Assembly: GCA_945875845.1 (NCBI GenBank)
Contig: CAMCMB010000053.1
Span: 1-48,882, forward strand
From: Pirellula staleyi DSM 6068
GTDB taxonomy: Bacteria > Planctomycetota > Planctomycetia > Pirellulales > Pirellulaceae
DNA: 48,882 bases
Direction of reading: 5' to 3'
The notes below the pieces were generated by a model, which was not told the origin of the DNA, made no database searches, and was given only the letters and a program-made list of their open reading frames with translations. Position numbers and translations under genes: made by a program. Shown piece after piece: positions 1 to 48,882 of this stretch (its first letter is position 1; the number at the start of each line of letters is the position of its first letter).

Positions 1-3000
1 TTGACCGTTGGTCCCAATGTGACGATCCGTGGCAAGAGTGGCTATATCTACAATGGTTACACGAATGGCTCGATCCTCAATCAAGGCACAATCAACGCCG
101 ATGTGGCGGGCGGAACGATCCATATAGGCAATGGTTTGGGAACGTTTACAAGCACGGGATTCCTCAATGTTCTCAATGGCGCCCATCTTTCCGCGAGTAC
201 ATCCTTGCTACTGAATAGTACCGCGATCCTGAACGAATCCTCGGCCAGCGCGATCAGCATTGCGGGTAGCTTGACATCGGCGGCGACCAATCCGACGGTA
301 TTTCGGACGCAGGGAACGGTCATCTTCTCGGGTGGGACTGCAGGTTCGCCCCGATTATTGGAAGTAATGGGGCAAAATGTCGGGACGAGCGCGAGCGGTT
401 TCAGTGCAACGAACTTCGCCTTTGGTGCATTGAACTTAGCCAGCAGCACTTATCTGAAATTGGTCGACCAGTTTGATAATGCGTCCGGGGCCAGTGCCGA
501 ATCTCTCTATGTGAGTTCCATTATCATTCCGACGGGGTCGACGATCGACCTGAGCGGCTTGCAGGTTTTTACCCGAGCCCTCCAACTATCAGGCACAGTC
601 GTCAATGGCACGATTACGCAGATTCCAGATAGTGGTCCGTTAGTACTTGCTACGCCAACCCCAGGAGCAATCTCGGTGGCCGGGCAATTGGATGAATGGT
701 CTTTTTTCAGTCAAGCCGACAGATCCGTAACCGTTGTCGTCAACCCAGGCACAAGTGGTACACCCGCGCCGGTATCGCCTCAAGTCAACTGGGTTCGCGT
801 CCAAGTCGTTGATGCACTCGATAACATATTGGGTTCGGTAAGCAACGCAACTGCGGGAGCGATCGTTACGCTCAATAACGTATTGCTTCCCACTGCAGGC
901 ACTTACCGAGTCAAGATCACTGCCGCTCCGGGACATGTGAGCAGTACTGGAAACTACATCATAACGGCCTGGGATTCGACGCCAAACGTGCGAACCCTTG
1001 AACTGAATCGCAACTTTACGGGTTCGATCTCAACCCAATTCGCGCGAGATCAATGGAACTTCACTGCATCAGCGGGAACCCAGGTTCAATTTGATCTTTT
1101 AAACACATCGTCTACCGGATTAACGTTTTCGCTAAGCGGCCCAAGCAGCTATGTTGGCTTCACAGGCATCGCAGCGGATTCGAGCCTTATCTCACTCCCA
1201 TACGACGGACAGTACACGTTAGTCGTCAACGGTCTTTCAGGAGCACAAGGTAGTTATGCGTTTGTAATGCGTCAAACAACAGTAATCGATGTAACCTTAG
1301 GGACAACCTATTCCGGCGATTTAGTTGGAACCGGCGACGCTCGACTGTTTCGAGTCGAAGTGCCCACCAGTCAAGTACTCACGGTTAAGCTGAATGATGC
1401 CACCACGACCGATCAAGTAGATATGTACGCAATGTTCAACACACCACCCAGCCGGGAAGTGTTCGAGTATCGCAACGAAAAACCTGGGAATTCGCAGCAA
1501 ATCTTGATTCCCAGCGCGACGCCCGGTACATGGTACGTGCTTGTTTATGGGCAAAATATCCCAATCACCACCACGATTACGTTCCTGATTCAGGGAGCCA
1601 ATGCCCGAATCACTTCCTCATTGCCTGAGCGTGCTGGTAACTCGCAGCCTGTCTACATGACGATCAAGGGAGCAGGCTTTGTACAGGGAACAACTGTTTC
1701 GTTAGTTGCGAATGATGGAGTTACAACGTTCGCTCCAACGAGTTTTACTGTGGACAGCTATACGCAAATCAGTGCCTTTTTTCCCACCGGAATGCCCACT
1801 GGCGCGTATTCCGTCAAAGTCACCAGTGGCATCAATTCCGATACGCTTCCAACTGCACTCCAAATAACTGCGGGCGGGCAACCGCAATTGGAAACGAAAC
1901 TAATTCTACCGACTGCCGTTGGTCGACGTACCGTGGGAACTTTCTATGTTGAATACGCCAACATTGGGGATGTAGCAACGTCCGCACCACTACTGTTGCT
2001 GCAGAGCGCCGATCCAGATGACAGCGACAAACCAATCCTTTCACTCGATGAATCGCGATTGGTTGAGAACTTTTGGTCAGCCGGTCTCCCGCCCGGAACT
2101 AGTCATAGTGTGATGATCCTTGGTTCAGGTAGTCAACCGGGAATCCTCAATCCAGGTGAACGCATTCGGGTACCCGTGTATTACCTCGGGCAGTCGCAAC
2201 CATGGACTTTGTCTGACCTAGTCACCGAAATGCAAATTCGGTACTGGACCGAAGACGACAGACTGTTTTATAGCTGTTTGCGCGCAGTTGGCATCACTGG
2301 CACCTGTCCGCCACCAACCCACGGCATTGCGATCCCGATGGACTGGGCGAGTCTGCAAGAAGAGCTTCGACCCGCCACACTAACTACCGCCCAATGGGAG
2401 CCCATCTACCAGAACTTGACAGCAGGGCTTCCGACGACAAACGAGTACGTTCAGATGTTGAACGAGAACGCCAAGTATCTGGCTCGTCTCGGCCAGAATA
2501 TCAGAAATGTGGACGATCTATGGAATTTTGAAGTTCAACAAGCGTATGGTTTCACTGTGGTTCCGACACTGGACTCTGTTGTGGATGCGGCCATGCCGAG
2601 CCATGGAGTATCGCTAGAGTTCTCACGAAGCTATTCCAACTCGATCTATTCACACTATCAAACTGGGCCGTTCGGATACGGATGGTCGGTCCCATGGCTG
2701 GCCAAGTTGGTCAATCAAGATGGAGGAAATCTCATTCATATCGTAGGCCCCGATGGATCTGCTAGGCCGTTCACACGCGATACTCGCTCTAGCATTTATT
2801 TCTCCTCTGCTGGAGACAGTTCGCAATTGATAGCGATCGGTGGCGGTGTGTTTGAGCTGCGAACGACAAGCGGCATGACAACGCGTTTTCGAGCTGACGG
2901 CAAGCTGGACTATGTCAGCGATGCCAATAGCAATCGCATCACGGTTGCCTATGATACCAGCGGTCGAATATCCACGTTGACACACACCAGTGGCGCATCA

Positions 3001-6000
3001 ATCACAGTAGCCTACAACGCTGCGGCACGCATCCATTTGCTCACCGACTCAGCCGGTCGTGCAACGACTTTCGAGTACGACACCACTAACAACTATTTGA
3101 CCAAAACGACAACATCGGATGGCAAGATCACTCGCTATAGCTACCAGACTTCCGGTGCGGTCCAGTCTAAACATGCGTTGTTGTCGATCGAACGTAGCGG
3201 TACGACGCAGTACTTCACGTACGACTCGCGGGGGAGATTGGATACTAGCTTTTTATCCGGAAATACACAGTTCGTGGACTACGGGTATGACAGCACCGGC
3301 TTGGTTACTGTGGACGAGGACGTCAGCACGGCTGGACTAACAAGCCTGTACTTCGATGCCTATGGTCAACTCAGCAAAACGGTCGACCCGTTGGGATATA
3401 TTTCGACCAGTCAGTTTGACGACCAAATGCGGCTAGTCAAGTCGGTTGGTCCCACGGGGGAAACGCAGAGTTTTACTTGGTGCAACTGTGGTAGTCTGAC
3501 CAGCGTAACCAATGAACTGGGGCAGATAACCAGTTTCACCTACGATTCAATACAAGGCAGTTTCTTCAAACGCATCACCAGTTTTACGGACGCCAAAGGG
3601 AACGTGACTCGTAATAAATACGATGCAAAGGGAAACCTGCTTGAGACAATTTATCCGGATGGTTCGATCGAGCGATTGGCAACTTACACCACCGCAGGTC
3701 TACCGAGCGTGTCAACGAATCGTAGAGGACAATCGTTGAGCTACACCTACAACAGCAAAGGGCAAGTGACACGACAAACCTTCGTGGATAATACCTTCAT
3801 CCGTTTTGCCTATGACTCGCGAGGCAATCTTACTACGATCACGGATGGAGCAGATGTGACGACGTACACATACAATCTCGCTGTCGATGGCGATCGGTTG
3901 AAACGCATTACCTATCCAAATGGTAGGTACCTCAACTATAGCTACGATAGTTTCGGACGACGCAGTGCGATGGTCGATCAGGACGGCTTTGCCACCAAGT
4001 ACGAATACGATCAGGCAGGACGACTCTACCGACTCCGCGATGCCACAGATGCGATTCTAGTAACGTACGCCTATGATTCGTCTGGGCGTTTGAGTCGCAT
4101 CGATAAAGGAAACAGCACTTTCACTACCTATGAATACGATGCCGCCGGTCAAATTCTCAGCCTGAGGAACTGGCGCAATGCGACAACGCTTAATAGCAAA
4201 TTCGACTATACCTATGACAGTCGTGGTCTCCGCGTGAGCATGTTCACCTTGGATGGCGCATGGACGTACCGCTATGACGGAACGGGCCAATTGATACGCG
4301 CTATCTTCTCCTCTCACAATATCGCCAACATCCCCAACCAAGACTTACAGTACTTTTACGACCCGGCTGGAAATCGCACCAAGACGATCCTCAACGGTGT
4401 AACCACGCTCTACACGACCAACAACCTCAATCAGTACACCACGGTCGGAGGTACTATTCAGCAATACGATGTGGACGGGAATTTAACGTTTGATGGCGCA
4501 AAGCGTTACAAATATGATGAGCAAAATCGACTGATTCAAGTTTCTGGCCCACAAGGAGTCACGGAGTACGACTATGATGCCTTTGGAAGTCGCATGAGTC
4601 TTATCTCAAATAGTCTCAGAAAGGATTACCTGATTGATCCAGTTGCTTTTCCGACAATCACAAGTGAATACGAAGTGCCCAGTGGCAGCACAACTCATTT
4701 CAGCAATGGACTACAAGTAATTGTACAAAAGTCTACAAACACTTCCCCATTGTTCTACGACTTCGATGCATTGCTATCCACGGTGTCGCTCACCGTAGCA
4801 GACGGCTCAAGCACGGCTATGGCTATCTACACTCCCTTTGGAGAAAAACTAGGAGGTGATATGCAATCCCTATTTCAGTTTCACGGGGGATATGGAGTCA
4901 CGTCGGACAATAGCGGGAATAGCTACATGCGAACGCGGAACTACACTCCAGCGCTGGGTAGATTTAACTCGATAGATGCTATTCGAATCAGTGGAGGAAC
5001 CGCAAATTTATATGAATTTGTATCCAATACCCCACTAAACTTTGTTGATCCGTCTGGCACCACTGCGATGTCGAGCGTTCCAAAGATGTTCAAAGTGAAC
5101 CTAAACCCACCTTCGATACTGAAGTTTTTTACGAATGAATTCAACGCAAGTTTATTTGGTGGAATGGGAGGCGCAGTATATGGAACTCTAAGGCATGGCT
5201 GGGGTGTTTATGGAGGAAGCATCCCGATGATAGAAACTTCAATAGTGGTTGGGGCGTATGCAGGGGGACTGGCTTACGGAACATGGGAAACACTTGGGAA
5301 GGTTGAGGAATGGTCGCGTTGGCTCGGCACAAACCATCCTGATGAGATTGCAAACATCGTTTTGGACACACGTGATTTCTTTCGCGATCTACTCTCGCCT
5401 CGTCCCGAGAACGGTGAGGATGCTGACAAAAAGGACACCGACACCACGAACCCTCGCGACCCTAATGAACTACGCGTTGGGACTGGCTTTGGACCTCTTG
5501 CGTATGTGGCTGCTAATGAGAATGTGCCGTATACAGTACTGTTCGAAAATTACGGTCCGGGAAGCGTTGACAGTAACGGAGCACCCGTTGATTCCTGGCG
5601 CTGGGCAACCGCTCCCGCGCAGCAGGTTACGGTCAGTAATTTCCTCCCTGCTAACTTGGACTGGAGCACGTTACGGCTCAATGCGGTTTCCTTTGGATCG
5701 ACAGTCATAACGGTTCCTGCTGGACTTCAGTACTACCAAACGACGAGGCAAATGACTTACAACGGCAAGAGCTTTAACGTCCTGATCGAATTTGGAATTC
5801 GATTGGCCACAGGCGAGCTTTACGCAATCCTCCAAAGTATCGATGCCAATTCAGAATTGCCACCTGATGTACTTACTGGTTTCTTGCCACCTGAAGACGG
5901 AAGTGGGCGAGGCAAGGGCTACATCAGTTACACCGTTAGGCCAAAAACCAACTTGCCAACCGGTACCGAAATTCGAAATGTTGCACTGATTTCTTTTGAT

Positions 6001-8349
6001 GAGCAACTTGCGATCGCCACTGATCAGATCGACCCACTCGATCCGTCACTCGGTGTGGATCCTAACAAACAAGCTCGCATCACGATCGACGCCGTAGCGG
6101 CCACGAGTTCTATGGCCTCAATTCCTGCGCTCTCGGCCACCACGTTTGCTGTCAACTGGACAGCTACCGATGACGCGGGCGGTTCGGGCGTCGGAACATG
6201 CGATATCTTTGTCTCCGATAATGGAGGATCATTTCGTTTGTGGCTTTCCGCTACCACGCAGACGTCTGCTAACTTCACAGGCCTCGGCGGACGGCAGTAT
6301 CGGTTCCGGGCAGTCGCTCGCGACAATGCCGGGAATGTGCAAAGCGTTCCTTCGGATTTTGTAACCACAGTTACCGTGAATCAAACGCCAGTTGTTGCCA
6401 ATCAAAGTATGACGGTCACAGAAAACTCGCCAATCAACACAGTCATAGGAACCGTTATCGCGACCGATCCGGACGCTTGGCAGTCGCTGACGTATGCGAT
6501 CGTAAGTGGCAATGTGGGTGGGGCGTTTGTGATCAACGTTTCGACGGGCGTTATCACCGTGTCCACTCCTGCGGCGCTCGATTTTGAAACGACGCCCATT
6601 TTCAACTTGACAGTCCGCGCGACGGACAATGCATTTACGCCCGCGTCAGCCACCGGCCAAGTGACGATCCATCTCTTCAACTTGCTGGAAGGCTCACCCT
6701 CCGCAGTTCAGTTGATGATCCCACTCTACCAGTATCCATTGTCCGCTCCGAATGTGCTTAGCCCATGGTGGCAACAGGTTCTGGACGGAGCAACGGCAAC
6801 TACGCCCATGACGATCATCGCCAATCCGGCGAACGGACCGATCGCTTCGACGCATCCCGATTACGCCAATTGGATTACGGGGCTAAGTCGCCTCCGCGAA
6901 AATCCGTTCGTACGCATTCTTGGCTATGTCAAGTCTCTGACCGCTCCTGGTTCGACCGTAGTACGAAGCACTGCCGAGATTCTCACGGATGTGAACGCTT
7001 ATGGGTTGGCTTACAAACATCCCGTCACCGGTGCGTCGCTGATTGACGGGATCTTTGTCGATGAGATGAGCAACAGCTCGGCCAACGTGGCAACCTATGC
7101 GGCGGTCGCCAACGGTATTCGCAGCAGTACGACTCTGGCGGGTCGCTTTGTCGCGGCCAACCCAGGGACAACGCTGCCAATCGAATATTTGGATCAACGC
7201 ACCGCCGATCTGTTCGTCATCCGGGAAGGGACACCGAGCGATCTCATCAACAGCGCCGTACCGGCGTATGTCACTTCGCCGACTTACGCAAGTCTCAGCT
7301 TCGGTGCCATCGTGCACAGTGCGTTTGGGAACGCCACGCTCGCACAAGCTCTGCGCGAGATCAAATTGCGCAGCTATGACTTTGCATTTGTGACCGATGA
7401 CTCGGGGAGCAATCCCTACGATCAATCGCCCAGCTATTTCCCAGCCCTTTTGCGAGATATCCACGCCCCGTATATCGCAAGTCCCTCTTATACGTTGCCA
7501 GAGAATTCCGCCAACGGAACAGTCCTTGGCACGCCCACCTTCGGAGACCCCGATGCGGGGCAAACGTTGGCTCTCAGCATCGTCAGTGGCAATACCGGTA
7601 ACGCCTTCTCAATCGACGGGAGTACAGGCCGGTTGCGCGTCAACAATACCGCAGCGCTGGACTTTGAAACGACGCCGACGTTCAGTTTAGTGGTTAGAGT
7701 CACGGACAATGGAAACCCTTCGCTCTTCGACGAAATACCGATTGCCATCAACCTGAGTGATGTTAACGAGTTGATTCCGCTCGTCGACAGCGTAAGCCTC
7801 AACGACGGATCCGCCAGTCGTTCGCAAATCAGTTCCCTTAAAGTGACTTTTAGCAACGAACTGAATCTAGGACTGTTGGCCAGCGCGTTTGCGGTGGCGA
7901 ACATGGATACGGGAATCTCCGTTGGAACGGTGAACGTGTCGTCCAGCTATTTCGGCGGCAAGACGATCGCTATTTTGACGTTTGCCGGCGCCTCGACTGT
8001 CACGCGTCAAGGCTCAGGCGATCTTGGAAACTCGCTTGCCGATGGAAATTATCGCTTAGACATACGATCGCAATTTGTTCGCGAAGCCATCACCAATACG
8101 ACAATGGCAGGTGATTATCTATTCGGTGGACAGAACGCGAGCGCAGCCAACAACGATCATTTCTTTCGGTTGTTGGGGGACACAAATGGAGATGGCGCGC
8201 GCAACGGTATCGATCTCAATGCGATCATACCGTCGTTGTTCAACCCCGAGGGCTACCGATCCGATTTGGATACGAATGGCGACGGAGTTATCAACGGCAT
8301 CGACTTAAATGCCTTGATCCCAACGCTGTTTGGAACGGGGAGACAATAA
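1..8349 (+). CDS. Giant secreted RHS-repeat/cadherin protein with dockerin-like C-terminus (5' partial)
   Basis: The reading frame is open from the first base, so the true start and any signal peptide lie outside the window; 2782 residues are visible. Domains in order (approximate residues): beta-helix-like glycine/asparagine-rich repeats at 1-220; two PPC-like beta domains at 330-430 and 430-530; an IPT-like domain at 540-625; a DUF6531-type RHS entry at 860-900; many YD repeats at 930-1600; an RHS core near 1610-1685 (YTPFGEKLGG ... LGRFNSIDAI ... NFVDPSG); a DUF11-like region at 1820-2000; a fibronectin-like region; a cadherin-like repeat at 2129-2230; a region resembling spherulation-specific family 4 (a TIM-barrel family) at 2236-2480; a second cadherin-like repeat at 2486-2588; and a dockerin-like pair (DTNGDGARNGIDLN and DTNGDGVINGIDLN) at 2724-2780. 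Such C-termini are typical of large planctomycete exported proteins. RHS domains shell or carry polymorphic toxins, but here the post-core region is followed by adhesive modules rather than an obvious toxin. It is probably a cell-surface or secreted protein. Domain families were assigned by eye. Confidence 0.85.
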   Translation: MTVGPNVTIRGKSGYIYNGYTNGSILNQGTINADVAGGTIHIGNGLGTFTSTGFLNVLNGAHLSASTSLLLNSTAILNESSASAISIAGSLTSAATNPTVFRTQGTVIFSGGTAGSPRLLEVMGQNVGTSASGFSATNFAFGALNLASSTYLKLVDQFDNASGASAESLYVSSIIIPTGSTIDLSGLQVFTRALQLSGTVVNGTITQIPDSGPLVLATPTPGAISVAGQLDEWSFFSQADRSVTVVVNPGTSGTPAPVSPQVNWVRVQVVDALDNILGSVSNATAGAIVTLNNVLLPTAGTYRVKITAAPGHVSSTGNYIITAWDSTPNVRTLELNRNFTGSISTQFARDQWNFTASAGTQVQFDLLNTSSTGLTFSLSGPSSYVGFTGIAADSSLISLPYDGQYTLVVNGLSGAQGSYAFVMRQTTVIDVTLGTTYSGDLVGTGDARLFRVEVPTSQVLTVKLNDATTTDQVDMYAMFNTPPSREVFEYRNEKPGNSQQILIPSATPGTWYVLVYGQNIPITTTITFLIQGANARITSSLPERAGNSQPVYMTIKGAGFVQGTTVSLVANDGVTTFAPTSFTVDSYTQISAFFPTGMPTGAYSVKVTSGINSDTLPTALQITAGGQPQLETKLILPTAVGRRTVGTFYVEYANIGDVATSAPLLLLQSADPDDSDKPILSLDESRLVENFWSAGLPPGTSHSVMILGSGSQPGILNPGERIRVPVYYLGQSQPWTLSDLVTEMQIRYWTEDDRLFYSCLRAVGITGTCPPPTHGIAIPMDWASLQEELRPATLTTAQWEPIYQNLTAGLPTTNEYVQMLNENAKYLARLGQNIRNVDDLWNFEVQQAYGFTVVPTLDSVVDAAMPSHGVSLEFSRSYSNSIYSHYQTGPFGYGWSVPWLAKLVNQDGGNLIHIVGPDGSARPFTRDTRSSIYFSSAGDSSQLIAIGGGVFELRTTSGMTTRFRADGKLDYVSDANSNRITVAYDTSGRISTLTHTSGASITVAYNAAARIHLLTDSAGRATTFEYDTTNNYLTKTTTSDGKITRYSYQTSGAVQSKHALLSIERSGTTQYFTYDSRGRLDTSFLSGNTQFVDYGYDSTGLVTVDEDVSTAGLTSLYFDAYGQLSKTVDPLGYISTSQFDDQMRLVKSVGPTGETQSFTWCNCGSLTSVTNELGQITSFTYDSIQGSFFKRITSFTDAKGNVTRNKYDAKGNLLETIYPDGSIERLATYTTAGLPSVSTNRRGQSLSYTYNSKGQVTRQTFVDNTFIRFAYDSRGNLTTITDGADVTTYTYNLAVDGDRLKRITYPNGRYLNYSYDSFGRRSAMVDQDGFATKYEYDQAGRLYRLRDATDAILVTYAYDSSGRLSRIDKGNSTFTTYEYDAAGQILSLRNWRNATTLNSKFDYTYDSRGLRVSMFTLDGAWTYRYDGTGQLIRAIFSSHNIANIPNQDLQYFYDPAGNRTKTILNGVTTLYTTNNLNQYTTVGGTIQQYDVDGNLTFDGAKRYKYDEQNRLIQVSGPQGVTEYDYDAFGSRMSLISNSLRKDYLIDPVAFPTITSEYEVPSGSTTHFSNGLQVIVQKSTNTSPLFYDFDALLSTVSLTVADGSSTAMAIYTPFGEKLGGDMQSLFQFHGGYGVTSDNSGNSYMRTRNYTPALGRFNSIDAIRISGGTANLYEFVSNTPLNFVDPSGTTAMSSVPKMFKVNLNPPSILKFFTNEFNASLFGGMGGAVYGTLRHGWGVYGGSIPMIETSIVVGAYAGGLAYGTWETLGKVEEWSRWLGTNHPDEIANIVLDTRDFFRDLLSPRPENGEDADKKDTDTTNPRDPNELRVGTGFGPLAYVAANENVPYTVLFENYGPGSVDSNGAPVDSWRWATAPAQQVTVSNFLPANLDWSTLRLNAVSFGSTVITVPAGLQYYQTTRQMTYNGKSFNVLIEFGIRLATGELYAILQSIDANSELPPDVLTGFLPPEDGSGRGKGYISYTVRPKTNLPTGTEIRNVALISFDEQLAIATDQIDPLDPSLGVDPNKQARITIDAVAATSSMASIPALSATTFAVNWTATDDAGGSGVGTCDIFVSDNGGSFRLWLSATTQTSANFTGLGGRQYRFRAVARDNAGNVQSVPSDFVTTVTVNQTPVVANQSMTVTENSPINTVIGTVIATDPDAWQSLTYAIVSGNVGGAFVINVSTGVITVSTPAALDFETTPIFNLTVRATDNAFTPASATGQVTIHLFNLLEGSPSAVQLMIPLYQYPLSAPNVLSPWWQQVLDGATATTPMTIIANPANGPIASTHPDYANWITGLSRLRENPFVRILGYVKSLTAPGSTVVRSTAEILTDVNAYGLAYKHPVTGASLIDGIFVDEMSNSSANVATYAAVANGIRSSTTLAGRFVAANPGTTLPIEYLDQRTADLFVIREGTPSDLINSAVPAYVTSPTYASLSFGAIVHSAFGNATLAQALREIKLRSYDFAFVTDDSGSNPYDQSPSYFPALLRDIHAPYIASPSYTLPENSANGTVLGTPTFGDPDAGQTLALSIVSGNTGNAFSIDGSTGRLRVNNTAALDFETTPTFSLVVRVTDNGNPSLFDEIPIAINLSDVNELIPLVDSVSLNDGSASRSQISSLKVTFSNELNLGLLASAFAVANMDTGISVGTVNVSSSYFGGKTIAILTFAGASTVTRQGSGDLGNSLADGNYRLDIRSQFVREAITNTTMAGDYLFGGQNASAANNDHFFRLLGDTNGDGARNGIDLNAIIPSLFNPEGYRSDLDTNGDGVINGIDLNALIPTLFGTGRQ

Positions 8350-8421
8350 CAATGGATCGCTAGATCATGAGTGTCGCCTTTCGCACCGCGAAAGATGCGT
8401 TCTGCGTCGGATAGCCATCGT

Positions 8422-8476
8422 AACCCGTGCCCGTGAGCGAGGGGCCAACCGCGATCCCTCGCTTACGCGTCGGGTT
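8422..8476. repeat. REP-like intergenic palindrome
   Basis: This is an imperfect inverted repeat. AACCCG at 8422-8427 pairs with CGGGTT at 8471-8476, and CGTGAGCGAGGG at 8432-8443 pairs with CCCTCGCTTACG at 8456-8467 (one G-T pair). It lies between the RHS gene and the Uma2 gene. It would fold into a long hairpin in either transcript and may end RHS transcription, but it lacks a T run. It resembles dispersed palindromes common between genes in Rhodopirellula-like genomes (from memory). Confidence 0.6.
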
Positions 8477-8554
8477 GTGAAACTGCGCGAAAAATCAAGT
8501 GCTCGCCTGCTCCGTCGGCTAAAATGGAGAGGAGAGAAACGTTTTCCTCGATTC

Positions 8555-9121
8555 ATGAGCTTCCCTCTTATGTCGATACTTCCTAAGCCAGTTACCAAGT
8601 ACTCCTATCGCGAGTACGAGTGCTTTCCAGATGATGGTTTTCGTCACGAAATTATCGATGGAGAACATTACATGAGTCCAGCGCCAGCGACCAACCATCA
8701 AAAAGTTTCCCGCCGCATTCAGTTCCAACTCTATTCTCAAATCGAATCGACGGGACGAGGCGAAGTGTATAACGCGCCAACCGATGTCGAATTGGATACC
8801 TACGATATTGTTCAGCCGGATATTCTCGTCGTCATGAACGACCGAAAGCACATTATCACTCGCAAAAAAATCAAAGGGGTCCCGAACCTCATCGTTGAAA
8901 TTCTTTCCGAATCGAATCCAAAGCATGATCGGATTTTGAAAATGGAAATGTATCAACGCAATGGAGTGCAAGAGTATTGGATCGTTGACCCGGATGAACA
9001 CTGGGTCGATCAATTTGTTCTTGAAAACGGTCGCTATGGCGCAGCGATACGGGAATTAGTGAGCATCAGTGCTTCCACGATCCCTGACGTGATCGTTGAC
9101 CTGAACGCGGTCTGGGCCTAG
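8555..9121 (+). CDS. Uma2-family PD-(D/E)XK nuclease-like protein
   Basis: The 188-residue product has the Uma2 (DUF820) layout: an N-terminal YSYREYECFPDD segment, IIDGEHYMSPAPATNHQ, then VQPDILVV and LIVEILSESNPKHDR, followed by a conserved Y-x-x-NGVQEYWIVDP stretch. The Asp of QPDILVV, the Glu of VEILS and a later Lys (near KHDRILK) fit the PD-(D/E)XK catalytic core. Uma2 proteins form large paralogous families in planctomycetes and cyanobacteria; they are putative endonucleases of unknown role, often linked to transposition. The ATG at 8555 was chosen because the upstream open frame crosses the palindromic spacer and has no family similarity; an ATG at 8570 is also possible. A purine-rich GGAGAGGAGAG lies about 18 bases upstream. 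It appears monocistronic. Confidence 0.85.
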   Translation: MSFPLMSILPKPVTKYSYREYECFPDDGFRHEIIDGEHYMSPAPATNHQKVSRRIQFQLYSQIESTGRGEVYNAPTDVELDTYDIVQPDILVVMNDRKHIITRKKIKGVPNLIVEILSESNPKHDRILKMEMYQRNGVQEYWIVDPDEHWVDQFVLENGRYGAAIRELVSISASTIPDVIVDLNAVWA

Positions 9122-9386
9122 TTCGATATGGGTGGCACGCCCTGAGCCACGCAGGGCGTGTGATTTGCTAGAAACATTTGCCAAGCTTCCCATGCCATCG
9201 TTCACGCTCTGGGAGGCTGCGATTTTTTTGAATGTGAAGAAAGTACGCATCACACTCTGTGTGATGTTGCCTGAAAAACCAAAGGTTTTTGAACCACGGA
9301 CGTCACGACGGAGCGTGACGGGTACTATAAAATCACAGCCTCTGAGCGTGCCACCCTGCACCCAGGCTTGGGAAAGCCTGAGTAGA
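9122..9386. repeat. Intergenic spacer with three small hairpins
   Basis: No gene is seen in this convergent spacer between the Uma2 gene and the methyltransferase. It holds three perfect short inverted repeats: CACGCCCTG/CAGGGCGTG (9136-9144 and 9152-9160), CGTCACG/CGTGACG (9301-9307 and 9314-9320) and CAGGCTT/AAGCCTG (9363-9369 and 9374-9380). The first and last lie just after the stop codons of the two flanking genes, so they may act as transcript ends, although neither is followed by a good T run. Confidence 0.5.
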
Positions 9387-10085
9387 TTAGGACGCAAGCA
9401 ATTTGCATTGGAAGATTCGAATCTCGCGTTCGTTGTCTCCCAGGTCCATGTAAGTCGGAGTGCAAACCCAACCAGCCGCCTTGATCCACGTTTCGAAGCG
9501 ATCTCCCGTGTGTCGCTGTGGCTCGCTGAGATACACAACTCCGCTTGGGGCGAGGTGGCGTCGCAAACAGGGCTCCAGAATAGGAAATAACTTGGGGTCG
9601 TACACGATGTCGGAACCGAGGATGATGGGGTACCGTTGTAAACGGGAGTTGCGATCGCGCCAGTCGAGCAGTCGAACCCGAACGTTATCGGCGACTTGCC
9701 TCGCATTGAATTTGCAGACCAGCAGGGCCGTTGGGACGGCATCGGTGATCAAGACGTCAGCCCCTCGCAAACCGGCCGATATCCCGGCCCTGCCGCTACC
9801 GCCCCCAAGTTCAAGAACCTGCGTGCCTTGCAATTTCGGGAGCGTTCCTAAGAATTGATCAAGTCCCTCGGCGGCTCGCCAAGAGGCGGCCCAAAAAGGA
9901 TCCAGCTCAACGGTTCCCTGGTCGCTTTTCGAGAGGGCTTCCAGCAACAACGAATCCGGATCGATCACCCTCGTCCAAGGATAATCAGTGCCGGCAATGG
10001 TAGTCACCGTATGCTCAATCGGGACCCGTCGCTGAATGCGTGCGAGCAGGTTCAACTCAACGGCCGTCAATGTTGCTAGTGTCAC
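9387..10085 (-). CDS. Class I SAM-dependent methyltransferase (METTL21/ETFB-KMT-like)
   Basis: The Rossmann-type methyltransferase signature is clear: motif I VLELGGGSGRAGI, an acidic end of beta-2 (ITDAVPTALLVC), a DWRD segment, the beta-4 motif IILGSDIVYD, and a late LSEPQR strand. The set LELGGGSG/TDAVP/SDIVYD resembles the small protein-lysine methyltransferases of the METTL20/21 type, so the substrate may be a protein, but this is not proven. The GTG at 10085 lies 19 bases after the stop of the upstream response regulator and is preceded by GGGATATGGG. An ATG at 10151 would add 22 residues and overlap the regulator gene; those residues look like frame-shadow sequence. It is the last gene of a glyA - response regulator - methyltransferase run on the minus strand. 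Confidence 0.75.
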   Translation of the reverse strand: MTLATLTAVELNLLARIQRRVPIEHTVTTIAGTDYPWTRVIDPDSLLLEALSKSDQGTVELDPFWAASWRAAEGLDQFLGTLPKLQGTQVLELGGGSGRAGISAGLRGADVLITDAVPTALLVCKFNARQVADNVRVRLLDWRDRNSRLQRYPIILGSDIVYDPKLFPILEPCLRRHLAPSGVVYLSEPQRHTGDRFETWIKAAGWVCTPTYMDLGDNEREIRIFQCKLLAS

Positions 10086-10104
10086 CTGCCCATATCCCAA
10101 CGCC

Positions 10105-10539
10105 CTACCTGGGTTCTTCCATTTCACGGATATAGGCACGCAATCGTTCATTTTCGTCGACCGTACCCTTGAACTTCAGCATGTTGGTGACTCGCTTTTG
10201 CAACTCGAGCGAATTGACCGGCTTGGATAAGAAGTCATCTGTGCCCGCAGCTACGGCCCTCTCGATGTCTCCCAGTTCGCTCAAGGCGGTGACCATCAGA
10301 ATCATGATTCGCGAGGTTATCGGATTCCCTTTGAGTTTTCGGCAAACTTCGAATCCGTTCAGTTTAGGCATCATAACATCGAGCAAAATCAAGTCCGGTT
10401 TGAAGGACTCGACTTTGTTCAATGTGTCCTGGCCATCGACAGCAAAGTCTGTATCGCAATCAATTTTTACGAGCAAGGCCTCTAACAGTTCGCGGTTTTG
10501 CGGATTGTCGTCGGCAATCAAGATTCGAGAGGTGGTCAT
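10105..10539 (-). CDS. Single-domain response regulator (CheY-like) with C-terminal helix
   Basis: This receiver-only protein of 144 residues has ILIADDNP (acidic pair), LILLDVMMPKLNGFEV with the phospho-acceptor Asp, MVTALSE with the conserved Thr, and FLSKPVN with the conserved Lys. All key residues are present, so it should be phosphorylatable. The tail (ENERLRAYIREMEEPR) is a charged helix that could mediate dimer or partner contact. No kinase or output domain is adjacent, so it probably takes part in a multi-gene phosphorelay. It starts at an ATG 21 bases after the glyA stop; a TTG six codons upstream is less likely. Confidence 0.88.
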   Translation of the reverse strand: MTTSRILIADDNPQNRELLEALLVKIDCDTDFAVDGQDTLNKVESFKPDLILLDVMMPKLNGFEVCRKLKGNPITSRIMILMVTALSELGDIERAVAAGTDDFLSKPVNSLELQKRVTNMLKFKGTVDENERLRAYIREMEEPR

Positions 10540-10560
10540 GGTGTGGTTGACATGCAAGAG

Positions 10561-11817
10561 TTAAACAGCGATTGCCAAACCTGCTGCCGGGACAGGAAAC
10601 TGGGCGGTCATTTGTTTGACTTCCGAGCGAATTTGCTCGAGTATCGCTTCGTCATCGTGCGACTTGAGGGCCAGAGCAATCCAAACACCAATGGTCTTGA
10701 ACTCATCGACCCCCATCCCGCGAGTGGTCAGTGCGGGAGCACCGATTCGGATGCCGCTTGGATCCATCGGTTTGCGAGTGTCGAACGGAATCATATTCAT
10801 GTTGACGGTGATGCCACAGTGATCGAGAGCTTTCTCAGCGACTTTGCCACCGATGCCAAAGCTTGTGACGTCTACCAGGACTAAGTGGTTGTCGGTGCCA
10901 CCGCTGATCAATCGCAAGCCTTGTCCGATGAGGGACTCCGCCAGCGCTTGGGAGTTTTCGATGATCTGCTTTCCATATTCTTGGAAACTGGGCAACAAGG
11001 CTTCGGCAAAGCAGACCGCCTTGCCCGCAACGACGTGCATCAACGGCCCACCTTGAGTTCCAGGAAACACGGCACTGTTGATGGCTTTCGCGTATTGGCT
11101 GCGGCACAGAATCAAACCGCTGCGGGGCCCACGGAGTGTTTTGTGAGTTGTTGTTGTGACGTAGTCCGCATAGGGGACGGGAGAGTTATGGACGCCTGCC
11201 GCAACCAATCCCGCGTAGTGAGCCATGTCGACCATGAGCTTGGCTCCCACATCGTTTGCAATTTCGGCAAAACGATCATGAAAGATCTCTCGGGGGTAGG
11301 CGCTCGCGCCCGCGACAATCAACTTCGGCTTATGCTCTTTGGCTAACCGAGCAACCTGATCGAAATCGATCCGATGATGGACAGGATCGACGCCATAGGA
11401 ATGAAATTGGTACAGTTTGCCGCTGATGTTGAGTGGCATACCGTGTGTCAAGTGACCCCCTTGTGCTAGGTCCAATCCGAGAACCGAATCGCCCGGTAGC
11501 AAGGCGGACAAATAGACGGCCATGTTGGCTTGGGATCCTGAATGCGGCTGCACATTGGCGTGTTCGGCACCGAACAATTGCTTCGCACGCTCGATCGCCA
11601 ATTCCTCGACCACATCGACAAATTCGCAGCCTCCGTAGTATCGCTTTCCCGGATAACCTTCGGCGTATTTGTTGGTCAGAACGCTACCGACCGCTTGCAT
11701 CACGGCTGGGCTGGTGTAATTTTCGCTGGCGATCATCTCAAGCCCTTCTTGTTGTCGAAGTGCTTCCGATTCGATCGCGGCCCAAACCGCTGGATCCTGC
11801 AACTGAAGAATGCTCAT
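10561..11817 (-). CDS. glyA: Serine hydroxymethyltransferase
   Basis: This is a full-length (418 aa) PLP-dependent enzyme that interconverts serine and glycine while charging tetrahydrofolate with a one-carbon unit. Diagnostic segments are [68 protein letters not shown] and [14 protein letters not shown]; the PLP Schiff-base lysine is Lys226 in the last one. Length and motifs match the family. It is the first gene of a minus-strand run with a response regulator and a methyltransferase downstream; a functional link to them is not evident. Confidence 0.97.
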
Positions 11818-11927
11818 AGGAAAACGCTTGTTACGGCGATAGGTGAAAAAGGATTCGAATCAATGGAACTGCTAAATTCTCGGCTAGGTTAACAGCTCCG
11901 TCAATGAGCATTGTGCGTGCGAGACGA

Positions 11928-12872
11928 TTACTCAATTTTCCCTGAAAACTTGTGACCTGCTATCGGCATTTCGACGCCATAGAGGCCGGTTCTGCAGGTT
12001 GCGAACAAGGTCTTCCTATCGCGGCCCCCAAACGAACAATTGGCTGGCTGCTCGGGAAACGCGATAATTCCCAGCAGTTTTCCGTCCTTCGATACCACTT
12101 GGACACCCAGATCGGTCGTGATGTACAAGTTGCCTTGCACGTCGACGGATAAGCCGTCGCCCCCCGAGTTTTCCTTGTCGGTCGGCTGCTTAATTTCGAA
12201 AAGAACGCGTTTGTCGGTCAAAATCCCGGGCGACTTGACTGCATAGGCATGAACTTGCTTTTGCATGGATGCGACAACGTAGAGGGTGGATTCATCTGGC
12301 GATAAAATGATGCCATTGGGTGCCGCAATGTCGTCACCCAGTTTGGTCACCTCGCCCTTGCTGGAGCGATAGTAAAAAGCTTCCTTGACTTGCGGCCAAG
12401 GTTCGGGTGCACCGTAGCGAGGGTCCGTAAAGTAGATGCCGCCGGACTTGTCGATCACCAGATCGTTGCATGCGTTATATCGCTTGCCATCGTATTTGGA
12501 CGAGAGCGATTTGACTTGTTTTGTCGCTACATCGATCGCAATCAACTCAGCCTCTGCGACCGGACTCTCGAGGCGGCCCATCCTGCAGGCTATCAGGCTA
12601 TTTTTGCCATCGAACATGAGGCCATTGCAGTTTCCCGAATTCTCCAAGAACGTCTCGAGTGTTCCTTTCAGATCCGTTCGCATGATGCGGTTGTTGGGGA
12701 TGTCCGTGAAGTACAAGTGCGTATCATTAAAGGCGGGTCCCTCCGTAAACTGGAACCCGCCGTGAAGTTTGGAGACTTTCCCAGCACCCGGGAAGTCCTG
12801 GGCCGAAGCTTGGCGGGAGGTTGCCAAAGCCGGCAGGAAAATCAATGAGAAGGTGAGTAAGAGAGGACGCAT
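11928..12872 (-). CDS. Exported SMP-30/gluconolactonase-like beta-propeller protein
   Basis: The 314-aa product begins with a signal peptide (MRPLLLTFSLIFLPALATS, cleavage near QASAQ). The mature part shows the SMP-30/gluconolactonase/LRE-like pattern: FTEGPAFN, LYFTDIPNNRI, GNCNGLMFD, YNACNDLVIDKSGGIYFTDPRYG, APNGIILSPDESTLYV and GDGLSVDVQGNLYITT. The Glu of TEGPA and the Asn/Asp residues of NDLV and DGLSVD are the usual metal-site positions. The probable role is periplasmic hydrolysis of a sugar lactone, as in the many copies found in planctomycetes. The ATG at 12872 was chosen because it opens the signal peptide and has CGGAG upstream. It is probably monocistronic. Confidence 0.85.
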   Translation of the reverse strand: MRPLLLTFSLIFLPALATSRQASAQDFPGAGKVSKLHGGFQFTEGPAFNDTHLYFTDIPNNRIMRTDLKGTLETFLENSGNCNGLMFDGKNSLIACRMGRLESPVAEAELIAIDVATKQVKSLSSKYDGKRYNACNDLVIDKSGGIYFTDPRYGAPEPWPQVKEAFYYRSSKGEVTKLGDDIAAPNGIILSPDESTLYVVASMQKQVHAYAVKSPGILTDKRVLFEIKQPTDKENSGGDGLSVDVQGNLYITTDLGVQVVSKDGKLLGIIAFPEQPANCSFGGRDRKTLFATCRTGLYGVEMPIAGHKFSGKIE

Positions 12873-12945
12873 AGTTTTGAAGCTCCGAGAGGGTTGGAAA
12901 AGCGAGGGTGGCACGACTAGAGGCTTTGAATTTATCCCGTTTACT

Positions 12946-13015
12946 CACCGGACGACTCGCGCCGTTCTGCTACCAAATGTTAGCGGGAGGGCGCGAGCCC
13001 TCCGGTGATGACCCA
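12946..13015. repeat. REP-like multi-hairpin element, copy 1
   Basis: The element is bounded by CACCGGA (12946-12952) and TCCGGTG (13001-13007). It contains the inner hairpin GAGGGC-GCGA-GCCCTC and ends in ATGACCCAA. Nearly the same sequence, including CTACCAAATG-TAGCGG and GGGCGCGAGCCCTCCGGTGATGACC (split over adjacent positions), recurs at 39738-39798, 27 kb away. It sits between the lactonase and aldolase genes, so it is a dispersed intergenic repeat rather than a gene-specific terminator. Confidence 0.75.
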
Positions 13016-13071
13016 AGCGTAGGTGATGGGCGTGGGAAGCTTAACAAGATCCACTTCCCACTATTCCCACA

Positions 13072-14073
13072 CTACTTGATCTTACTGGCGTTGCCGGCTT
13101 GTCCAAAGGAGATCATGCGGTCCATGCAGACCTGCTTCATGGCAGCGCGAGCAGGCTTCAGGTAATCGCGAGGATCGAATTTGTCGGGATGTTCCGCTAG
13201 TACTTTGCGAATTGCACCTGTGATCGCCATTCGGCAATCCGTGTCGACGTTGATCTTGCGGACACCGCTCTTGATTCCACGTTGAATCTCTTCGACAGGA
13301 ACGCCCCAAGTCTGCTTCATCTTGCCACCAAATTTGTTGATGATGTCTTGCAGTTCTTGCGGAACGCTGCTGCTACCGTGCATGACCAGGTGGGTGTTCG
13401 GCAAGAGTTTGTGAATGGCTTCGATGCGGGACATGGCCAAAACCTCTCCATCTGGCTTCCGCGTGAATTTGTAGGCGCCATGACTGGTTCCGATGGCAAC
13501 CGCCAACGCATCGACGTTGGTTTCGGATACGAATCGTGCGGCTTCTTCGGGATCGGTTAGCAATTGATCGTGGCTCAAGACGCCTTCGGCACCGTGTCCA
13601 TCCTCGGCTTCGCCACTGCCGGATTCAAGCGAGCCCAAGCAGCCAAGCTCACCCTCCACCGAGACATTGCGTGCATGAGCAAGTTTGACAACTTCCTTGG
13701 TCACAGCCACGTTGTAATCATAGGAGGCAGGGGTTTTGCCATCCTCTTGCAATGAGCCATCCATCATGACAGAGGTGAAGCCGTTTTCGATGGCGGACAG
13801 GCAGGTTTTGGGAGAGTTACCGTGATCTTGGTGCATCACGATTGGGATTTTGGGATAGAGTTCGACAGCAGCCAACATCAAGTGTCGCAAAAACGCGTCT
13901 TGGGAATAGGAGCGAGCGCCTCGGGATGCTTGAATAATGGCCGGAGAGTCGGTTTCTTGTGCCGCTTCCATAATCGACTGGATTTGCTCCATGTTGTTGA
14001 CATTGAAGGCGGCCACGCCGTAGCCGTTTTCTGCGGCGTGATCGAGGACTTTGCGAAGCGGAACCAAGGCCAT
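13072..14073 (-). CDS. fba: Class II fructose-bisphosphate aldolase
   Basis: This 333-aa zinc-dependent aldolase cleaves and forms fructose 1,6-bisphosphate in glycolysis and gluconeogenesis. Visible hallmarks are [14 protein letters not shown] at the N-terminus, VMHQDHG with the catalytic Asp and a zinc His, VEGELG with a zinc-site Glu, [10 protein letters not shown] with a zinc His, LVMHGSSS with a zinc His, and [14 protein letters not shown]. The start at 14073 ([19 protein letters not shown]) matches the family; in-frame sequence upstream is unrelated. GAGAG lies 9 bases upstream. It is transcribed away from the gene at 14218. Confidence 0.95.
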
Positions 14074-14217
14074 GTGAAAACTCTCTGGAAAGGAACAATT
14101 CGGGTCGATTGTGACGACAAAAAACAATGAGCTCTGTCTTATCAACCGAGAATACGTAGGATTATGGGTCTATTCGACACCCGCGACAATCCGTAATTCC
14201 CACAGCAACCGCTTTGC

Positions 14218-14745
14218 GTGACCATGGACTCAGACTTTTCGAAACCCATTCGCAGCGTTGGAAAACTGCAGCCCTTGGACAACTATCTAAGTGGCAGTTG
14301 GGACGCGCTCGGAGCGGGCGCCCCTGTTTTGGTTGCCTTAGCACAACTAAGTAGCGATGCTATGGTTAATTTAGACGCCACAGGGGCGTCGTCTACTGAT
14401 CATCTTCTGCCCGAATCGAAAGCGATCCTGGTCGCCGCACGCAATCGAGGTGTCATCGAAATCAAGGCGGTGAATGCGGCTTTCGAGGCTCCGTCGCGAA
14501 TGCTAGCGGTGTATGTTGAGCTCGACGAAGTCCAAACCGTAGCTTTTCGCGATCCCAATGATCCGGAAGTGACGGTTCGATTTCTGGAAGGATTTCGGCT
14601 TTTGTGCACGCATGGACTCGTGATGCACCATATTCATCGCGATTTTTCACTGACAAGTCGCGGATTCGAACTTGCTAGAACTATTTCACAACAAGAGGTG
14701 CAACCGTGGCTCGACAAGGGTACCGAGTTCGGCTTACACGATTGA
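14218..14745 (+). CDS. Hypothetical protein (unknown, planctomycete-type)
   Basis: This 175-residue protein has no domain I recognise. It lacks a signal peptide and membrane segments. A compact alpha/beta core is suggested by GVIEIKAVNAAFEAPSRML, AVYVELDEVQTVAFRD and VRFLEGFRLLCTHGLVMHHI, followed by FSLTSRGFELA. The start is either the GTG at 14218 or the ATG at 14224. Its last 40 bases overlap the GTG start of the DUF1571 gene, so the two are probably translated together. It is divergent from fba. The reading frame and the overlap make it a likely real gene; function is not assigned. Confidence 0.7.
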   Translation: MTMDSDFSKPIRSVGKLQPLDNYLSGSWDALGAGAPVLVALAQLSSDAMVNLDATGASSTDHLLPESKAILVAARNRGVIEIKAVNAAFEAPSRMLAVYVELDEVQTVAFRDPNDPEVTVRFLEGFRLLCTHGLVMHHIHRDFSLTSRGFELARTISQQEVQPWLDKGTEFGLHD

Positions 14746-15650
14746 CTCTGTGGGGTTGTCTCTTGGTGGGTGTGTTCGGGTTGGGCGGGCGGATTATCTG
14801 GAATCGGTGGGCCGATGAAACGTTGCGACCGGCCACATCCAATAACTTAGAGTCCAACGAAGCAGAAGTCGAATCCGCGAGCGCCAATCCACATGCGATC
14901 GATCCGTTACTGGAGTTTGCTCGCAGAGCCCTCGCCCATCATTGTCTCGAACATCAAGACTTTACCGCGAAACTGATTAAACGCGAACGCATTGCTGGCA
15001 AGCTTTTGCCGGCATCCAAAATGGAAATGAAGCTTCGGTATGGTTCTCGGTATGGTTCTGAGGATGCTACCGCAGAACGCACTGTTTCAGAACGCACTGT
15101 ATCCGTTTACTTGAAAGGCATCGAACCTAGATCACAAGCAGGACGGGAGATTATTTGGATTCAAGATAAAAACAATAACAAGCTCACCGCGCACGAGGGG
15201 GGCTTGCTGGGATTGGTCACGGTCGAGTTGTCGCCGCAAAGTAGTTTGGCCATGCTTGGCAACCGCTACCCCATCACGGAAATCGGAATCGAGAAACTGC
15301 TTCGCAAGTTGATTGAAAAAGGGGAACGCGATCGGTTGCTCGGCCCAGTTACGGTTCGTCGTACAGACAACGTCACCCTGGGCAATTTGCAATGCGCGCT
15401 GTGGGAAGTGGTTCACGAGGAACCGACCGTCGAGATCGAAGGGAAGCAAGTTGAGTTCGAGTTTCACTTGGCTCAGATCTACATTGATGAAGAACGCTTG
15501 GTGCCACTCAAGTACGCGAGTTACACCTGGCCCAAGAACAAGGGTGGTGAGCCTGAACTGGAGGAGGAGTACACGTACGAAGACCTAGTGATGAACGTAG
15601 GCCTGACAGATGCCGACTTCGATACCAAAAATCCGAACTATCGTTTCTGA
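14706..15650 (+). CDS. DUF1571-family membrane-anchored/exported protein
   Basis: The 314-aa product starts with a short basic stretch and one hydrophobic segment (residues about 12-31, LTLWGCLLVGVFGLGGRI), an uncleaved anchor or signal. The body resembles DUF1571, a family best known from planctomycetes: DPLLEFARRALAHH, DFTAKLIKRERIAGKL, ERTVSVYLKG, GREIIWIQ..NNNKLTAHEGG, YPITEIGIEKLLRKLIE, LVPLKYASYTWP and a final YEDLVMNVGLTDADFD. The family may have a LolA/LppX-like fold, but function is unknown. The GTG start at 14706 is supported by AAGAGGTG 7 bases upstream and by coupling to the preceding gene. Confidence 0.8.
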   Translation: MARQGYRVRLTRLTLWGCLLVGVFGLGGRIIWNRWADETLRPATSNNLESNEAEVESASANPHAIDPLLEFARRALAHHCLEHQDFTAKLIKRERIAGKLLPASKMEMKLRYGSRYGSEDATAERTVSERTVSVYLKGIEPRSQAGREIIWIQDKNNNKLTAHEGGLLGLVTVELSPQSSLAMLGNRYPITEIGIEKLLRKLIEKGERDRLLGPVTVRRTDNVTLGNLQCALWEVVHEEPTVEIEGKQVEFEFHLAQIYIDEERLVPLKYASYTWPKNKGGEPELEEEYTYEDLVMNVGLTDADFDTKNPNYRF

Positions 15651-15654
15651 CGAA

Positions 15655-15900
15655 ATGCTCATCGGATTCAATCATTCGCAACTAGCTGGTGTCTGTGCTC
15701 TGCTGCTTCAAAAGGACCCAAGCCTGACGCCGTCGGACATCAAGCAAATGATCCGCCGGACAAGTCGCGAAGTCATCAACGGCCAAGGCAACCTTTCCAG
15801 CAGCGAGGGTGTCGCAGTCAAAGCAAGTGCATGCGGCGACGGAGCCACAGGAACGGGCCTAGTCGACGCCTTCGCGGCGTTCCAGCAGTTGTTGGGCGTT
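15655..15900 (+). pseudogene. C-terminal remnant of a subtilisin-like (S8) serine protease
   Basis: Only the end of a subtilase catalytic domain is left. GFNHSQLAGVCALLLQ sits where an intact gene has GTSMSAPxVAG, so the catalytic Ser is lost; it is followed by LTPSDIKQMIRRTSREV and GTGLVDAFAAFQQL, the classic last helix and strand. No start codon or upstream catalytic Asp/His region exists; the sequence begins immediately after the DUF1571 stop. It is probably left by a deletion at the edge of the island. Confidence 0.65.
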
Positions 15901-16209
15901 GATGTTTGCTGCCGTTTTCAAACATGTCCAGAAATGAATAGTTTTCCTGCTCTGGGACCATCAAGCATTTCATGCAAACCGACGGTATCGAGTTGGCTGC
16001 ACCGACCAGTGTAGCCTCCAAATCAAAGTGGCTACGAGCACATCCATCAGATTGTCCATTGCTGCCCTTTCCCTAGGAAAGCGATTCCTGATTTGACTCG
16101 GCACATGCGGACCCAGTAAAAACCCACTTGCCGTGAGTTTGCGACGGAAATCCGGAAAAAGTAAAAAAACAATTCTCCCCTTCTTGTTGTGTTTCGCTTG
16201 GCAGACGGG
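15901..16209. other. Intergenic stretch, no gene seen
   Basis: I see no convincing gene, RNA or repeat between the protease remnant and the kinase operon promoter region. Local AT content is higher than in the flanking housekeeping genes. Confidence 0.5.
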
Positions 16210-16238
16210 TTGATTTGCGATTGGGCAAGGCATATTCT
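16210..16238 (+). promoter_or_regulatory. Candidate sigma-70-like promoter of the kinase/SIR2 operon
   Basis: TTGATT (16210-16215), a 17-base spacer and TATTCT (16233-16238) form a reasonable -35/-10 pair about 75 bases before the first ATG of the four-gene operon. Judged by eye only. Confidence 0.35.
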
Positions 16239-16312
16239 CATTTATCCTGCCTACCGAAAAATCAGCATTCCAAGGGCTTATCGCTCCTTCCCCCCACAGA
16301 GCTGTTATTGCG

Positions 16313-18154
16313 ATGACAACTAGTTCAACAACGGAAACTCGTGCGATGATTGGTGGAATCGAATCTCTATTACTCGACATCGATCCCGAGCCAACCGAAC
16401 TTCGAATACACCAAGCTTTCAATGATCCCGATGGGAGTATTGTTTTTCGAGATTATTGCGAGAAGGTCTTTGGTGCTTATCTTCGGACTTTTCCAAAGAT
16501 AAAGGGAGGCTGGATTTCGATCGCTGGGGTCAAGCCGGAAGTTTTCACTCCTTTTGCTAGCTTCGGCGATTGTCGTGCTATTGCTAGGCGAGATATCGCA
16601 CGGCTCGATGCATACCGTTTCGCACCCGAAGGGATTGAAGTCGTTGATGTAACCAACCAATCCGACGTCTACAGGGGAATGGTCCTTGGAACTACAATCC
16701 TTCTGAGACTCATTGGACGACGCGAATATTATGGACTCTTGGGTTTGGTTGCTGGGGAAGGCAATGATCTTGATTCAGACACCGTCAACAATATCCTTTC
16801 CAGCCAAAGCCTGCTGTCTCGGCTTCTGGCAGAAGCCGTGTTTTCGAAGAGATTGAAGTCTCTCGTTTCGAAGTTCGAATCGGATGGGAAACCGGAGACA
16901 TTATACGATGAAATCGCCCGACGAGCGTGCTTAGGTCTTGGTGCAGATGGCGCTGTTCTTCGCATACGCGAAGATCAAGCCGGTTCGATTAACAGAGAGT
17001 ATCAACTTACACCGAAGGGTGCAGCAGGGCTGCTCGCAGGTACGATGCACCTTGAACCGGGTAGTGTTTTTGAACGAATATGTCGACGCGTCTATGAGTC
17101 ACAAAGTGATCATGCAACCGTTCAGATCTTAGGCAAGCAAGGGACAAATTATTCGCTTGGAGTGAGTATCCCCGACTCTGATAATCGAGAGGTCATGTCT
17201 CATGGAATCGAATCGTACATGATAATGAGACTCGAATCGGACTTCAAACTTGAACGGAATCAGTCGCCCGTTGGTACACTGTCGATATTTCATCGTATGC
17301 CCCAGCCATTCTCGGGCCGTGACATCAGTTTGTTTCAAGGCTTCTGCGAGCGCGTTGGAGACAACCTCACGCTGATGCACCAGCTTCAGGAACATGCGGA
17401 AGCATCACGTATACTTGAAATCCACCATGGACAAATCAACAGAGCTGAAATGGCAGTTCTCCTTGCACACGATTTTGGTCATAAGATTGAGTTTACAAAA
17501 CATCACCTAAAGGAGTTTGTTCAGTATTGCAAGAATCATTGGACAAATCGACAGTTGCCAAAGCAGATCCAACTAGCGGCGAATGACTTGCAAAAGTCAT
17601 GCGACGGACTCGAGCTGATACTCGCTCAAATTCGCAGGCTCGGAGATGGAGTTTCGATGGATGAAGGTACGTTCAACGTTAAGTCCGTTTTCAAAAGCAT
17701 CGCAGACCAACTAGGTCAGGTTCTGCAACGCCATAACATGGCACTAGAAATGAGGTGTCCTGAAAACCTGGAAATCTACGGTGCCCAAAGTGTACTTTTG
17801 CAATCGCTGTTCAATTTGGTAATCAATTCTATTGATGCTCAGAAAACTACTGGTAGAAAAAAGAAAAATACGGTGCATTTGTCGTGCCGTGAAATAGATG
17901 GAAGTCGACTGGAGTTTACGGTCTGGGATGAAGGCCCAGGTGTTAGTCCAATCTATTTCCCTGATCCTGAAAAGATCTTTGATATTGGGACCTCTTCGAA
18001 GCCCAATTCTATCGGCACCGGCACTGGACTACCAAACTCACGGAGTCTCCTTGGGCGGGCATTCGGAGCCAAACTACAACTGATTAATCGAACAAATGCG
18101 ACTTTTAGGTTCGTAGTAAATAAAAGAAACAAAACGAATCGAGAATCAAGATGA
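16313..18154 (+). CDS. Soluble GAF-type sensor histidine kinase (first gene of SIR2/SEFIR operon)
   Basis: This 613-aa cytoplasmic kinase has no membrane segment. Residues about 30-170 form an unrecognised sensor region and 190-360 look GAF-like (ending GRDISLFQGFCERVGDNLTLM). The phospho-transfer region has LLAHDFGHKIEFTKHHL with His386. The ATPase domain shows the N-box NLVINSIDA (501-509), G1 DEGPGV (539-544) and G2 GTGTGLPNS (568-576). All catalytic boxes are present, but the H-box is AHDFGHKI instead of the common HELRTPL, so the dimerisation domain is divergent. It overlaps the next gene by ATGATGA (18151-18154). It probably senses an internal signal and phosphorylates the downstream receiver. 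It has a more AT-rich codon choice than the housekeeping genes. Confidence 0.85.
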   Translation: MTTSSTTETRAMIGGIESLLLDIDPEPTELRIHQAFNDPDGSIVFRDYCEKVFGAYLRTFPKIKGGWISIAGVKPEVFTPFASFGDCRAIARRDIARLDAYRFAPEGIEVVDVTNQSDVYRGMVLGTTILLRLIGRREYYGLLGLVAGEGNDLDSDTVNNILSSQSLLSRLLAEAVFSKRLKSLVSKFESDGKPETLYDEIARRACLGLGADGAVLRIREDQAGSINREYQLTPKGAAGLLAGTMHLEPGSVFERICRRVYESQSDHATVQILGKQGTNYSLGVSIPDSDNREVMSHGIESYMIMRLESDFKLERNQSPVGTLSIFHRMPQPFSGRDISLFQGFCERVGDNLTLMHQLQEHAEASRILEIHHGQINRAEMAVLLAHDFGHKIEFTKHHLKEFVQYCKNHWTNRQLPKQIQLAANDLQKSCDGLELILAQIRRLGDGVSMDEGTFNVKSVFKSIADQLGQVLQRHNMALEMRCPENLEIYGAQSVLLQSLFNLVINSIDAQKTTGRKKKNTVHLSCREIDGSRLEFTVWDEGPGVSPIYFPDPEKIFDIGTSSKPNSIGTGTGLPNSRSLLGRAFGAKLQLINRTNATFRFVVNKRNKTNRESR

Positions 18155-18996
18155 TGAAAACTCCGAAGCTTCCAACCAAAATGCTCTTCGTGGACGACGA
18201 AATTACGATGTGCAAGCGGATACTGAAAGAGTCTTCCGACTATACCCATTTGGGTGTCCTGATTGCATCAGACCTGGATTCCGCGTGCGAGTGCATAGAT
18301 ACAGTGTCAGATATTGATGCCATCTTGGTCGACATGAACTTCCGAGAAGACGCCAAATCTAGCAAGCACAATCTTTCTGACGGAATTGATTTCATCTCTT
18401 ATGCGCAATCAAAACGTTCCGACTTGCCAGCATTCGTAATCACTATGGAAGGACCTCAGAGTGCCGCACGACACGGCGAAGCAACGGGGAAAAATGTGTT
18501 GATCCGAGAGTGGTATGACAAATTGTCTGCCAATCAGCCGGGAAAGCTCACAGTATGTGAGCAAATAGAGCGGCGACTAATCCTTGACGCGCTAAAGACC
18601 AACCCTGGGCTTCGTCAAGAGGTGGGTATGGTTGATTCGAGCGGGTGGCTTGAAAGTGATTTCGCGGACTCCTTGTGTAGGATGTTAAAGTATCCTCGGA
18701 TCAGCTATCTTCAAGATATGCCGCTTGGATCGAATCTCCAGATTTTAAAGCCGATTGAAGTATTGTGCCAGGAAGTAAGTGAGGGCCAGTTTGTAGCAAA
18801 AGCCACCAAGATCGGTCTTCTAATTGAGTTAGAGCCTCGCGATACTCCGTCTGAAGCAATTCAGTCGCTGGCTGAAATTATTGAAGAGGAATGGCATAGC
18901 CTGAAGTCATTGCCTTCCGAGGCAAAACTCGTGGGCTATGCAAAACTGCTGAGAGAGCGACTAGAAGATCATTTCAAGGAGTCCAATGCACCATGA
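18151..18996 (+). CDS. Receiver-domain protein with unknown C-terminal output domain
   Basis: Residues 10-130 form a receiver: MLFVDDEI (acidic pair Asp15/Asp16), ILVDMNF with phospho-acceptor Asp61, and FVITMEG with the switch Thr. The insert after Asp61 (EDAKSSKHNLSDG) is longer than usual, as in receivers near conflict systems. The C-terminal half (150-281) has no DNA-binding motif that I recognise. It contains PRISYLQDMPLGSNLQILKPIE and a helical end, so it is more likely a protein-interaction output than a transcription factor. Start and stop overlap both neighbours by four bases, indicating strict co-translation with the kinase and the next gene. Confidence 0.8.
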   Translation: MMKTPKLPTKMLFVDDEITMCKRILKESSDYTHLGVLIASDLDSACECIDTVSDIDAILVDMNFREDAKSSKHNLSDGIDFISYAQSKRSDLPAFVITMEGPQSAARHGEATGKNVLIREWYDKLSANQPGKLTVCEQIERRLILDALKTNPGLRQEVGMVDSSGWLESDFADSLCRMLKYPRISYLQDMPLGSNLQILKPIEVLCQEVSEGQFVAKATKIGLLIELEPRDTPSEAIQSLAEIIEEEWHSLKSLPSEAKLVGYAKLLRERLEDHFKESNAP

Positions 18997-19517
18997 ACCT
19001 GAAGGAGGTCAAGAAATCGCTCTCGTCGAAGCTAAAGCTTCGCGAATCCGAACATTCGGCTCATACGGACTATTGCGTCGTCTTGGACAATGCGATCATT
19101 CCATTGCCGCGTCTTATCCGTGTTTCACATGGCAGCGGAGAGACACCAAACAAGCAAATCGGAGGAATTGCTCGTGGACTCGGAATGTCGGAGTCCAATT
19201 TTAAGACCATGGTCAAGTGCCACATTAGGAAATCGTTTGTGGACATTTCGATCGCTGTCAAGTTGCTGTTGACGATTTGCGAGGACTGGAGAAACCAGGG
19301 TGACCCGATGCGGCCAGGTATGGAGGCTATGGCTGAGTCAATTGGTTTAGTGCTAAGAACAATTGATCCAAGGGAAATTAGCTCGTCCGACAAGACCTCG
19401 GGTGAAGAGAAAGTAATCGTTCATATCCGAAAGCTCCTTCGCGCAGTCGGTAACGATTCGCTATTTTCTGACTTGGTTCGGCAGATAAATGAGTTGCTTG
19501 GTGAAGAAGGCGAATGA
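18993..19517 (+). CDS. Small operon protein with HicA-like (dsRBD-fold) pattern, function unknown
   Basis: Of 174 residues, 1-85 follow a pattern I know from uncharacterised HicA-like proteins. A start such as KSLSSKLKLRESEHSAHTDY is followed by a strand, then RVSHGSGETPNKQIGGIA (a variant of the T-K-x-SHG motif), then RGLGMSESNFKTMVKC. In that group the small alpha-beta fold binds RNA, but the residues needed for cleavage are uncertain here. The rest (86-174) is helical. It overlaps the receiver gene and the SIR2 gene by ATGA at each end. It could be a regulator, antitoxin-like lid or adaptor for the effector. Family assignment is tentative. Confidence 0.55.
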   Translation: MNLKEVKKSLSSKLKLRESEHSAHTDYCVVLDNAIIPLPRLIRVSHGSGETPNKQIGGIARGLGMSESNFKTMVKCHIRKSFVDISIAVKLLLTICEDWRNQGDPMRPGMEAMAESIGLVLRTIDPREISSSDKTSGEEKVIVHIRKLLRAVGNDSLFSDLVRQINELLGEEGE

Positions 19518-21895
19518 CCGGTAATTCAGTCGCAATACCTCAGCTTTTGAGAAATCGACTTGTTAATCGGCAATGCGTTGCATTTGTTGGCCACGGATTC
19601 TCATCCTTAGCAGGAATGCCGAGCTATCAGCAATTGTACCAACTACTTGTTGCCAAAGCCGAAAGCAATGGAAGTCAGGGAAATAGGAAAAAAGAACTTG
19701 AGTTTGCGAAGAAGCAACTGAAACGCGACGGCGATTTGCAGGCGTCAGTAAAGACGATCCAAGGCCTGTTGTCGGCCGACGAAATAAGAACCGTTCTTGA
19801 AGAAGCATATTCGTCAAACCGAACTTCTGAACTGTCATTGCCCATCCGCGATCGCGTTGATCAAAGGCTTCGCTCGTTTGCAGAGAGCCCATGGGCAGGC
19901 GTGATAACGACGAACTATGACCAACTTGTTAAGCAGTCCTTTGTTCGTTTTCGAACCGCTTCGCAACCTTGGAACTCGTGCGGAGATGATGGATTCCTAG
20001 GAAACCTCTTGAGCAAATCCATTGGAGGTGGGACATTCTGCGTGCATTTGCATCGTGAATCGTTCCAAGAGAATTTGGCGATCACTCCCGAAGATTACAT
20101 CAGCAAATGGATGAAGACCCCAAAGGTTGAAATGTTTCTTAATTCGGTCATGTTTTGCTACACCATTGTTTTTCTAGGGTGTAGCCTACGAGACGATTTC
20201 TTATTCTTTCGACATGCTGCTTGGAAGCAGTTCTCCGGTTACCTTCCGCCTTGTTTTGCGCTATTGCCCAACAAAACAGAATTCAAGCGAAGGGCAGACA
20301 GCCTGAGCACCAACTATGGAATCACTCCAATTCTTTATCGCGACGACGAATTGCATCTCGAATTTGACGCGTATCTTGAAGCATTTCGCGACCTTTCGGA
20401 TGCAAGGCGAGTACAGGAAAGAATTCCTGAAAAGGTTTCCATTCCTGAGAATGCAAATATTAACGAGGTACTCGCCTCCATAGGTGAGATCAACCGAGCG
20501 ATACTGTTCTTAACAATCGAGAACAAGAACGAACTACCGTATTCCCTACTCATGGATGCTGAGCTTCTTGATTCGAAACTACCATCGACCTTCATTACCA
20601 TACTACGCCCGATCTCAGCAGCAGAGCGAACGTACCGCTGCCTTTATCTGACCTCTTTGGGGGTTTTGGAAGATGTCCGAAATGTAGCGTATCCACACTT
20701 TCGTGTGCCAGTTAAACTCATCAAAGATCTCAAATCATTGATGCCGACGGTTGCTCCAAGGAAATTGCAACCGGCGATGCCGAAGCAAAAGCCACCTTCG
20801 CGAGATAGAGCCATGGATGCCTTACTAAAGTTGACTGAGGAGCTTTTAGAGACCGTTGTACGCGATTTGGATGTGAGACCCTTGATCGCATCTAGAAGCG
20901 CAACCCCATTGCAACGATGCAACGACATTTTAGAGGTCCGAAGCCCGGCCGACGTTCTCGAGAGTATCAGCAGAGTTCTTGCAAAGTTTGCGCATAGTCG
21001 TTCGGAAGAACCTCACCACCCTACTTCGCCACACAGACCGGTAGATCAAACAGAGTCAGTGAAATTCAATTCGGACAAAAAACCAAAGAAAGGACCAATT
21101 CAATTGAAGATCCCTAAAGTATTCATCAGCTATAGCCACGACTCCGAACCACACAAGCAACGGGTGCTTGATCTTGCTCAGCAACTGAGAGCCGACGGAG
21201 TGGATGTTTCACTAGATAGATTCATTCAGTCACCTCCAGAAGGATGGCCCCTATGGATGCTGCGACAGATCGACTGGGCCGATTACGTTTTGTGCGTCTT
21301 CACCGAAAGATACAACGAAAGGTGCCTCGGTAACCAAAAACCCGGGGAAGGTAAAGGAGTTGCATGGGAAAGCACCCTTATGTTTAACGCTCTTTACGGA
21401 AGACCCCAATTCAATACCAAGTTCATTCCCGTCGTCTTCGATAGTCAGGACGAGAAGTGGATCATCCAACCACTGAAAGGATCCTCATATTTTCACTTGG
21501 ACAATCTCGATGCAAATGTCTCTGGCGGTTACCAGAACGTATATCGTTTGGTCACCAATCAACCTGAGGTGACTCCTGCGGGTGTGGGAGCAATTCACAA
21601 GCTACCTCCCGCTAAGCCGCTTCCGATCGTTCAACAAACTTCGGTGCCCACTCCCGTTTCGACCAAATCACCCACCGTTCCAATTATGGGAGAATCGGAA
21701 CTGCGTAAAAGACTCGGGGAGCTGTTGCCAGCCATGTTCAATTCAATCGTCGCTGATATGGAAGCAGACGGCTACATATCGGGTCAAAATGCTCCTACGG
21801 TTAGCCGTGCGATCGAACTCGTTAAGTTCGCGAAGATTAGAGACGAATTGAATATGCTAATTGGCCTTTACCTGGAGATCATCAATCCGAAGTGA
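19514..21895 (+). CDS. SIR2-SEFIR effector protein with C-terminal effector-associated domain
   Basis: The 793-aa protein has three parts. Residues 8-300 are a SIR2-like domain: VAFVGHGFSSLAGMPSY for the NAD loop, GVITTNYDQL with Asn134, FCVHLH with the candidate catalytic His178/His180, and VFLGCSLRDD. Defence SIR2 domains of this type hydrolyse NAD+. Residues 300-530 form a linker. Residues 533-690 are a SEFIR domain (TIR relative): PKVFISYSHDSEPHKQRV, LAQQLRADGVDVSLDRF, W-ADYVLCVFTERY and GVAWES with Glu619. Residues 727-790 form a compact helical domain (LLPAMFNSIVADME ... RAIELVKFAK ... LIGLYLEI) closely matching the start of the TIR gene at 23083. The start is fixed by the ATGA overlap and GAAGAAGG. 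It is the likely executioner of the operon. Confidence 0.85.
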   Translation: MTGNSVAIPQLLRNRLVNRQCVAFVGHGFSSLAGMPSYQQLYQLLVAKAESNGSQGNRKKELEFAKKQLKRDGDLQASVKTIQGLLSADEIRTVLEEAYSSNRTSELSLPIRDRVDQRLRSFAESPWAGVITTNYDQLVKQSFVRFRTASQPWNSCGDDGFLGNLLSKSIGGGTFCVHLHRESFQENLAITPEDYISKWMKTPKVEMFLNSVMFCYTIVFLGCSLRDDFLFFRHAAWKQFSGYLPPCFALLPNKTEFKRRADSLSTNYGITPILYRDDELHLEFDAYLEAFRDLSDARRVQERIPEKVSIPENANINEVLASIGEINRAILFLTIENKNELPYSLLMDAELLDSKLPSTFITILRPISAAERTYRCLYLTSLGVLEDVRNVAYPHFRVPVKLIKDLKSLMPTVAPRKLQPAMPKQKPPSRDRAMDALLKLTEELLETVVRDLDVRPLIASRSATPLQRCNDILEVRSPADVLESISRVLAKFAHSRSEEPHHPTSPHRPVDQTESVKFNSDKKPKKGPIQLKIPKVFISYSHDSEPHKQRVLDLAQQLRADGVDVSLDRFIQSPPEGWPLWMLRQIDWADYVLCVFTERYNERCLGNQKPGEGKGVAWESTLMFNALYGRPQFNTKFIPVVFDSQDEKWIIQPLKGSSYFHLDNLDANVSGGYQNVYRLVTNQPEVTPAGVGAIHKLPPAKPLPIVQQTSVPTPVSTKSPTVPIMGESELRKRLGELLPAMFNSIVADMEADGYISGQNAPTVSRAIELVKFAKIRDELNMLIGLYLEIINPK

Positions 21896-21931
21896 TCAAT
21901 TCGAGGGAAGAACGCAGTGTAAACGCATCCT

Positions 21932-22281
21932 GTTCGGCGACAGTTAGAACTTCACGTTAGCGACAGTTAGATTTCCCCAAGGGAAAGTCTCTCGTTTTAG
22001 GACGATGCATCGAGGGGTACAGGGGCTTGGTTCTTGCTCGCATGCTCCAAGCGAAAGCTCGGGACGTTCAGTTCCAAGATCATGCTGTGGTGCACCAAGT
22101 GGTCGATCGCCGCTGCCGTCGTCATCGGGTGTTTGAAGATGTTCTCCCACTTCGAAAACGGTTGGTTCGAACTCAAGAGAATACTCAACTTCTCGTAGCG
22201 GTCCGCTATCAGAGTGAAGAGAACTTCCATCTTCTCCCGGCTCTGCTGAACGTAGCCAAGATCGTCGATGTGTCTTGCTCC
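21932..22281. mobile_element. Remnant of an IS21-family element
   Basis: The left end begins TGTTCGGCGACAGTTAGA and carries the 12-base repeat GCGACAGTTAGA twice (21938-21949 and 21961-21972), as IS21 ends do. It is followed on the minus strand by the end of an istB gene. The rest of the element is missing. It lies 36 bases after the stop of the SIR2-SEFIR gene. Confidence 0.7.
21997..22278 (-). pseudogene. istB: istB (IS21 helper ATPase), C-terminal fragment
   Basis: The visible residues include IDDLGYVQQSREKMEVLF, LIADRYEKLSILLSSNQ, PFSKWENIF and PMTTAAAIDHLVHHSMILEL. These are the Walker B to C-terminal part of the IstB AAA+ transposition helper. The N-terminal half with Walker A is absent, and the fragment joins unrelated sequence upstream. 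It is not functional. Confidence 0.8.
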
Positions 22282-22307
22282 AGTAGGAAGTGGAATTTCC
22301 GTTGAAT

Positions 22308-22326
22308 AGGTTAACATAACCTTTTT
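22308..22326 (+). terminator. Short hairpin plus T run in IS junction
   Basis: AGGTTA (22308-22313), a 3-base loop and TAACCT (22317-22322), followed by a run of T, could stop transcription between the IS21 remnant and the IS3-type remnant. The stem is short and AT-rich. Confidence 0.3.
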
Positions 22327-22341
22327 ACCAGAGAGATTTCC

Positions 22342-22811
22342 ATGACCCATTCACGTAGGAAATTCACAGCGGAACAAAAAGCTGCCATCGTTCGGCGGCA
22401 CCTAAAGGGAAAAGAGTCGATTGCCACGATAGCCGAAGAGCTATCGATTCAGCCAACGCAAATCCATCAGTGGGTTGCTGTTGTGATGGAGCAGGCAGAG
22501 AAGGCTTTCGAGAAGACCGCCAAATCGGATAAGGCCAGCAAGTCGGCCGAAGCCAAAATCAACGCTCTTAAGGAGCAGCAAATCCGTCGGTTGCAAGAGA
22601 AGCTCATCCACAAGAACGAAGGTATCGCAGAGCTCATGGAGGAGTTCGTTCGCGAATATGGCCTGACTTGCACAGCGCCATCGGCTACGTTACCCCTGCG
22701 GATTGCCTCGCAGGGCTAAGCGAAGTGATCGGGGAAGAACGCGATCGCAAGCTAGAAGCAGCACGCAAACAACGTCAAGAGAAGCGAGCTGCGGCAAAAC
22801 AAGTTGCATAG
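22342..22811 (+). pseudogene. IS3-type transposase remnant: orfA fused to the tail of orfB by internal deletion
   Basis: The first 105 codons are a typical OrfA: MTHSRRKFTAEQKAAIVRRH, an HTH with SIQPTQIHQW, then a coiled coil and the end ELMEEFVRE. Directly after this a second frame (from about 22667) reads DLHSAIGYVTPADCLAGL and then ERDRKLEAARKQRQEKRAAA to a TAG at 22809-22811. HSAIGYVTP is the hallmark C-terminal motif of the IS3 integrase (OrfB). The DDE catalytic core between them is deleted, so the element cannot move by itself. Confidence 0.75.
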
Positions 22812-23082
22812 CTTGAGCGAAGCAGCTACAACGAAGAGAGCTACACGAAGGATAGGGCACTGCAGAGGTGCAACCCGAGCGTCGTGGAGCCCAAAGTCGT
22901 GGAGCCCAAAGTCGGAATGAGGAGTGGCCCTTTTCGAAGGACCGCTCCCTTCCATTCCGATTTTGGCTTATGCGATAAACCTTCGCCGCACGATGCGGCG
23001 AAATCCCTAAGCAGGATGCGTTACCACTGCGTTAGCCAAGCGCGGAACATTCCATTTGCCGGTGAACCAAGCATCCTTTGAA
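22812..23082. repeat. Spacer upstream of TIR gene with tandem repeat and perfect hairpin
   Basis: No gene is seen. It holds a perfect tandem duplication of the 15-mer GTCGTGGAGCCCAAA (22881-22910). This is followed by a loose inverted repeat from CGGAATG (22913-22919) to CATTCCG (around 22953), with a T-rich middle. Further on is a perfect 9-base palindrome TTCGCCGCA-CGA-TGCGGCGAA (22982-23002), 80 bases before the EAD-TIR start; it could be an RNA hairpin or an operator. Confidence 0.6.
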
Positions 23083-24438
23083 ATGTCTCCTTCTGATCTA
23101 CAAGCGAAGCTCTCAAATCTTCTCCCGGCGATGTTCGAAGAGATCGTGTTTGATTTTGGGGCTTCCCATTACCTTCAAGGAATGAACTCCGCTCAAACAC
23201 TACGCGCGATAGATCTGGTGAAATATTCTCAGTCTACCGGCCAGTTCGATACGCTTATCGAACTGTACCTCGAGGCGACCGGTACGAATGTCGTCAAAAG
23301 GGCCAACACATCGTCAGATCGAATTGATTCACAGACGTTGGGAGATGATTCAAGGGATACGACAGAAGTTGACCGAAGTGCCTCGAAAGTCGGGTCACAG
23401 AAGCGGTTTTCTGTTGCTCTTTCCTTTCCATGCGAACATCGTGATTTCGTTTTGGCCGTTGCAGACGAGCTCGCAAAAGACTGTGGGCGAGACCGAATCT
23501 TCTATGATGAATGGTATGAAGTCGAGTTGCTCGGTGCTGGGGGCGATCTAAAACTGCAAGCCATGTACGAGGACGCGGACTTGGTCATCCCATTTTTTTC
23601 GCAGTACTACGAGAAACCTTGGTGCTCTATGGAGTGGGAGACCATACGGGGAATTCTTCTTACTCGCAGAAAGGAGGACGCAGTCATACCCGTTCACATG
23701 GACGACACTGCGATTCCTGGCTGGTCTATTGTGAATTTCGGTATCCGACGTCGATCAAGAAGTCCCCAAGCTATCGGCCAGATTGTATTGAATGCTCTTG
23801 ACCTTAGAGCACGGCGTTCACTGTCAGGTATCAAGCCGTCAACTCCAATTTCCAATGTGGAATTGAGTAAGACTCCGCCACAACAAGAATTGGCGAAAGA
23901 GCTTGCTGACTACTTGACTGAGCAACGAGATGTTGAAACGAATGAATCGTCAAGAATTGAAATCGATCGTCGACTTGCCGAACTAAAGGCGTACATCCCT
24001 AAGATAGTGATACCGCCCACGGAATTAGAGCAGCGGCGATTCTTGCGAGAGTCCTTCGCAACGATTTGCGAATTCTTCACTCAGGCAGGCGAGTTGTTCG
24101 AGAAAAGCAATTCGCGTGTCAACCTGGAGTTTTCACGTCCTGACCTTGAGAAGTTTCGTTGCGAAATGTACCTCGATGGAAAACAAATTACAGGATGTCG
24201 GATTTGGCTTGGTTCAGGGAAATTCGACTCCGGGATCCACTACTTTCAGGGTCGTGACACATCCACCGAATTCAACGCTAGGAACGAAACGCTAGTTGTC
24301 GACTCTTCCAGTGCTGGTGAATCACTTCTCTTAAAGGGGATACTTGGCATTTTGCAACCCGAGTCAATCGACCGCGCTGACCCTCAAACCGCTTCGCAAA
24401 TTCTTTGGAAGCGATTTGTCAGCCAACTGGAATCGTAA
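23083..24438 (+). CDS. EAD-TIR protein: effector-associated domain fused to TIR-like domain
   Basis: The 451-aa product (start ATG 23083; TTG at 23056 is possible but unlikely) opens with a 62-residue helical domain: LLPAMFEEIVFDFG, RAIDLVKYSQ, LIELYLEA. By eye this is identical at 28 of 62 positions to the C-terminal domain of the SIR2-SEFIR protein. Next is a TIR-like domain at about 107-241: FSVALSFPCEHRDFV, DRIFYDEWYEVELLG, YEDADLVIPFFSQYY, then WCSMEWE with the Glu expected of NADase TIRs, and IPVHMDD. A C-terminal region of about 200 residues (coiled coil near 270-310, then beta-rich) is unrecognised and may be a target sensor. TIR domains hydrolyse NAD+ or make signalling nucleotides. 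It ends 32 bases from the convergent metallopeptidase gene. Confidence 0.8.
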   Translation: MSPSDLQAKLSNLLPAMFEEIVFDFGASHYLQGMNSAQTLRAIDLVKYSQSTGQFDTLIELYLEATGTNVVKRANTSSDRIDSQTLGDDSRDTTEVDRSASKVGSQKRFSVALSFPCEHRDFVLAVADELAKDCGRDRIFYDEWYEVELLGAGGDLKLQAMYEDADLVIPFFSQYYEKPWCSMEWETIRGILLTRRKEDAVIPVHMDDTAIPGWSIVNFGIRRRSRSPQAIGQIVLNALDLRARRSLSGIKPSTPISNVELSKTPPQQELAKELADYLTEQRDVETNESSRIEIDRRLAELKAYIPKIVIPPTELEQRRFLRESFATICEFFTQAGELFEKSNSRVNLEFSRPDLEKFRCEMYLDGKQITGCRIWLGSGKFDSGIHYFQGRDTSTEFNARNETLVVDSSSAGESLLLKGILGILQPESIDRADPQTASQILWKRFVSQLES

Positions 24439-24470
24439 CCGTTACCTTGACGCTTAGAATACTGGCATCT

Positions 24471-25724
24471 TTAAAACTCCGCTTTCTTTGCCAACTCGAT
24501 CGAAATAGGATCGAGATCATGGTTGCCTCGGCCCGCCCCAACATTGGTGTTGGCTATCACCAAGAAAGCTTCCTTGATTGTTTTTGCCAATGACAGAGAG
24601 ACTCGAACGACACATTTTTGTTGATGATAATCGCATTCCTTAACGGTAACGTGATCCTTTTGATCGACCAGCACCAATGCACTCTGGATCGATTCGAGGT
24701 TGGATCGGGTGTGACCATCAAATGAAACCGCCAAGTCCCATACGTTGATTTGCATTTCCTCGGGAATGGGAATGATTCGAAATCCTAGACGTTCAATCGG
24801 AGGCACCCGCCATACGCTATCGTTTACGAACTCCGCATTAGTCCAGGCCGGGCGACCAACGACTTGAACAATTTGTTGTGCCCAAGTCGGAAGTTGTTCA
24901 TATGGTAACGCCCATAGACAAGCGTATCGAAGAAATTGCGACGAAAGCGAAGCTTCGTCGACCCGCAGTTTCAGCGTTCGAATGAATCCAGCGAGCCAAT
25001 CCGACGCCTCGATTGGTCCAACATGTTGAGCAGAGATATTGTTCAACACCTGATTGTATAACCGTGCCGGAAACCACTTGCCAAACGTCTCCATTAGATA
25101 GACCATCCAGGGAAAAGCTTGAAATCCAAGCTCATCCGCTTGGCAAGAAATGTGTGGGGCATTCGCCCAATTCCAAAGGTTTGGAATCAGTTTTCCTGAA
25201 GCACCACCCAAGAACCACTCTGTCGCCAAAGCAACCGATTCATGCAGCCACCAATTTGGATCCTTGATAAAGACAGATTTACCAAGACCACTTCGATAGA
25301 GAGGAGAAGGGAACTGAAGTAGATGTAGCAATTCATGGATCGCAATCGTTCGTCGCATCCCAGCGTCATGTTCCGAAGAAGATTCTAGCGAGCGCGATGT
25401 CAACGCGAGGTAACAATCACTCAAACCCACCGGATCAGAGCCTGGATTAGCCAATCCGAAACGTCCTGCACCCAAGTCACGAATGGCAACATCGCACACC
25501 AATCCGATGGGTAAACTAGGCCAACCGTATTCCGAGCCGGTCAGTAGTTCATACCCTTCGGCAAGAGCGTTACCATACTGCTCCACAACAGCCTCATCGA
25601 TGATCGCATTGGTACGGTATTGATCCGTGAAATCCGACCGCAATCCATAGTGCATCAGGAACTTCCCGGTCTGAATCGGAATCGATCGCGTACGACACAG
25701 ATGGTGCGGCGGGGGCTTGCTCAA
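24471..25724 (-). CDS. Putative HExxH zinc metallopeptidase (terminal gene of AAA/kinase operon)
   Basis: In the 417-aa product IAIHELLHLLQF supplies an HExxH zinc site (His130, Glu131, His134). NWWLHESVALATEWFLG, 28 residues further on, supplies a Glu (162) fitting a gluzincin third ligand and a following conserved WF. There is no signal peptide or membrane segment, so it should act in the cytoplasm. The C-terminal 120 residues (VWDLAVSFDGHTRSNLE ... HVTVKECDYHQQKCVVRVSL) look like a beta-sandwich, possibly for substrate binding. The start TTG at 25724 overlaps the receiver stop (TTGA); an ATG at 25655 is the alternative. It probably is the effector released or activated by the upstream sensor proteins. 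I do not recognise a named family with certainty. Confidence 0.65.
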   Translation of the reverse strand: MSKPPPHHLCRTRSIPIQTGKFLMHYGLRSDFTDQYRTNAIIDEAVVEQYGNALAEGYELLTGSEYGWPSLPIGLVCDVAIRDLGAGRFGLANPGSDPVGLSDCYLALTSRSLESSSEHDAGMRRTIAIHELLHLLQFPSPLYRSGLGKSVFIKDPNWWLHESVALATEWFLGGASGKLIPNLWNWANAPHISCQADELGFQAFPWMVYLMETFGKWFPARLYNQVLNNISAQHVGPIEASDWLAGFIRTLKLRVDEASLSSQFLRYACLWALPYEQLPTWAQQIVQVVGRPAWTNAEFVNDSVWRVPPIERLGFRIIPIPEEMQINVWDLAVSFDGHTRSNLESIQSALVLVDQKDHVTVKECDYHQQKCVVRVSLSLAKTIKEAFLVIANTNVGAGRGNHDLDPISIELAKKAEF

Positions 25725-26392
25725 GAATTGCCCTTTCTGTCAAAAAGATGGAAAGTCAGTTTCCCCGGTCCAGGGGATTCGACGACCACCCACTTGCGAA
25801 CCAAGTCCCGTGTCTCCTTATTCAAATAATCCCAATAAGCTCGAATCAATCGCTCGGCTTGGATCCAGCCTGCTGTCGTGGAATGTGAGCCAATGTTGCC
25901 ATCCTCGAACAGTTGGTGAACTGCGGCTCTTACTTTTTTGGAAGCAAGTTCCGTAAAGAGCTGTTTTGCATGACGGATGATTGCGCTAGTCAAATACCCT
26001 TCTTTGAGTATCTTTTCGATGACGATCACGTTGGGGGAGGTGAGGTAATGCGATTCCAGGAATTTTTCTACATCGTCGGACTTGCGATAGCCTGTCATGA
26101 AAATACATGGAACTCCCAATTCTCGAAGTCGTTTAGCGACCTCAGGGTTGGAGTCATCGTTGCATCGGGGTTTCATTGGAACGCGAATGTCCAATACACC
26201 AAGAGTTGGAATTGGCCCTTGGTCGATGCAATCCAACGCTTCGATGATTGTGCCAGCTTGAATGATCGTGGTGCCGGGTAATTCCGGAGCGATCAGCCTA
26301 GCCAGAGATTCACGCAATGGTTGCTCATCTTCCAGAAGGAGTAAACGAAATAACTCGTTGGACTGTTGCTCGATTGCTTCGACACGCGTCAT
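25721..26392 (-). CDS. Receiver-domain protein coupled to AAA/GAF histidine kinase
   Basis: The 223-aa product has a receiver domain: LLLLEDEQPLRESL (acidic pair Glu21/Asp22), LGVLDIRVPM with Asp68 as phospho-acceptor, CIFMTGY with Thr100 and VIVIEKI with Lys127. An insert after Asp68 (KPRCNDDSNPEVAKRL) resembles the one in the receiver at 18151. The C-terminal 80 residues (ELASKKVRAAVHQLFED ... WVVVESPGPGKLTFHLF) are not a known DNA-binding domain. The ATG at 26392 overlaps the kinase stop (ATGA), and its own stop overlaps the next start (TTGA). It should take phosphate from the kinase and act on the protease. Confidence 0.8.
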   Translation of the reverse strand: MTRVEAIEQQSNELFRLLLLEDEQPLRESLARLIAPELPGTTIIQAGTIIEALDCIDQGPIPTLGVLDIRVPMKPRCNDDSNPEVAKRLRELGVPCIFMTGYRKSDDVEKFLESHYLTSPNVIVIEKILKEGYLTSAIIRHAKQLFTELASKKVRAAVHQLFEDGNIGSHSTTAGWIQAERLIRAYWDYLNKETRDLVRKWVVVESPGPGKLTFHLFDRKGNS

Positions 26393-29300
26393 TGGAGCTT
26401 TTCCTTGTTCGAATCCTCTTTGAACCGGGGCAAATCGATTCGAAAGCGAGCTCCTCCCCAAAGAGATCGGATGTTCTGAAATATCCCGCCATGTTCTGCA
26501 ACGATCATACTCACTCTGGAGAGCCCCAAACCATGACCTCGTTCATGTTCGGGCCATTGACTTCGATACTCACGGACCGGAACGTCTTGATACTCTTTTG
26601 GGAAACCATCCCCGTTATCTTCGATCTCGAAGCGGCACCATAGTTTTCCTTTGAACGAATGGCTAGTGATGGATACACGCAACTGAAGCTGACGCTTGTT
26701 GAACACCGCCTTGCGTCCATTTTCAATCAGTTCATCAATTGCCTCCTCAATGAGTTTCGGATCGAAGTTAAACTGCAGGAATGCCGGCGCTTCAATGAAC
26801 AGATTTTCTGGTTTTAGATGTTGTAGCAGTAAGGCACGAGCAAAGTCAACGAAATCCGTCGACTTGCAATGAAGCGTGAGTGGAGCGAAGCGGTCTTCCA
26901 CGTCTTCGAGAACTCCCTGAATGGTTTCGATTCGTTTCACCAGCTCAAGCCGATCCGGATTATCTTTCCCGATGACCGTCGATAAGACTTGAGCTTGCAA
27001 CAGGACCGAATTCAGTTTCGAACGAAGTTGATGTGCTGTATTTCCAATGACGGTAAGCATTAGCTTACGTCCCGCCGCTGTTTCGATTTCCGAACGTATT
27101 TCCTGGACTTGTAGGGAAGTAACGCAGGCGCTAGCTGCCTCGGCGAGTATTTCCAAATACTTTAGCATCTCAAGCGAAAAATCATCGGGACATTCGACAG
27201 TGATCTTTCCCAGCGGTGTACGACTTTCGTCACTTCGCAAAAGCGGTATATCGATCCACTTTGCGCCTGTTGGCTTTGCCAGATATTCAGGGCAGATTTT
27301 TCCTTCGGTATTGAAAAACCGGAGTCCGTCAGGAGATGTGAATTCGGTTTCGAACGGAAATCGTGAGTCGACAGCGAATAAGATCGGCATGCGCTCATCG
27401 AGAGCCCGCCAACAACCAAGTCCGTCCTTTCGCGAGAACCTCACTTTGCCTTGCTCGAAATGAATGGCTGCAATTGAATTCTCAGGAAATCCAAACTGTC
27501 TGATTCCAACCAAACATTGGTTGTGATGTGCAAGCGTTGCATCATTCGTTGGACTGCGTATTGCCGATACCTCGTTGTCGAGTCGATAAATTCTTGCGGA
27601 CTTGAAACCCAAGTCCTCAAGCGAATTCAACACCTCAGATGACAACGAGTTAAGGTTTTGGGATTTTGCGAAATTCTGGATCGCATGGAGTAGCTTCGCT
27701 AACGGATCAAAATAGTGGATTTGAATGAGGTAGGAATTGATTCCACCGCTCCAATCTTGGATTGCTTCTGCTTCGATCACCTGAAGCGTATCGGCACCGA
27801 ATTTTGAAACAGTGTGTTTTGATCCCGAAGAAATAGTACTATTTATCGCTTGAATCGTATCGGCGTCTGCGACTTTCCTCAAATCCGCGTACTCTTCGAG
27901 CCAACCCAGGCCCAATCCAAACTTCTCTGTTGCCATTCGATTGGCAAAATGCACCTGCAAATCTCGATCGCATAAGATGACGACCTCACGTTGCTGATGC
28001 AGCGACTGCTCCATCGTGTCGGTTTCCATCAATGAAAATATGGATGCAGCGAGCTGCTCCGAAAAAAGCACCAGAGATCGCATTTCCACATAGTCGGGTA
28101 GCTGCGTATCTGATCGCTCAATATGCATGGTCCCCAATACAGTGTTCTTATAAATCAAGGGAAAGAGAACAACGGCCCCCTGCTGGGCAGCTTTCACAAC
28201 TTTTTTGCAAGTAAAAGGATGCGCAGACGCATTGGCAATCGTAATAGGGAATTCTTCCAGAACGCACTGTTGCTGTATATCGGTGTAGCGAGTGGTTCCG
28301 TTCTCATCTATCGGAACGTCTAGTGGATAGTTAGTCATAGCCGCTATATCCTGTTGGCCAGGTTCGCGGCAATCGACTACACCTCGAATGCGATTTGTAT
28401 GGCGATCTACCATTGAGAACATAACGCGCCGATATCGTTTTTCTCGAAGAGTCTCTCCTGCTGCCTCCAAAACTTGTCTTGTCTTATCCGAACTTCCACT
28501 CCAAAGCTGAAACAACTTGGGTGTCACCTTTTCGATCAGTAAGGAATGGTACTGGTCTCGCTGATTTCTCTGACGATTGGTATTCGCAATGCGATAGGTA
28601 TCGCAAAATCTTGCAAGTGTATCGCGAGCCGCATTCCGCCTCTCGCGTGACATTGGGGATTTGTTGCCAAAATTACTAAGGGCAACGCAAAGGCTCGCTG
28701 AGTCTACAGCGGTAGGAAGCTTTGCCATGACATGGAAATCGCTGAGAATCGGATCGGGAGGCAACACCCCTACTCCCGAGTGAATAGAACTGGAGAGTAG
28801 GGATTTGAGCTTAGCTATGGTCGATGCAAACAACGCTTCTTTGTTGCGAGACGCATCGCATTTTAGAACCGAGAGCTTTCCCTTGAGTTTCCAGTCATTT
28901 TGTGTTTGATCGAATTCCCAAAACGTAACCTCGGAGAAACCAAGCAGTCGCATCGCGCCTGAACGAAAAAGCTTGCAAAGTCGTTCGATGTCGATACCGA
29001 CGGTTCCAGCTGCCTGAAATAAACCAGTTTCAAAGCTCCTTAAAGCGCTACTGAATCGCGGTCTCGTGTTCGCACTAATGGAGAAAGGTAGTTTTTTCTT
29101 GTAGGCCTGCCGGTAATGCTTAATCGCCAGTGGCCATTCGCTAGAGGCCGCGAAACTGTCTCCAAGCGTCCAATCATTGAAGTGTCGGCTCGCCAACGAT
29201 TGGACCAAGGGTGAAGCCCACTGGAGTCTGTGCTCGGACAAGTTGCGAACTGCGATTCCCGTCAATTCCAAGTCACTGGGAATCTCCGCATCAATCTCGT

Positions 29301-30243
29301 TAAGACCAACATGGCCGTGAGCAATCAGCCTGGAAATGAGCTTTAGCGAGTTGGCGGACTCTTCGATTCGAAAAAACGATCTCAAGAAAACGTCACAAAA
29401 AACGGAATGACTGGATGAAATTGAATCAATGGTAGACGCAATCTCGCCGACTGTAATGTCGCCCGAAAATCGGCTTAGGATCTGACGTCGGCTTTCCAAT
29501 ACTGACTCAAGGATCACTCTTTGCAATAAGAGATTTCCATTTGTTTGCTCATCCATGACGTCAGCACATCCGGTCGCCATAGACGAATCGATCGCGTGAT
29601 TTTTTGTTTTGAAAATCTCGCCGATAAGGTCCTTTCCCAATCCTTGGACTACATATTGCATCGGAATAGCGAACTCGGAGTTGTGGCCGTGAACAAAGGG
29701 GGCAAGATCAAAGGCTCCTGAAACGACGATGGAGACTCGCGAAAGAGTTTCGTGTCCGTAGCCACAAAGCTCTCGTAACCCCTGAAGAATAGAACGGGTC
29801 TGGCCTGAAGATATGGCATCCAAGTTAGAGATGAAAAATACGTATCGTGTCGGTCTTTGTGCGTGTTTCAAATGATCACGGAGTAGTTCGATCCATAGCG
29901 ATTCTGTGGATTCCACATGAGCAGTTTGAGCGGGAATCGAGTCGCAGCAGCGAGATACCTGGGAATATAGAAAATCGGTGACTTTACCATCGGCCGCGTT
30001 TGAGAAATCTTCACAATTGACTCGTATCGACTTCCATTCCTTTGACGCAACGAACTGCTGAGCATGCGAGAGCAAGAATCGCTTTCCGATCCCTGGTGGT
30101 CCAAGCAACGCGATGCTCTCTCCTCGCTCAATCTGCGATTCAATTTGCTGAATGTCCGAAACAGTGAACTTCGTATAGATGAAGTTAACGGTTCGATATG
30201 AAGCGTCATTCATCTTGGATTCTTCGTCTACTGTTGGAATCAT
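26389..30243 (-). CDS. AAA-type ATPase / GAF / histidine kinase fusion (1284 aa)
   Basis: Numbering from the ATG at 30243, which overlaps the upstream stop (ATGA). Residues 20-330 are a P-loop ATPase of AAA/STAND type, with Walker A LLGPPGIGKRFLL (about 46-58) and Walker B RYVFFISNLDAI (about 133-144). A winged-helix/helical section follows. At least three GAF-like or PAS-like modules span about 390-1040 (RLLGFSEVTFWEFDQ, RRVMFSMVDRHTNRIRGVV, LGFKSARIYRLDNE). The kinase end has VIGNTAHQLRSKLNSVLLQA with His1081, N-box IDELIENGRKA, G1 EIEDNGDGFP and G2 RGHGLGLSRV. Such ATPase-GAF-kinase proteins couple a nucleotide-switch sensor to phosphotransfer. It is soluble. With the upstream AAA ATPase and downstream receiver it forms the core of the operon. 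Confidence 0.8.
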   Translation of the reverse strand: MIPTVDEESKMNDASYRTVNFIYTKFTVSDIQQIESQIERGESIALLGPPGIGKRFLLSHAQQFVASKEWKSIRVNCEDFSNAADGKVTDFLYSQVSRCCDSIPAQTAHVESTESLWIELLRDHLKHAQRPTRYVFFISNLDAISSGQTRSILQGLRELCGYGHETLSRVSIVVSGAFDLAPFVHGHNSEFAIPMQYVVQGLGKDLIGEIFKTKNHAIDSSMATGCADVMDEQTNGNLLLQRVILESVLESRRQILSRFSGDITVGEIASTIDSISSSHSVFCDVFLRSFFRIEESANSLKLISRLIAHGHVGLNEIDAEIPSDLELTGIAVRNLSEHRLQWASPLVQSLASRHFNDWTLGDSFAASSEWPLAIKHYRQAYKKKLPFSISANTRPRFSSALRSFETGLFQAAGTVGIDIERLCKLFRSGAMRLLGFSEVTFWEFDQTQNDWKLKGKLSVLKCDASRNKEALFASTIAKLKSLLSSSIHSGVGVLPPDPILSDFHVMAKLPTAVDSASLCVALSNFGNKSPMSRERRNAARDTLARFCDTYRIANTNRQRNQRDQYHSLLIEKVTPKLFQLWSGSSDKTRQVLEAAGETLREKRYRRVMFSMVDRHTNRIRGVVDCREPGQQDIAAMTNYPLDVPIDENGTTRYTDIQQQCVLEEFPITIANASAHPFTCKKVVKAAQQGAVVLFPLIYKNTVLGTMHIERSDTQLPDYVEMRSLVLFSEQLAASIFSLMETDTMEQSLHQQREVVILCDRDLQVHFANRMATEKFGLGLGWLEEYADLRKVADADTIQAINSTISSGSKHTVSKFGADTLQVIEAEAIQDWSGGINSYLIQIHYFDPLAKLLHAIQNFAKSQNLNSLSSEVLNSLEDLGFKSARIYRLDNEVSAIRSPTNDATLAHHNQCLVGIRQFGFPENSIAAIHFEQGKVRFSRKDGLGCWRALDERMPILFAVDSRFPFETEFTSPDGLRFFNTEGKICPEYLAKPTGAKWIDIPLLRSDESRTPLGKITVECPDDFSLEMLKYLEILAEAASACVTSLQVQEIRSEIETAAGRKLMLTVIGNTAHQLRSKLNSVLLQAQVLSTVIGKDNPDRLELVKRIETIQGVLEDVEDRFAPLTLHCKSTDFVDFARALLLQHLKPENLFIEAPAFLQFNFDPKLIEEAIDELIENGRKAVFNKRQLQLRVSITSHSFKGKLWCRFEIEDNGDGFPKEYQDVPVREYRSQWPEHERGHGLGLSRVSMIVAEHGGIFQNIRSLWGGARFRIDLPRFKEDSNKEKLQ

Positions 30244-31445
30244 GTGGATCGCTCGCGATCCAGGTCGCGAGCGACTTGATTGGCAATGTCTAACCCGGCG
30301 TTCTGAATTCGATTGGGAATACCTTGGCATTGTTTGAGCTGGGCCAATATTTGCTCGCTGAGACTTGCGTTTAGTACGCCTAAATCCTCAAAAGGTTGAA
30401 GCAATAACTGCTTGGCTTCACAATCCAAAAGTGGTCCTATCGGGAGCAATTTAATACGACTGATCCAAACCTCGTCTGTATTGCTCCCAACGGCAAAAGG
30501 ATTCGCGGGCGAGCGAATCAATTCTGCTGTCTTAGTTCTACCTGAGAGTGTCAATCGACACGTTCCTAAATTACGGAGATGCCGGAGACATCGCATCAAG
30601 GGAAAGGGTTTGCCGTTGAAATCCTCGTCGAGGCTATCTCCCTCAAGCACAGCATCAGCCTCGTCGATAATAAGATCAATAGGACCGTCGTGAAAGCGAA
30701 TGTCTGTACTCTTAACATGCTTTAGGAACATCTCCAGGTTCTCAAGTCCTACCTTGTCGTAGGATCGAGGTGTTGGTTGGACTCGCCAAGCAATCTCAGT
30801 TGCTGCAGTGTACGGATCCGAATGACGTATTAAATCGACAACCACGATCCTCGAGGCTCTCGGACTCCGTTCGAGTCGAAGCGTACGCTGCATCTGATGC
30901 AAGAGAGAGGTTTTGCCGATCCCACCCGGACCACATAAGGCAAAGTCTTGGTTTTCATCGACAAGCGATCGCAACTCGCTTGCTCTTCCGACAAACATCG
31001 TCGACGAAGGCGGGTCAGAAATCGAAAATGGGATCAACTTTCTAAATGGTATTTGCTTACGAACCAAATGGAGTAGGTAACCGCGATTTTGAACGACTAA
31101 TCTTTGATCACTGGGGGATAGAACGAGTACTCTATACCTTGGAATGCTTTGCGAATCCGCAAACCTCTGAAAGGCTTTCTCCGTTAAGCAGATCAGAAAT
31201 CCAATCGCAGTTTCAGCCGCCGTCTCCTGCACGAGTCGAGCGACGCTTGATTCGCAATCTTCCGTCGCAATAAATAGAACCGGACAACGGTCCAAGCCCC
31301 TCATCTTGGCGTGCAAATTGCAGGTGCCTAGCAGCGCATGGTCTGATTCAAACAACCGATCCTCAAAATTGCCAATCCCATTCTCCCACTCTTTAGCAGC
31401 GTTCTTACAGTTGACTGATTGGAAAAACGGTTCTTTTGCGTCCAT
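30240..31445 (-). CDS. ORC/Cdc6-like AAA+ ATPase
   Basis: The 401-aa product has an N-terminal region (1-145) without a known family and an AAA+ module after FVGRASELRSLVDE. Walker A is CGPGGIGKTSLL (171-182), Walker B is DLIIDEADAVL (257-267), and the sensor-1-like strand is CRLTLSGRT. The FVGR...GPGGIGKTSL arrangement is that of the ORC/Cdc6 and STAND-related group often used as regulatory switches. The N-terminal part (PVLFIATEDCES, YRVLVLSPSD) may be a Rossmann-like sensor. The stop overlaps the start of the big kinase (ATGA), so the two ATPases are made together. A gap of 170 bases separates it from the upstream 73-aa gene. Confidence 0.75.
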   Translation of the reverse strand: MDAKEPFFQSVNCKNAAKEWENGIGNFEDRLFESDHALLGTCNLHAKMRGLDRCPVLFIATEDCESSVARLVQETAAETAIGFLICLTEKAFQRFADSQSIPRYRVLVLSPSDQRLVVQNRGYLLHLVRKQIPFRKLIPFSISDPPSSTMFVGRASELRSLVDENQDFALCGPGGIGKTSLLHQMQRTLRLERSPRASRIVVVDLIRHSDPYTAATEIAWRVQPTPRSYDKVGLENLEMFLKHVKSTDIRFHDGPIDLIIDEADAVLEGDSLDEDFNGKPFPLMRCLRHLRNLGTCRLTLSGRTKTAELIRSPANPFAVGSNTDEVWISRIKLLPIGPLLDCEAKQLLLQPFEDLGVLNASLSEQILAQLKQCQGIPNRIQNAGLDIANQVARDLDRERST

Positions 31446-31615
31446 GGATTTTCGCGTTGACTCACAGGAACTACCACAAGTATCTCATTATTGCTGCTAA
31501 CAGAAAATAGGACCTTCGCTACGGTTTGTATTGACCTAGTTAACGTCTTATTCCGCCTCGCTAAACCCGTCTCTAACTTCTTTCTCCCGCCGAGAATGCG
31601 AAATCGAGCCTGGTT

Positions 31616-31837
31616 TTACCGAAGATCATTATCTGTCCAAAACGAATTGAGGATCACTTCTACGCCATACGCACGCTTCAGCTCGTTCGCCGAAGCAGCG
31701 TTCGCGCGCTGCAAGAGCTCAGCGTGCATTCGTTGCAGAAATGCTATTTGCTGTTCGTGAAGTGGACGTTTACCGTCTCGCTTCTCGAAGTTCGACTCTT
31801 CGTCTGGTTCTTGGCTTAGATCCCTTGCATCGCTCAT
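31616..31837 (-). CDS. Small hypothetical protein (73 aa), charged and helical
   Basis: This short gene is accepted because the ATG at 31837 has GGAG eight bases upstream and it lies in line with the flanking operon genes. The product is acidic at first (DLSQEPDEESNFEKRDG), then a helix rich in Gln, Leu, Ala and Arg (HEQQIAFLQRMHAELLQR), possibly a coiled coil. No family is recognised. It could be a small adaptor or anti-sigma-like partner. Confidence 0.5.
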   Translation of the reverse strand: MSDARDLSQEPDEESNFEKRDGKRPLHEQQIAFLQRMHAELLQRANAASANELKRAYGVEVILNSFWTDNDLR

Positions 31838-31916
31838 CGATCGACTCCATTGCTAAATCTCGGCTTTTGATTGTTCCTCAGTCGCATTGTATGGTTGCTA
31901 GGGGACGTACTGCAAG

Positions 31917-32459
31917 CTATCCGCCGTTCGCGACAAGATGGTTCCTAAGTGTGTCAACGGTCTTATTGTACAACGAACCTAATGCTGCCCGATGCTTTGC
32001 CTCTCGAAACTCGAGCTCTTGGTTCATTGCATCAATTGTCGATAGTTTTTTCGTCGTTGGTCCATCCACTATGGCCTCCTCGGCGGGAAGGCTCGCCAAC
32101 AATAACGCCAATCGCACATACTTGCGATCCAATTGCAGCAACTCCGCTGCTTCAAGCGTACTGAACGACGCTTCATCCATCGCTTGGCAATTTTCGCCCA
32201 AGTCGATTCCGAGCGATTGGCTTGCTTGCGTGGTGCTAATTCCACTTTTCTCAACACAAGCCTGAACAAAATGACTGAGTCGTGTGAAATAAGGCAACTC
32301 CTTGCTTGCCTTGATCAATAGGCGGAGGACCTTGGCCTGCTCTTGTCCGCGCCGGCCCGCTTCGATCCAGCGATTCCAACGGTCGGGGCGAAGCGACCTT
32401 AAGCTGGCGGCGATTCTGTCGTCGATTACGTTATCGTTGCTCATAGTTATTTGCTCCAT
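31917..32459 (-). CDS. Hypothetical helical protein in sigma/AAA operon
   Basis: The 180-aa product is mostly helical, with no signal peptide or membrane segment. Segments such as RIAASLRSLRPDRWNRWIEA, QAKVLRLLIKA and LEAAELLQLDRKYVRLALLLA suggest helical bundles. Its start (ATG at 32459 or 32444) lies inside the end of the upstream gene, so they are co-translated. No known family is recognised. Position between the sigma factor and the ATPases suggests a regulatory subunit. Confidence 0.6.
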   Translation of the reverse strand: MEQITMSNDNVIDDRIAASLRSLRPDRWNRWIEAGRRGQEQAKVLRLLIKASKELPYFTRLSHFVQACVEKSGISTTQASQSLGIDLGENCQAMDEASFSTLEAAELLQLDRKYVRLALLLASLPAEEAIVDGPTTKKLSTIDAMNQELEFREAKHRAALGSLYNKTVDTLRNHLVANGG

Positions 32460-32976
32460 TGAAGAATTCGTAAAACCAATTGGAAATCCATCTCTTTGTC
32501 AGATCCTCTCTGTCGAGCCGCACACGGACTCGTTGACAAGCCGACCTCAAGCCGACTCGTGATCCTGGAGGCCCGTTATCGGACATAAACACTGCTGCCG
32601 ATGCACCATTTTCGTATTCATCAAAGGCTTTCAAAAAATATTCCCCATAACACATGTCGGAAGTAAGTACTAAGTAAAGGAATCGATGCTTCTGACAAAT
32701 CCGATTCCATTTGTGATGAACACGCTGGATGAAAATCCCCAGTGAATCCAAGTCCGGCGATCCAGGCTGCAATCCAGTGCCTACCTCTAGGATCGTGCGG
32801 TCTATCATCTCTCTTGCAAACGGGTGAGTAACTCCCTCCCTCCAAGCCCAATCGGCAACCAAGTGAACGAGCCTCCTCGAAAAGTCGCTTTGGTCGATAC
32901 CATGCTTGCACACATTGTTTGCTTCATCAAAAACTTCTTGCCAAAACACCTCCTGTTCTGAAAAACTATGAATCAT
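32431..32976 (-). CDS. Hypothetical protein overlapping ECF-like sigma factor gene
   Basis: The 181-aa product is soluble, rich in aromatic and charged residues, with no recognised domain (VFWQEVFDEANNVCKHGI, FLYLVLTSDMCYGEYFL, SACQRVRVRLDREDLTKRW). It contains three Cys but no CxxC motif and no membrane helix, so it is not a classical anti-sigma factor. Its ATG overlaps the sigma factor stop (ATGA at 32973-32976) and its end overlaps the next gene. It could still regulate the sigma factor by direct binding. Confidence 0.6.
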   Translation of the reverse strand: MIHSFSEQEVFWQEVFDEANNVCKHGIDQSDFSRRLVHLVADWAWREGVTHPFAREMIDRTILEVGTGLQPGSPDLDSLGIFIQRVHHKWNRICQKHRFLYLVLTSDMCYGEYFLKAFDEYENGASAAVFMSDNGPPGSRVGLRSACQRVRVRLDREDLTKRWISNWFYEFFNGANNYEQR

Positions 32977-33584
32977 GGTTCATGCCGTGTATTTTTCGCC
33001 GCAATACCTGCAAACAGCTCCGAACTCTCCTGAAGACACGCTGCCAACTGGTCCTTGCCTCGTTGGTAACGCTTTCTCGCAGCAGCATCCGTTAACCCGA
33101 TTTCCAACGCGATGGCTGCAAAGCCCATTTCGTCCAGAGCATGCATTCGCAAGATCTGAATCGTTGTCGGATCAAGCTGTAGCAAGCAACGTTCGATCGC
33201 GTCGTCCGCCCGCGGAATACTATCATCACTGTGAATCCAAGTTTTTGTCTCCAAAATACGATCATCGATTTGAACGGTTCGGGGATGACCTCGGCGTTCT
33301 TGATCTCGAAACCAGTTGATGGCTGTACGCTTGGCTATCGTGATACACCACTTTCGAAAGCTACCGTGCCCCCGATCCTCGAAAGAAGCGATTCGTTTTG
33401 CGATTCGCTCGATCGATTTTTCGGCAATGTCCTCTGCGTCAGCGTCGGAAAGCCCGCTCCAAATCCTTCGCAATAGCAATACCAAAGCTTCGCCAAGAAA
33501 GATGAAAAATGCATCTGCACGATCTTCGTTAGGATCGTCGGGTCTCGTCGATTCGATGAATTCCCATTTTGCTGACAGTCTCAT
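32973..33584 (-). CDS. ECF-like sigma-70 factor, head of the AAA/kinase operon
   Basis: Region 2 is visible in SDADAEDIAEKSIERIAKRI and FRKWCITIAKRTAINWFRDQERR. Region 4 is visible in AIERCLLQLDPTTIQILRMHALDEMGFAAIALEIGLTDAAARKRYQRGKDQLAACL. The two regions are joined by a short linker, as in extracytoplasmic-function sigma factors. A GGAGGGG just before 33587/33584 favours a start there over the ATG at 33620. It is followed by a four-base overlap with the next gene. Planctomycetes have many unusual ECF groups; this one may drive its own operon. No typical anti-sigma factor is adjacent. Confidence 0.8.
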   Translation of the reverse strand: MRLSAKWEFIESTRPDDPNEDRADAFFIFLGEALVLLLRRIWSGLSDADAEDIAEKSIERIAKRIASFEDRGHGSFRKWCITIAKRTAINWFRDQERRGHPRTVQIDDRILETKTWIHSDDSIPRADDAIERCLLQLDPTTIQILRMHALDEMGFAAIALEIGLTDAAARKRYQRGKDQLAACLQESSELFAGIAAKNTRHEP

Positions 33585-33719
33585 CATCCCCTCCGATGGC
33601 TCACTTCGAGTTTCGCACATAAGTTCAACCCCAAAACGTGACAGGAAAGTTCTTTTTCGAATATGGGCCAGTCATTTCCTCGCCTTGAATAGACTTCATG
33701 CACAGATCTTGAGGCAAAC

Positions 33720-34640
33720 TTAGGGTTTCCGGACACTCGACTGCATCACCCATCCTTGTTGATCCTTGAGCCGCCCATCCAGCACGCGGACTTTAATCCA
33801 AGGGGGACTGTCGGGGCTTTGTTCGGTCTGTTCATGAAGATCGGCCAAAGGAGTTCCGTCCATCAATCGGCCAATCGCTATTTCTGACGTGCCTCCAATA
33901 GAAAGCGAAAGAAACTCCCGAAAATCAGGCTCCTTCATCAACATCGCTCCCGCACCATCCTGTGACGCGATCAACTCAGGTTTTGCCGCTGCTTCTTTTC
34001 CAATTTGGATTGTTACGTCTCCGCCCGCGTTAACAATAGGACTGGTATCGCCGGTAGAACTTTGGTGAGTTGGCTTCGATTCTACTTTCGATTCGGCAGA
34101 AGGCCTGTTCGATAGCAGGAATCCGATGCCGAAGATTGCAATTATGGCTGCGCCGATGATTGCAAAACTTCGATTTTTGTGCGCGCCTGATTCGGTTTTC
34201 GCTGGTGACATATTTATGTTTCGTCCATTTAGAAGGTTGTTGATTTCGTTTGCGGTTTGTTTTGCGTCACCGTTCCACATTTTGCATGATTTTTGAGCTA
34301 CAAAGGGATAACGTGCCAGCAATTTTTCAGGATCGCCGCACAGCAGCGGGAGTACTCGCACGCCTGTGGAAGCCATTTCGAGATGGATTGCTGCGCTGAG
34401 TTCCGTATCGGGCCAGTTCTTTGCGATGGATGATTCACTCATCACCAAAAGGACCAATTTTGAATTCACGAGCCCAGCCTGGACGCGTTTCGTGATGCTA
34501 TCACCCCATTGGATTTCGTCGTCATCGACCCAGGTTGAGATCCCTATCTCTCGGCAAGCAACTTTGATTGGATTGACAATAGACTCTTTGTCTTCCGACG
34601 CATGGCAGATAAAGACGTCTTTCGAAGTTCGAATGCTCAT
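33720..34640 (-). CDS. Membrane-anchored TIR-domain protein with SH3-like C-terminus
   Basis: The 306-aa product has an N-terminal TIR domain (1-140): KDVFICHASEDKESIVNP, GISTWVDDDEIQWGDSI, KLVLLVMSESS and NWPDTELSAAI with Glu80 in the NADase position. A linker leads to one membrane helix (FAIIGAAIIAIFGIGFLL, about 167-184), so the TIR faces the cytoplasm and the C-terminus lies outside. The last 60 residues (PPWIKVRVLDGRLKDQQGWV) look like a bacterial SH3 domain that could watch the cell wall. The ATG at 34640 was chosen because the only upstream start is a TTG in low-similarity sequence. It lies 98 bases after ribBA and 136 bases before the sigma start. Confidence 0.8.
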   Translation of the reverse strand: MSIRTSKDVFICHASEDKESIVNPIKVACREIGISTWVDDDEIQWGDSITKRVQAGLVNSKLVLLVMSESSIAKNWPDTELSAAIHLEMASTGVRVLPLLCGDPEKLLARYPFVAQKSCKMWNGDAKQTANEINNLLNGRNINMSPAKTESGAHKNRSFAIIGAAIIAIFGIGFLLSNRPSAESKVESKPTHQSSTGDTSPIVNAGGDVTIQIGKEAAAKPELIASQDGAGAMLMKEPDFREFLSLSIGGTSEIAIGRLMDGTPLADLHEQTEQSPDSPPWIKVRVLDGRLKDQQGWVMQSSVRKP

Positions 34641-34737
34641 AGGCGATTGTCTCTGGACTGAAAGCTGGAATGGTTCAATCAAGCTGGTAACGGTGCCATG
34701 CGAAGCTACAATTCCTTGCGCATTGAACAAGCGATCT

Positions 34738-35952
34738 TTACGGTAAGCGGTGTCCCATCTTGTCCCGTTTGGTTGCTAGATAATTCGCGTTGTGTTCGTT
34801 GAAGGTCGGGATGATGGGTACTTGGCCCGTCACCGTCAGGTCGAAGCCTCGCAGGTTGAAGGCTTCCGTCTTTTTTGGGTTGTTGGTCAACAATCGAATA
34901 CGGCGCAAACCCAGGTCCTTCAAGATCTGGATTCCAACTCCGTAGTCGCGCATATCGGCTTTAAATCCCAACGCATGGTTGGCTTCCACGGTGTCCATGC
35001 CTTGTTCTTGCAAGGCGTAGGCGCGTATTTTTTGAGCCAAGCCGATCCCGCGCCCTTCTTGCGGGAGATAGACCAATACCCCACGACCTTCGCGGGCGAT
35101 CGCTTCGAGAGCCTGGTGCAATTGGTCACCGCAGTCGCATCGCAACGAAGCGAGCAAGTCGCCGGTAAAGCAACTGCTGTGCATGCGAACTAACGTGTCA
35201 TCCGCTCCCTCGCCTTGCACATTACCAAATACCAATGCGATGGGTTCTTGCGTTTCATACTGAACGCTGTAGGCCATGATTTCAAAAGCCCCGTACCGCG
35301 TGGGCAATTTGGCGGTGGCCGTTCGCGTCACGAGCTTTTCGTTGACTCGTCGGTGGGCGATCAGTTGTTCTACGGTAATGATCTTTAAACCCCATTTGGC
35401 CGCCATCTCCATCAGTTCATCGCGGGTCGCTCGATCTCCCTCGCGATTGAGGATTTCGCAAAGCACTCCCGCCGGAACCAACCCCGCCATGCGAGCCAAA
35501 TCGACGGCCGCTTCGGTATGTCCTGCCCGTCGTAGAACGCCCCCCTCCTTAGCGACGAGGGGATAGACGTGGCCGGGTCTGACGAAATCCGACGCGTGCG
35601 AGGAATCGGTTGCCAATCGCCTGATCGTTTCGGCGCGTTCGCCAGCCGTGATGCCTGTTTTGCAGCCTGCATGATCGACAGGAGTCATGAATGCAGTGCT
35701 CAGTGGCGAGGTATTCAACTCGACAAGGGGACGCAGTTCTAGTCGCGCACAAACCGATGGAAGCACCGAAGCGCACAGCTGACCGTGCCCTTGAAGCATA
35801 AAGTTGATGGTTTCTGCCGTTACCCCCTGGGCCGCGCATACAAAGTCCCCTTCGTTCTCGCGATCTTCATCGTCGAGCACGATCACGACCGCTCCTCGGG
35901 CGATCGCTGAGACCGCATCTTGAACAGAACTGAATGCGTTTGCTTTTGTCAT
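34738..35952 (-). CDS. ribBA: Bifunctional DHBP synthase / GTP cyclohydrolase II
   Basis: The 404-aa riboflavin-pathway enzyme has two domains. Residues 1-200 make 3,4-dihydroxy-2-butanone 4-phosphate from ribulose 5-phosphate (VIVLDDEDRENEGDFVCAA; DHAGCKTGITAGERA; RPGHVYPLVAKEGGVLRRAG). Residues 205-404 open GTP (CFTGDLLASLRCDCGDQLHQ with the zinc cysteines; YLPQEGRGIGLAQKIRAYALQ; DMRDYGVGIQILKDLG). Both active sites look complete. It ends with a typical KRDKMGHRLP tail. It lies 10 bases after the sigma-54 activator gene, so it shares a transcript with it. Confidence 0.97.
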   Translation of the reverse strand: MTKANAFSSVQDAVSAIARGAVVIVLDDEDRENEGDFVCAAQGVTAETINFMLQGHGQLCASVLPSVCARLELRPLVELNTSPLSTAFMTPVDHAGCKTGITAGERAETIRRLATDSSHASDFVRPGHVYPLVAKEGGVLRRAGHTEAAVDLARMAGLVPAGVLCEILNREGDRATRDELMEMAAKWGLKIITVEQLIAHRRVNEKLVTRTATAKLPTRYGAFEIMAYSVQYETQEPIALVFGNVQGEGADDTLVRMHSSCFTGDLLASLRCDCGDQLHQALEAIAREGRGVLVYLPQEGRGIGLAQKIRAYALQEQGMDTVEANHALGFKADMRDYGVGIQILKDLGLRRIRLLTNNPKKTEAFNLRGFDLTVTGQVPIIPTFNEHNANYLATKRDKMGHRLP

Positions 35953-35962
35953 TTTATTTCTT

Positions 35963-37057
35963 CTAAGGCGAGGGTTCGCTGGAATCCTGCCCCTCTAAGT
36001 TGTAATCCTTCATTTTTTTGTGAAGTGTATTGCGATTGATACCCAGTCGTGTAGCAGCCTTGGTCTGGACGAAATTACAGGCCGCCAGCACTTGCGCAAT
36101 CAATTCCTTTTCGACCCTATCAACCACTCTACTGTGCAAGTCTGTCTGTTCTGGATCGCAGAGTCGAACTCCTTCTTGCACAACTTCACCAACCAACGAA
36201 TCAAAGTCGGGGGCGCGTGCAACAGAAAGCGACGATAGCTTCGTAGCACCTGTAACGCAACCGGGCAATAGTTGCATTGTTAACTCGTCCGACTCCGCCA
36301 TGACCACGGATCGCTCGATGTAGTTCTGGAGTTCACGCACGTTTCCCGGCCAGTGATAGTCTTGCAAAGCCTGCATGGCTTCTCGCTGAATGTGAACCAC
36401 ATAGCGATCATTCAGCGCGCTGTAGTGTTGCAAAAAATGAGCGATGAGTGCGGGAACATCCTCGCGACGCTTGCGCAGAGGCGGCAACTCGATGGGGACT
36501 ACGTTCAGGCGCCAGTAGAGATCCTCGCGAAATTTTTCTTGCGCAATTTCGTCTGCAAGATCGCGGTTGCTGGCTGCGATGACCCGGGTATCGACCGTTA
36601 CGGTCTCGGTATCTCCTACGCGTTCGAATTCCTTCTGCTGCAATACTCGCAACAGTTTGACTTGCAAATGGAGCGACGTGCTGTTGATTTCGTCTAGAAA
36701 GATGGTTCCCGAGTGCGCTGCCTCGAAACGTCCTGCTCGATTGCCTACGGCACCGGTGAATGCACCTCGAACGTGACCGAACAGTTCGCTTTCGAGCAAA
36801 CTTTCACTCAACGCACCACAGTTGACTTTCACAAAGGGGCCCCCGTTGCGATTGCTCAATTGATGGATGGCGTTAGCGATCACTTCTTTGCCCGTGCCCG
36901 TCTCGCCTAGGAGAAGGACCGAAGCATTGCTCATGGCCACCCGCCGCGTAATACGATAGATGTCCTGCATGGCGGGGCTTGTACCGATCACACCGGGCAA
37001 TTCTCCGCTCCCGGTAAATCGATAGTTTCCTTTGTTTTCCAGTCCGTAACTGGCCAT
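35963..37057 (-). CDS. Sigma-54-dependent transcriptional activator (AAA+ and Fis-type HTH)
   Basis: This 364-aa enhancer-binding protein lacks a receiver or sensor domain. The AAA+ core starts at GVIGTSPAMQDIYR; it shows Walker A LLGETGTGKEV, SELFGHVRGAFTGA with the GAFTGA loop that contacts sigma-54, Walker B GTIFLDEI, and RIWELNV-like FREDLYWRLNVVPIELPPLRKR. The C-terminus is a Fis-type helix-turn-helix (TKAATRLGINRNTLHKKMKDY). With no input domain, its activity must be set by level or by a partner. The ATG at 37057 was chosen; the TTG at 37084 is less likely. It lies between the exported 760-aa gene and ribBA on one strand. Confidence 0.92.
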   Translation of the reverse strand: MASYGLENKGNYRFTGSGELPGVIGTSPAMQDIYRITRRVAMSNASVLLLGETGTGKEVIANAIHQLSNRNGGPFVKVNCGALSESLLESELFGHVRGAFTGAVGNRAGRFEAAHSGTIFLDEINSTSLHLQVKLLRVLQQKEFERVGDTETVTVDTRVIAASNRDLADEIAQEKFREDLYWRLNVVPIELPPLRKRREDVPALIAHFLQHYSALNDRYVVHIQREAMQALQDYHWPGNVRELQNYIERSVVMAESDELTMQLLPGCVTGATKLSSLSVARAPDFDSLVGEVVQEGVRLCDPEQTDLHSRVVDRVEKELIAQVLAACNFVQTKAATRLGINRNTLHKKMKDYNLEGQDSSEPSP

Positions 37058-37118
37058 GGATCCGCAGCTTGTGGTAAACGCCAAAAAATCGTGTCGGCGT
37101 CCGCACGCACGACGAATC

Positions 37119-39401
37119 TTAGGGCGCGACCTCAGACCAAGGTTTTACAGACTTGCTGGCCTCAATCGCATCTAGGACGCGCCCTAGAACAACACGTAGA
37201 TCCAGTTCGTCCGGTCCACGCGTGTTATACTCATCGTACTGAGCGTTTGCGGTCTCGGTAGATATCAAAAGCCCAAATCGCTTAACCGATTGCACAAAAA
37301 TTTGGCTTGCCTGCTCGCGTTTGGGCAAAGGTTGCGATTTATCCAAGACAATCGCGATTAGGTTCATTTGGCCAGCCGGGCTCTCTACCACGGTTTCAAA
37401 ACTTGAATTGGGTTGGGTCGAAACGAACTGCGCTTGACGGACGTTCCAATACGACTGGGATACCTCGCTCCAAGCAATTCGGTGAGCCGATTCCAATGGA
37501 GGGGATTGAGTCACAATGGTCATTCGGCGCAGAATATCCGCAAAGCCGGCTTCTTCGGGCGGTATGCTTCCCAAAACGACTTGCGAGTCCGCCGCCGCAA
37601 CCGAATGTTCCCCCCTGCTCAAGGAAGTAGCAAGGATCGCGATTGGACACCGAGCGGTGGCCGGGTTCGCACGAATGCGTTGCACCAGCTGACCCAGGTC
37701 CATCTCAAGTACGCGCTCGACAATGAAAATGGACTCGATCGGCAAGCCTTCCCGCAACAATGACATCGTCTGCGTTGCGGAAGCGGCCTCGGTCACGCGA
37801 AACGAAAAAGCTTCCAAAAGTCCTTTTGTGTGCGTTCTCAAATCCGTGCTCCCGCCGACAATCAAAGCCAACGGTCGACCCTCAAGGCCTCTCATCTCGG
37901 CGAGAATTCTCTCCAAACGATTACGGCCATCGAAAGCGAAGTCGACAAGTTTTGTGGAACCGTCCTCTTGATCGACAACCATGGCGTGAAGCAGTGATTC
38001 CGCCGCTTCATAACGCACCGCAGCGTAGCCGGAACCGAGGGCTTTCGCGAGGCGATCTCGTACCGGAGAAGGCACCGCATCGGGCCGGACCCAGCGCGAG
38101 AGATTTCGAACCGCATGCAACTGCGCGGAGGAAAGTTCGGCTTTTTCCGCGGCGTCCCAAACCAAAACACCGAATTCGAAGCTGTCTTTTATGACCATCG
38201 GCAAACTCGCTGCGACATCTTCGAAACTCGTCGCACCTGGCGATTGCCGGGCGGCATCCTCAACGACAACCGCCATCGCGAGCGCCGAGTCAATATCCGC
38301 GGAATCGCTTAAACGCAATGCGGCGTGCGCTAGCTGTACTGCACGGGTCCAAGCCAAATCGGCGACGCGAGCCGGTTTTTCTAGGACGGATCGACCCGTT
38401 GGAGCTAATCGCCAAGTCGTAAACGCATCCGCGTCATCGAGCCATCGCGACCGTTGAAATTCGGTTAAGGACTTTTGCATTTGATCCAACGCGTATCGCT
38501 GAATCACGGGGCCTGACGGAATCGACTTATTGCGTTCCGCCGCCACACGATGTAATTCATCTTTGACTTGGTTGTCCATTTGGGCATCGTCGGCAGCGGA
38601 GCATAACGGAATCGATAAGGATGGCTCCCCCAAACGCGCTGCGAGCAATGCCAGTCGCCCGCGAGCGTCGGCATGTGGCGTCACCATAGCTGCCTGCCAA
38701 GCAGAGAATGCAGATTTTCCCATCAATGAGAACGCTTCGGACATTGTCGCATTCGGTGCAGAAGCTTGTTCGGAAAGCATATGGTCGATGAGCGCAGCAA
38801 CGCCTCGATTGCCCCCCGACTGCAACGCGCGAAATGCTCGGATGCGATCCGATTTGTTTGGGCTTTGCAACAATAAGACATTGGCCCGAAGCCTTTTAGG
38901 ATCCATCGCTGAAGCGTTGGCCAAGTCGAGAATCCGTTTCACACTAGCTCGATGCGATTCGGATATTTCAGCATCCGCTTGCATCAAGCTAAGAAATGTT
39001 TGCGTTCCCGCCGTTTGAACCATCTGAGTTGCTTTGGTCTCGTCGATTCCCAATCGAACGACTTCGTCCAACCAATGTTGCACTTCATCCCATCGGCGAA
39101 TTTTCGTCATCAAATGAATGGCGTGGGCAAGCTCCGTTGCTGTACTAGGCATGGAGGAACGTATCGATCGAACAACGGCACTGCGCTCGTTCAGGTTGAG
39201 CCCTTGGCTATCCACCAAGTCTTGGCCGCCGGAATTCGCGGTGGGCTTGGCTGTGACCGCGTCCAAGTCATCGCCTTGTTGGTTTCCGACGGCCCCGTTG
39301 ACTTCAAAGGGATCCTGTCCAAACGCAGGCTGCAAAAAAGGGTCCGCCCAAACCGGCAGCAACAGCAATAACTTCGCAAAAGTTCGTATCGCAGTAATCA
39401 T
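37119..39401 (-). CDS. Exported HEAT-like repeat protein with degenerate receiver-like domain
   Basis: The 760-aa product begins with a signal peptide (MITAIRTFAKLLLLLPVWA, cleavage near AFGQ). Residues 80-490 are helical, with HEAT-like pairs (RIRAFRALQSGGNRGVAALI; GYAAVRYEAAESLLHAMV). Residues 509-628 have a receiver-like rhythm: RPLALIVGGSTDLRTHTKGLL, FRVTEAASATQTMSLL, IESIFIVERVLEMD and CPIAILATSL. The acidic pair is replaced by GGS and the phospho-acceptor Asp by Glu/Arg (VER), so it is a pseudo-receiver. An exported receiver fold is unusual. No family name is known to me. It is the first gene of a run with the sigma-54 activator and ribBA. Confidence 0.75.
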   Translation of the reverse strand: MITAIRTFAKLLLLLPVWADPFLQPAFGQDPFEVNGAVGNQQGDDLDAVTAKPTANSGGQDLVDSQGLNLNERSAVVRSIRSSMPSTATELAHAIHLMTKIRRWDEVQHWLDEVVRLGIDETKATQMVQTAGTQTFLSLMQADAEISESHRASVKRILDLANASAMDPKRLRANVLLLQSPNKSDRIRAFRALQSGGNRGVAALIDHMLSEQASAPNATMSEAFSLMGKSAFSAWQAAMVTPHADARGRLALLAARLGEPSLSIPLCSAADDAQMDNQVKDELHRVAAERNKSIPSGPVIQRYALDQMQKSLTEFQRSRWLDDADAFTTWRLAPTGRSVLEKPARVADLAWTRAVQLAHAALRLSDSADIDSALAMAVVVEDAARQSPGATSFEDVAASLPMVIKDSFEFGVLVWDAAEKAELSSAQLHAVRNLSRWVRPDAVPSPVRDRLAKALGSGYAAVRYEAAESLLHAMVVDQEDGSTKLVDFAFDGRNRLERILAEMRGLEGRPLALIVGGSTDLRTHTKGLLEAFSFRVTEAASATQTMSLLREGLPIESIFIVERVLEMDLGQLVQRIRANPATARCPIAILATSLSRGEHSVAAADSQVVLGSIPPEEAGFADILRRMTIVTQSPPLESAHRIAWSEVSQSYWNVRQAQFVSTQPNSSFETVVESPAGQMNLIAIVLDKSQPLPKREQASQIFVQSVKRFGLLISTETANAQYDEYNTRGPDELDLRVVLGRVLDAIEASKSVKPWSEVAP

Positions 39402-39585
39402 GTCGGAACGTCAAAGGAGGAAAAGTCTAAGAAACGGTGACGGCGGTGGAGAGATCCCCGAACGCATGGTTGGATTGCATACCACAATCTTAACTAGGTC
39501 GAGGTGCCGATTTCCCCACTACTAGGCTAACTAGGACCATTTTTAGGTCAAATGATTCGGTTTTGCCGGATTATTCTGTTTGACT
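39402..39585. other. Intergenic stretch upstream of exported protein gene
   Basis: No gene, RNA or clear promoter motif is seen. It would contain the promoter of the minus-strand gene that ends region 37-39.4 kb. Confidence 0.4.
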
Positions 39586-39798
39586 CACCGGATGGCTGGC
39601 GCCCAATGGCACGCACTTTCGGTTCGAACCAATGTTTTCGTAGCGGAGCGGCGCGAGCCGCCCGGTGAATATCCAAGTGATTTGCCTACGGTCACCGGAC
39701 AGCTTGCGCTGTTCCGCTACAAAGTGAGTGCCATTTGGCTGGCGCCGTTCCGCTACCAAATGCTAGCGGCAGGGCGCGAGCCCTCCGGTGATGACCCA
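39586..39798. repeat. REP-like multi-hairpin cluster, two further copies
   Basis: Unit A (39586-39675) runs from CACCGG to CCCGGTG and contains CGGCGCGAGCCG. Unit B (39693-39798) starts CACCGGAC and ends GGGCGCGAGCCCTCC-GGTGATGACCCAA. The distal 60 bases of unit B match 12956-13015 with only a few differences. Both units are built from the same pieces (a GCTGGCGCC or CTTGCGCT arm, CCGCTAC, TAGCGG, GCGCGAGC). It is a mosaic of one dispersed element family. Confidence 0.75.
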
Positions 39799-40012
39799 AT
39801 CATCTCTTAATAGCCTATCCGCGAAAAATAATTTCGTCACGCACCTTGTGCAGAGCAAAAGACAACCATGTTTTGTCCGTCGCAAATCAATTCACAGCCT
39901 AGACGTGATAAACTGCAAACCATGCAAAACACAAAGAATGGAAACGACGTCCCTTCAAGGCTAGAGCCATGAGGAACAGGTTTTGGATGTGCCAACTCAA
40001 GGGGGGGCTACC
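39799..40012. other. Leader region of sugar isomerase-like gene, nothing clear seen
   Basis: No gene or strong promoter was identified. A run of seven G directly before the ATG at 40013 can serve as a ribosome-binding site. Confidence 0.4.
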
Positions 40013-41062
40013 ATGAACCGTCGCGACTTAATCGCTGCGCTGACATCCCTTGCTGCGGCGCGCTCGTTGCTTGCCACTGTGGGCGAGGGGCGTTCACAGA
40101 TAGGAATGTGTACGTTCTCGTGCCATCAGCACTGGAAGGCAATTCAGGCAGGCGAGCCTGGCGTGAAATTTTCCGACGCGATCAGCTTTTACCGCTACGC
40201 CCGCAAACTCGGTGCGGAGGGCGTGCAGACACCGCTTCGTAGCAAGGACACCAACTTGGCGAAGCAGATCCGGGCCTTCGTCGAGCGCGATGGCGGTTAC
40301 TATGAGGGTGATCTGCGCATGCCAAGGAACGAAAGCGATGTTGCCGAGTTCGAGAGTGATGTACGACTCGCTCGCGAGGCGGGTGCAACCGTCGCCCGAA
40401 CGGTCTTTACAAGCGGCAGGCGATACGAGGCAATGAAGTCTGCCGAGGAGTTTCGTGCCTTTCAGAGGCAGACGGAGAAGTCGCTCGCGCTCGTTGAGCC
40501 CGCGCTCCGCAAGCACCGGCTAAAGCTCGCCATCGAAAATCACAAGGACTACACCGCTGACGAACTTGTCGCACTCATGTGCAAGGTGAGCAGCGAGTGG
40601 ATCGGCGTCCTGGTGGATACCGGCAATAACATCGCACTGCTCGACGAGCCGCATGCCGCCGTCGAAGCGCTCGCCCCTTTCGCGCTCAGCGTGCATCTCA
40701 AGGATATGGCTGTACAGCCGAGCGAGGATGGCTTTCTACTCAGCGAAGTCCCACTTGGCACTGGCGTTCTCGACCTGCCTCGTATCATTACCGCGCTGCG
40801 GAAAGCCAACCCTTCCATCGTCTTCAATCTAGAAATGGCGACCCGCGATCCACTACGTGTCCCCTGCCTCAAGGACGCTTACTTTGCCACCATGCCGGAT
40901 CAAAAGGGAGCGAGGCTCGATGCGACGATTGTCTGGGTCAATAAAAATCCAGCGAAGCGACTGCCACCGTATGTGTCCGGGAAACCGACCTCGCAGATTT
41001 TGACCGAAGAAGAAACGAACAATCGCGAGTGCCTCGATTGGATGCAGACAAACCTCCGTTAG
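40013..41062 (+). CDS. Xylose isomerase-like TIM-barrel protein with Tat-type leader
   Basis: The 349-aa product starts MNRRDLIAALTSLAAARSLL, a twin-arginine-like export signal common in planctomycete sugar isomerase/epimerase proteins. The barrel shows GMCTFSCHQHW, LGAEGVQTPL, KLAIENHKDYTADEL with a metal-site Glu, GVLVDTGNNIALLDEP with a metal-site Asp, LSVHLKDMAV with His and Lys-Asp, and VFNLEMATRDPL with a Glu. These residues match the AP-endonuclease-2/xylose-isomerase superfamily. The substrate is unknown. The ATG at 40013 with GGGGGGG in front is preferred. It stands alone between repeat-rich spacers, and its third codon positions look more GC-rich than the island genes. Confidence 0.85.
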   Translation: MNRRDLIAALTSLAAARSLLATVGEGRSQIGMCTFSCHQHWKAIQAGEPGVKFSDAISFYRYARKLGAEGVQTPLRSKDTNLAKQIRAFVERDGGYYEGDLRMPRNESDVAEFESDVRLAREAGATVARTVFTSGRRYEAMKSAEEFRAFQRQTEKSLALVEPALRKHRLKLAIENHKDYTADELVALMCKVSSEWIGVLVDTGNNIALLDEPHAAVEALAPFALSVHLKDMAVQPSEDGFLLSEVPLGTGVLDLPRIITALRKANPSIVFNLEMATRDPLRVPCLKDAYFATMPDQKGARLDATIVWVNKNPAKRLPPYVSGKPTSQILTEEETNNRECLDWMQTNLR

Positions 41063-41201
41063 AGATACATCGATTGTTTGGCCAATCAGGGGTTGCGAGT
41101 TCATCTCTTGCCAAGCTACCGATGCATCGGCTGCCCGCGCCCAAACCGAATTGGCACAAGCCGGCAAAGCCGCTGTCGTGCTAAGCATGTCGATCACAGG
41201 A

Positions 41202-41930
41202 TTACGTTGAACGTCCGCAAGGGATACAGCTCCAGGCTTCTGCTGCGAGTGGTAGATCGTTAAGTTCGGCCCAGGCTTCTTGCCAGGTCGGGTAGTGCTT
41301 GTCAAGGATGTTGATGAATCGATCATTGTGGGTCGGCTCAATGAGGTGCACCATTTCATGGACTACCACATACTCCAGCAAATCCTTGGGCTTCTTTACG
41401 AGCTCCATATTGAGCCGGATGTGTCCCGCCCCATGATTGCAGCTGCCCCACTTGGTCTTCATCCGTTGCAGGAAGTAACCCGCGACGACTACTTTGAGCT
41501 TTGGCTCCCATTTCCGAATGAGCCCGGGCACCACGTCGTGTAGAATTGACTTATGCCACTCGTGAATGACTGCGGCACGTTTCTCGGCATCGCTTCCTGG
41601 ACGTACCGTCAGAGTGATGCGTTTGTGGTCCAACACGACCGAAGGCTTGGCTTCCTAAAACTGGATCGCCATCAGATGACGTCTCCCCCAAAGGTAATGG
41701 CTTTCGCGTTCAATAAATTCGCGTGGAGTCTCTCGCGCCTGTTTCGCTAGTTTTTCTTGCTGATTGCGAATCCAGCCAAGCTTGGAGATTGCATAGGCTC
41801 TCGCAACGTCGATTCGTGTCGCGGTGGGTGCGACCAAGGTGACGCTGCAATCGGGCCGGGCCTTGTCCGTGAACAGGGCGACGACGCGGTTCTGTGTTTT
41901 CCGTTCGGAGCGTGGTATTTCTAAGCTCAT
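41202..41930 (-). pseudogene. HsdR N-terminus fused to YgjP-like M48 metallopeptidase, interrupted by in-frame TAG
   Basis: The first 28 codons (41847-41930) read PRSERKTQNRVVALFTDKAR, which I recognise as the start of a type I restriction HsdR subunit. From VTLVAPTATRIDVARAYA onward the frame is a YgjP/DUF45 zinc peptidase: WGSCNHGAGHIRLN, then YVVVHEMVHLIEPTHNDRF with the HExxH site. A TAG at 41655-41657 lies in frame between LMAIQF and EAKPSVVLDH, so the protein is cut in two. Genes for M48/YgjP peptidases commonly follow hsdR, so a deletion probably fused the two. Low chance that the second half is made separately from a TTG at 41636. Confidence 0.75.
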
Positions 41931-42055
41931 TCAAAACCTTCCAGTGTCCGCCTTTTGCGGGGCCAACTCGGCCGTGGAGCTCTACTTGTTTTACTCGCCG
42001 AGGTAATCTTAGCCGAGGCAATCGGGCTCATCTTTACCCACATCTTTTGATCTTG

Positions 42056-42088
42056 CTCCCCTCGCCCTGTACTCGGGGAGAGGGGGAG
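42056..42088. repeat. GC-rich palindrome of a type common in planctomycetes
   Basis: CTCCCCTCGCCC (42056-42067), a short loop and a GGGGAGAGGGGGAG arm (42075-42088) form a hairpin of purine and pyrimidine arms. It separates the two hsdR-like fragments. Similar elements recur between genes in these genomes (from memory). Confidence 0.5.
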
Positions 42089-42141
42089 AAAACGCGCTGG
42101 GTTTCGAGTCTGGCGTGCTGCGAAATGTTGGTAAAGATGAG

Positions 42142-42222
42142 GCAATCGGGCCGGGCCTTGTCCGTGAGCAGGGCGATGACGCGGTTCTGCGTTCTGCGTT
42201 CGGAGCGTGGTATCTCAGGCAT
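42142..42222 (-). pseudogene. Second copy of hsdR N-terminal fragment
   Basis: The frame reads MPEIPRSERRTQNRVIALL followed by TDKARPDC. This repeats codons 1-28 of the chimera at 41930 with a handful of changes, then diverges. It is 27 codons only and has no downstream partner. At DNA level the match spans about 80 bases, including GGGCCGGGCCTTGTCCGTGA. Confidence 0.7.
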
Positions 42223-42313
42223 GGAGCCGGTCCACCTAAAACGAAAAGGCTTTTTGAGAAGTCTGCGGAACATAGGTTGGGGGAGATTTCAGAAAAGATC
42301 AAAAGGGTCAGGG

Positions 42314-42408
42314 CTCTTTGATTGCCCGACACTGCGGCTGCTGTCGAAGCTTTGCCATCGCTACCACTCGGGGAAAGTTTCGTTACCCCAACGGTTACCC
42401 TGGCTCCA
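42314..42408. repeat. 95-bp dispersed repeat, copy 1
   Basis: This sequence starts CTCTTTGATTGCCCGACACT and ends GGCTCCA. It recurs at 45826-45920 in the same orientation with three mismatches by eye. Neither copy has a convincing coding frame. The internal GTTACCC is repeated twice. Confidence 0.85.
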
Positions 42409-42476
42409 GTCAATTTGTGTGATTTAGGGGCAATTTCTGACACGTTCGAGGCTGACAGCCATTCGACCGAGAAACG

Positions 42477-42514
42477 AAAAAACCCTGCAATCCATTGAGA
42501 ATCGCAGGGTTTTC
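42477..42514 (-). terminator. Rho-independent terminator of photolyase gene
   Basis: AAAACCCTGC (42479-42488) pairs with GCAGGGTTTT (42504-42513). Read on the minus strand, the hairpin is followed by a run of six T. It lies 41 bases after the photolyase stop codon. Confidence 0.8.
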
Positions 42515-42554
42515 GTCAATCGTACGTGTGCGTTAGTTCGTATTGGCCTCTAGT

Positions 42555-44135
42555 TTAGACATTGGAACAACCCGGATCTTCAATATCATCGAAGAGCGAC
42601 AGTTGCCGGAAGCCAGGTGCTTTTTTGCTCTTGGGCAATGGATCGCGTTTCTTGCGTGAACCATGCTTTGCAAAAACACGCTTCGAATCAGCAATAGCCG
42701 AAGTCGTTTGCCTGATCGCGAAGATCTTTTCTTGAGCCGACTTATAAGCCTTTCGATGATCTACGATCGGGAATGGGTAATCGCGACCGATCCTACAACC
42801 CACTTGTGACTGGAGGTCCAAGGGCATGCGGTGTGGCTCCGGTAGATACTCAGCGGGAACGCGTGCCAGTTCGGGAACGAATTGCGTAATGAACACTCCC
42901 GATGGATCGTGATCGATCACTTGCTTCGCAGGTGAGTAAATGCGAATCGTGTTGATACCCGTCGTTCCAGATTGCATTTGACATTGCGAAAAATGGATGC
43001 CAGGCTCGAAATCCAAAAAATGTTTGGCTAGATGAACGGCCGTTGGACGCCAATGCAGCCATAAATGATTGGACGCGAACGACATCAGCATGGCTCGCAT
43101 TCGAAAGTTGATCCAACTGGTCTCGTTGAGAGCTCGCATACATGCATCGATCATCGGGTAACCCGTTTTGCCTATCGTCCATGCTTCGAACTTCTCTTGG
43201 TTGAAATCATTCTCGCGAAGACCATCGTAAACCCGACTGATGTTCTGAAATTCGAGCTCCGGTTCATCCTCCAGTTTTTGCATGAAATGACAGTGCCATG
43301 CTAGCCTGGAGGAGAACGATTTGAGCGAACCCAGCCAACGCGAGTCGATCGAATCGACTGAGCCTTCGCGAATCTCTCTTTGCCGAGCCACCAGTTGTTG
43401 ATGTGCAGTCTTCATCGAGATACACCCCCACGCAAGATAGGGACTCAATCGACTGCAGTTCTCGCGCGCCGTCACCGGACTCGACATCCCTTTTCGATAG
43501 TTGAGACCGCGAATCGTCAAGAACGAATCCAATGTCGCGTTCGCTTGAGACTCGCCACCGATTTGCAGGATTGTCTTTCGCGTCGGTGCCAGTCCAAGCT
43601 CTTCACCTTTTGGCATCCCACCCCAGTCGAAATTGCTAGGGATAACCATGCGCGTGGGTGTTGGGGCGATTGGCGTATTCATTCGAGTCTGCCAAAGATT
43701 TGCCCATCCATTTCGATTCTTCAGAGGCCGCACGACCCCGTTTTGAGAAAACTGCAGCCAAGGGATTCCCATTTGCCGAGCCCATTTCGCAACTCGCTGG
43801 TCTCGTTCGTAGGTGAAGCCGTTTCCAGTTTCTTCGTGCGAGTAGAGGCTAGCAATGTTGGCAGTCCTCGCAATGTCGATCAAGACCTCGGGCAACTCGC
43901 CAACGCGAATGGCCAGACGCCCCCCTATTTTGCAAAGGCGACTTGAAAGATCCTGGAGCGACTCGACGATAAAATCAAAATGGGACCGGTCCATCTCAGG
44001 CATGGCCCACAGCTTGGGCTCAAACACATACAGAACTACGGTTGGTCCGGTTTGGCAAGCTTCCAAGATGGGACGGTGATCGTCCAATCGCAGATCACGT
44101 TTGAGCCAAACCAGTTGAATAGGAGCGTGCGGCAC
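42555..44135 (-). CDS. Cryptochrome/deoxyribodipyrimidine photolyase family protein
   Basis: The 526-aa flavoprotein has an N-terminal alpha/beta antenna domain (LVWLKRDLRLDDHRPI; SLYSHEETGNGFTYERDQRV) and a C-terminal FAD domain. That domain shows SRLSPYLAWGCISMKT, FSSRLAWHCHFMQKL, YPMIDACMRALNETSWINFRMRAML, FEPGIHFSQCQMQSGTTGINTIRIYSP, and a basic tail. These match the photolyase/FeS-type or class I-related group. It should repair UV-made pyrimidine dimers using blue light, or act as a photoreceptor. It starts with GTG at 44135. The DUF2256 gene lies one base upstream, and a strong terminator follows. Confidence 0.92.
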   Translation of the reverse strand: MPHAPIQLVWLKRDLRLDDHRPILEACQTGPTVVLYVFEPKLWAMPEMDRSHFDFIVESLQDLSSRLCKIGGRLAIRVGELPEVLIDIARTANIASLYSHEETGNGFTYERDQRVAKWARQMGIPWLQFSQNGVVRPLKNRNGWANLWQTRMNTPIAPTPTRMVIPSNFDWGGMPKGEELGLAPTRKTILQIGGESQANATLDSFLTIRGLNYRKGMSSPVTARENCSRLSPYLAWGCISMKTAHQQLVARQREIREGSVDSIDSRWLGSLKSFSSRLAWHCHFMQKLEDEPELEFQNISRVYDGLRENDFNQEKFEAWTIGKTGYPMIDACMRALNETSWINFRMRAMLMSFASNHLWLHWRPTAVHLAKHFLDFEPGIHFSQCQMQSGTTGINTIRIYSPAKQVIDHDPSGVFITQFVPELARVPAEYLPEPHRMPLDLQSQVGCRIGRDYPFPIVDHRKAYKSAQEKIFAIRQTTSAIADSKRVFAKHGSRKKRDPLPKSKKAPGFRQLSLFDDIEDPGCSNV

Positions 44136-44136
44136 G

Positions 44137-44316
44137 TTAGGACTCTCCCTCGGAAGCGTGCGATTGGTCCGATTGTTTCCTGATGCCAGAACATCGACAT
44201 CGCTCGCTACAATACTTCACTTGCTCCCACACTCTTACCCCCTTTTTCCGCCAAGCGAAAGGACGGTCGCAAACGACACATTTTTTTGTTGGCAAATCCG
44301 ATTTCGAACGGTTCAT
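44137..44316 (-). CDS. DUF2256 zinc-ribbon-like small protein
   Basis: The 59-aa product (ATG 44316; ATG 44334 possible) reads LPTKKCVVCDRPFAWRKKG, then VWEQVKYCSERCR. The CxxC and CxxxC pairs are the DUF2256 signature and would bind zinc. DUF2256 genes are found beside cryptochrome/photolyase genes in many bacteria, as here with a gap of one base between stop and start. Its function is unknown. Confidence 0.85.
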   Translation of the reverse strand: MNRSKSDLPTKKCVVCDRPFAWRKKGVRVWEQVKYCSERCRCSGIRKQSDQSHASEGES

Positions 44317-44458
44317 TCGGTTTAAGTAGTCCATTAGACAATTGACTTTTTGATTGCTTGATTTTAGGCGGTCGTCAATGTGCAAAGCGGTAGGTTACCG
44401 CTCATGCAAACCGTTCACGTTCAACAACCCAACACGCCTCTAGAAATATCACGGAACA

Positions 44459-45032
44459 ATGCCTGAGGGACATACCGTTCATCGCCTTGCAATGGACCAT
44501 ACCAAGAGGCTTGCAGGCAAACGACTGAGGGTTAGTTCGCCCCAAGGTCGATTGGTCGATTCGAGGTAGGAGCCCAGTTGCTATCCGGCAAAAGCCTTAA
44601 AACGGTCGAGGCCCACGGAAAGCATCTGTATTATACTTTTTCGAGCGAACTTGTCTTGCACGTGCACCTCGGGTTGTATGGCAAGTTTCGACTTTATGAG
44701 TCTCCTCCACCAGAGCCTCGGGGCGCGGTACGCATTCGATTTGTGGGCAAAACACACACGTTGGACCTGCGTCACGACTAAGCTGTTCGTTGACCCGTAA
44801 TGAGTTTGATGACCTTTGGAAAACATCCCTTCGCTTGCTCGCCGTTGGAGTCAAGTACAACCGCATTATCACGGTCGATCGAGACGAAGCAGACAAGCCG
44901 CTTAGCCAATTGAGCTCCGACGAGCGGCTTTTGATTTACAAGAAAGAGCGATGCCCAAGGTGCCACTCGACGACAGAGACGTGGTTGCTAGGAAATGGGC
45001 AAATGTTCGCTTGTTCGGTTTGTCAGGTTTAG
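44459..45032 (+). pseudogene. nei: Nei/Fpg-type DNA glycosylase, frameshifted and internally deleted
   Basis: Three pieces lie in three frames. The first (44459-44570) starts MPEGHTVHRLAMDHTKRLAG with catalytic Pro2/Glu3 and SPQGRLVDS, then hits a TAG. The second (44578-44781) gives VEAHGKHLYYTF and VHVHLGLYGKFRLY-like sequence, ending after THTLDLRHD. The third (about 44790-45032) gives VGVKYNRIITV and a CPRC...CSVC zinc finger. The H2TH middle region (about 100 residues) is missing. An intact gene is about 260-290 codons. It lies beside photolyase, another repair gene. Confidence 0.8.
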
Positions 45033-45211
45033 GCGTGGCGGCCACCATTTTCTTCCCTCAAAGGGTCGTACCATCGAGTCAAGCCGATAATAACCTGGGC
45101 CGGTGGGGGTTGCCATCATCTTACCATATCAGGCTCTCCCAAGTCCTGTCCGTAAACTCAACCAGCATTCCTGGCGTTGCGAGTCAAGTAAGAAGAGCCA
45201 AGGAAATGTTA

Positions 45212-45622
45212 ATGTTAGATATTGTTGATACAGCAGTTGGTGCGGGTACGTTCAAGACTCTTGCGGCAGCACTTGGAGCGGCAGGTTTGGTGGATACGCT
45301 CAAAAGCGCTGGCCCATTCACGGTGTTCGCACCCACAGATGATGCATTTGCGAAGTTGCCTGCGGGGACCGTGGAGAGTCTACTGTTGCCTGAGAACAAG
45401 GGAAAGTTGGTCGGTATCCTGACGCACCATGTGGTCGCTGGTAAGGTGACTGCAGCCGACGTGATGAAGCTGACGACTGCCACAACCGTGGCTGCCAAGC
45501 CGATCAAGATTGCAGTCCAGGATGGCAAGGTCAAGATTGACGACGCGACCGTTACCGCAGCTGATATTCATTGCACCAACGGCGTTATCCATGTCGTCGA
45601 TTCGGTAATCTTGCCGAGTTAA
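45212..45622 (+). CDS. Fasciclin (FAS1) domain protein
   Basis: The 136-aa product is a single FAS1 domain: [61 protein letters not shown] and the end [21 protein letters not shown]1 proteins are usually exported and act in adhesion, but no signal peptide is present. The ATG at 45212 has AAGGA seven bases upstream; an ATG at 45206 also exists. A longer frame reaching 44951 overlaps the Nei remnant and is not likely used. Confidence 0.88.
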
Positions 45623-45665
45623 TTTCGTGAACCATTGGTTCGTATTGATTCTGAGCTCCATCGCC

Positions 45666-45750
45666 ATTGTAGAACAGTTGTCGCTCAACTGTTTCTGAAG
45701 CAGGTACAAACTTCACTTCCGATAAACGATTGGGACAATTGTTCTACAAT
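45666..45750. repeat. Long-loop inverted repeat after FAS1 gene
   Basis: ATTGTAGAACAGTTGTC (45666-45682) pairs with GACAATTGTTCTACAAT (45734-45750), with one mismatch in 17 and a 51-base loop. A second, inner hairpin ACAGTTG/CAACTGT (45675-45693) competes with the left arm, giving two alternative folds. It lies 44 bases after the FAS1 stop and may be a remnant of a small mobile repeat. Confidence 0.65.
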
Positions 45751-45825
45751 AGGGTTGATTACGTTGCCGACCGAATCGGAGATCCCGTGGAAAACAGTTC
45801 CCGGCGGAAATCAAAGGGGAGAGGC

Positions 45826-45920
45826 CTCTTTGATTGCCCGACACTACGGCTGCTGTCGAAGCTTTGCCATCGCTACCACTCGGGGAAAATTTCGTTACCC
45901 CAACGGTTACCCTAGCTCCA
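45826..45920. repeat. 95-bp dispersed repeat, copy 2
   Basis: Same orientation as 42314-42408, with three differences (ACTACGG, GAAAATT and CTAGCTC variants). It is surrounded by non-coding sequence. The bounded match suggests a short, non-autonomous repeat. Confidence 0.85.
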
Positions 45921-46485
45921 AATCAAAGCACGGTATTTGCCGTTTTTCGGCCGCTTGCAAACCAAAGTAATACAATGCAGACTTTTGCAAGTGTTGTCGG
46001 TATCTACCGAGTTCGATTCCGGTAAATACCGAGTTTCGCGATCTCACAATTCTTTTGAGTCGAGCCGGCCCAATTTTCGATCTTCTGGCGTAACGCATTT
46101 GCCCAAGTCTGGATCAGAAACGCTTCCTATCTCTGGTCTAACACATGCCGTCCGAAGATCCAAACGACTTGCTCCTGGCCAAACTCACGTTCGAAACCCA
46201 GCGTTTCCACGGGTTGCAGCATAACGATCCAGCCACGCAGTCGAACTACCGAGTAGTGACGCGGGATACACATCACTCACAAATCCATTTTGGGGCCCGA
46301 GAACCAGTTGAAAGTCTAAGCCCGAAAACTTGCTCGGCGTTCTACATTCCACAACACAAAGGAATGCCTTCTCCATCCACCGCCATCGGTTGCAAGGACA
46401 TTCGAGATCGATCTGGAGTACTTGTCGACCGGCCATCAATCGCGAGAAACGCCGGCCGGACTGTCTTAATTTTCTTCGAGGGTAT
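45921..46485. other. Stretch without recognisable gene
   Basis: I found no homology or strong ribosome-binding site. Two GGTA-N-TACCGAG motifs near 46000-46030 are the only repeated pieces. Confidence 0.4.
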
Positions 46486-47163
46486 GACAAGCAAAAAAGG
46501 TGTCAGGAACCGACAAGCAGAAAACGCGTCAGGAACCGTTTATGGACGATATGGTCACGGCATGATTTGTTGATAACACTATGGGACGACCAAAACGTGC
46601 TGCGGTTGGTGGTTTGATCTATCACGTACTCAATCGAGCGAACGCTCGAACGTCGATTTTTGAAAAAGACGGAGACTACGAGGCCTTCGAACGCATTTTA
46701 GCGGATGCGATTGAGCGCACGGGGACCCGACTCAACGTTGGCATGCGCATCGCCATTCGACGGGACAAGGGCATGTTTACCAAGGCAGATTCAAGTCGTT
46801 CCCAATTCAAGACGATCCGCATTTTCTCACGGCATGTCGATATGTGGAACGCAACGCCTTGCGTGCCAATCTGGTAGCAAAAGCTCAGGACTGGAAATGG
46901 TCAAGTCTATGGCGTTGGAACCGAGGGAATGCAAAAGAAAAATCGATTCTGTCCGCCTGGCCGGTGCGTCGGACTCCAAACTGGCTCGGTTATGTGAACG
47001 AACCGCAGACCGAACTGGAGTTGGCAGCGATCCGGCGGAGTGTAAAACGAGGATGCCCCATGGGCGAGCAAGGCTGGACATCAAAAATCATCAAAAGGTT
47101 GGGGCTAGAGAGCACTATTCGACTGCAAGGAAGACCCAAAAACGGTTCCTGACACCTTTTTGC
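46486..47163. mobile_element. REP-associated transposase (RAYT) element with terminal inverted repeats
   Basis: On the left, GCAAAAAAGGTGTCAGGAACC (46491-46511, here one extra A) mirrors GGTTCCTGACACCTTTTTGC (47144-47163). On the left side a 26-base unit (46486-46511) is repeated in tandem (46512-46537) with 23 of 26 matches. GGTGTCAGGAACC is a typical end of single-stranded-DNA transposase-linked repeats. Between them is a broken RAYT gene. Confidence 0.75.
46581..47152 (+). pseudogene. REP-associated tyrosine transposase, deleted and frameshifted
   Basis: The start MGRPKRAAVGGLIYHVLNRA and DGDYEAFERILADAIERT is typical of RAYT/TnpA-REP proteins. The region that should carry the HUH motif and catalytic Tyr is missing: sequence jumps from RTGTRLNV to a degenerate GHVYQGRFKSFP region that changes frame at least twice. 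The C-terminus from VERNALRANLV through DWKWSSLWRW to ESTIRLQGRP is intact in another frame. It cannot be active. Confidence 0.85.
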
Positions 47164-47180
47164 TGTCTGAATAGCTTTGC

Positions 47181-47534
47181 TTAGCCAGAAGTCGCGAGCT
47201 TTCTAATTCTCATTCGCCACGCATCAATGTCGCTATACATTTCTACGAGAATGCGCCTCGCTGGTCCGCTTGGCTCATTGATGCCCTGCTCCCAGTCTTG
47301 AACGGTCGAAACAGAAACACCTAGAAACTCTGCAAATACCGCCTGACTCAACCTTAGACTCTTTCGAAGTCCGCTAACCTCATCGCCAGAAAATGGCCTT
47401 GGACTTAAGTTCAAAACGACCTTTCTTACGGTGAGCGTATCTTGCAACTCATCAAGGCTTTTAACCTTCTCGAGATTTGCTGCAAAGCGCTCCAGGCGAT
47501 CAGTAATCTTCGAACCGATTGTTTTTTTTGCCAT
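47181..47534 (-). CDS. HTH antitoxin of a HigBA-like module
   Basis: The 117-aa product has an XRE-type helix-turn-helix at about 53-95 (VSGLRKSLRLSQAVFAEFLG, VSVSTVQDWEQGINEPSG). The N-terminal 50 residues are helical, and the end is basic. This is the layout of HigA-2/XRE antitoxins in which the toxin gene comes first. It lies 14 bases after the toxin stop on the same strand. It probably neutralises the toxin and represses the operon. Confidence 0.85.
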   Translation of the reverse strand: MAKKTIGSKITDRLERFAANLEKVKSLDELQDTLTVRKVVLNLSPRPFSGDEVSGLRKSLRLSQAVFAEFLGVSVSTVQDWEQGINEPSGPARRILVEMYSDIDAWRMRIRKLATSG

Positions 47535-47548
47535 ACTAAAGCTCCGTC

Positions 47549-47968
47549 CTATTTTTGTTTGTCTTTTGACTTTTCTGTCAACAACGAGTCGATGAACGCA
47601 ATAACCCGTTTAATTGATTTTTTTTCGTCGCTGCTCAAAGTCGATTGCTCATGCTTGTCAAAGGCAATCACCATCAAAACAGTATTGTGCTCAGGGAAGT
47701 ATGCATAACATACTCGCAATCCTCCACTCGTACCCCTGTTCGAACCCTCTTCAATGAATCGAAGCTTTCTCAGCCCCCCAGTTCCAGGGACCACTGGAGC
47801 TTTCGAGGGTGCCATCATAATCGCAACCTCGAGCGCCCACAGCGATTCTTCGTCTGTGTCGTTTGGGTGTAACTGCTTCCAATCGTCCGCAAACTCATCA
47901 AGGTAGACGAATGTTAATAAATCCTCCGGGGTAATTCCTGGTGGGTGATTCACGTTCCATTCCATCAT
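47549..47968 (-). CDS. RelE/HigB-like toxin of type II module
   Basis: The 139-aa product precedes the HTH antitoxin. Segments FVYLDEFADDWKQL, GLRKLRFIEEGSNRGTSGGLRVCYAYFPEHN and VLMVIAFDKHEQSTLSSDEKKSIKRVI follow the RelE/HigB-2 fold: a strand with Arg residues, GG-RV-Y, then a beta strand with FDKHE and a C-terminal helix. Such toxins cleave mRNA at the ribosome. Two adjacent ATGs (47968 and 47965) are possible. It is transcribed with the antitoxin. Confidence 0.75.
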   Translation of the reverse strand: MMEWNVNHPPGITPEDLLTFVYLDEFADDWKQLHPNDTDEESLWALEVAIMMAPSKAPVVPGTGGLRKLRFIEEGSNRGTSGGLRVCYAYFPEHNTVLMVIAFDKHEQSTLSSDEKKSIKRVIAFIDSLLTEKSKDKQK

Positions 47969-48026
47969 CGTTGCACTGCGGATCCCTCACATTCGCTTGC
48001 CCCTCCATTCTTAATTTTGAGCAAAG

Positions 48027-48090
48027 TCTCGGTAACCAAGCCACCGAGATGGGCAATCTTCGACTCCGTCAACTATACGGGCAAACCGTA
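48027..48090. promoter_or_regulatory. Two palindromes upstream of the toxin-antitoxin genes
   Basis: TCTCGGT/ACCGAGA (48027-48033 and 48043-48049) and TACGG-GCAAA-CCGTA (48076-48090) are perfect inverted repeats 60-120 bases before the toxin start. Either could be an operator for the HTH antitoxin. No clear -10/-35 pair was fixed. Confidence 0.45.
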
Positions 48091-48132
48091 CAGAATCAAG
48101 ACTGACTTCAAGATTTTTCGCAACAAAACAGC

Positions 48133-48283
48133 TTAGAAATGTGGTCGATTCAACTGATCTTCTCCAATTTGCCTTGCCATATCCCTCAATCCCGCCAAGA
48201 TCGGTCCAAGTACTCCCAGCGAGTATTGGTCATCCAAAGAAATGGAGTCAATCAGCCTTTCAACCGCTCTCCGGCTTTCACTG
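48133..48283 (-). pseudogene. C-terminal stub of a gene cut by the IS21 element
   Basis: Reading the minus strand, a clean frame of about 49 codons ends in a TAA at 48133-48135. It contains RRAVERLIDSISLDDQYSLG and VLGPILAGLRDMARQIGED, a well-formed amphipathic helical sequence. The frame stops making sense exactly at the IS21 end near 48284, so the 5' part was separated by the insertion. No family is recognised. Confidence 0.5.
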
Positions 48284-48882
48284 TGTCAGTGAGCGCCTAA
48301 AAGGGGCCAACGCGAGGCGCTTCAAAAGGGGCCAGTTCGACAGGAAAGGCATGGTTCATTCAGATAGCGGGTTTCTTCGTAAACCCTCTACTGGAGTTGG
48401 ACCGTGGTACGTTGTCAGGATATGGACAAAACTCAAGGAATTGAGCAGTTATTCGCTTCAGGGATGAGTAGGCGGCAGATCGCCAGGACCCTTGATATCC
48501 ATCGAAAGTCGGTTGATCGTCATTTGGCGTCTTTGGAGTCAAAAGGGGCCAGCGGTCCGGAAGCGCCCATCGGCCAAGCGCCCACCGGGTCGGAAGTTTC
48601 AAAAGGGGCCAAAACGCTCACCGGGTCCGGTGACCCAATTTCAGAGCCGCAGGCACCTAAAGAAAGCTCAACAGCAGTCAATTCTCGTAGCAAGTGCGCT
48701 CGATATCGCGATCAAATCATCGCCAAGATCGAACAAGGTCTCACTGCCCAAAGGATCTATCAGGACCTCGTTTCCGACTATGGTTTTACCGCCAAGTACC
48801 ACTCTGTTCGTCGCTTCGTCGGAACGCTTATCAATTGTAAAGAGCTTCCCGTTCGACGCATCGAAGTCGAAGCCGGGCAAGA
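48284..48882 (+). mobile_element. IS21-family insertion sequence, left end (runs off the window)
   Basis: The left end begins near TGTCAGTGAGCGCC and holds AAAAGGGGCCA at 48299-48309 and 48324-48334. Two more copies lie inside the transposase gene (48541-48551 and 48601-48611). Multiple short terminal repeats and an istA gene starting about 140 bases inside are the IS21 plan. Confidence 0.75.
48422..48882 (+). CDS. istA: IS21 transposase IstA, N-terminal part (3' partial)
   Basis: The frame starts ATG at 48422 and is open to the window end. It begins MDKTQGIEQLFASGMSRRQI, with a helix-turn-helix ARTLDIHRKSVDRHLASLES, then a low-complexity Gly/Pro/Ser linker that includes two in-frame copies of the terminal-repeat motif. 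A second HTH region follows (KIEQGLTAQRIYQDLVSDYG, YHSVRRFVGTL). This is the DNA-binding part of IstA; the DDE core lies beyond the window. It appears intact so far. Confidence 0.85.
   Translation, partial: MDKTQGIEQLFASGMSRRQIARTLDIHRKSVDRHLASLESKGASGPEAPIGQAPTGSEVSKGAKTLTGSGDPISEPQAPKESSTAVNSRSKCARYRDQIIAKIEQGLTAQRIYQDLVSDYGFTAKYHSVRRFVGTLINCKELPVRRIEVEAGQ

Follow-up and report, generated by a model that had tools for sequence, protein, structure and literature searches.

A four-gene kinase-receiver-SIR2-SEFIR operon of Pirellula staleyi as a candidate phosphorelay-gated NAD-depletion module

The window analysed here, a stretch of 48,882 nt from the Pirellula staleyi DSM 6068 assembly GCA_945875845.1, carries at 16313-21895 (+) four ORFs coding for a histidine kinase (HK1), a receiver (RR1), a small protein and a SIR2-SEFIR effector. 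Their arrangement, with an intact-looking kinase, a receiver and an effector set in a lineage-specific stretch, supports an operon-like unit (Table 1). Judging by sequence, we tentatively read this unit as a phosphorelay-gated NAD-depletion module of the abortive type, and we infer a possible anti-phage role. The unit probably extends beyond 21895, since an EAD-like domain links the SIR2-SEFIR protein to a TIR protein encoded downstream.

Table 1 Features discussed in the text, with positions in the window
Feature	Position	Strand	Description	Basis
HK1	16313-18154	+	Soluble histidine kinase, 613 aa	Pfam domains, residues
RR1	18151-18996	+	Divergent receiver, 281 aa	Weak Pfam match, CheY alignment
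Small protein	18993-19517	+	174 aa, no family, possible adaptor	ORF
Effector	19514-21895	+	SIR2-SEFIR-EAD(-like) protein, 793 aa	Pfam, PADLOC, EAD-like alignment
IS21 IstB C-terminal remnant	21997-22350	-	Between operon and TIR gene	E 1.5e-20
Transposase HTH_Tnp_1 fragment	22342-22719	+		E 2.5e-10
EAD-TIR protein	23056-24438 (start may be ATG 23083)	+		EAD-like 10-77, TIR 120-221
Metalloprotease-like protein	24471-25724	-	417 aa, last gene of operon 2	HELLH (130), WLHES
RR2	25721-26392	-	Operon 2; receiver with C-terminal extension	Pfam E 0.0016 (below cutoff); PADLOC PDC-M60B E 2.3e-4
HK2	26389-30243	-	Operon 2; N-terminal AAA-like NTPase (below Pfam cutoff), GAF, histidine kinase	
NTPase	30240-31445	-	Operon 2	AAA_22 above cutoff; nSTAND1 below cutoff

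The four genes and their products

All three junctions of the operon (at 18151, 18993 and 19514) are ATGA overlaps of exactly 4 nt, as the initial annotation had stated. Overlaps of this length are often seen in translationally coupled genes, and they do not imply the fixed stoichiometry and direct protein contact that had been read into them. Promoter and terminator scans returned fewer sites than in shuffled sequence and were uninformative.

The proposed GAF histidine kinase with H386 was borne out. In Pfam searches HK1 has a HATPase_c domain (residues 493-603, E 2.2e-10) and a GAF domain (residues 194-349, E 1.6e-4) that at 22.6 bits barely exceeds the cutoff of 22.4, and residues 1-190 belong to no Pfam family. 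H386 (codon 17468-17470) aligns with the His of the AHEIRNP motif in the sensor protein 3a0r, and NLVINS, DEGPG and GTGTG boxes are present; no hydrophobic stretch of the membrane type was found. Neither HK1 nor RR1 matched a PADLOC model at E up to 0.1.

RR1 is laid out as a receiver (residues ~9-114) followed by a C-terminal region of about 150 residues (~131-281) without a recognised family. Its match to Pfam Response_reg lies below the cutoff (E 0.02), as does that of its relative P0004 (E 0.005). Alignment to H. pylori CheY (E 0.059) places D15/D16, D61 (codon 18331-18333) and T98 over the acidic pair, the phospho-Asp and the Thr, roles that we take these residues to share, while the conserved receiver Lys could not be placed in it. 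An AF2 model with a mean pLDDT of 39.2 was too poor for a fold search, and its strand-helix order is receiver-like. Of the earlier assignment of a receiver with a non-DNA-binding output, the receiver part stands with D61 placed; the output part reduces to the statement that no DNA-binding family was detected in the searches run, those of Pfam, PHROGs and NCBIfam among them. Two peptide patterns run over genome contigs gave 107 stretches with a single relative of RR1 among them, the receiver of what is, by eye from its translation, an NtrC-like sigma-54 regulator in an Algoriphagus MAG (32% to RR1, residues 5-101).

The small protein had tentatively been given a HicA-like fold, which is unsupported: neither HicA nor any other family was matched in Pfam (E up to 10) or PADLOC. 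One chance-level match each was obtained for the protein itself in PHROGs (E 0.31) and for its relative P0006 in NCBIfam (E 0.1), and its AF2 model (mean pLDDT 41.6) was unusable for fold comparison. A role as an Hpt protein, considered for an H144xxK147 motif in the predicted helical half, was dropped, as neither Pfam (E up to 10) nor a PDB search returned an Hpt.

The effector combines a SIR2_2 domain (residues ~8-291, E 2e-11) with a SEFIR domain (residues 534-662, E 3.6e-14) in Pfam, and the SEFIR region also matches PADLOC bSEFIR (1.2e-44); the middle region, 281-530, has no family. Alignment to another SIR2_2 protein recovers the Asn/His pair of the NADase site. Of the catalytic residues named by the initial annotation, N134 agrees, while the histidine is H180 (VHLHRE over VKLHGD) and not H178. 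At residues 26-28 the effector has GHG where the relative has GAG. Only SIR2_2 and SEFIR/TIR_2 pass the Pfam cutoffs, and no SLOG or Macro domain was found; Pfam detected no receiver domain up to E 0.1, and the PADLOC ThsA model is matched at E 0.05 over residues 121-227 only.

A shared EAD-like domain and a second operon

The C-terminus of the effector (residues 724-793, nt 21683-21892) and the N-terminal EAD-like segment of the TIR protein align without gaps, with 29/65 residues identical (45%) and a score of 137, compared with 21.8 (sd 4.1) and a maximum of 40 in 2000 shuffles. A distance of 1.2 kb separates the two copies, one C-terminal and one N-terminal in proteins of effector type, and they are the only strong matches in 294 phylum genomes. 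This 65-residue domain resembles an effector-associated domain (EAD), and Pfam gave no family for either copy up to E 10. A search for further copies on HK1, HK2, RR1, RR2, the NTPase and the small protein gave nothing better than E 3.7, and hhalign gave probabilities below 1% for an EAD in the C-terminal parts of the small protein, RR1 and RR2 or in the metalloprotease-like protein. The TIR protein itself has a TIR_2 domain (E 8.6e-10 in Pfam) with a WCSME motif containing E193, and outside this domain its residues 322-458 match PADLOC ThsB1|ThsB at 1.1e-15.

A second kinase-receiver operon (operon 2, 31445-24471, minus strand), also with 4-nt overlaps, converges on the EAD-TIR gene with 32 nt between 24438 and 24471. 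The ATG starts given for HK2 and RR2, each with a 4-nt overlap, are our choice, and the last gene, which overlaps RR2 by 4 nt, has a TTG start. Its product has no Pfam match, and we take its HELLH and WLHES motifs to form a metalloprotease-like pattern. RR1 and RR2 were considered as paralogues and rejected, their kinship being undetectable beyond both being receivers; HK1 and HK2 gave no mutual blastp match at E up to 1.

Genomic setting and distribution

The four-gene operon, the TIR gene and operon 2 all lie in a stretch of low GC (0.465-0.51 at 16-34 kb, against ~0.52-0.57 at 5-16 and 34-44 kb) that also holds IS remnants and one more TIR gene. This stretch is absent from the six relatives examined, and in two congeners the flanking blocks sit on different contigs. 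RR1 was found in 1/392 phylum genomes and 1/199 family genomes, in both cases its own, which leaves 198/199 family genomes without it, including the 13 congeners listed. Frequency-based discovery of defence systems would therefore probably miss this operon.

Searches of ~5.8 billion proteins with RR1, the small protein and the SIR2-SEFIR protein, the last scoring only the 7994 candidates with the most words in common with the query, returned only a set from contig(s) of 61,141 nt, a SIR2 protein (P0009) and the proteins of the window itself. A receiver-like tail suspected by eye in P0009 was discarded, as Pfam shows none. The full-length relatives of the three queries (92, 86 and 74% identity, respectively) share both the 61,141-nt contig size and the source, and probably lie on one other contig. 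As each is the only full-length relative returned for its query and all come from a contig of this size and source, the three genes very probably travel together; and since the 61,141-nt contig(s) hold counterparts to three of the four proteins, the module seems to exist outside its source genome. Identity to these relatives is higher in RR1 (90-94%) and SIR2 (88%) than in SEFIR (74%), the middle region (67%) and the EAD-like domain (59%).

A HATPase scan of 8.6-19 kb around 20 of the 30 other SEFIR/SIR2 loci in class genomes found a histidine kinase at 0/20; linkage to a kinase is thus not a general trait of SEFIR or SIR2 proteins. No relative of HK1, RR1, the small protein or SIR2-SEFIR was found on viral contigs, and among phages four records matched SIR2-SEFIR, in its SEFIR part only. 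Plasmids gave no match for the small or the metalloprotease-like protein and 49 records for HK1, all beginning at residue 257 or later among the 10 matches listed; SIR2-SEFIR had 133 records and the TIR protein 22, none with 80% coverage, and neither of the two plasmid neighbourhoods viewed contained an annotated kinase-receiver pair.

Proposed mechanism, alternatives and known systems

In the module as we propose it, a cytosolic signal would reach the N-terminus or GAF domain of HK1, which would autophosphorylate at H386 and pass the phosphate to D61 of RR1; these residues are present, and the chemistry would be that expected of them. Phosphorylated RR1, probably with its 174-aa partner, may then relieve or nucleate SIR2-SEFIR through protein contact instead of transcription, as suggested by the overlapping operon and by the lack of a detected DNA-binding family in RR1. 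Going by the families, assembly of the effector and recruitment of the EAD-TIR protein would fall to SEFIR and the EAD-like C-terminus; SIR2 (N134/H180) together with TIR (E193) would consume NAD and so halt the cell along with any invader. If so, two-component signalling, usually seen as gene regulation, would be an input module that can be reused for cell-suicide effectors outside Detocs, with small adaptor domains connecting it to SIR2/SEFIR/TIR NADases. This reading offers a compact operon and, as testable residues, H386, D61, N134, H180 and E193.

A SIR2 protein beside a TIR protein is also the Thoeris combination, and this TIR protein carries the ThsB match. We consider it rather unlikely that the locus is a SIR2-SEFIR/TIR conflict pair, either Thoeris-like or stand-alone, whose two-component genes only control its expression or are operon neighbours and whose RR1 has an unrecognised DNA- or RNA-binding output. 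Two-component systems can regulate defence gene expression, according to the part of PMC8523701 bearing on this point. In the SIR2 protein here, however, no SLOG/Macro domain was found, and in RR1 no DNA-binding family; moreover, the regulator genes and the effector gene seem to share a transcript with 4-nt overlaps, which would leave autoregulation as the sole target in sight. A non-immune stress or developmental signalling module, with SIR2 acting on proteins or small molecules, appears least probable. A soluble GAF kinase could indeed sense any metabolite, but PADLOC models of defence proteins recognise both the SIR2_2 and the SEFIR region, and absence of RR1 from nearly all family genomes ill fits housekeeping.

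The two operons might instead form one composite immune assembly, which we regard as improbable, if slightly less so than a non-immune role. Two independent phosphorelays, HK1-RR1 with its soluble GAF kinase and HK2-RR2 with its AAA-GAF kinase beside a separate NTPase, would jointly gate, by AND/OR logic, a common NADase complex of SIR2-SEFIR and TIR bridged by the EADs, and the metalloprotease-like output of operon 2 would be the proteolytic trigger. We know of no earlier phosphorelay-gated SIR2/TIR complex and of no EAD-type adaptor controlled by a two-component system, so that such an assembly would be the first of each. Both operons contain a kinase, a receiver and a putative effector with 4-nt overlaps, and they meet at the EAD-TIR gene in one lineage-specific stretch. 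Islands often stack unrelated systems, however; the receivers are not detectably related beyond their class, the kinases gave no mutual blastp match at E up to 1, and no EAD was found in operon 2. Proteolytic activation has been proposed for EAD systems in a section of PMC8195603, which would suit the composite assembly.

The phosphorelay-gated module that we favour is likened by description to Detocs (DtcA/DtcB/DtcC), where a histidine kinase and receiver(s) control a nucleotide-destroying effector from a few adjacent genes; HK1, by its HATPase (2.2e-10) and H386, corresponds to the kinase gene. The receiver and PNP effector of Detocs are one protein, unlike here, where the effector has no detected receiver and RR1 is separate, with its 150-residue C-terminal region; the 174-aa protein is additional and the effector is SIR2-SEFIR-EAD. 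The initial annotation had taken a phosphorelay directly before an NAD-degrading effector to be, as far as known to it, undescribed. A phosphorelay driving a nucleotide-destroying effector is already known from Detocs, and what stands is that this SIR2-SEFIR effector and its EAD-TIR coupling are not described in the literature searched. Portions of PMC11728103 and PMC11249213 give the Detocs components as kinase, phosphate-buffer protein and response regulator, the best-described form having a PNP effector that acts on ATP.

In Thoeris, ThsA joins SIR2 to a SLOG/Macro domain and ThsB is a TIR protein; the present locus also places a SIR2 effector close to a TIR protein, whose ThsB-like part is C-terminal and lies outside the TIR domain. 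It differs in that SIR2 is fused to SEFIR and the EAD-like domain, a kinase and receiver are in the operon, and the TIR gene is set apart by IS remnants. bSEFIR, whose PADLOC model the SEFIR region matches, acts as a single gene, and the effector shares its conserved Asn/His pair with the SIR2 of SIR2-HerA (Nezha), partnered by a HerA helicase in the relevant part of PMC11559045; unlike both, as far as seen, this locus includes a kinase and receiver. A small terminal domain common to two nearby effector-type proteins recalls EAD-coupled conflict systems (eLife 2020 e52696; eLife 2021 e70394). By the rule published for these, one copy sits on the core (sensor/switch) component, unlike here, where none was found on kinase, receiver or NTPase and neither copy matched a Pfam family. 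By analogy, the kinase-receiver-effector logic would be that of Detocs and the assembly logic that of EAD systems.

Operon layout and genomic setting

ORF calling recovered the four genes of the + strand operon (16313-21895), which encode a histidine kinase (HK1), a receiver (RR1), a small protein and a SIR2-SEFIR protein, exactly at the coordinates of the initial annotation, and a sequence check found the proposed 4-nt ATGA overlap at all three junctions. The operon is real and well-formed. Its surroundings (contig C53 of a 7.0-Mb genome in 149 contigs) have a GC content of 0.465-0.51 from ~16 to 34 kb, against about 0.52-0.57 on either side (5-16 kb and 34-44 kb), a contrast that is local and modest because both window ends (1-6 kb and 44-48 kb) also dip, down to about 0.49-0.52. 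RibBA and DUF1571 homologues occur in 16 of the 16 family genomes queried. The fba-14218-DUF1571 block and the RibBA-sigma54-HEAT block lie on separate contigs in congener G510 (C38 and C88), and congener G564 likewise has the two flanking blocks on different contigs, each of them short. A tblastn search (E 1e-8) of eight stretches from six genomes recovered no window gene from between 15.65 and 34.73 kb. A subtilase fragment at the left edge is a possible junction scar of an island. GC content, split flanks, absent genes and the subtilase piece mark the region as lineage-specific and mobile-looking, with several conflict-type genes; draft contigs give no proof of an insertion site.

A second kinase-receiver set, operon 2, occupies the - strand (24471-31445) and ends 32 nt from the TIR gene. 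With starts chosen by us (internal ATG 30243, ATG 26392 and TTG 25724), every junction again shows a 4-nt overlap (ATGA, ATGA, TTGA). Operon 2 is equally as rare as the first operon. Its metalloprotease-like gene was found in 1 of 128 class genomes, and its kinase HK2 matches 21 of 27 genus genomes including its own, the others in the kinase end only (residue 1025 on). Of 248 class genomes, 26 contain a match to its receiver RR2 (best non-own E 3.2e-7), a spread such as generic receivers would give. One small gene overlapping the sigma-70 factor hits VMAP-M1 weakly, with a score under the cutoff (E 0.014). Elsewhere in the genome, a further SEFIR-domain protein (G000:C4:7511-7915) and a further TIR-domain protein (G000:C17:27079-27498) are encoded; no kinase lies near the former in 17.5 kb of stretch L107, and the latter matches the window's TIR at 33%.

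Features of the operon surroundings
Feature	Position	Strand	Remarks
Subtilase C-terminal fragment, truncated	15610-16014	+	below Pfam cutoff; overlaps DUF1571 gene; left edge
EAD-like domain pair	21683-21892 and 23083-23286	+	SIR2-SEFIR C-terminus / TIR N-terminus
IS21 IstB remnant and transposase HTH fragment	21997-22719		between SIR2 operon and TIR gene
Operon 2 NTPase		-	AAA_22 above cutoff
Operon 2 HK2		-	GAF histidine kinase; AAA-like N-terminus (below cutoff)
Operon 2 RR2		-	receiver and extension; below Pfam cutoff; PADLOC PDC-M60B E 2.3e-4
Operon 2 metalloprotease-like protein		-	HELLH and WLHES
Sigma-70 family factor (r2, r4 regions)	31917-33620	-	overlaps small uncharacterised genes
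TIR protein, further copy	33720-34730	-	TIR_2 2e-17; PADLOC PDC-S66 1.7e-28; hydrophobic stretch near residue 189

Kinase, receiver and small protein

HK1 is a soluble histidine kinase with a GAF domain just above the Pfam cutoff, HATPase_c and ATP-binding boxes, and with no membrane-type stretch (top 19-residue Kyte-Doolittle mean 1.25). Its H386 aligns with the His of AHEIRNP in 3a0r, which we take to be the phospho-His of ThkA. Residues 1-190 match no Pfam family. HK1 matches occur in 284 of 392 phylum genomes, and among the matches listed all except its own begin at residue 313 at the earliest, within the generic kinase part. RR1 is a divergent receiver: its Pfam score is below cutoff (E 0.02), a two-sequence profile puts it on CheY (E 0.059), where the acid pair, D61 and T98 all line up, and a pattern from its DMNFRED stretch retrieved a receiver, confirmed by tblastn (6e-6). 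K124 may be the conserved Lys. A phage-family model with no assigned function covers residues 6-119 (E 0.003). No family was found for the second half, so that the 'non-DNA-binding' output suggested earlier amounts to absence of evidence only. The HicA-like fold proposed for the small 174-aa protein is likewise unsupported, though not disproved, because Pfam, NCBIfam, PADLOC and PHROGs gave only chance-level matches, no PDB relative was better than E 0.7 and the structure model was unusable.

The SIR2-SEFIR effector and its TIR neighbour

The fourth protein comprises SIR2_2, a family-less middle, SEFIR and a C-terminal 70 residues. In an alignment to P0009, another SIR2 protein, the conserved pair is N134 with H180, which confirms the Asn first assigned and moves the catalytic His by two residues from H178. 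The next + strand protein is a TIR protein (23056-24438; EAD-TIR), whose N-terminus is identical to the C-terminal 65 residues of SIR2-SEFIR at 29 of 65 positions, gapless, with a score of 137 against a mean of 21.8 (sd 4.1, maximum 40) in 2000 shuffles. A profile built from three copies (SIR2-SEFIR, EAD-TIR and P0008, a database relative of SIR2-SEFIR) matches in 5 of 294 phylum genomes, strongly only at the two window places; the single partial match in each of the four other genomes (E 0.003-0.01) was treated as chance. The TIR protein carries WCxxE, a TIR pattern with E193 as its Glu, and its C-terminal part resembles the PADLOC ThsB1|ThsB model. Two of 27 genus genomes match the protein, the non-own one over the TIR domain only. 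As insertion-sequence remnants (from an IstB gene and from the HTH part of a transposase) separate the SIR2-SEFIR and TIR genes, the operon may originally have had the TIR gene as its fifth member. Effector-associated domains (EADs) are described as lying at opposite protein ends, closely linked and mutually similar (PMC7159879, PMC8195603). The window pair shares all three properties, but lacks two other published features: neither copy matches a known EAD family, and no core component carries an EAD copy.

A rare module and its relation to known systems

Full-length relatives were found only for RR1 (P0004, 92%), the small protein (P0006, 86%) and SIR2-SEFIR (P0008, 74%), in a protein-database search that requires shared 5-residue words and misses remote relatives. 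Each record gives a single contig, 61,141 nt long (source 'lgn'), presumably the same one for all three. Identity is highest in the receiver (94%), RR1 output (90%), small-protein N-half (89%) and SIR2 (88%), and lower in the small-protein C-half (83%), SEFIR (74%), middle (67%), EAD (59%) and linker (35%). SIR2-SEFIR matches 32 places in 25 of 248 class genomes: one full (its own), one EAD (the own TIR), seven SIR2 part and 23 SEFIR, one of these elsewhere in the same genome. SIR2 and SEFIR parts occur together at none of the 30 non-window places in the 248 genomes. Twenty of these (17 SEFIR, 3 SIR2; several stretches short or ending near the match) were scanned with a HATPase profile of 17 sequences, 15 from kinase loci matched by HK1 in phylum genomes and two from the window, which recovers 29/29 of those kinase loci. 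No ORF of at least 100 aa gave a HATPase at E up to 10; the kinase link therefore belongs to this rare module and does not extend to the effector family.

Gene order, overlaps, domains, key residues, the EAD pairing and the rarity of the module are observed directly. In the scheme we consider most likely, HK1 would signal to RR1 by phosphotransfer, and RR1 and the small protein would switch, at the protein level, both the SIR2-SEFIR-EAD effector and the EAD-TIR protein that partners it; the result would be NAD loss, with phage as the putative target. In Detocs, a known defence system, the receiver is fused to the effector; because no receiver was detected in the window's effector, Detocs membership fails on this feature, although the kinase-receiver-effector logic is alike. 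A kinase-receiver-SIR2 operon appears in no title or abstract opening among the 6 to 20 best-ranked open-licence papers of each literature search, which is weak evidence of absence. Work on Detocs shows a nucleotide-destroying effector under the control of a kinase with receivers (PMC11728103, PMC11249213), the 2020 EAD paper found no histidine kinases among vWA-associated effectors (eLife 2020 e52696), and the 2021 EAD paper describes related systems in which receivers are present independently of kinases (eLife 2021 e70394). The operon, with its predicted function, is not categorically new; on sequence grounds it is reasonable to regard it as a new variant of phosphorelay-gated immunity, tied to the TIR protein by the EAD-like domain.
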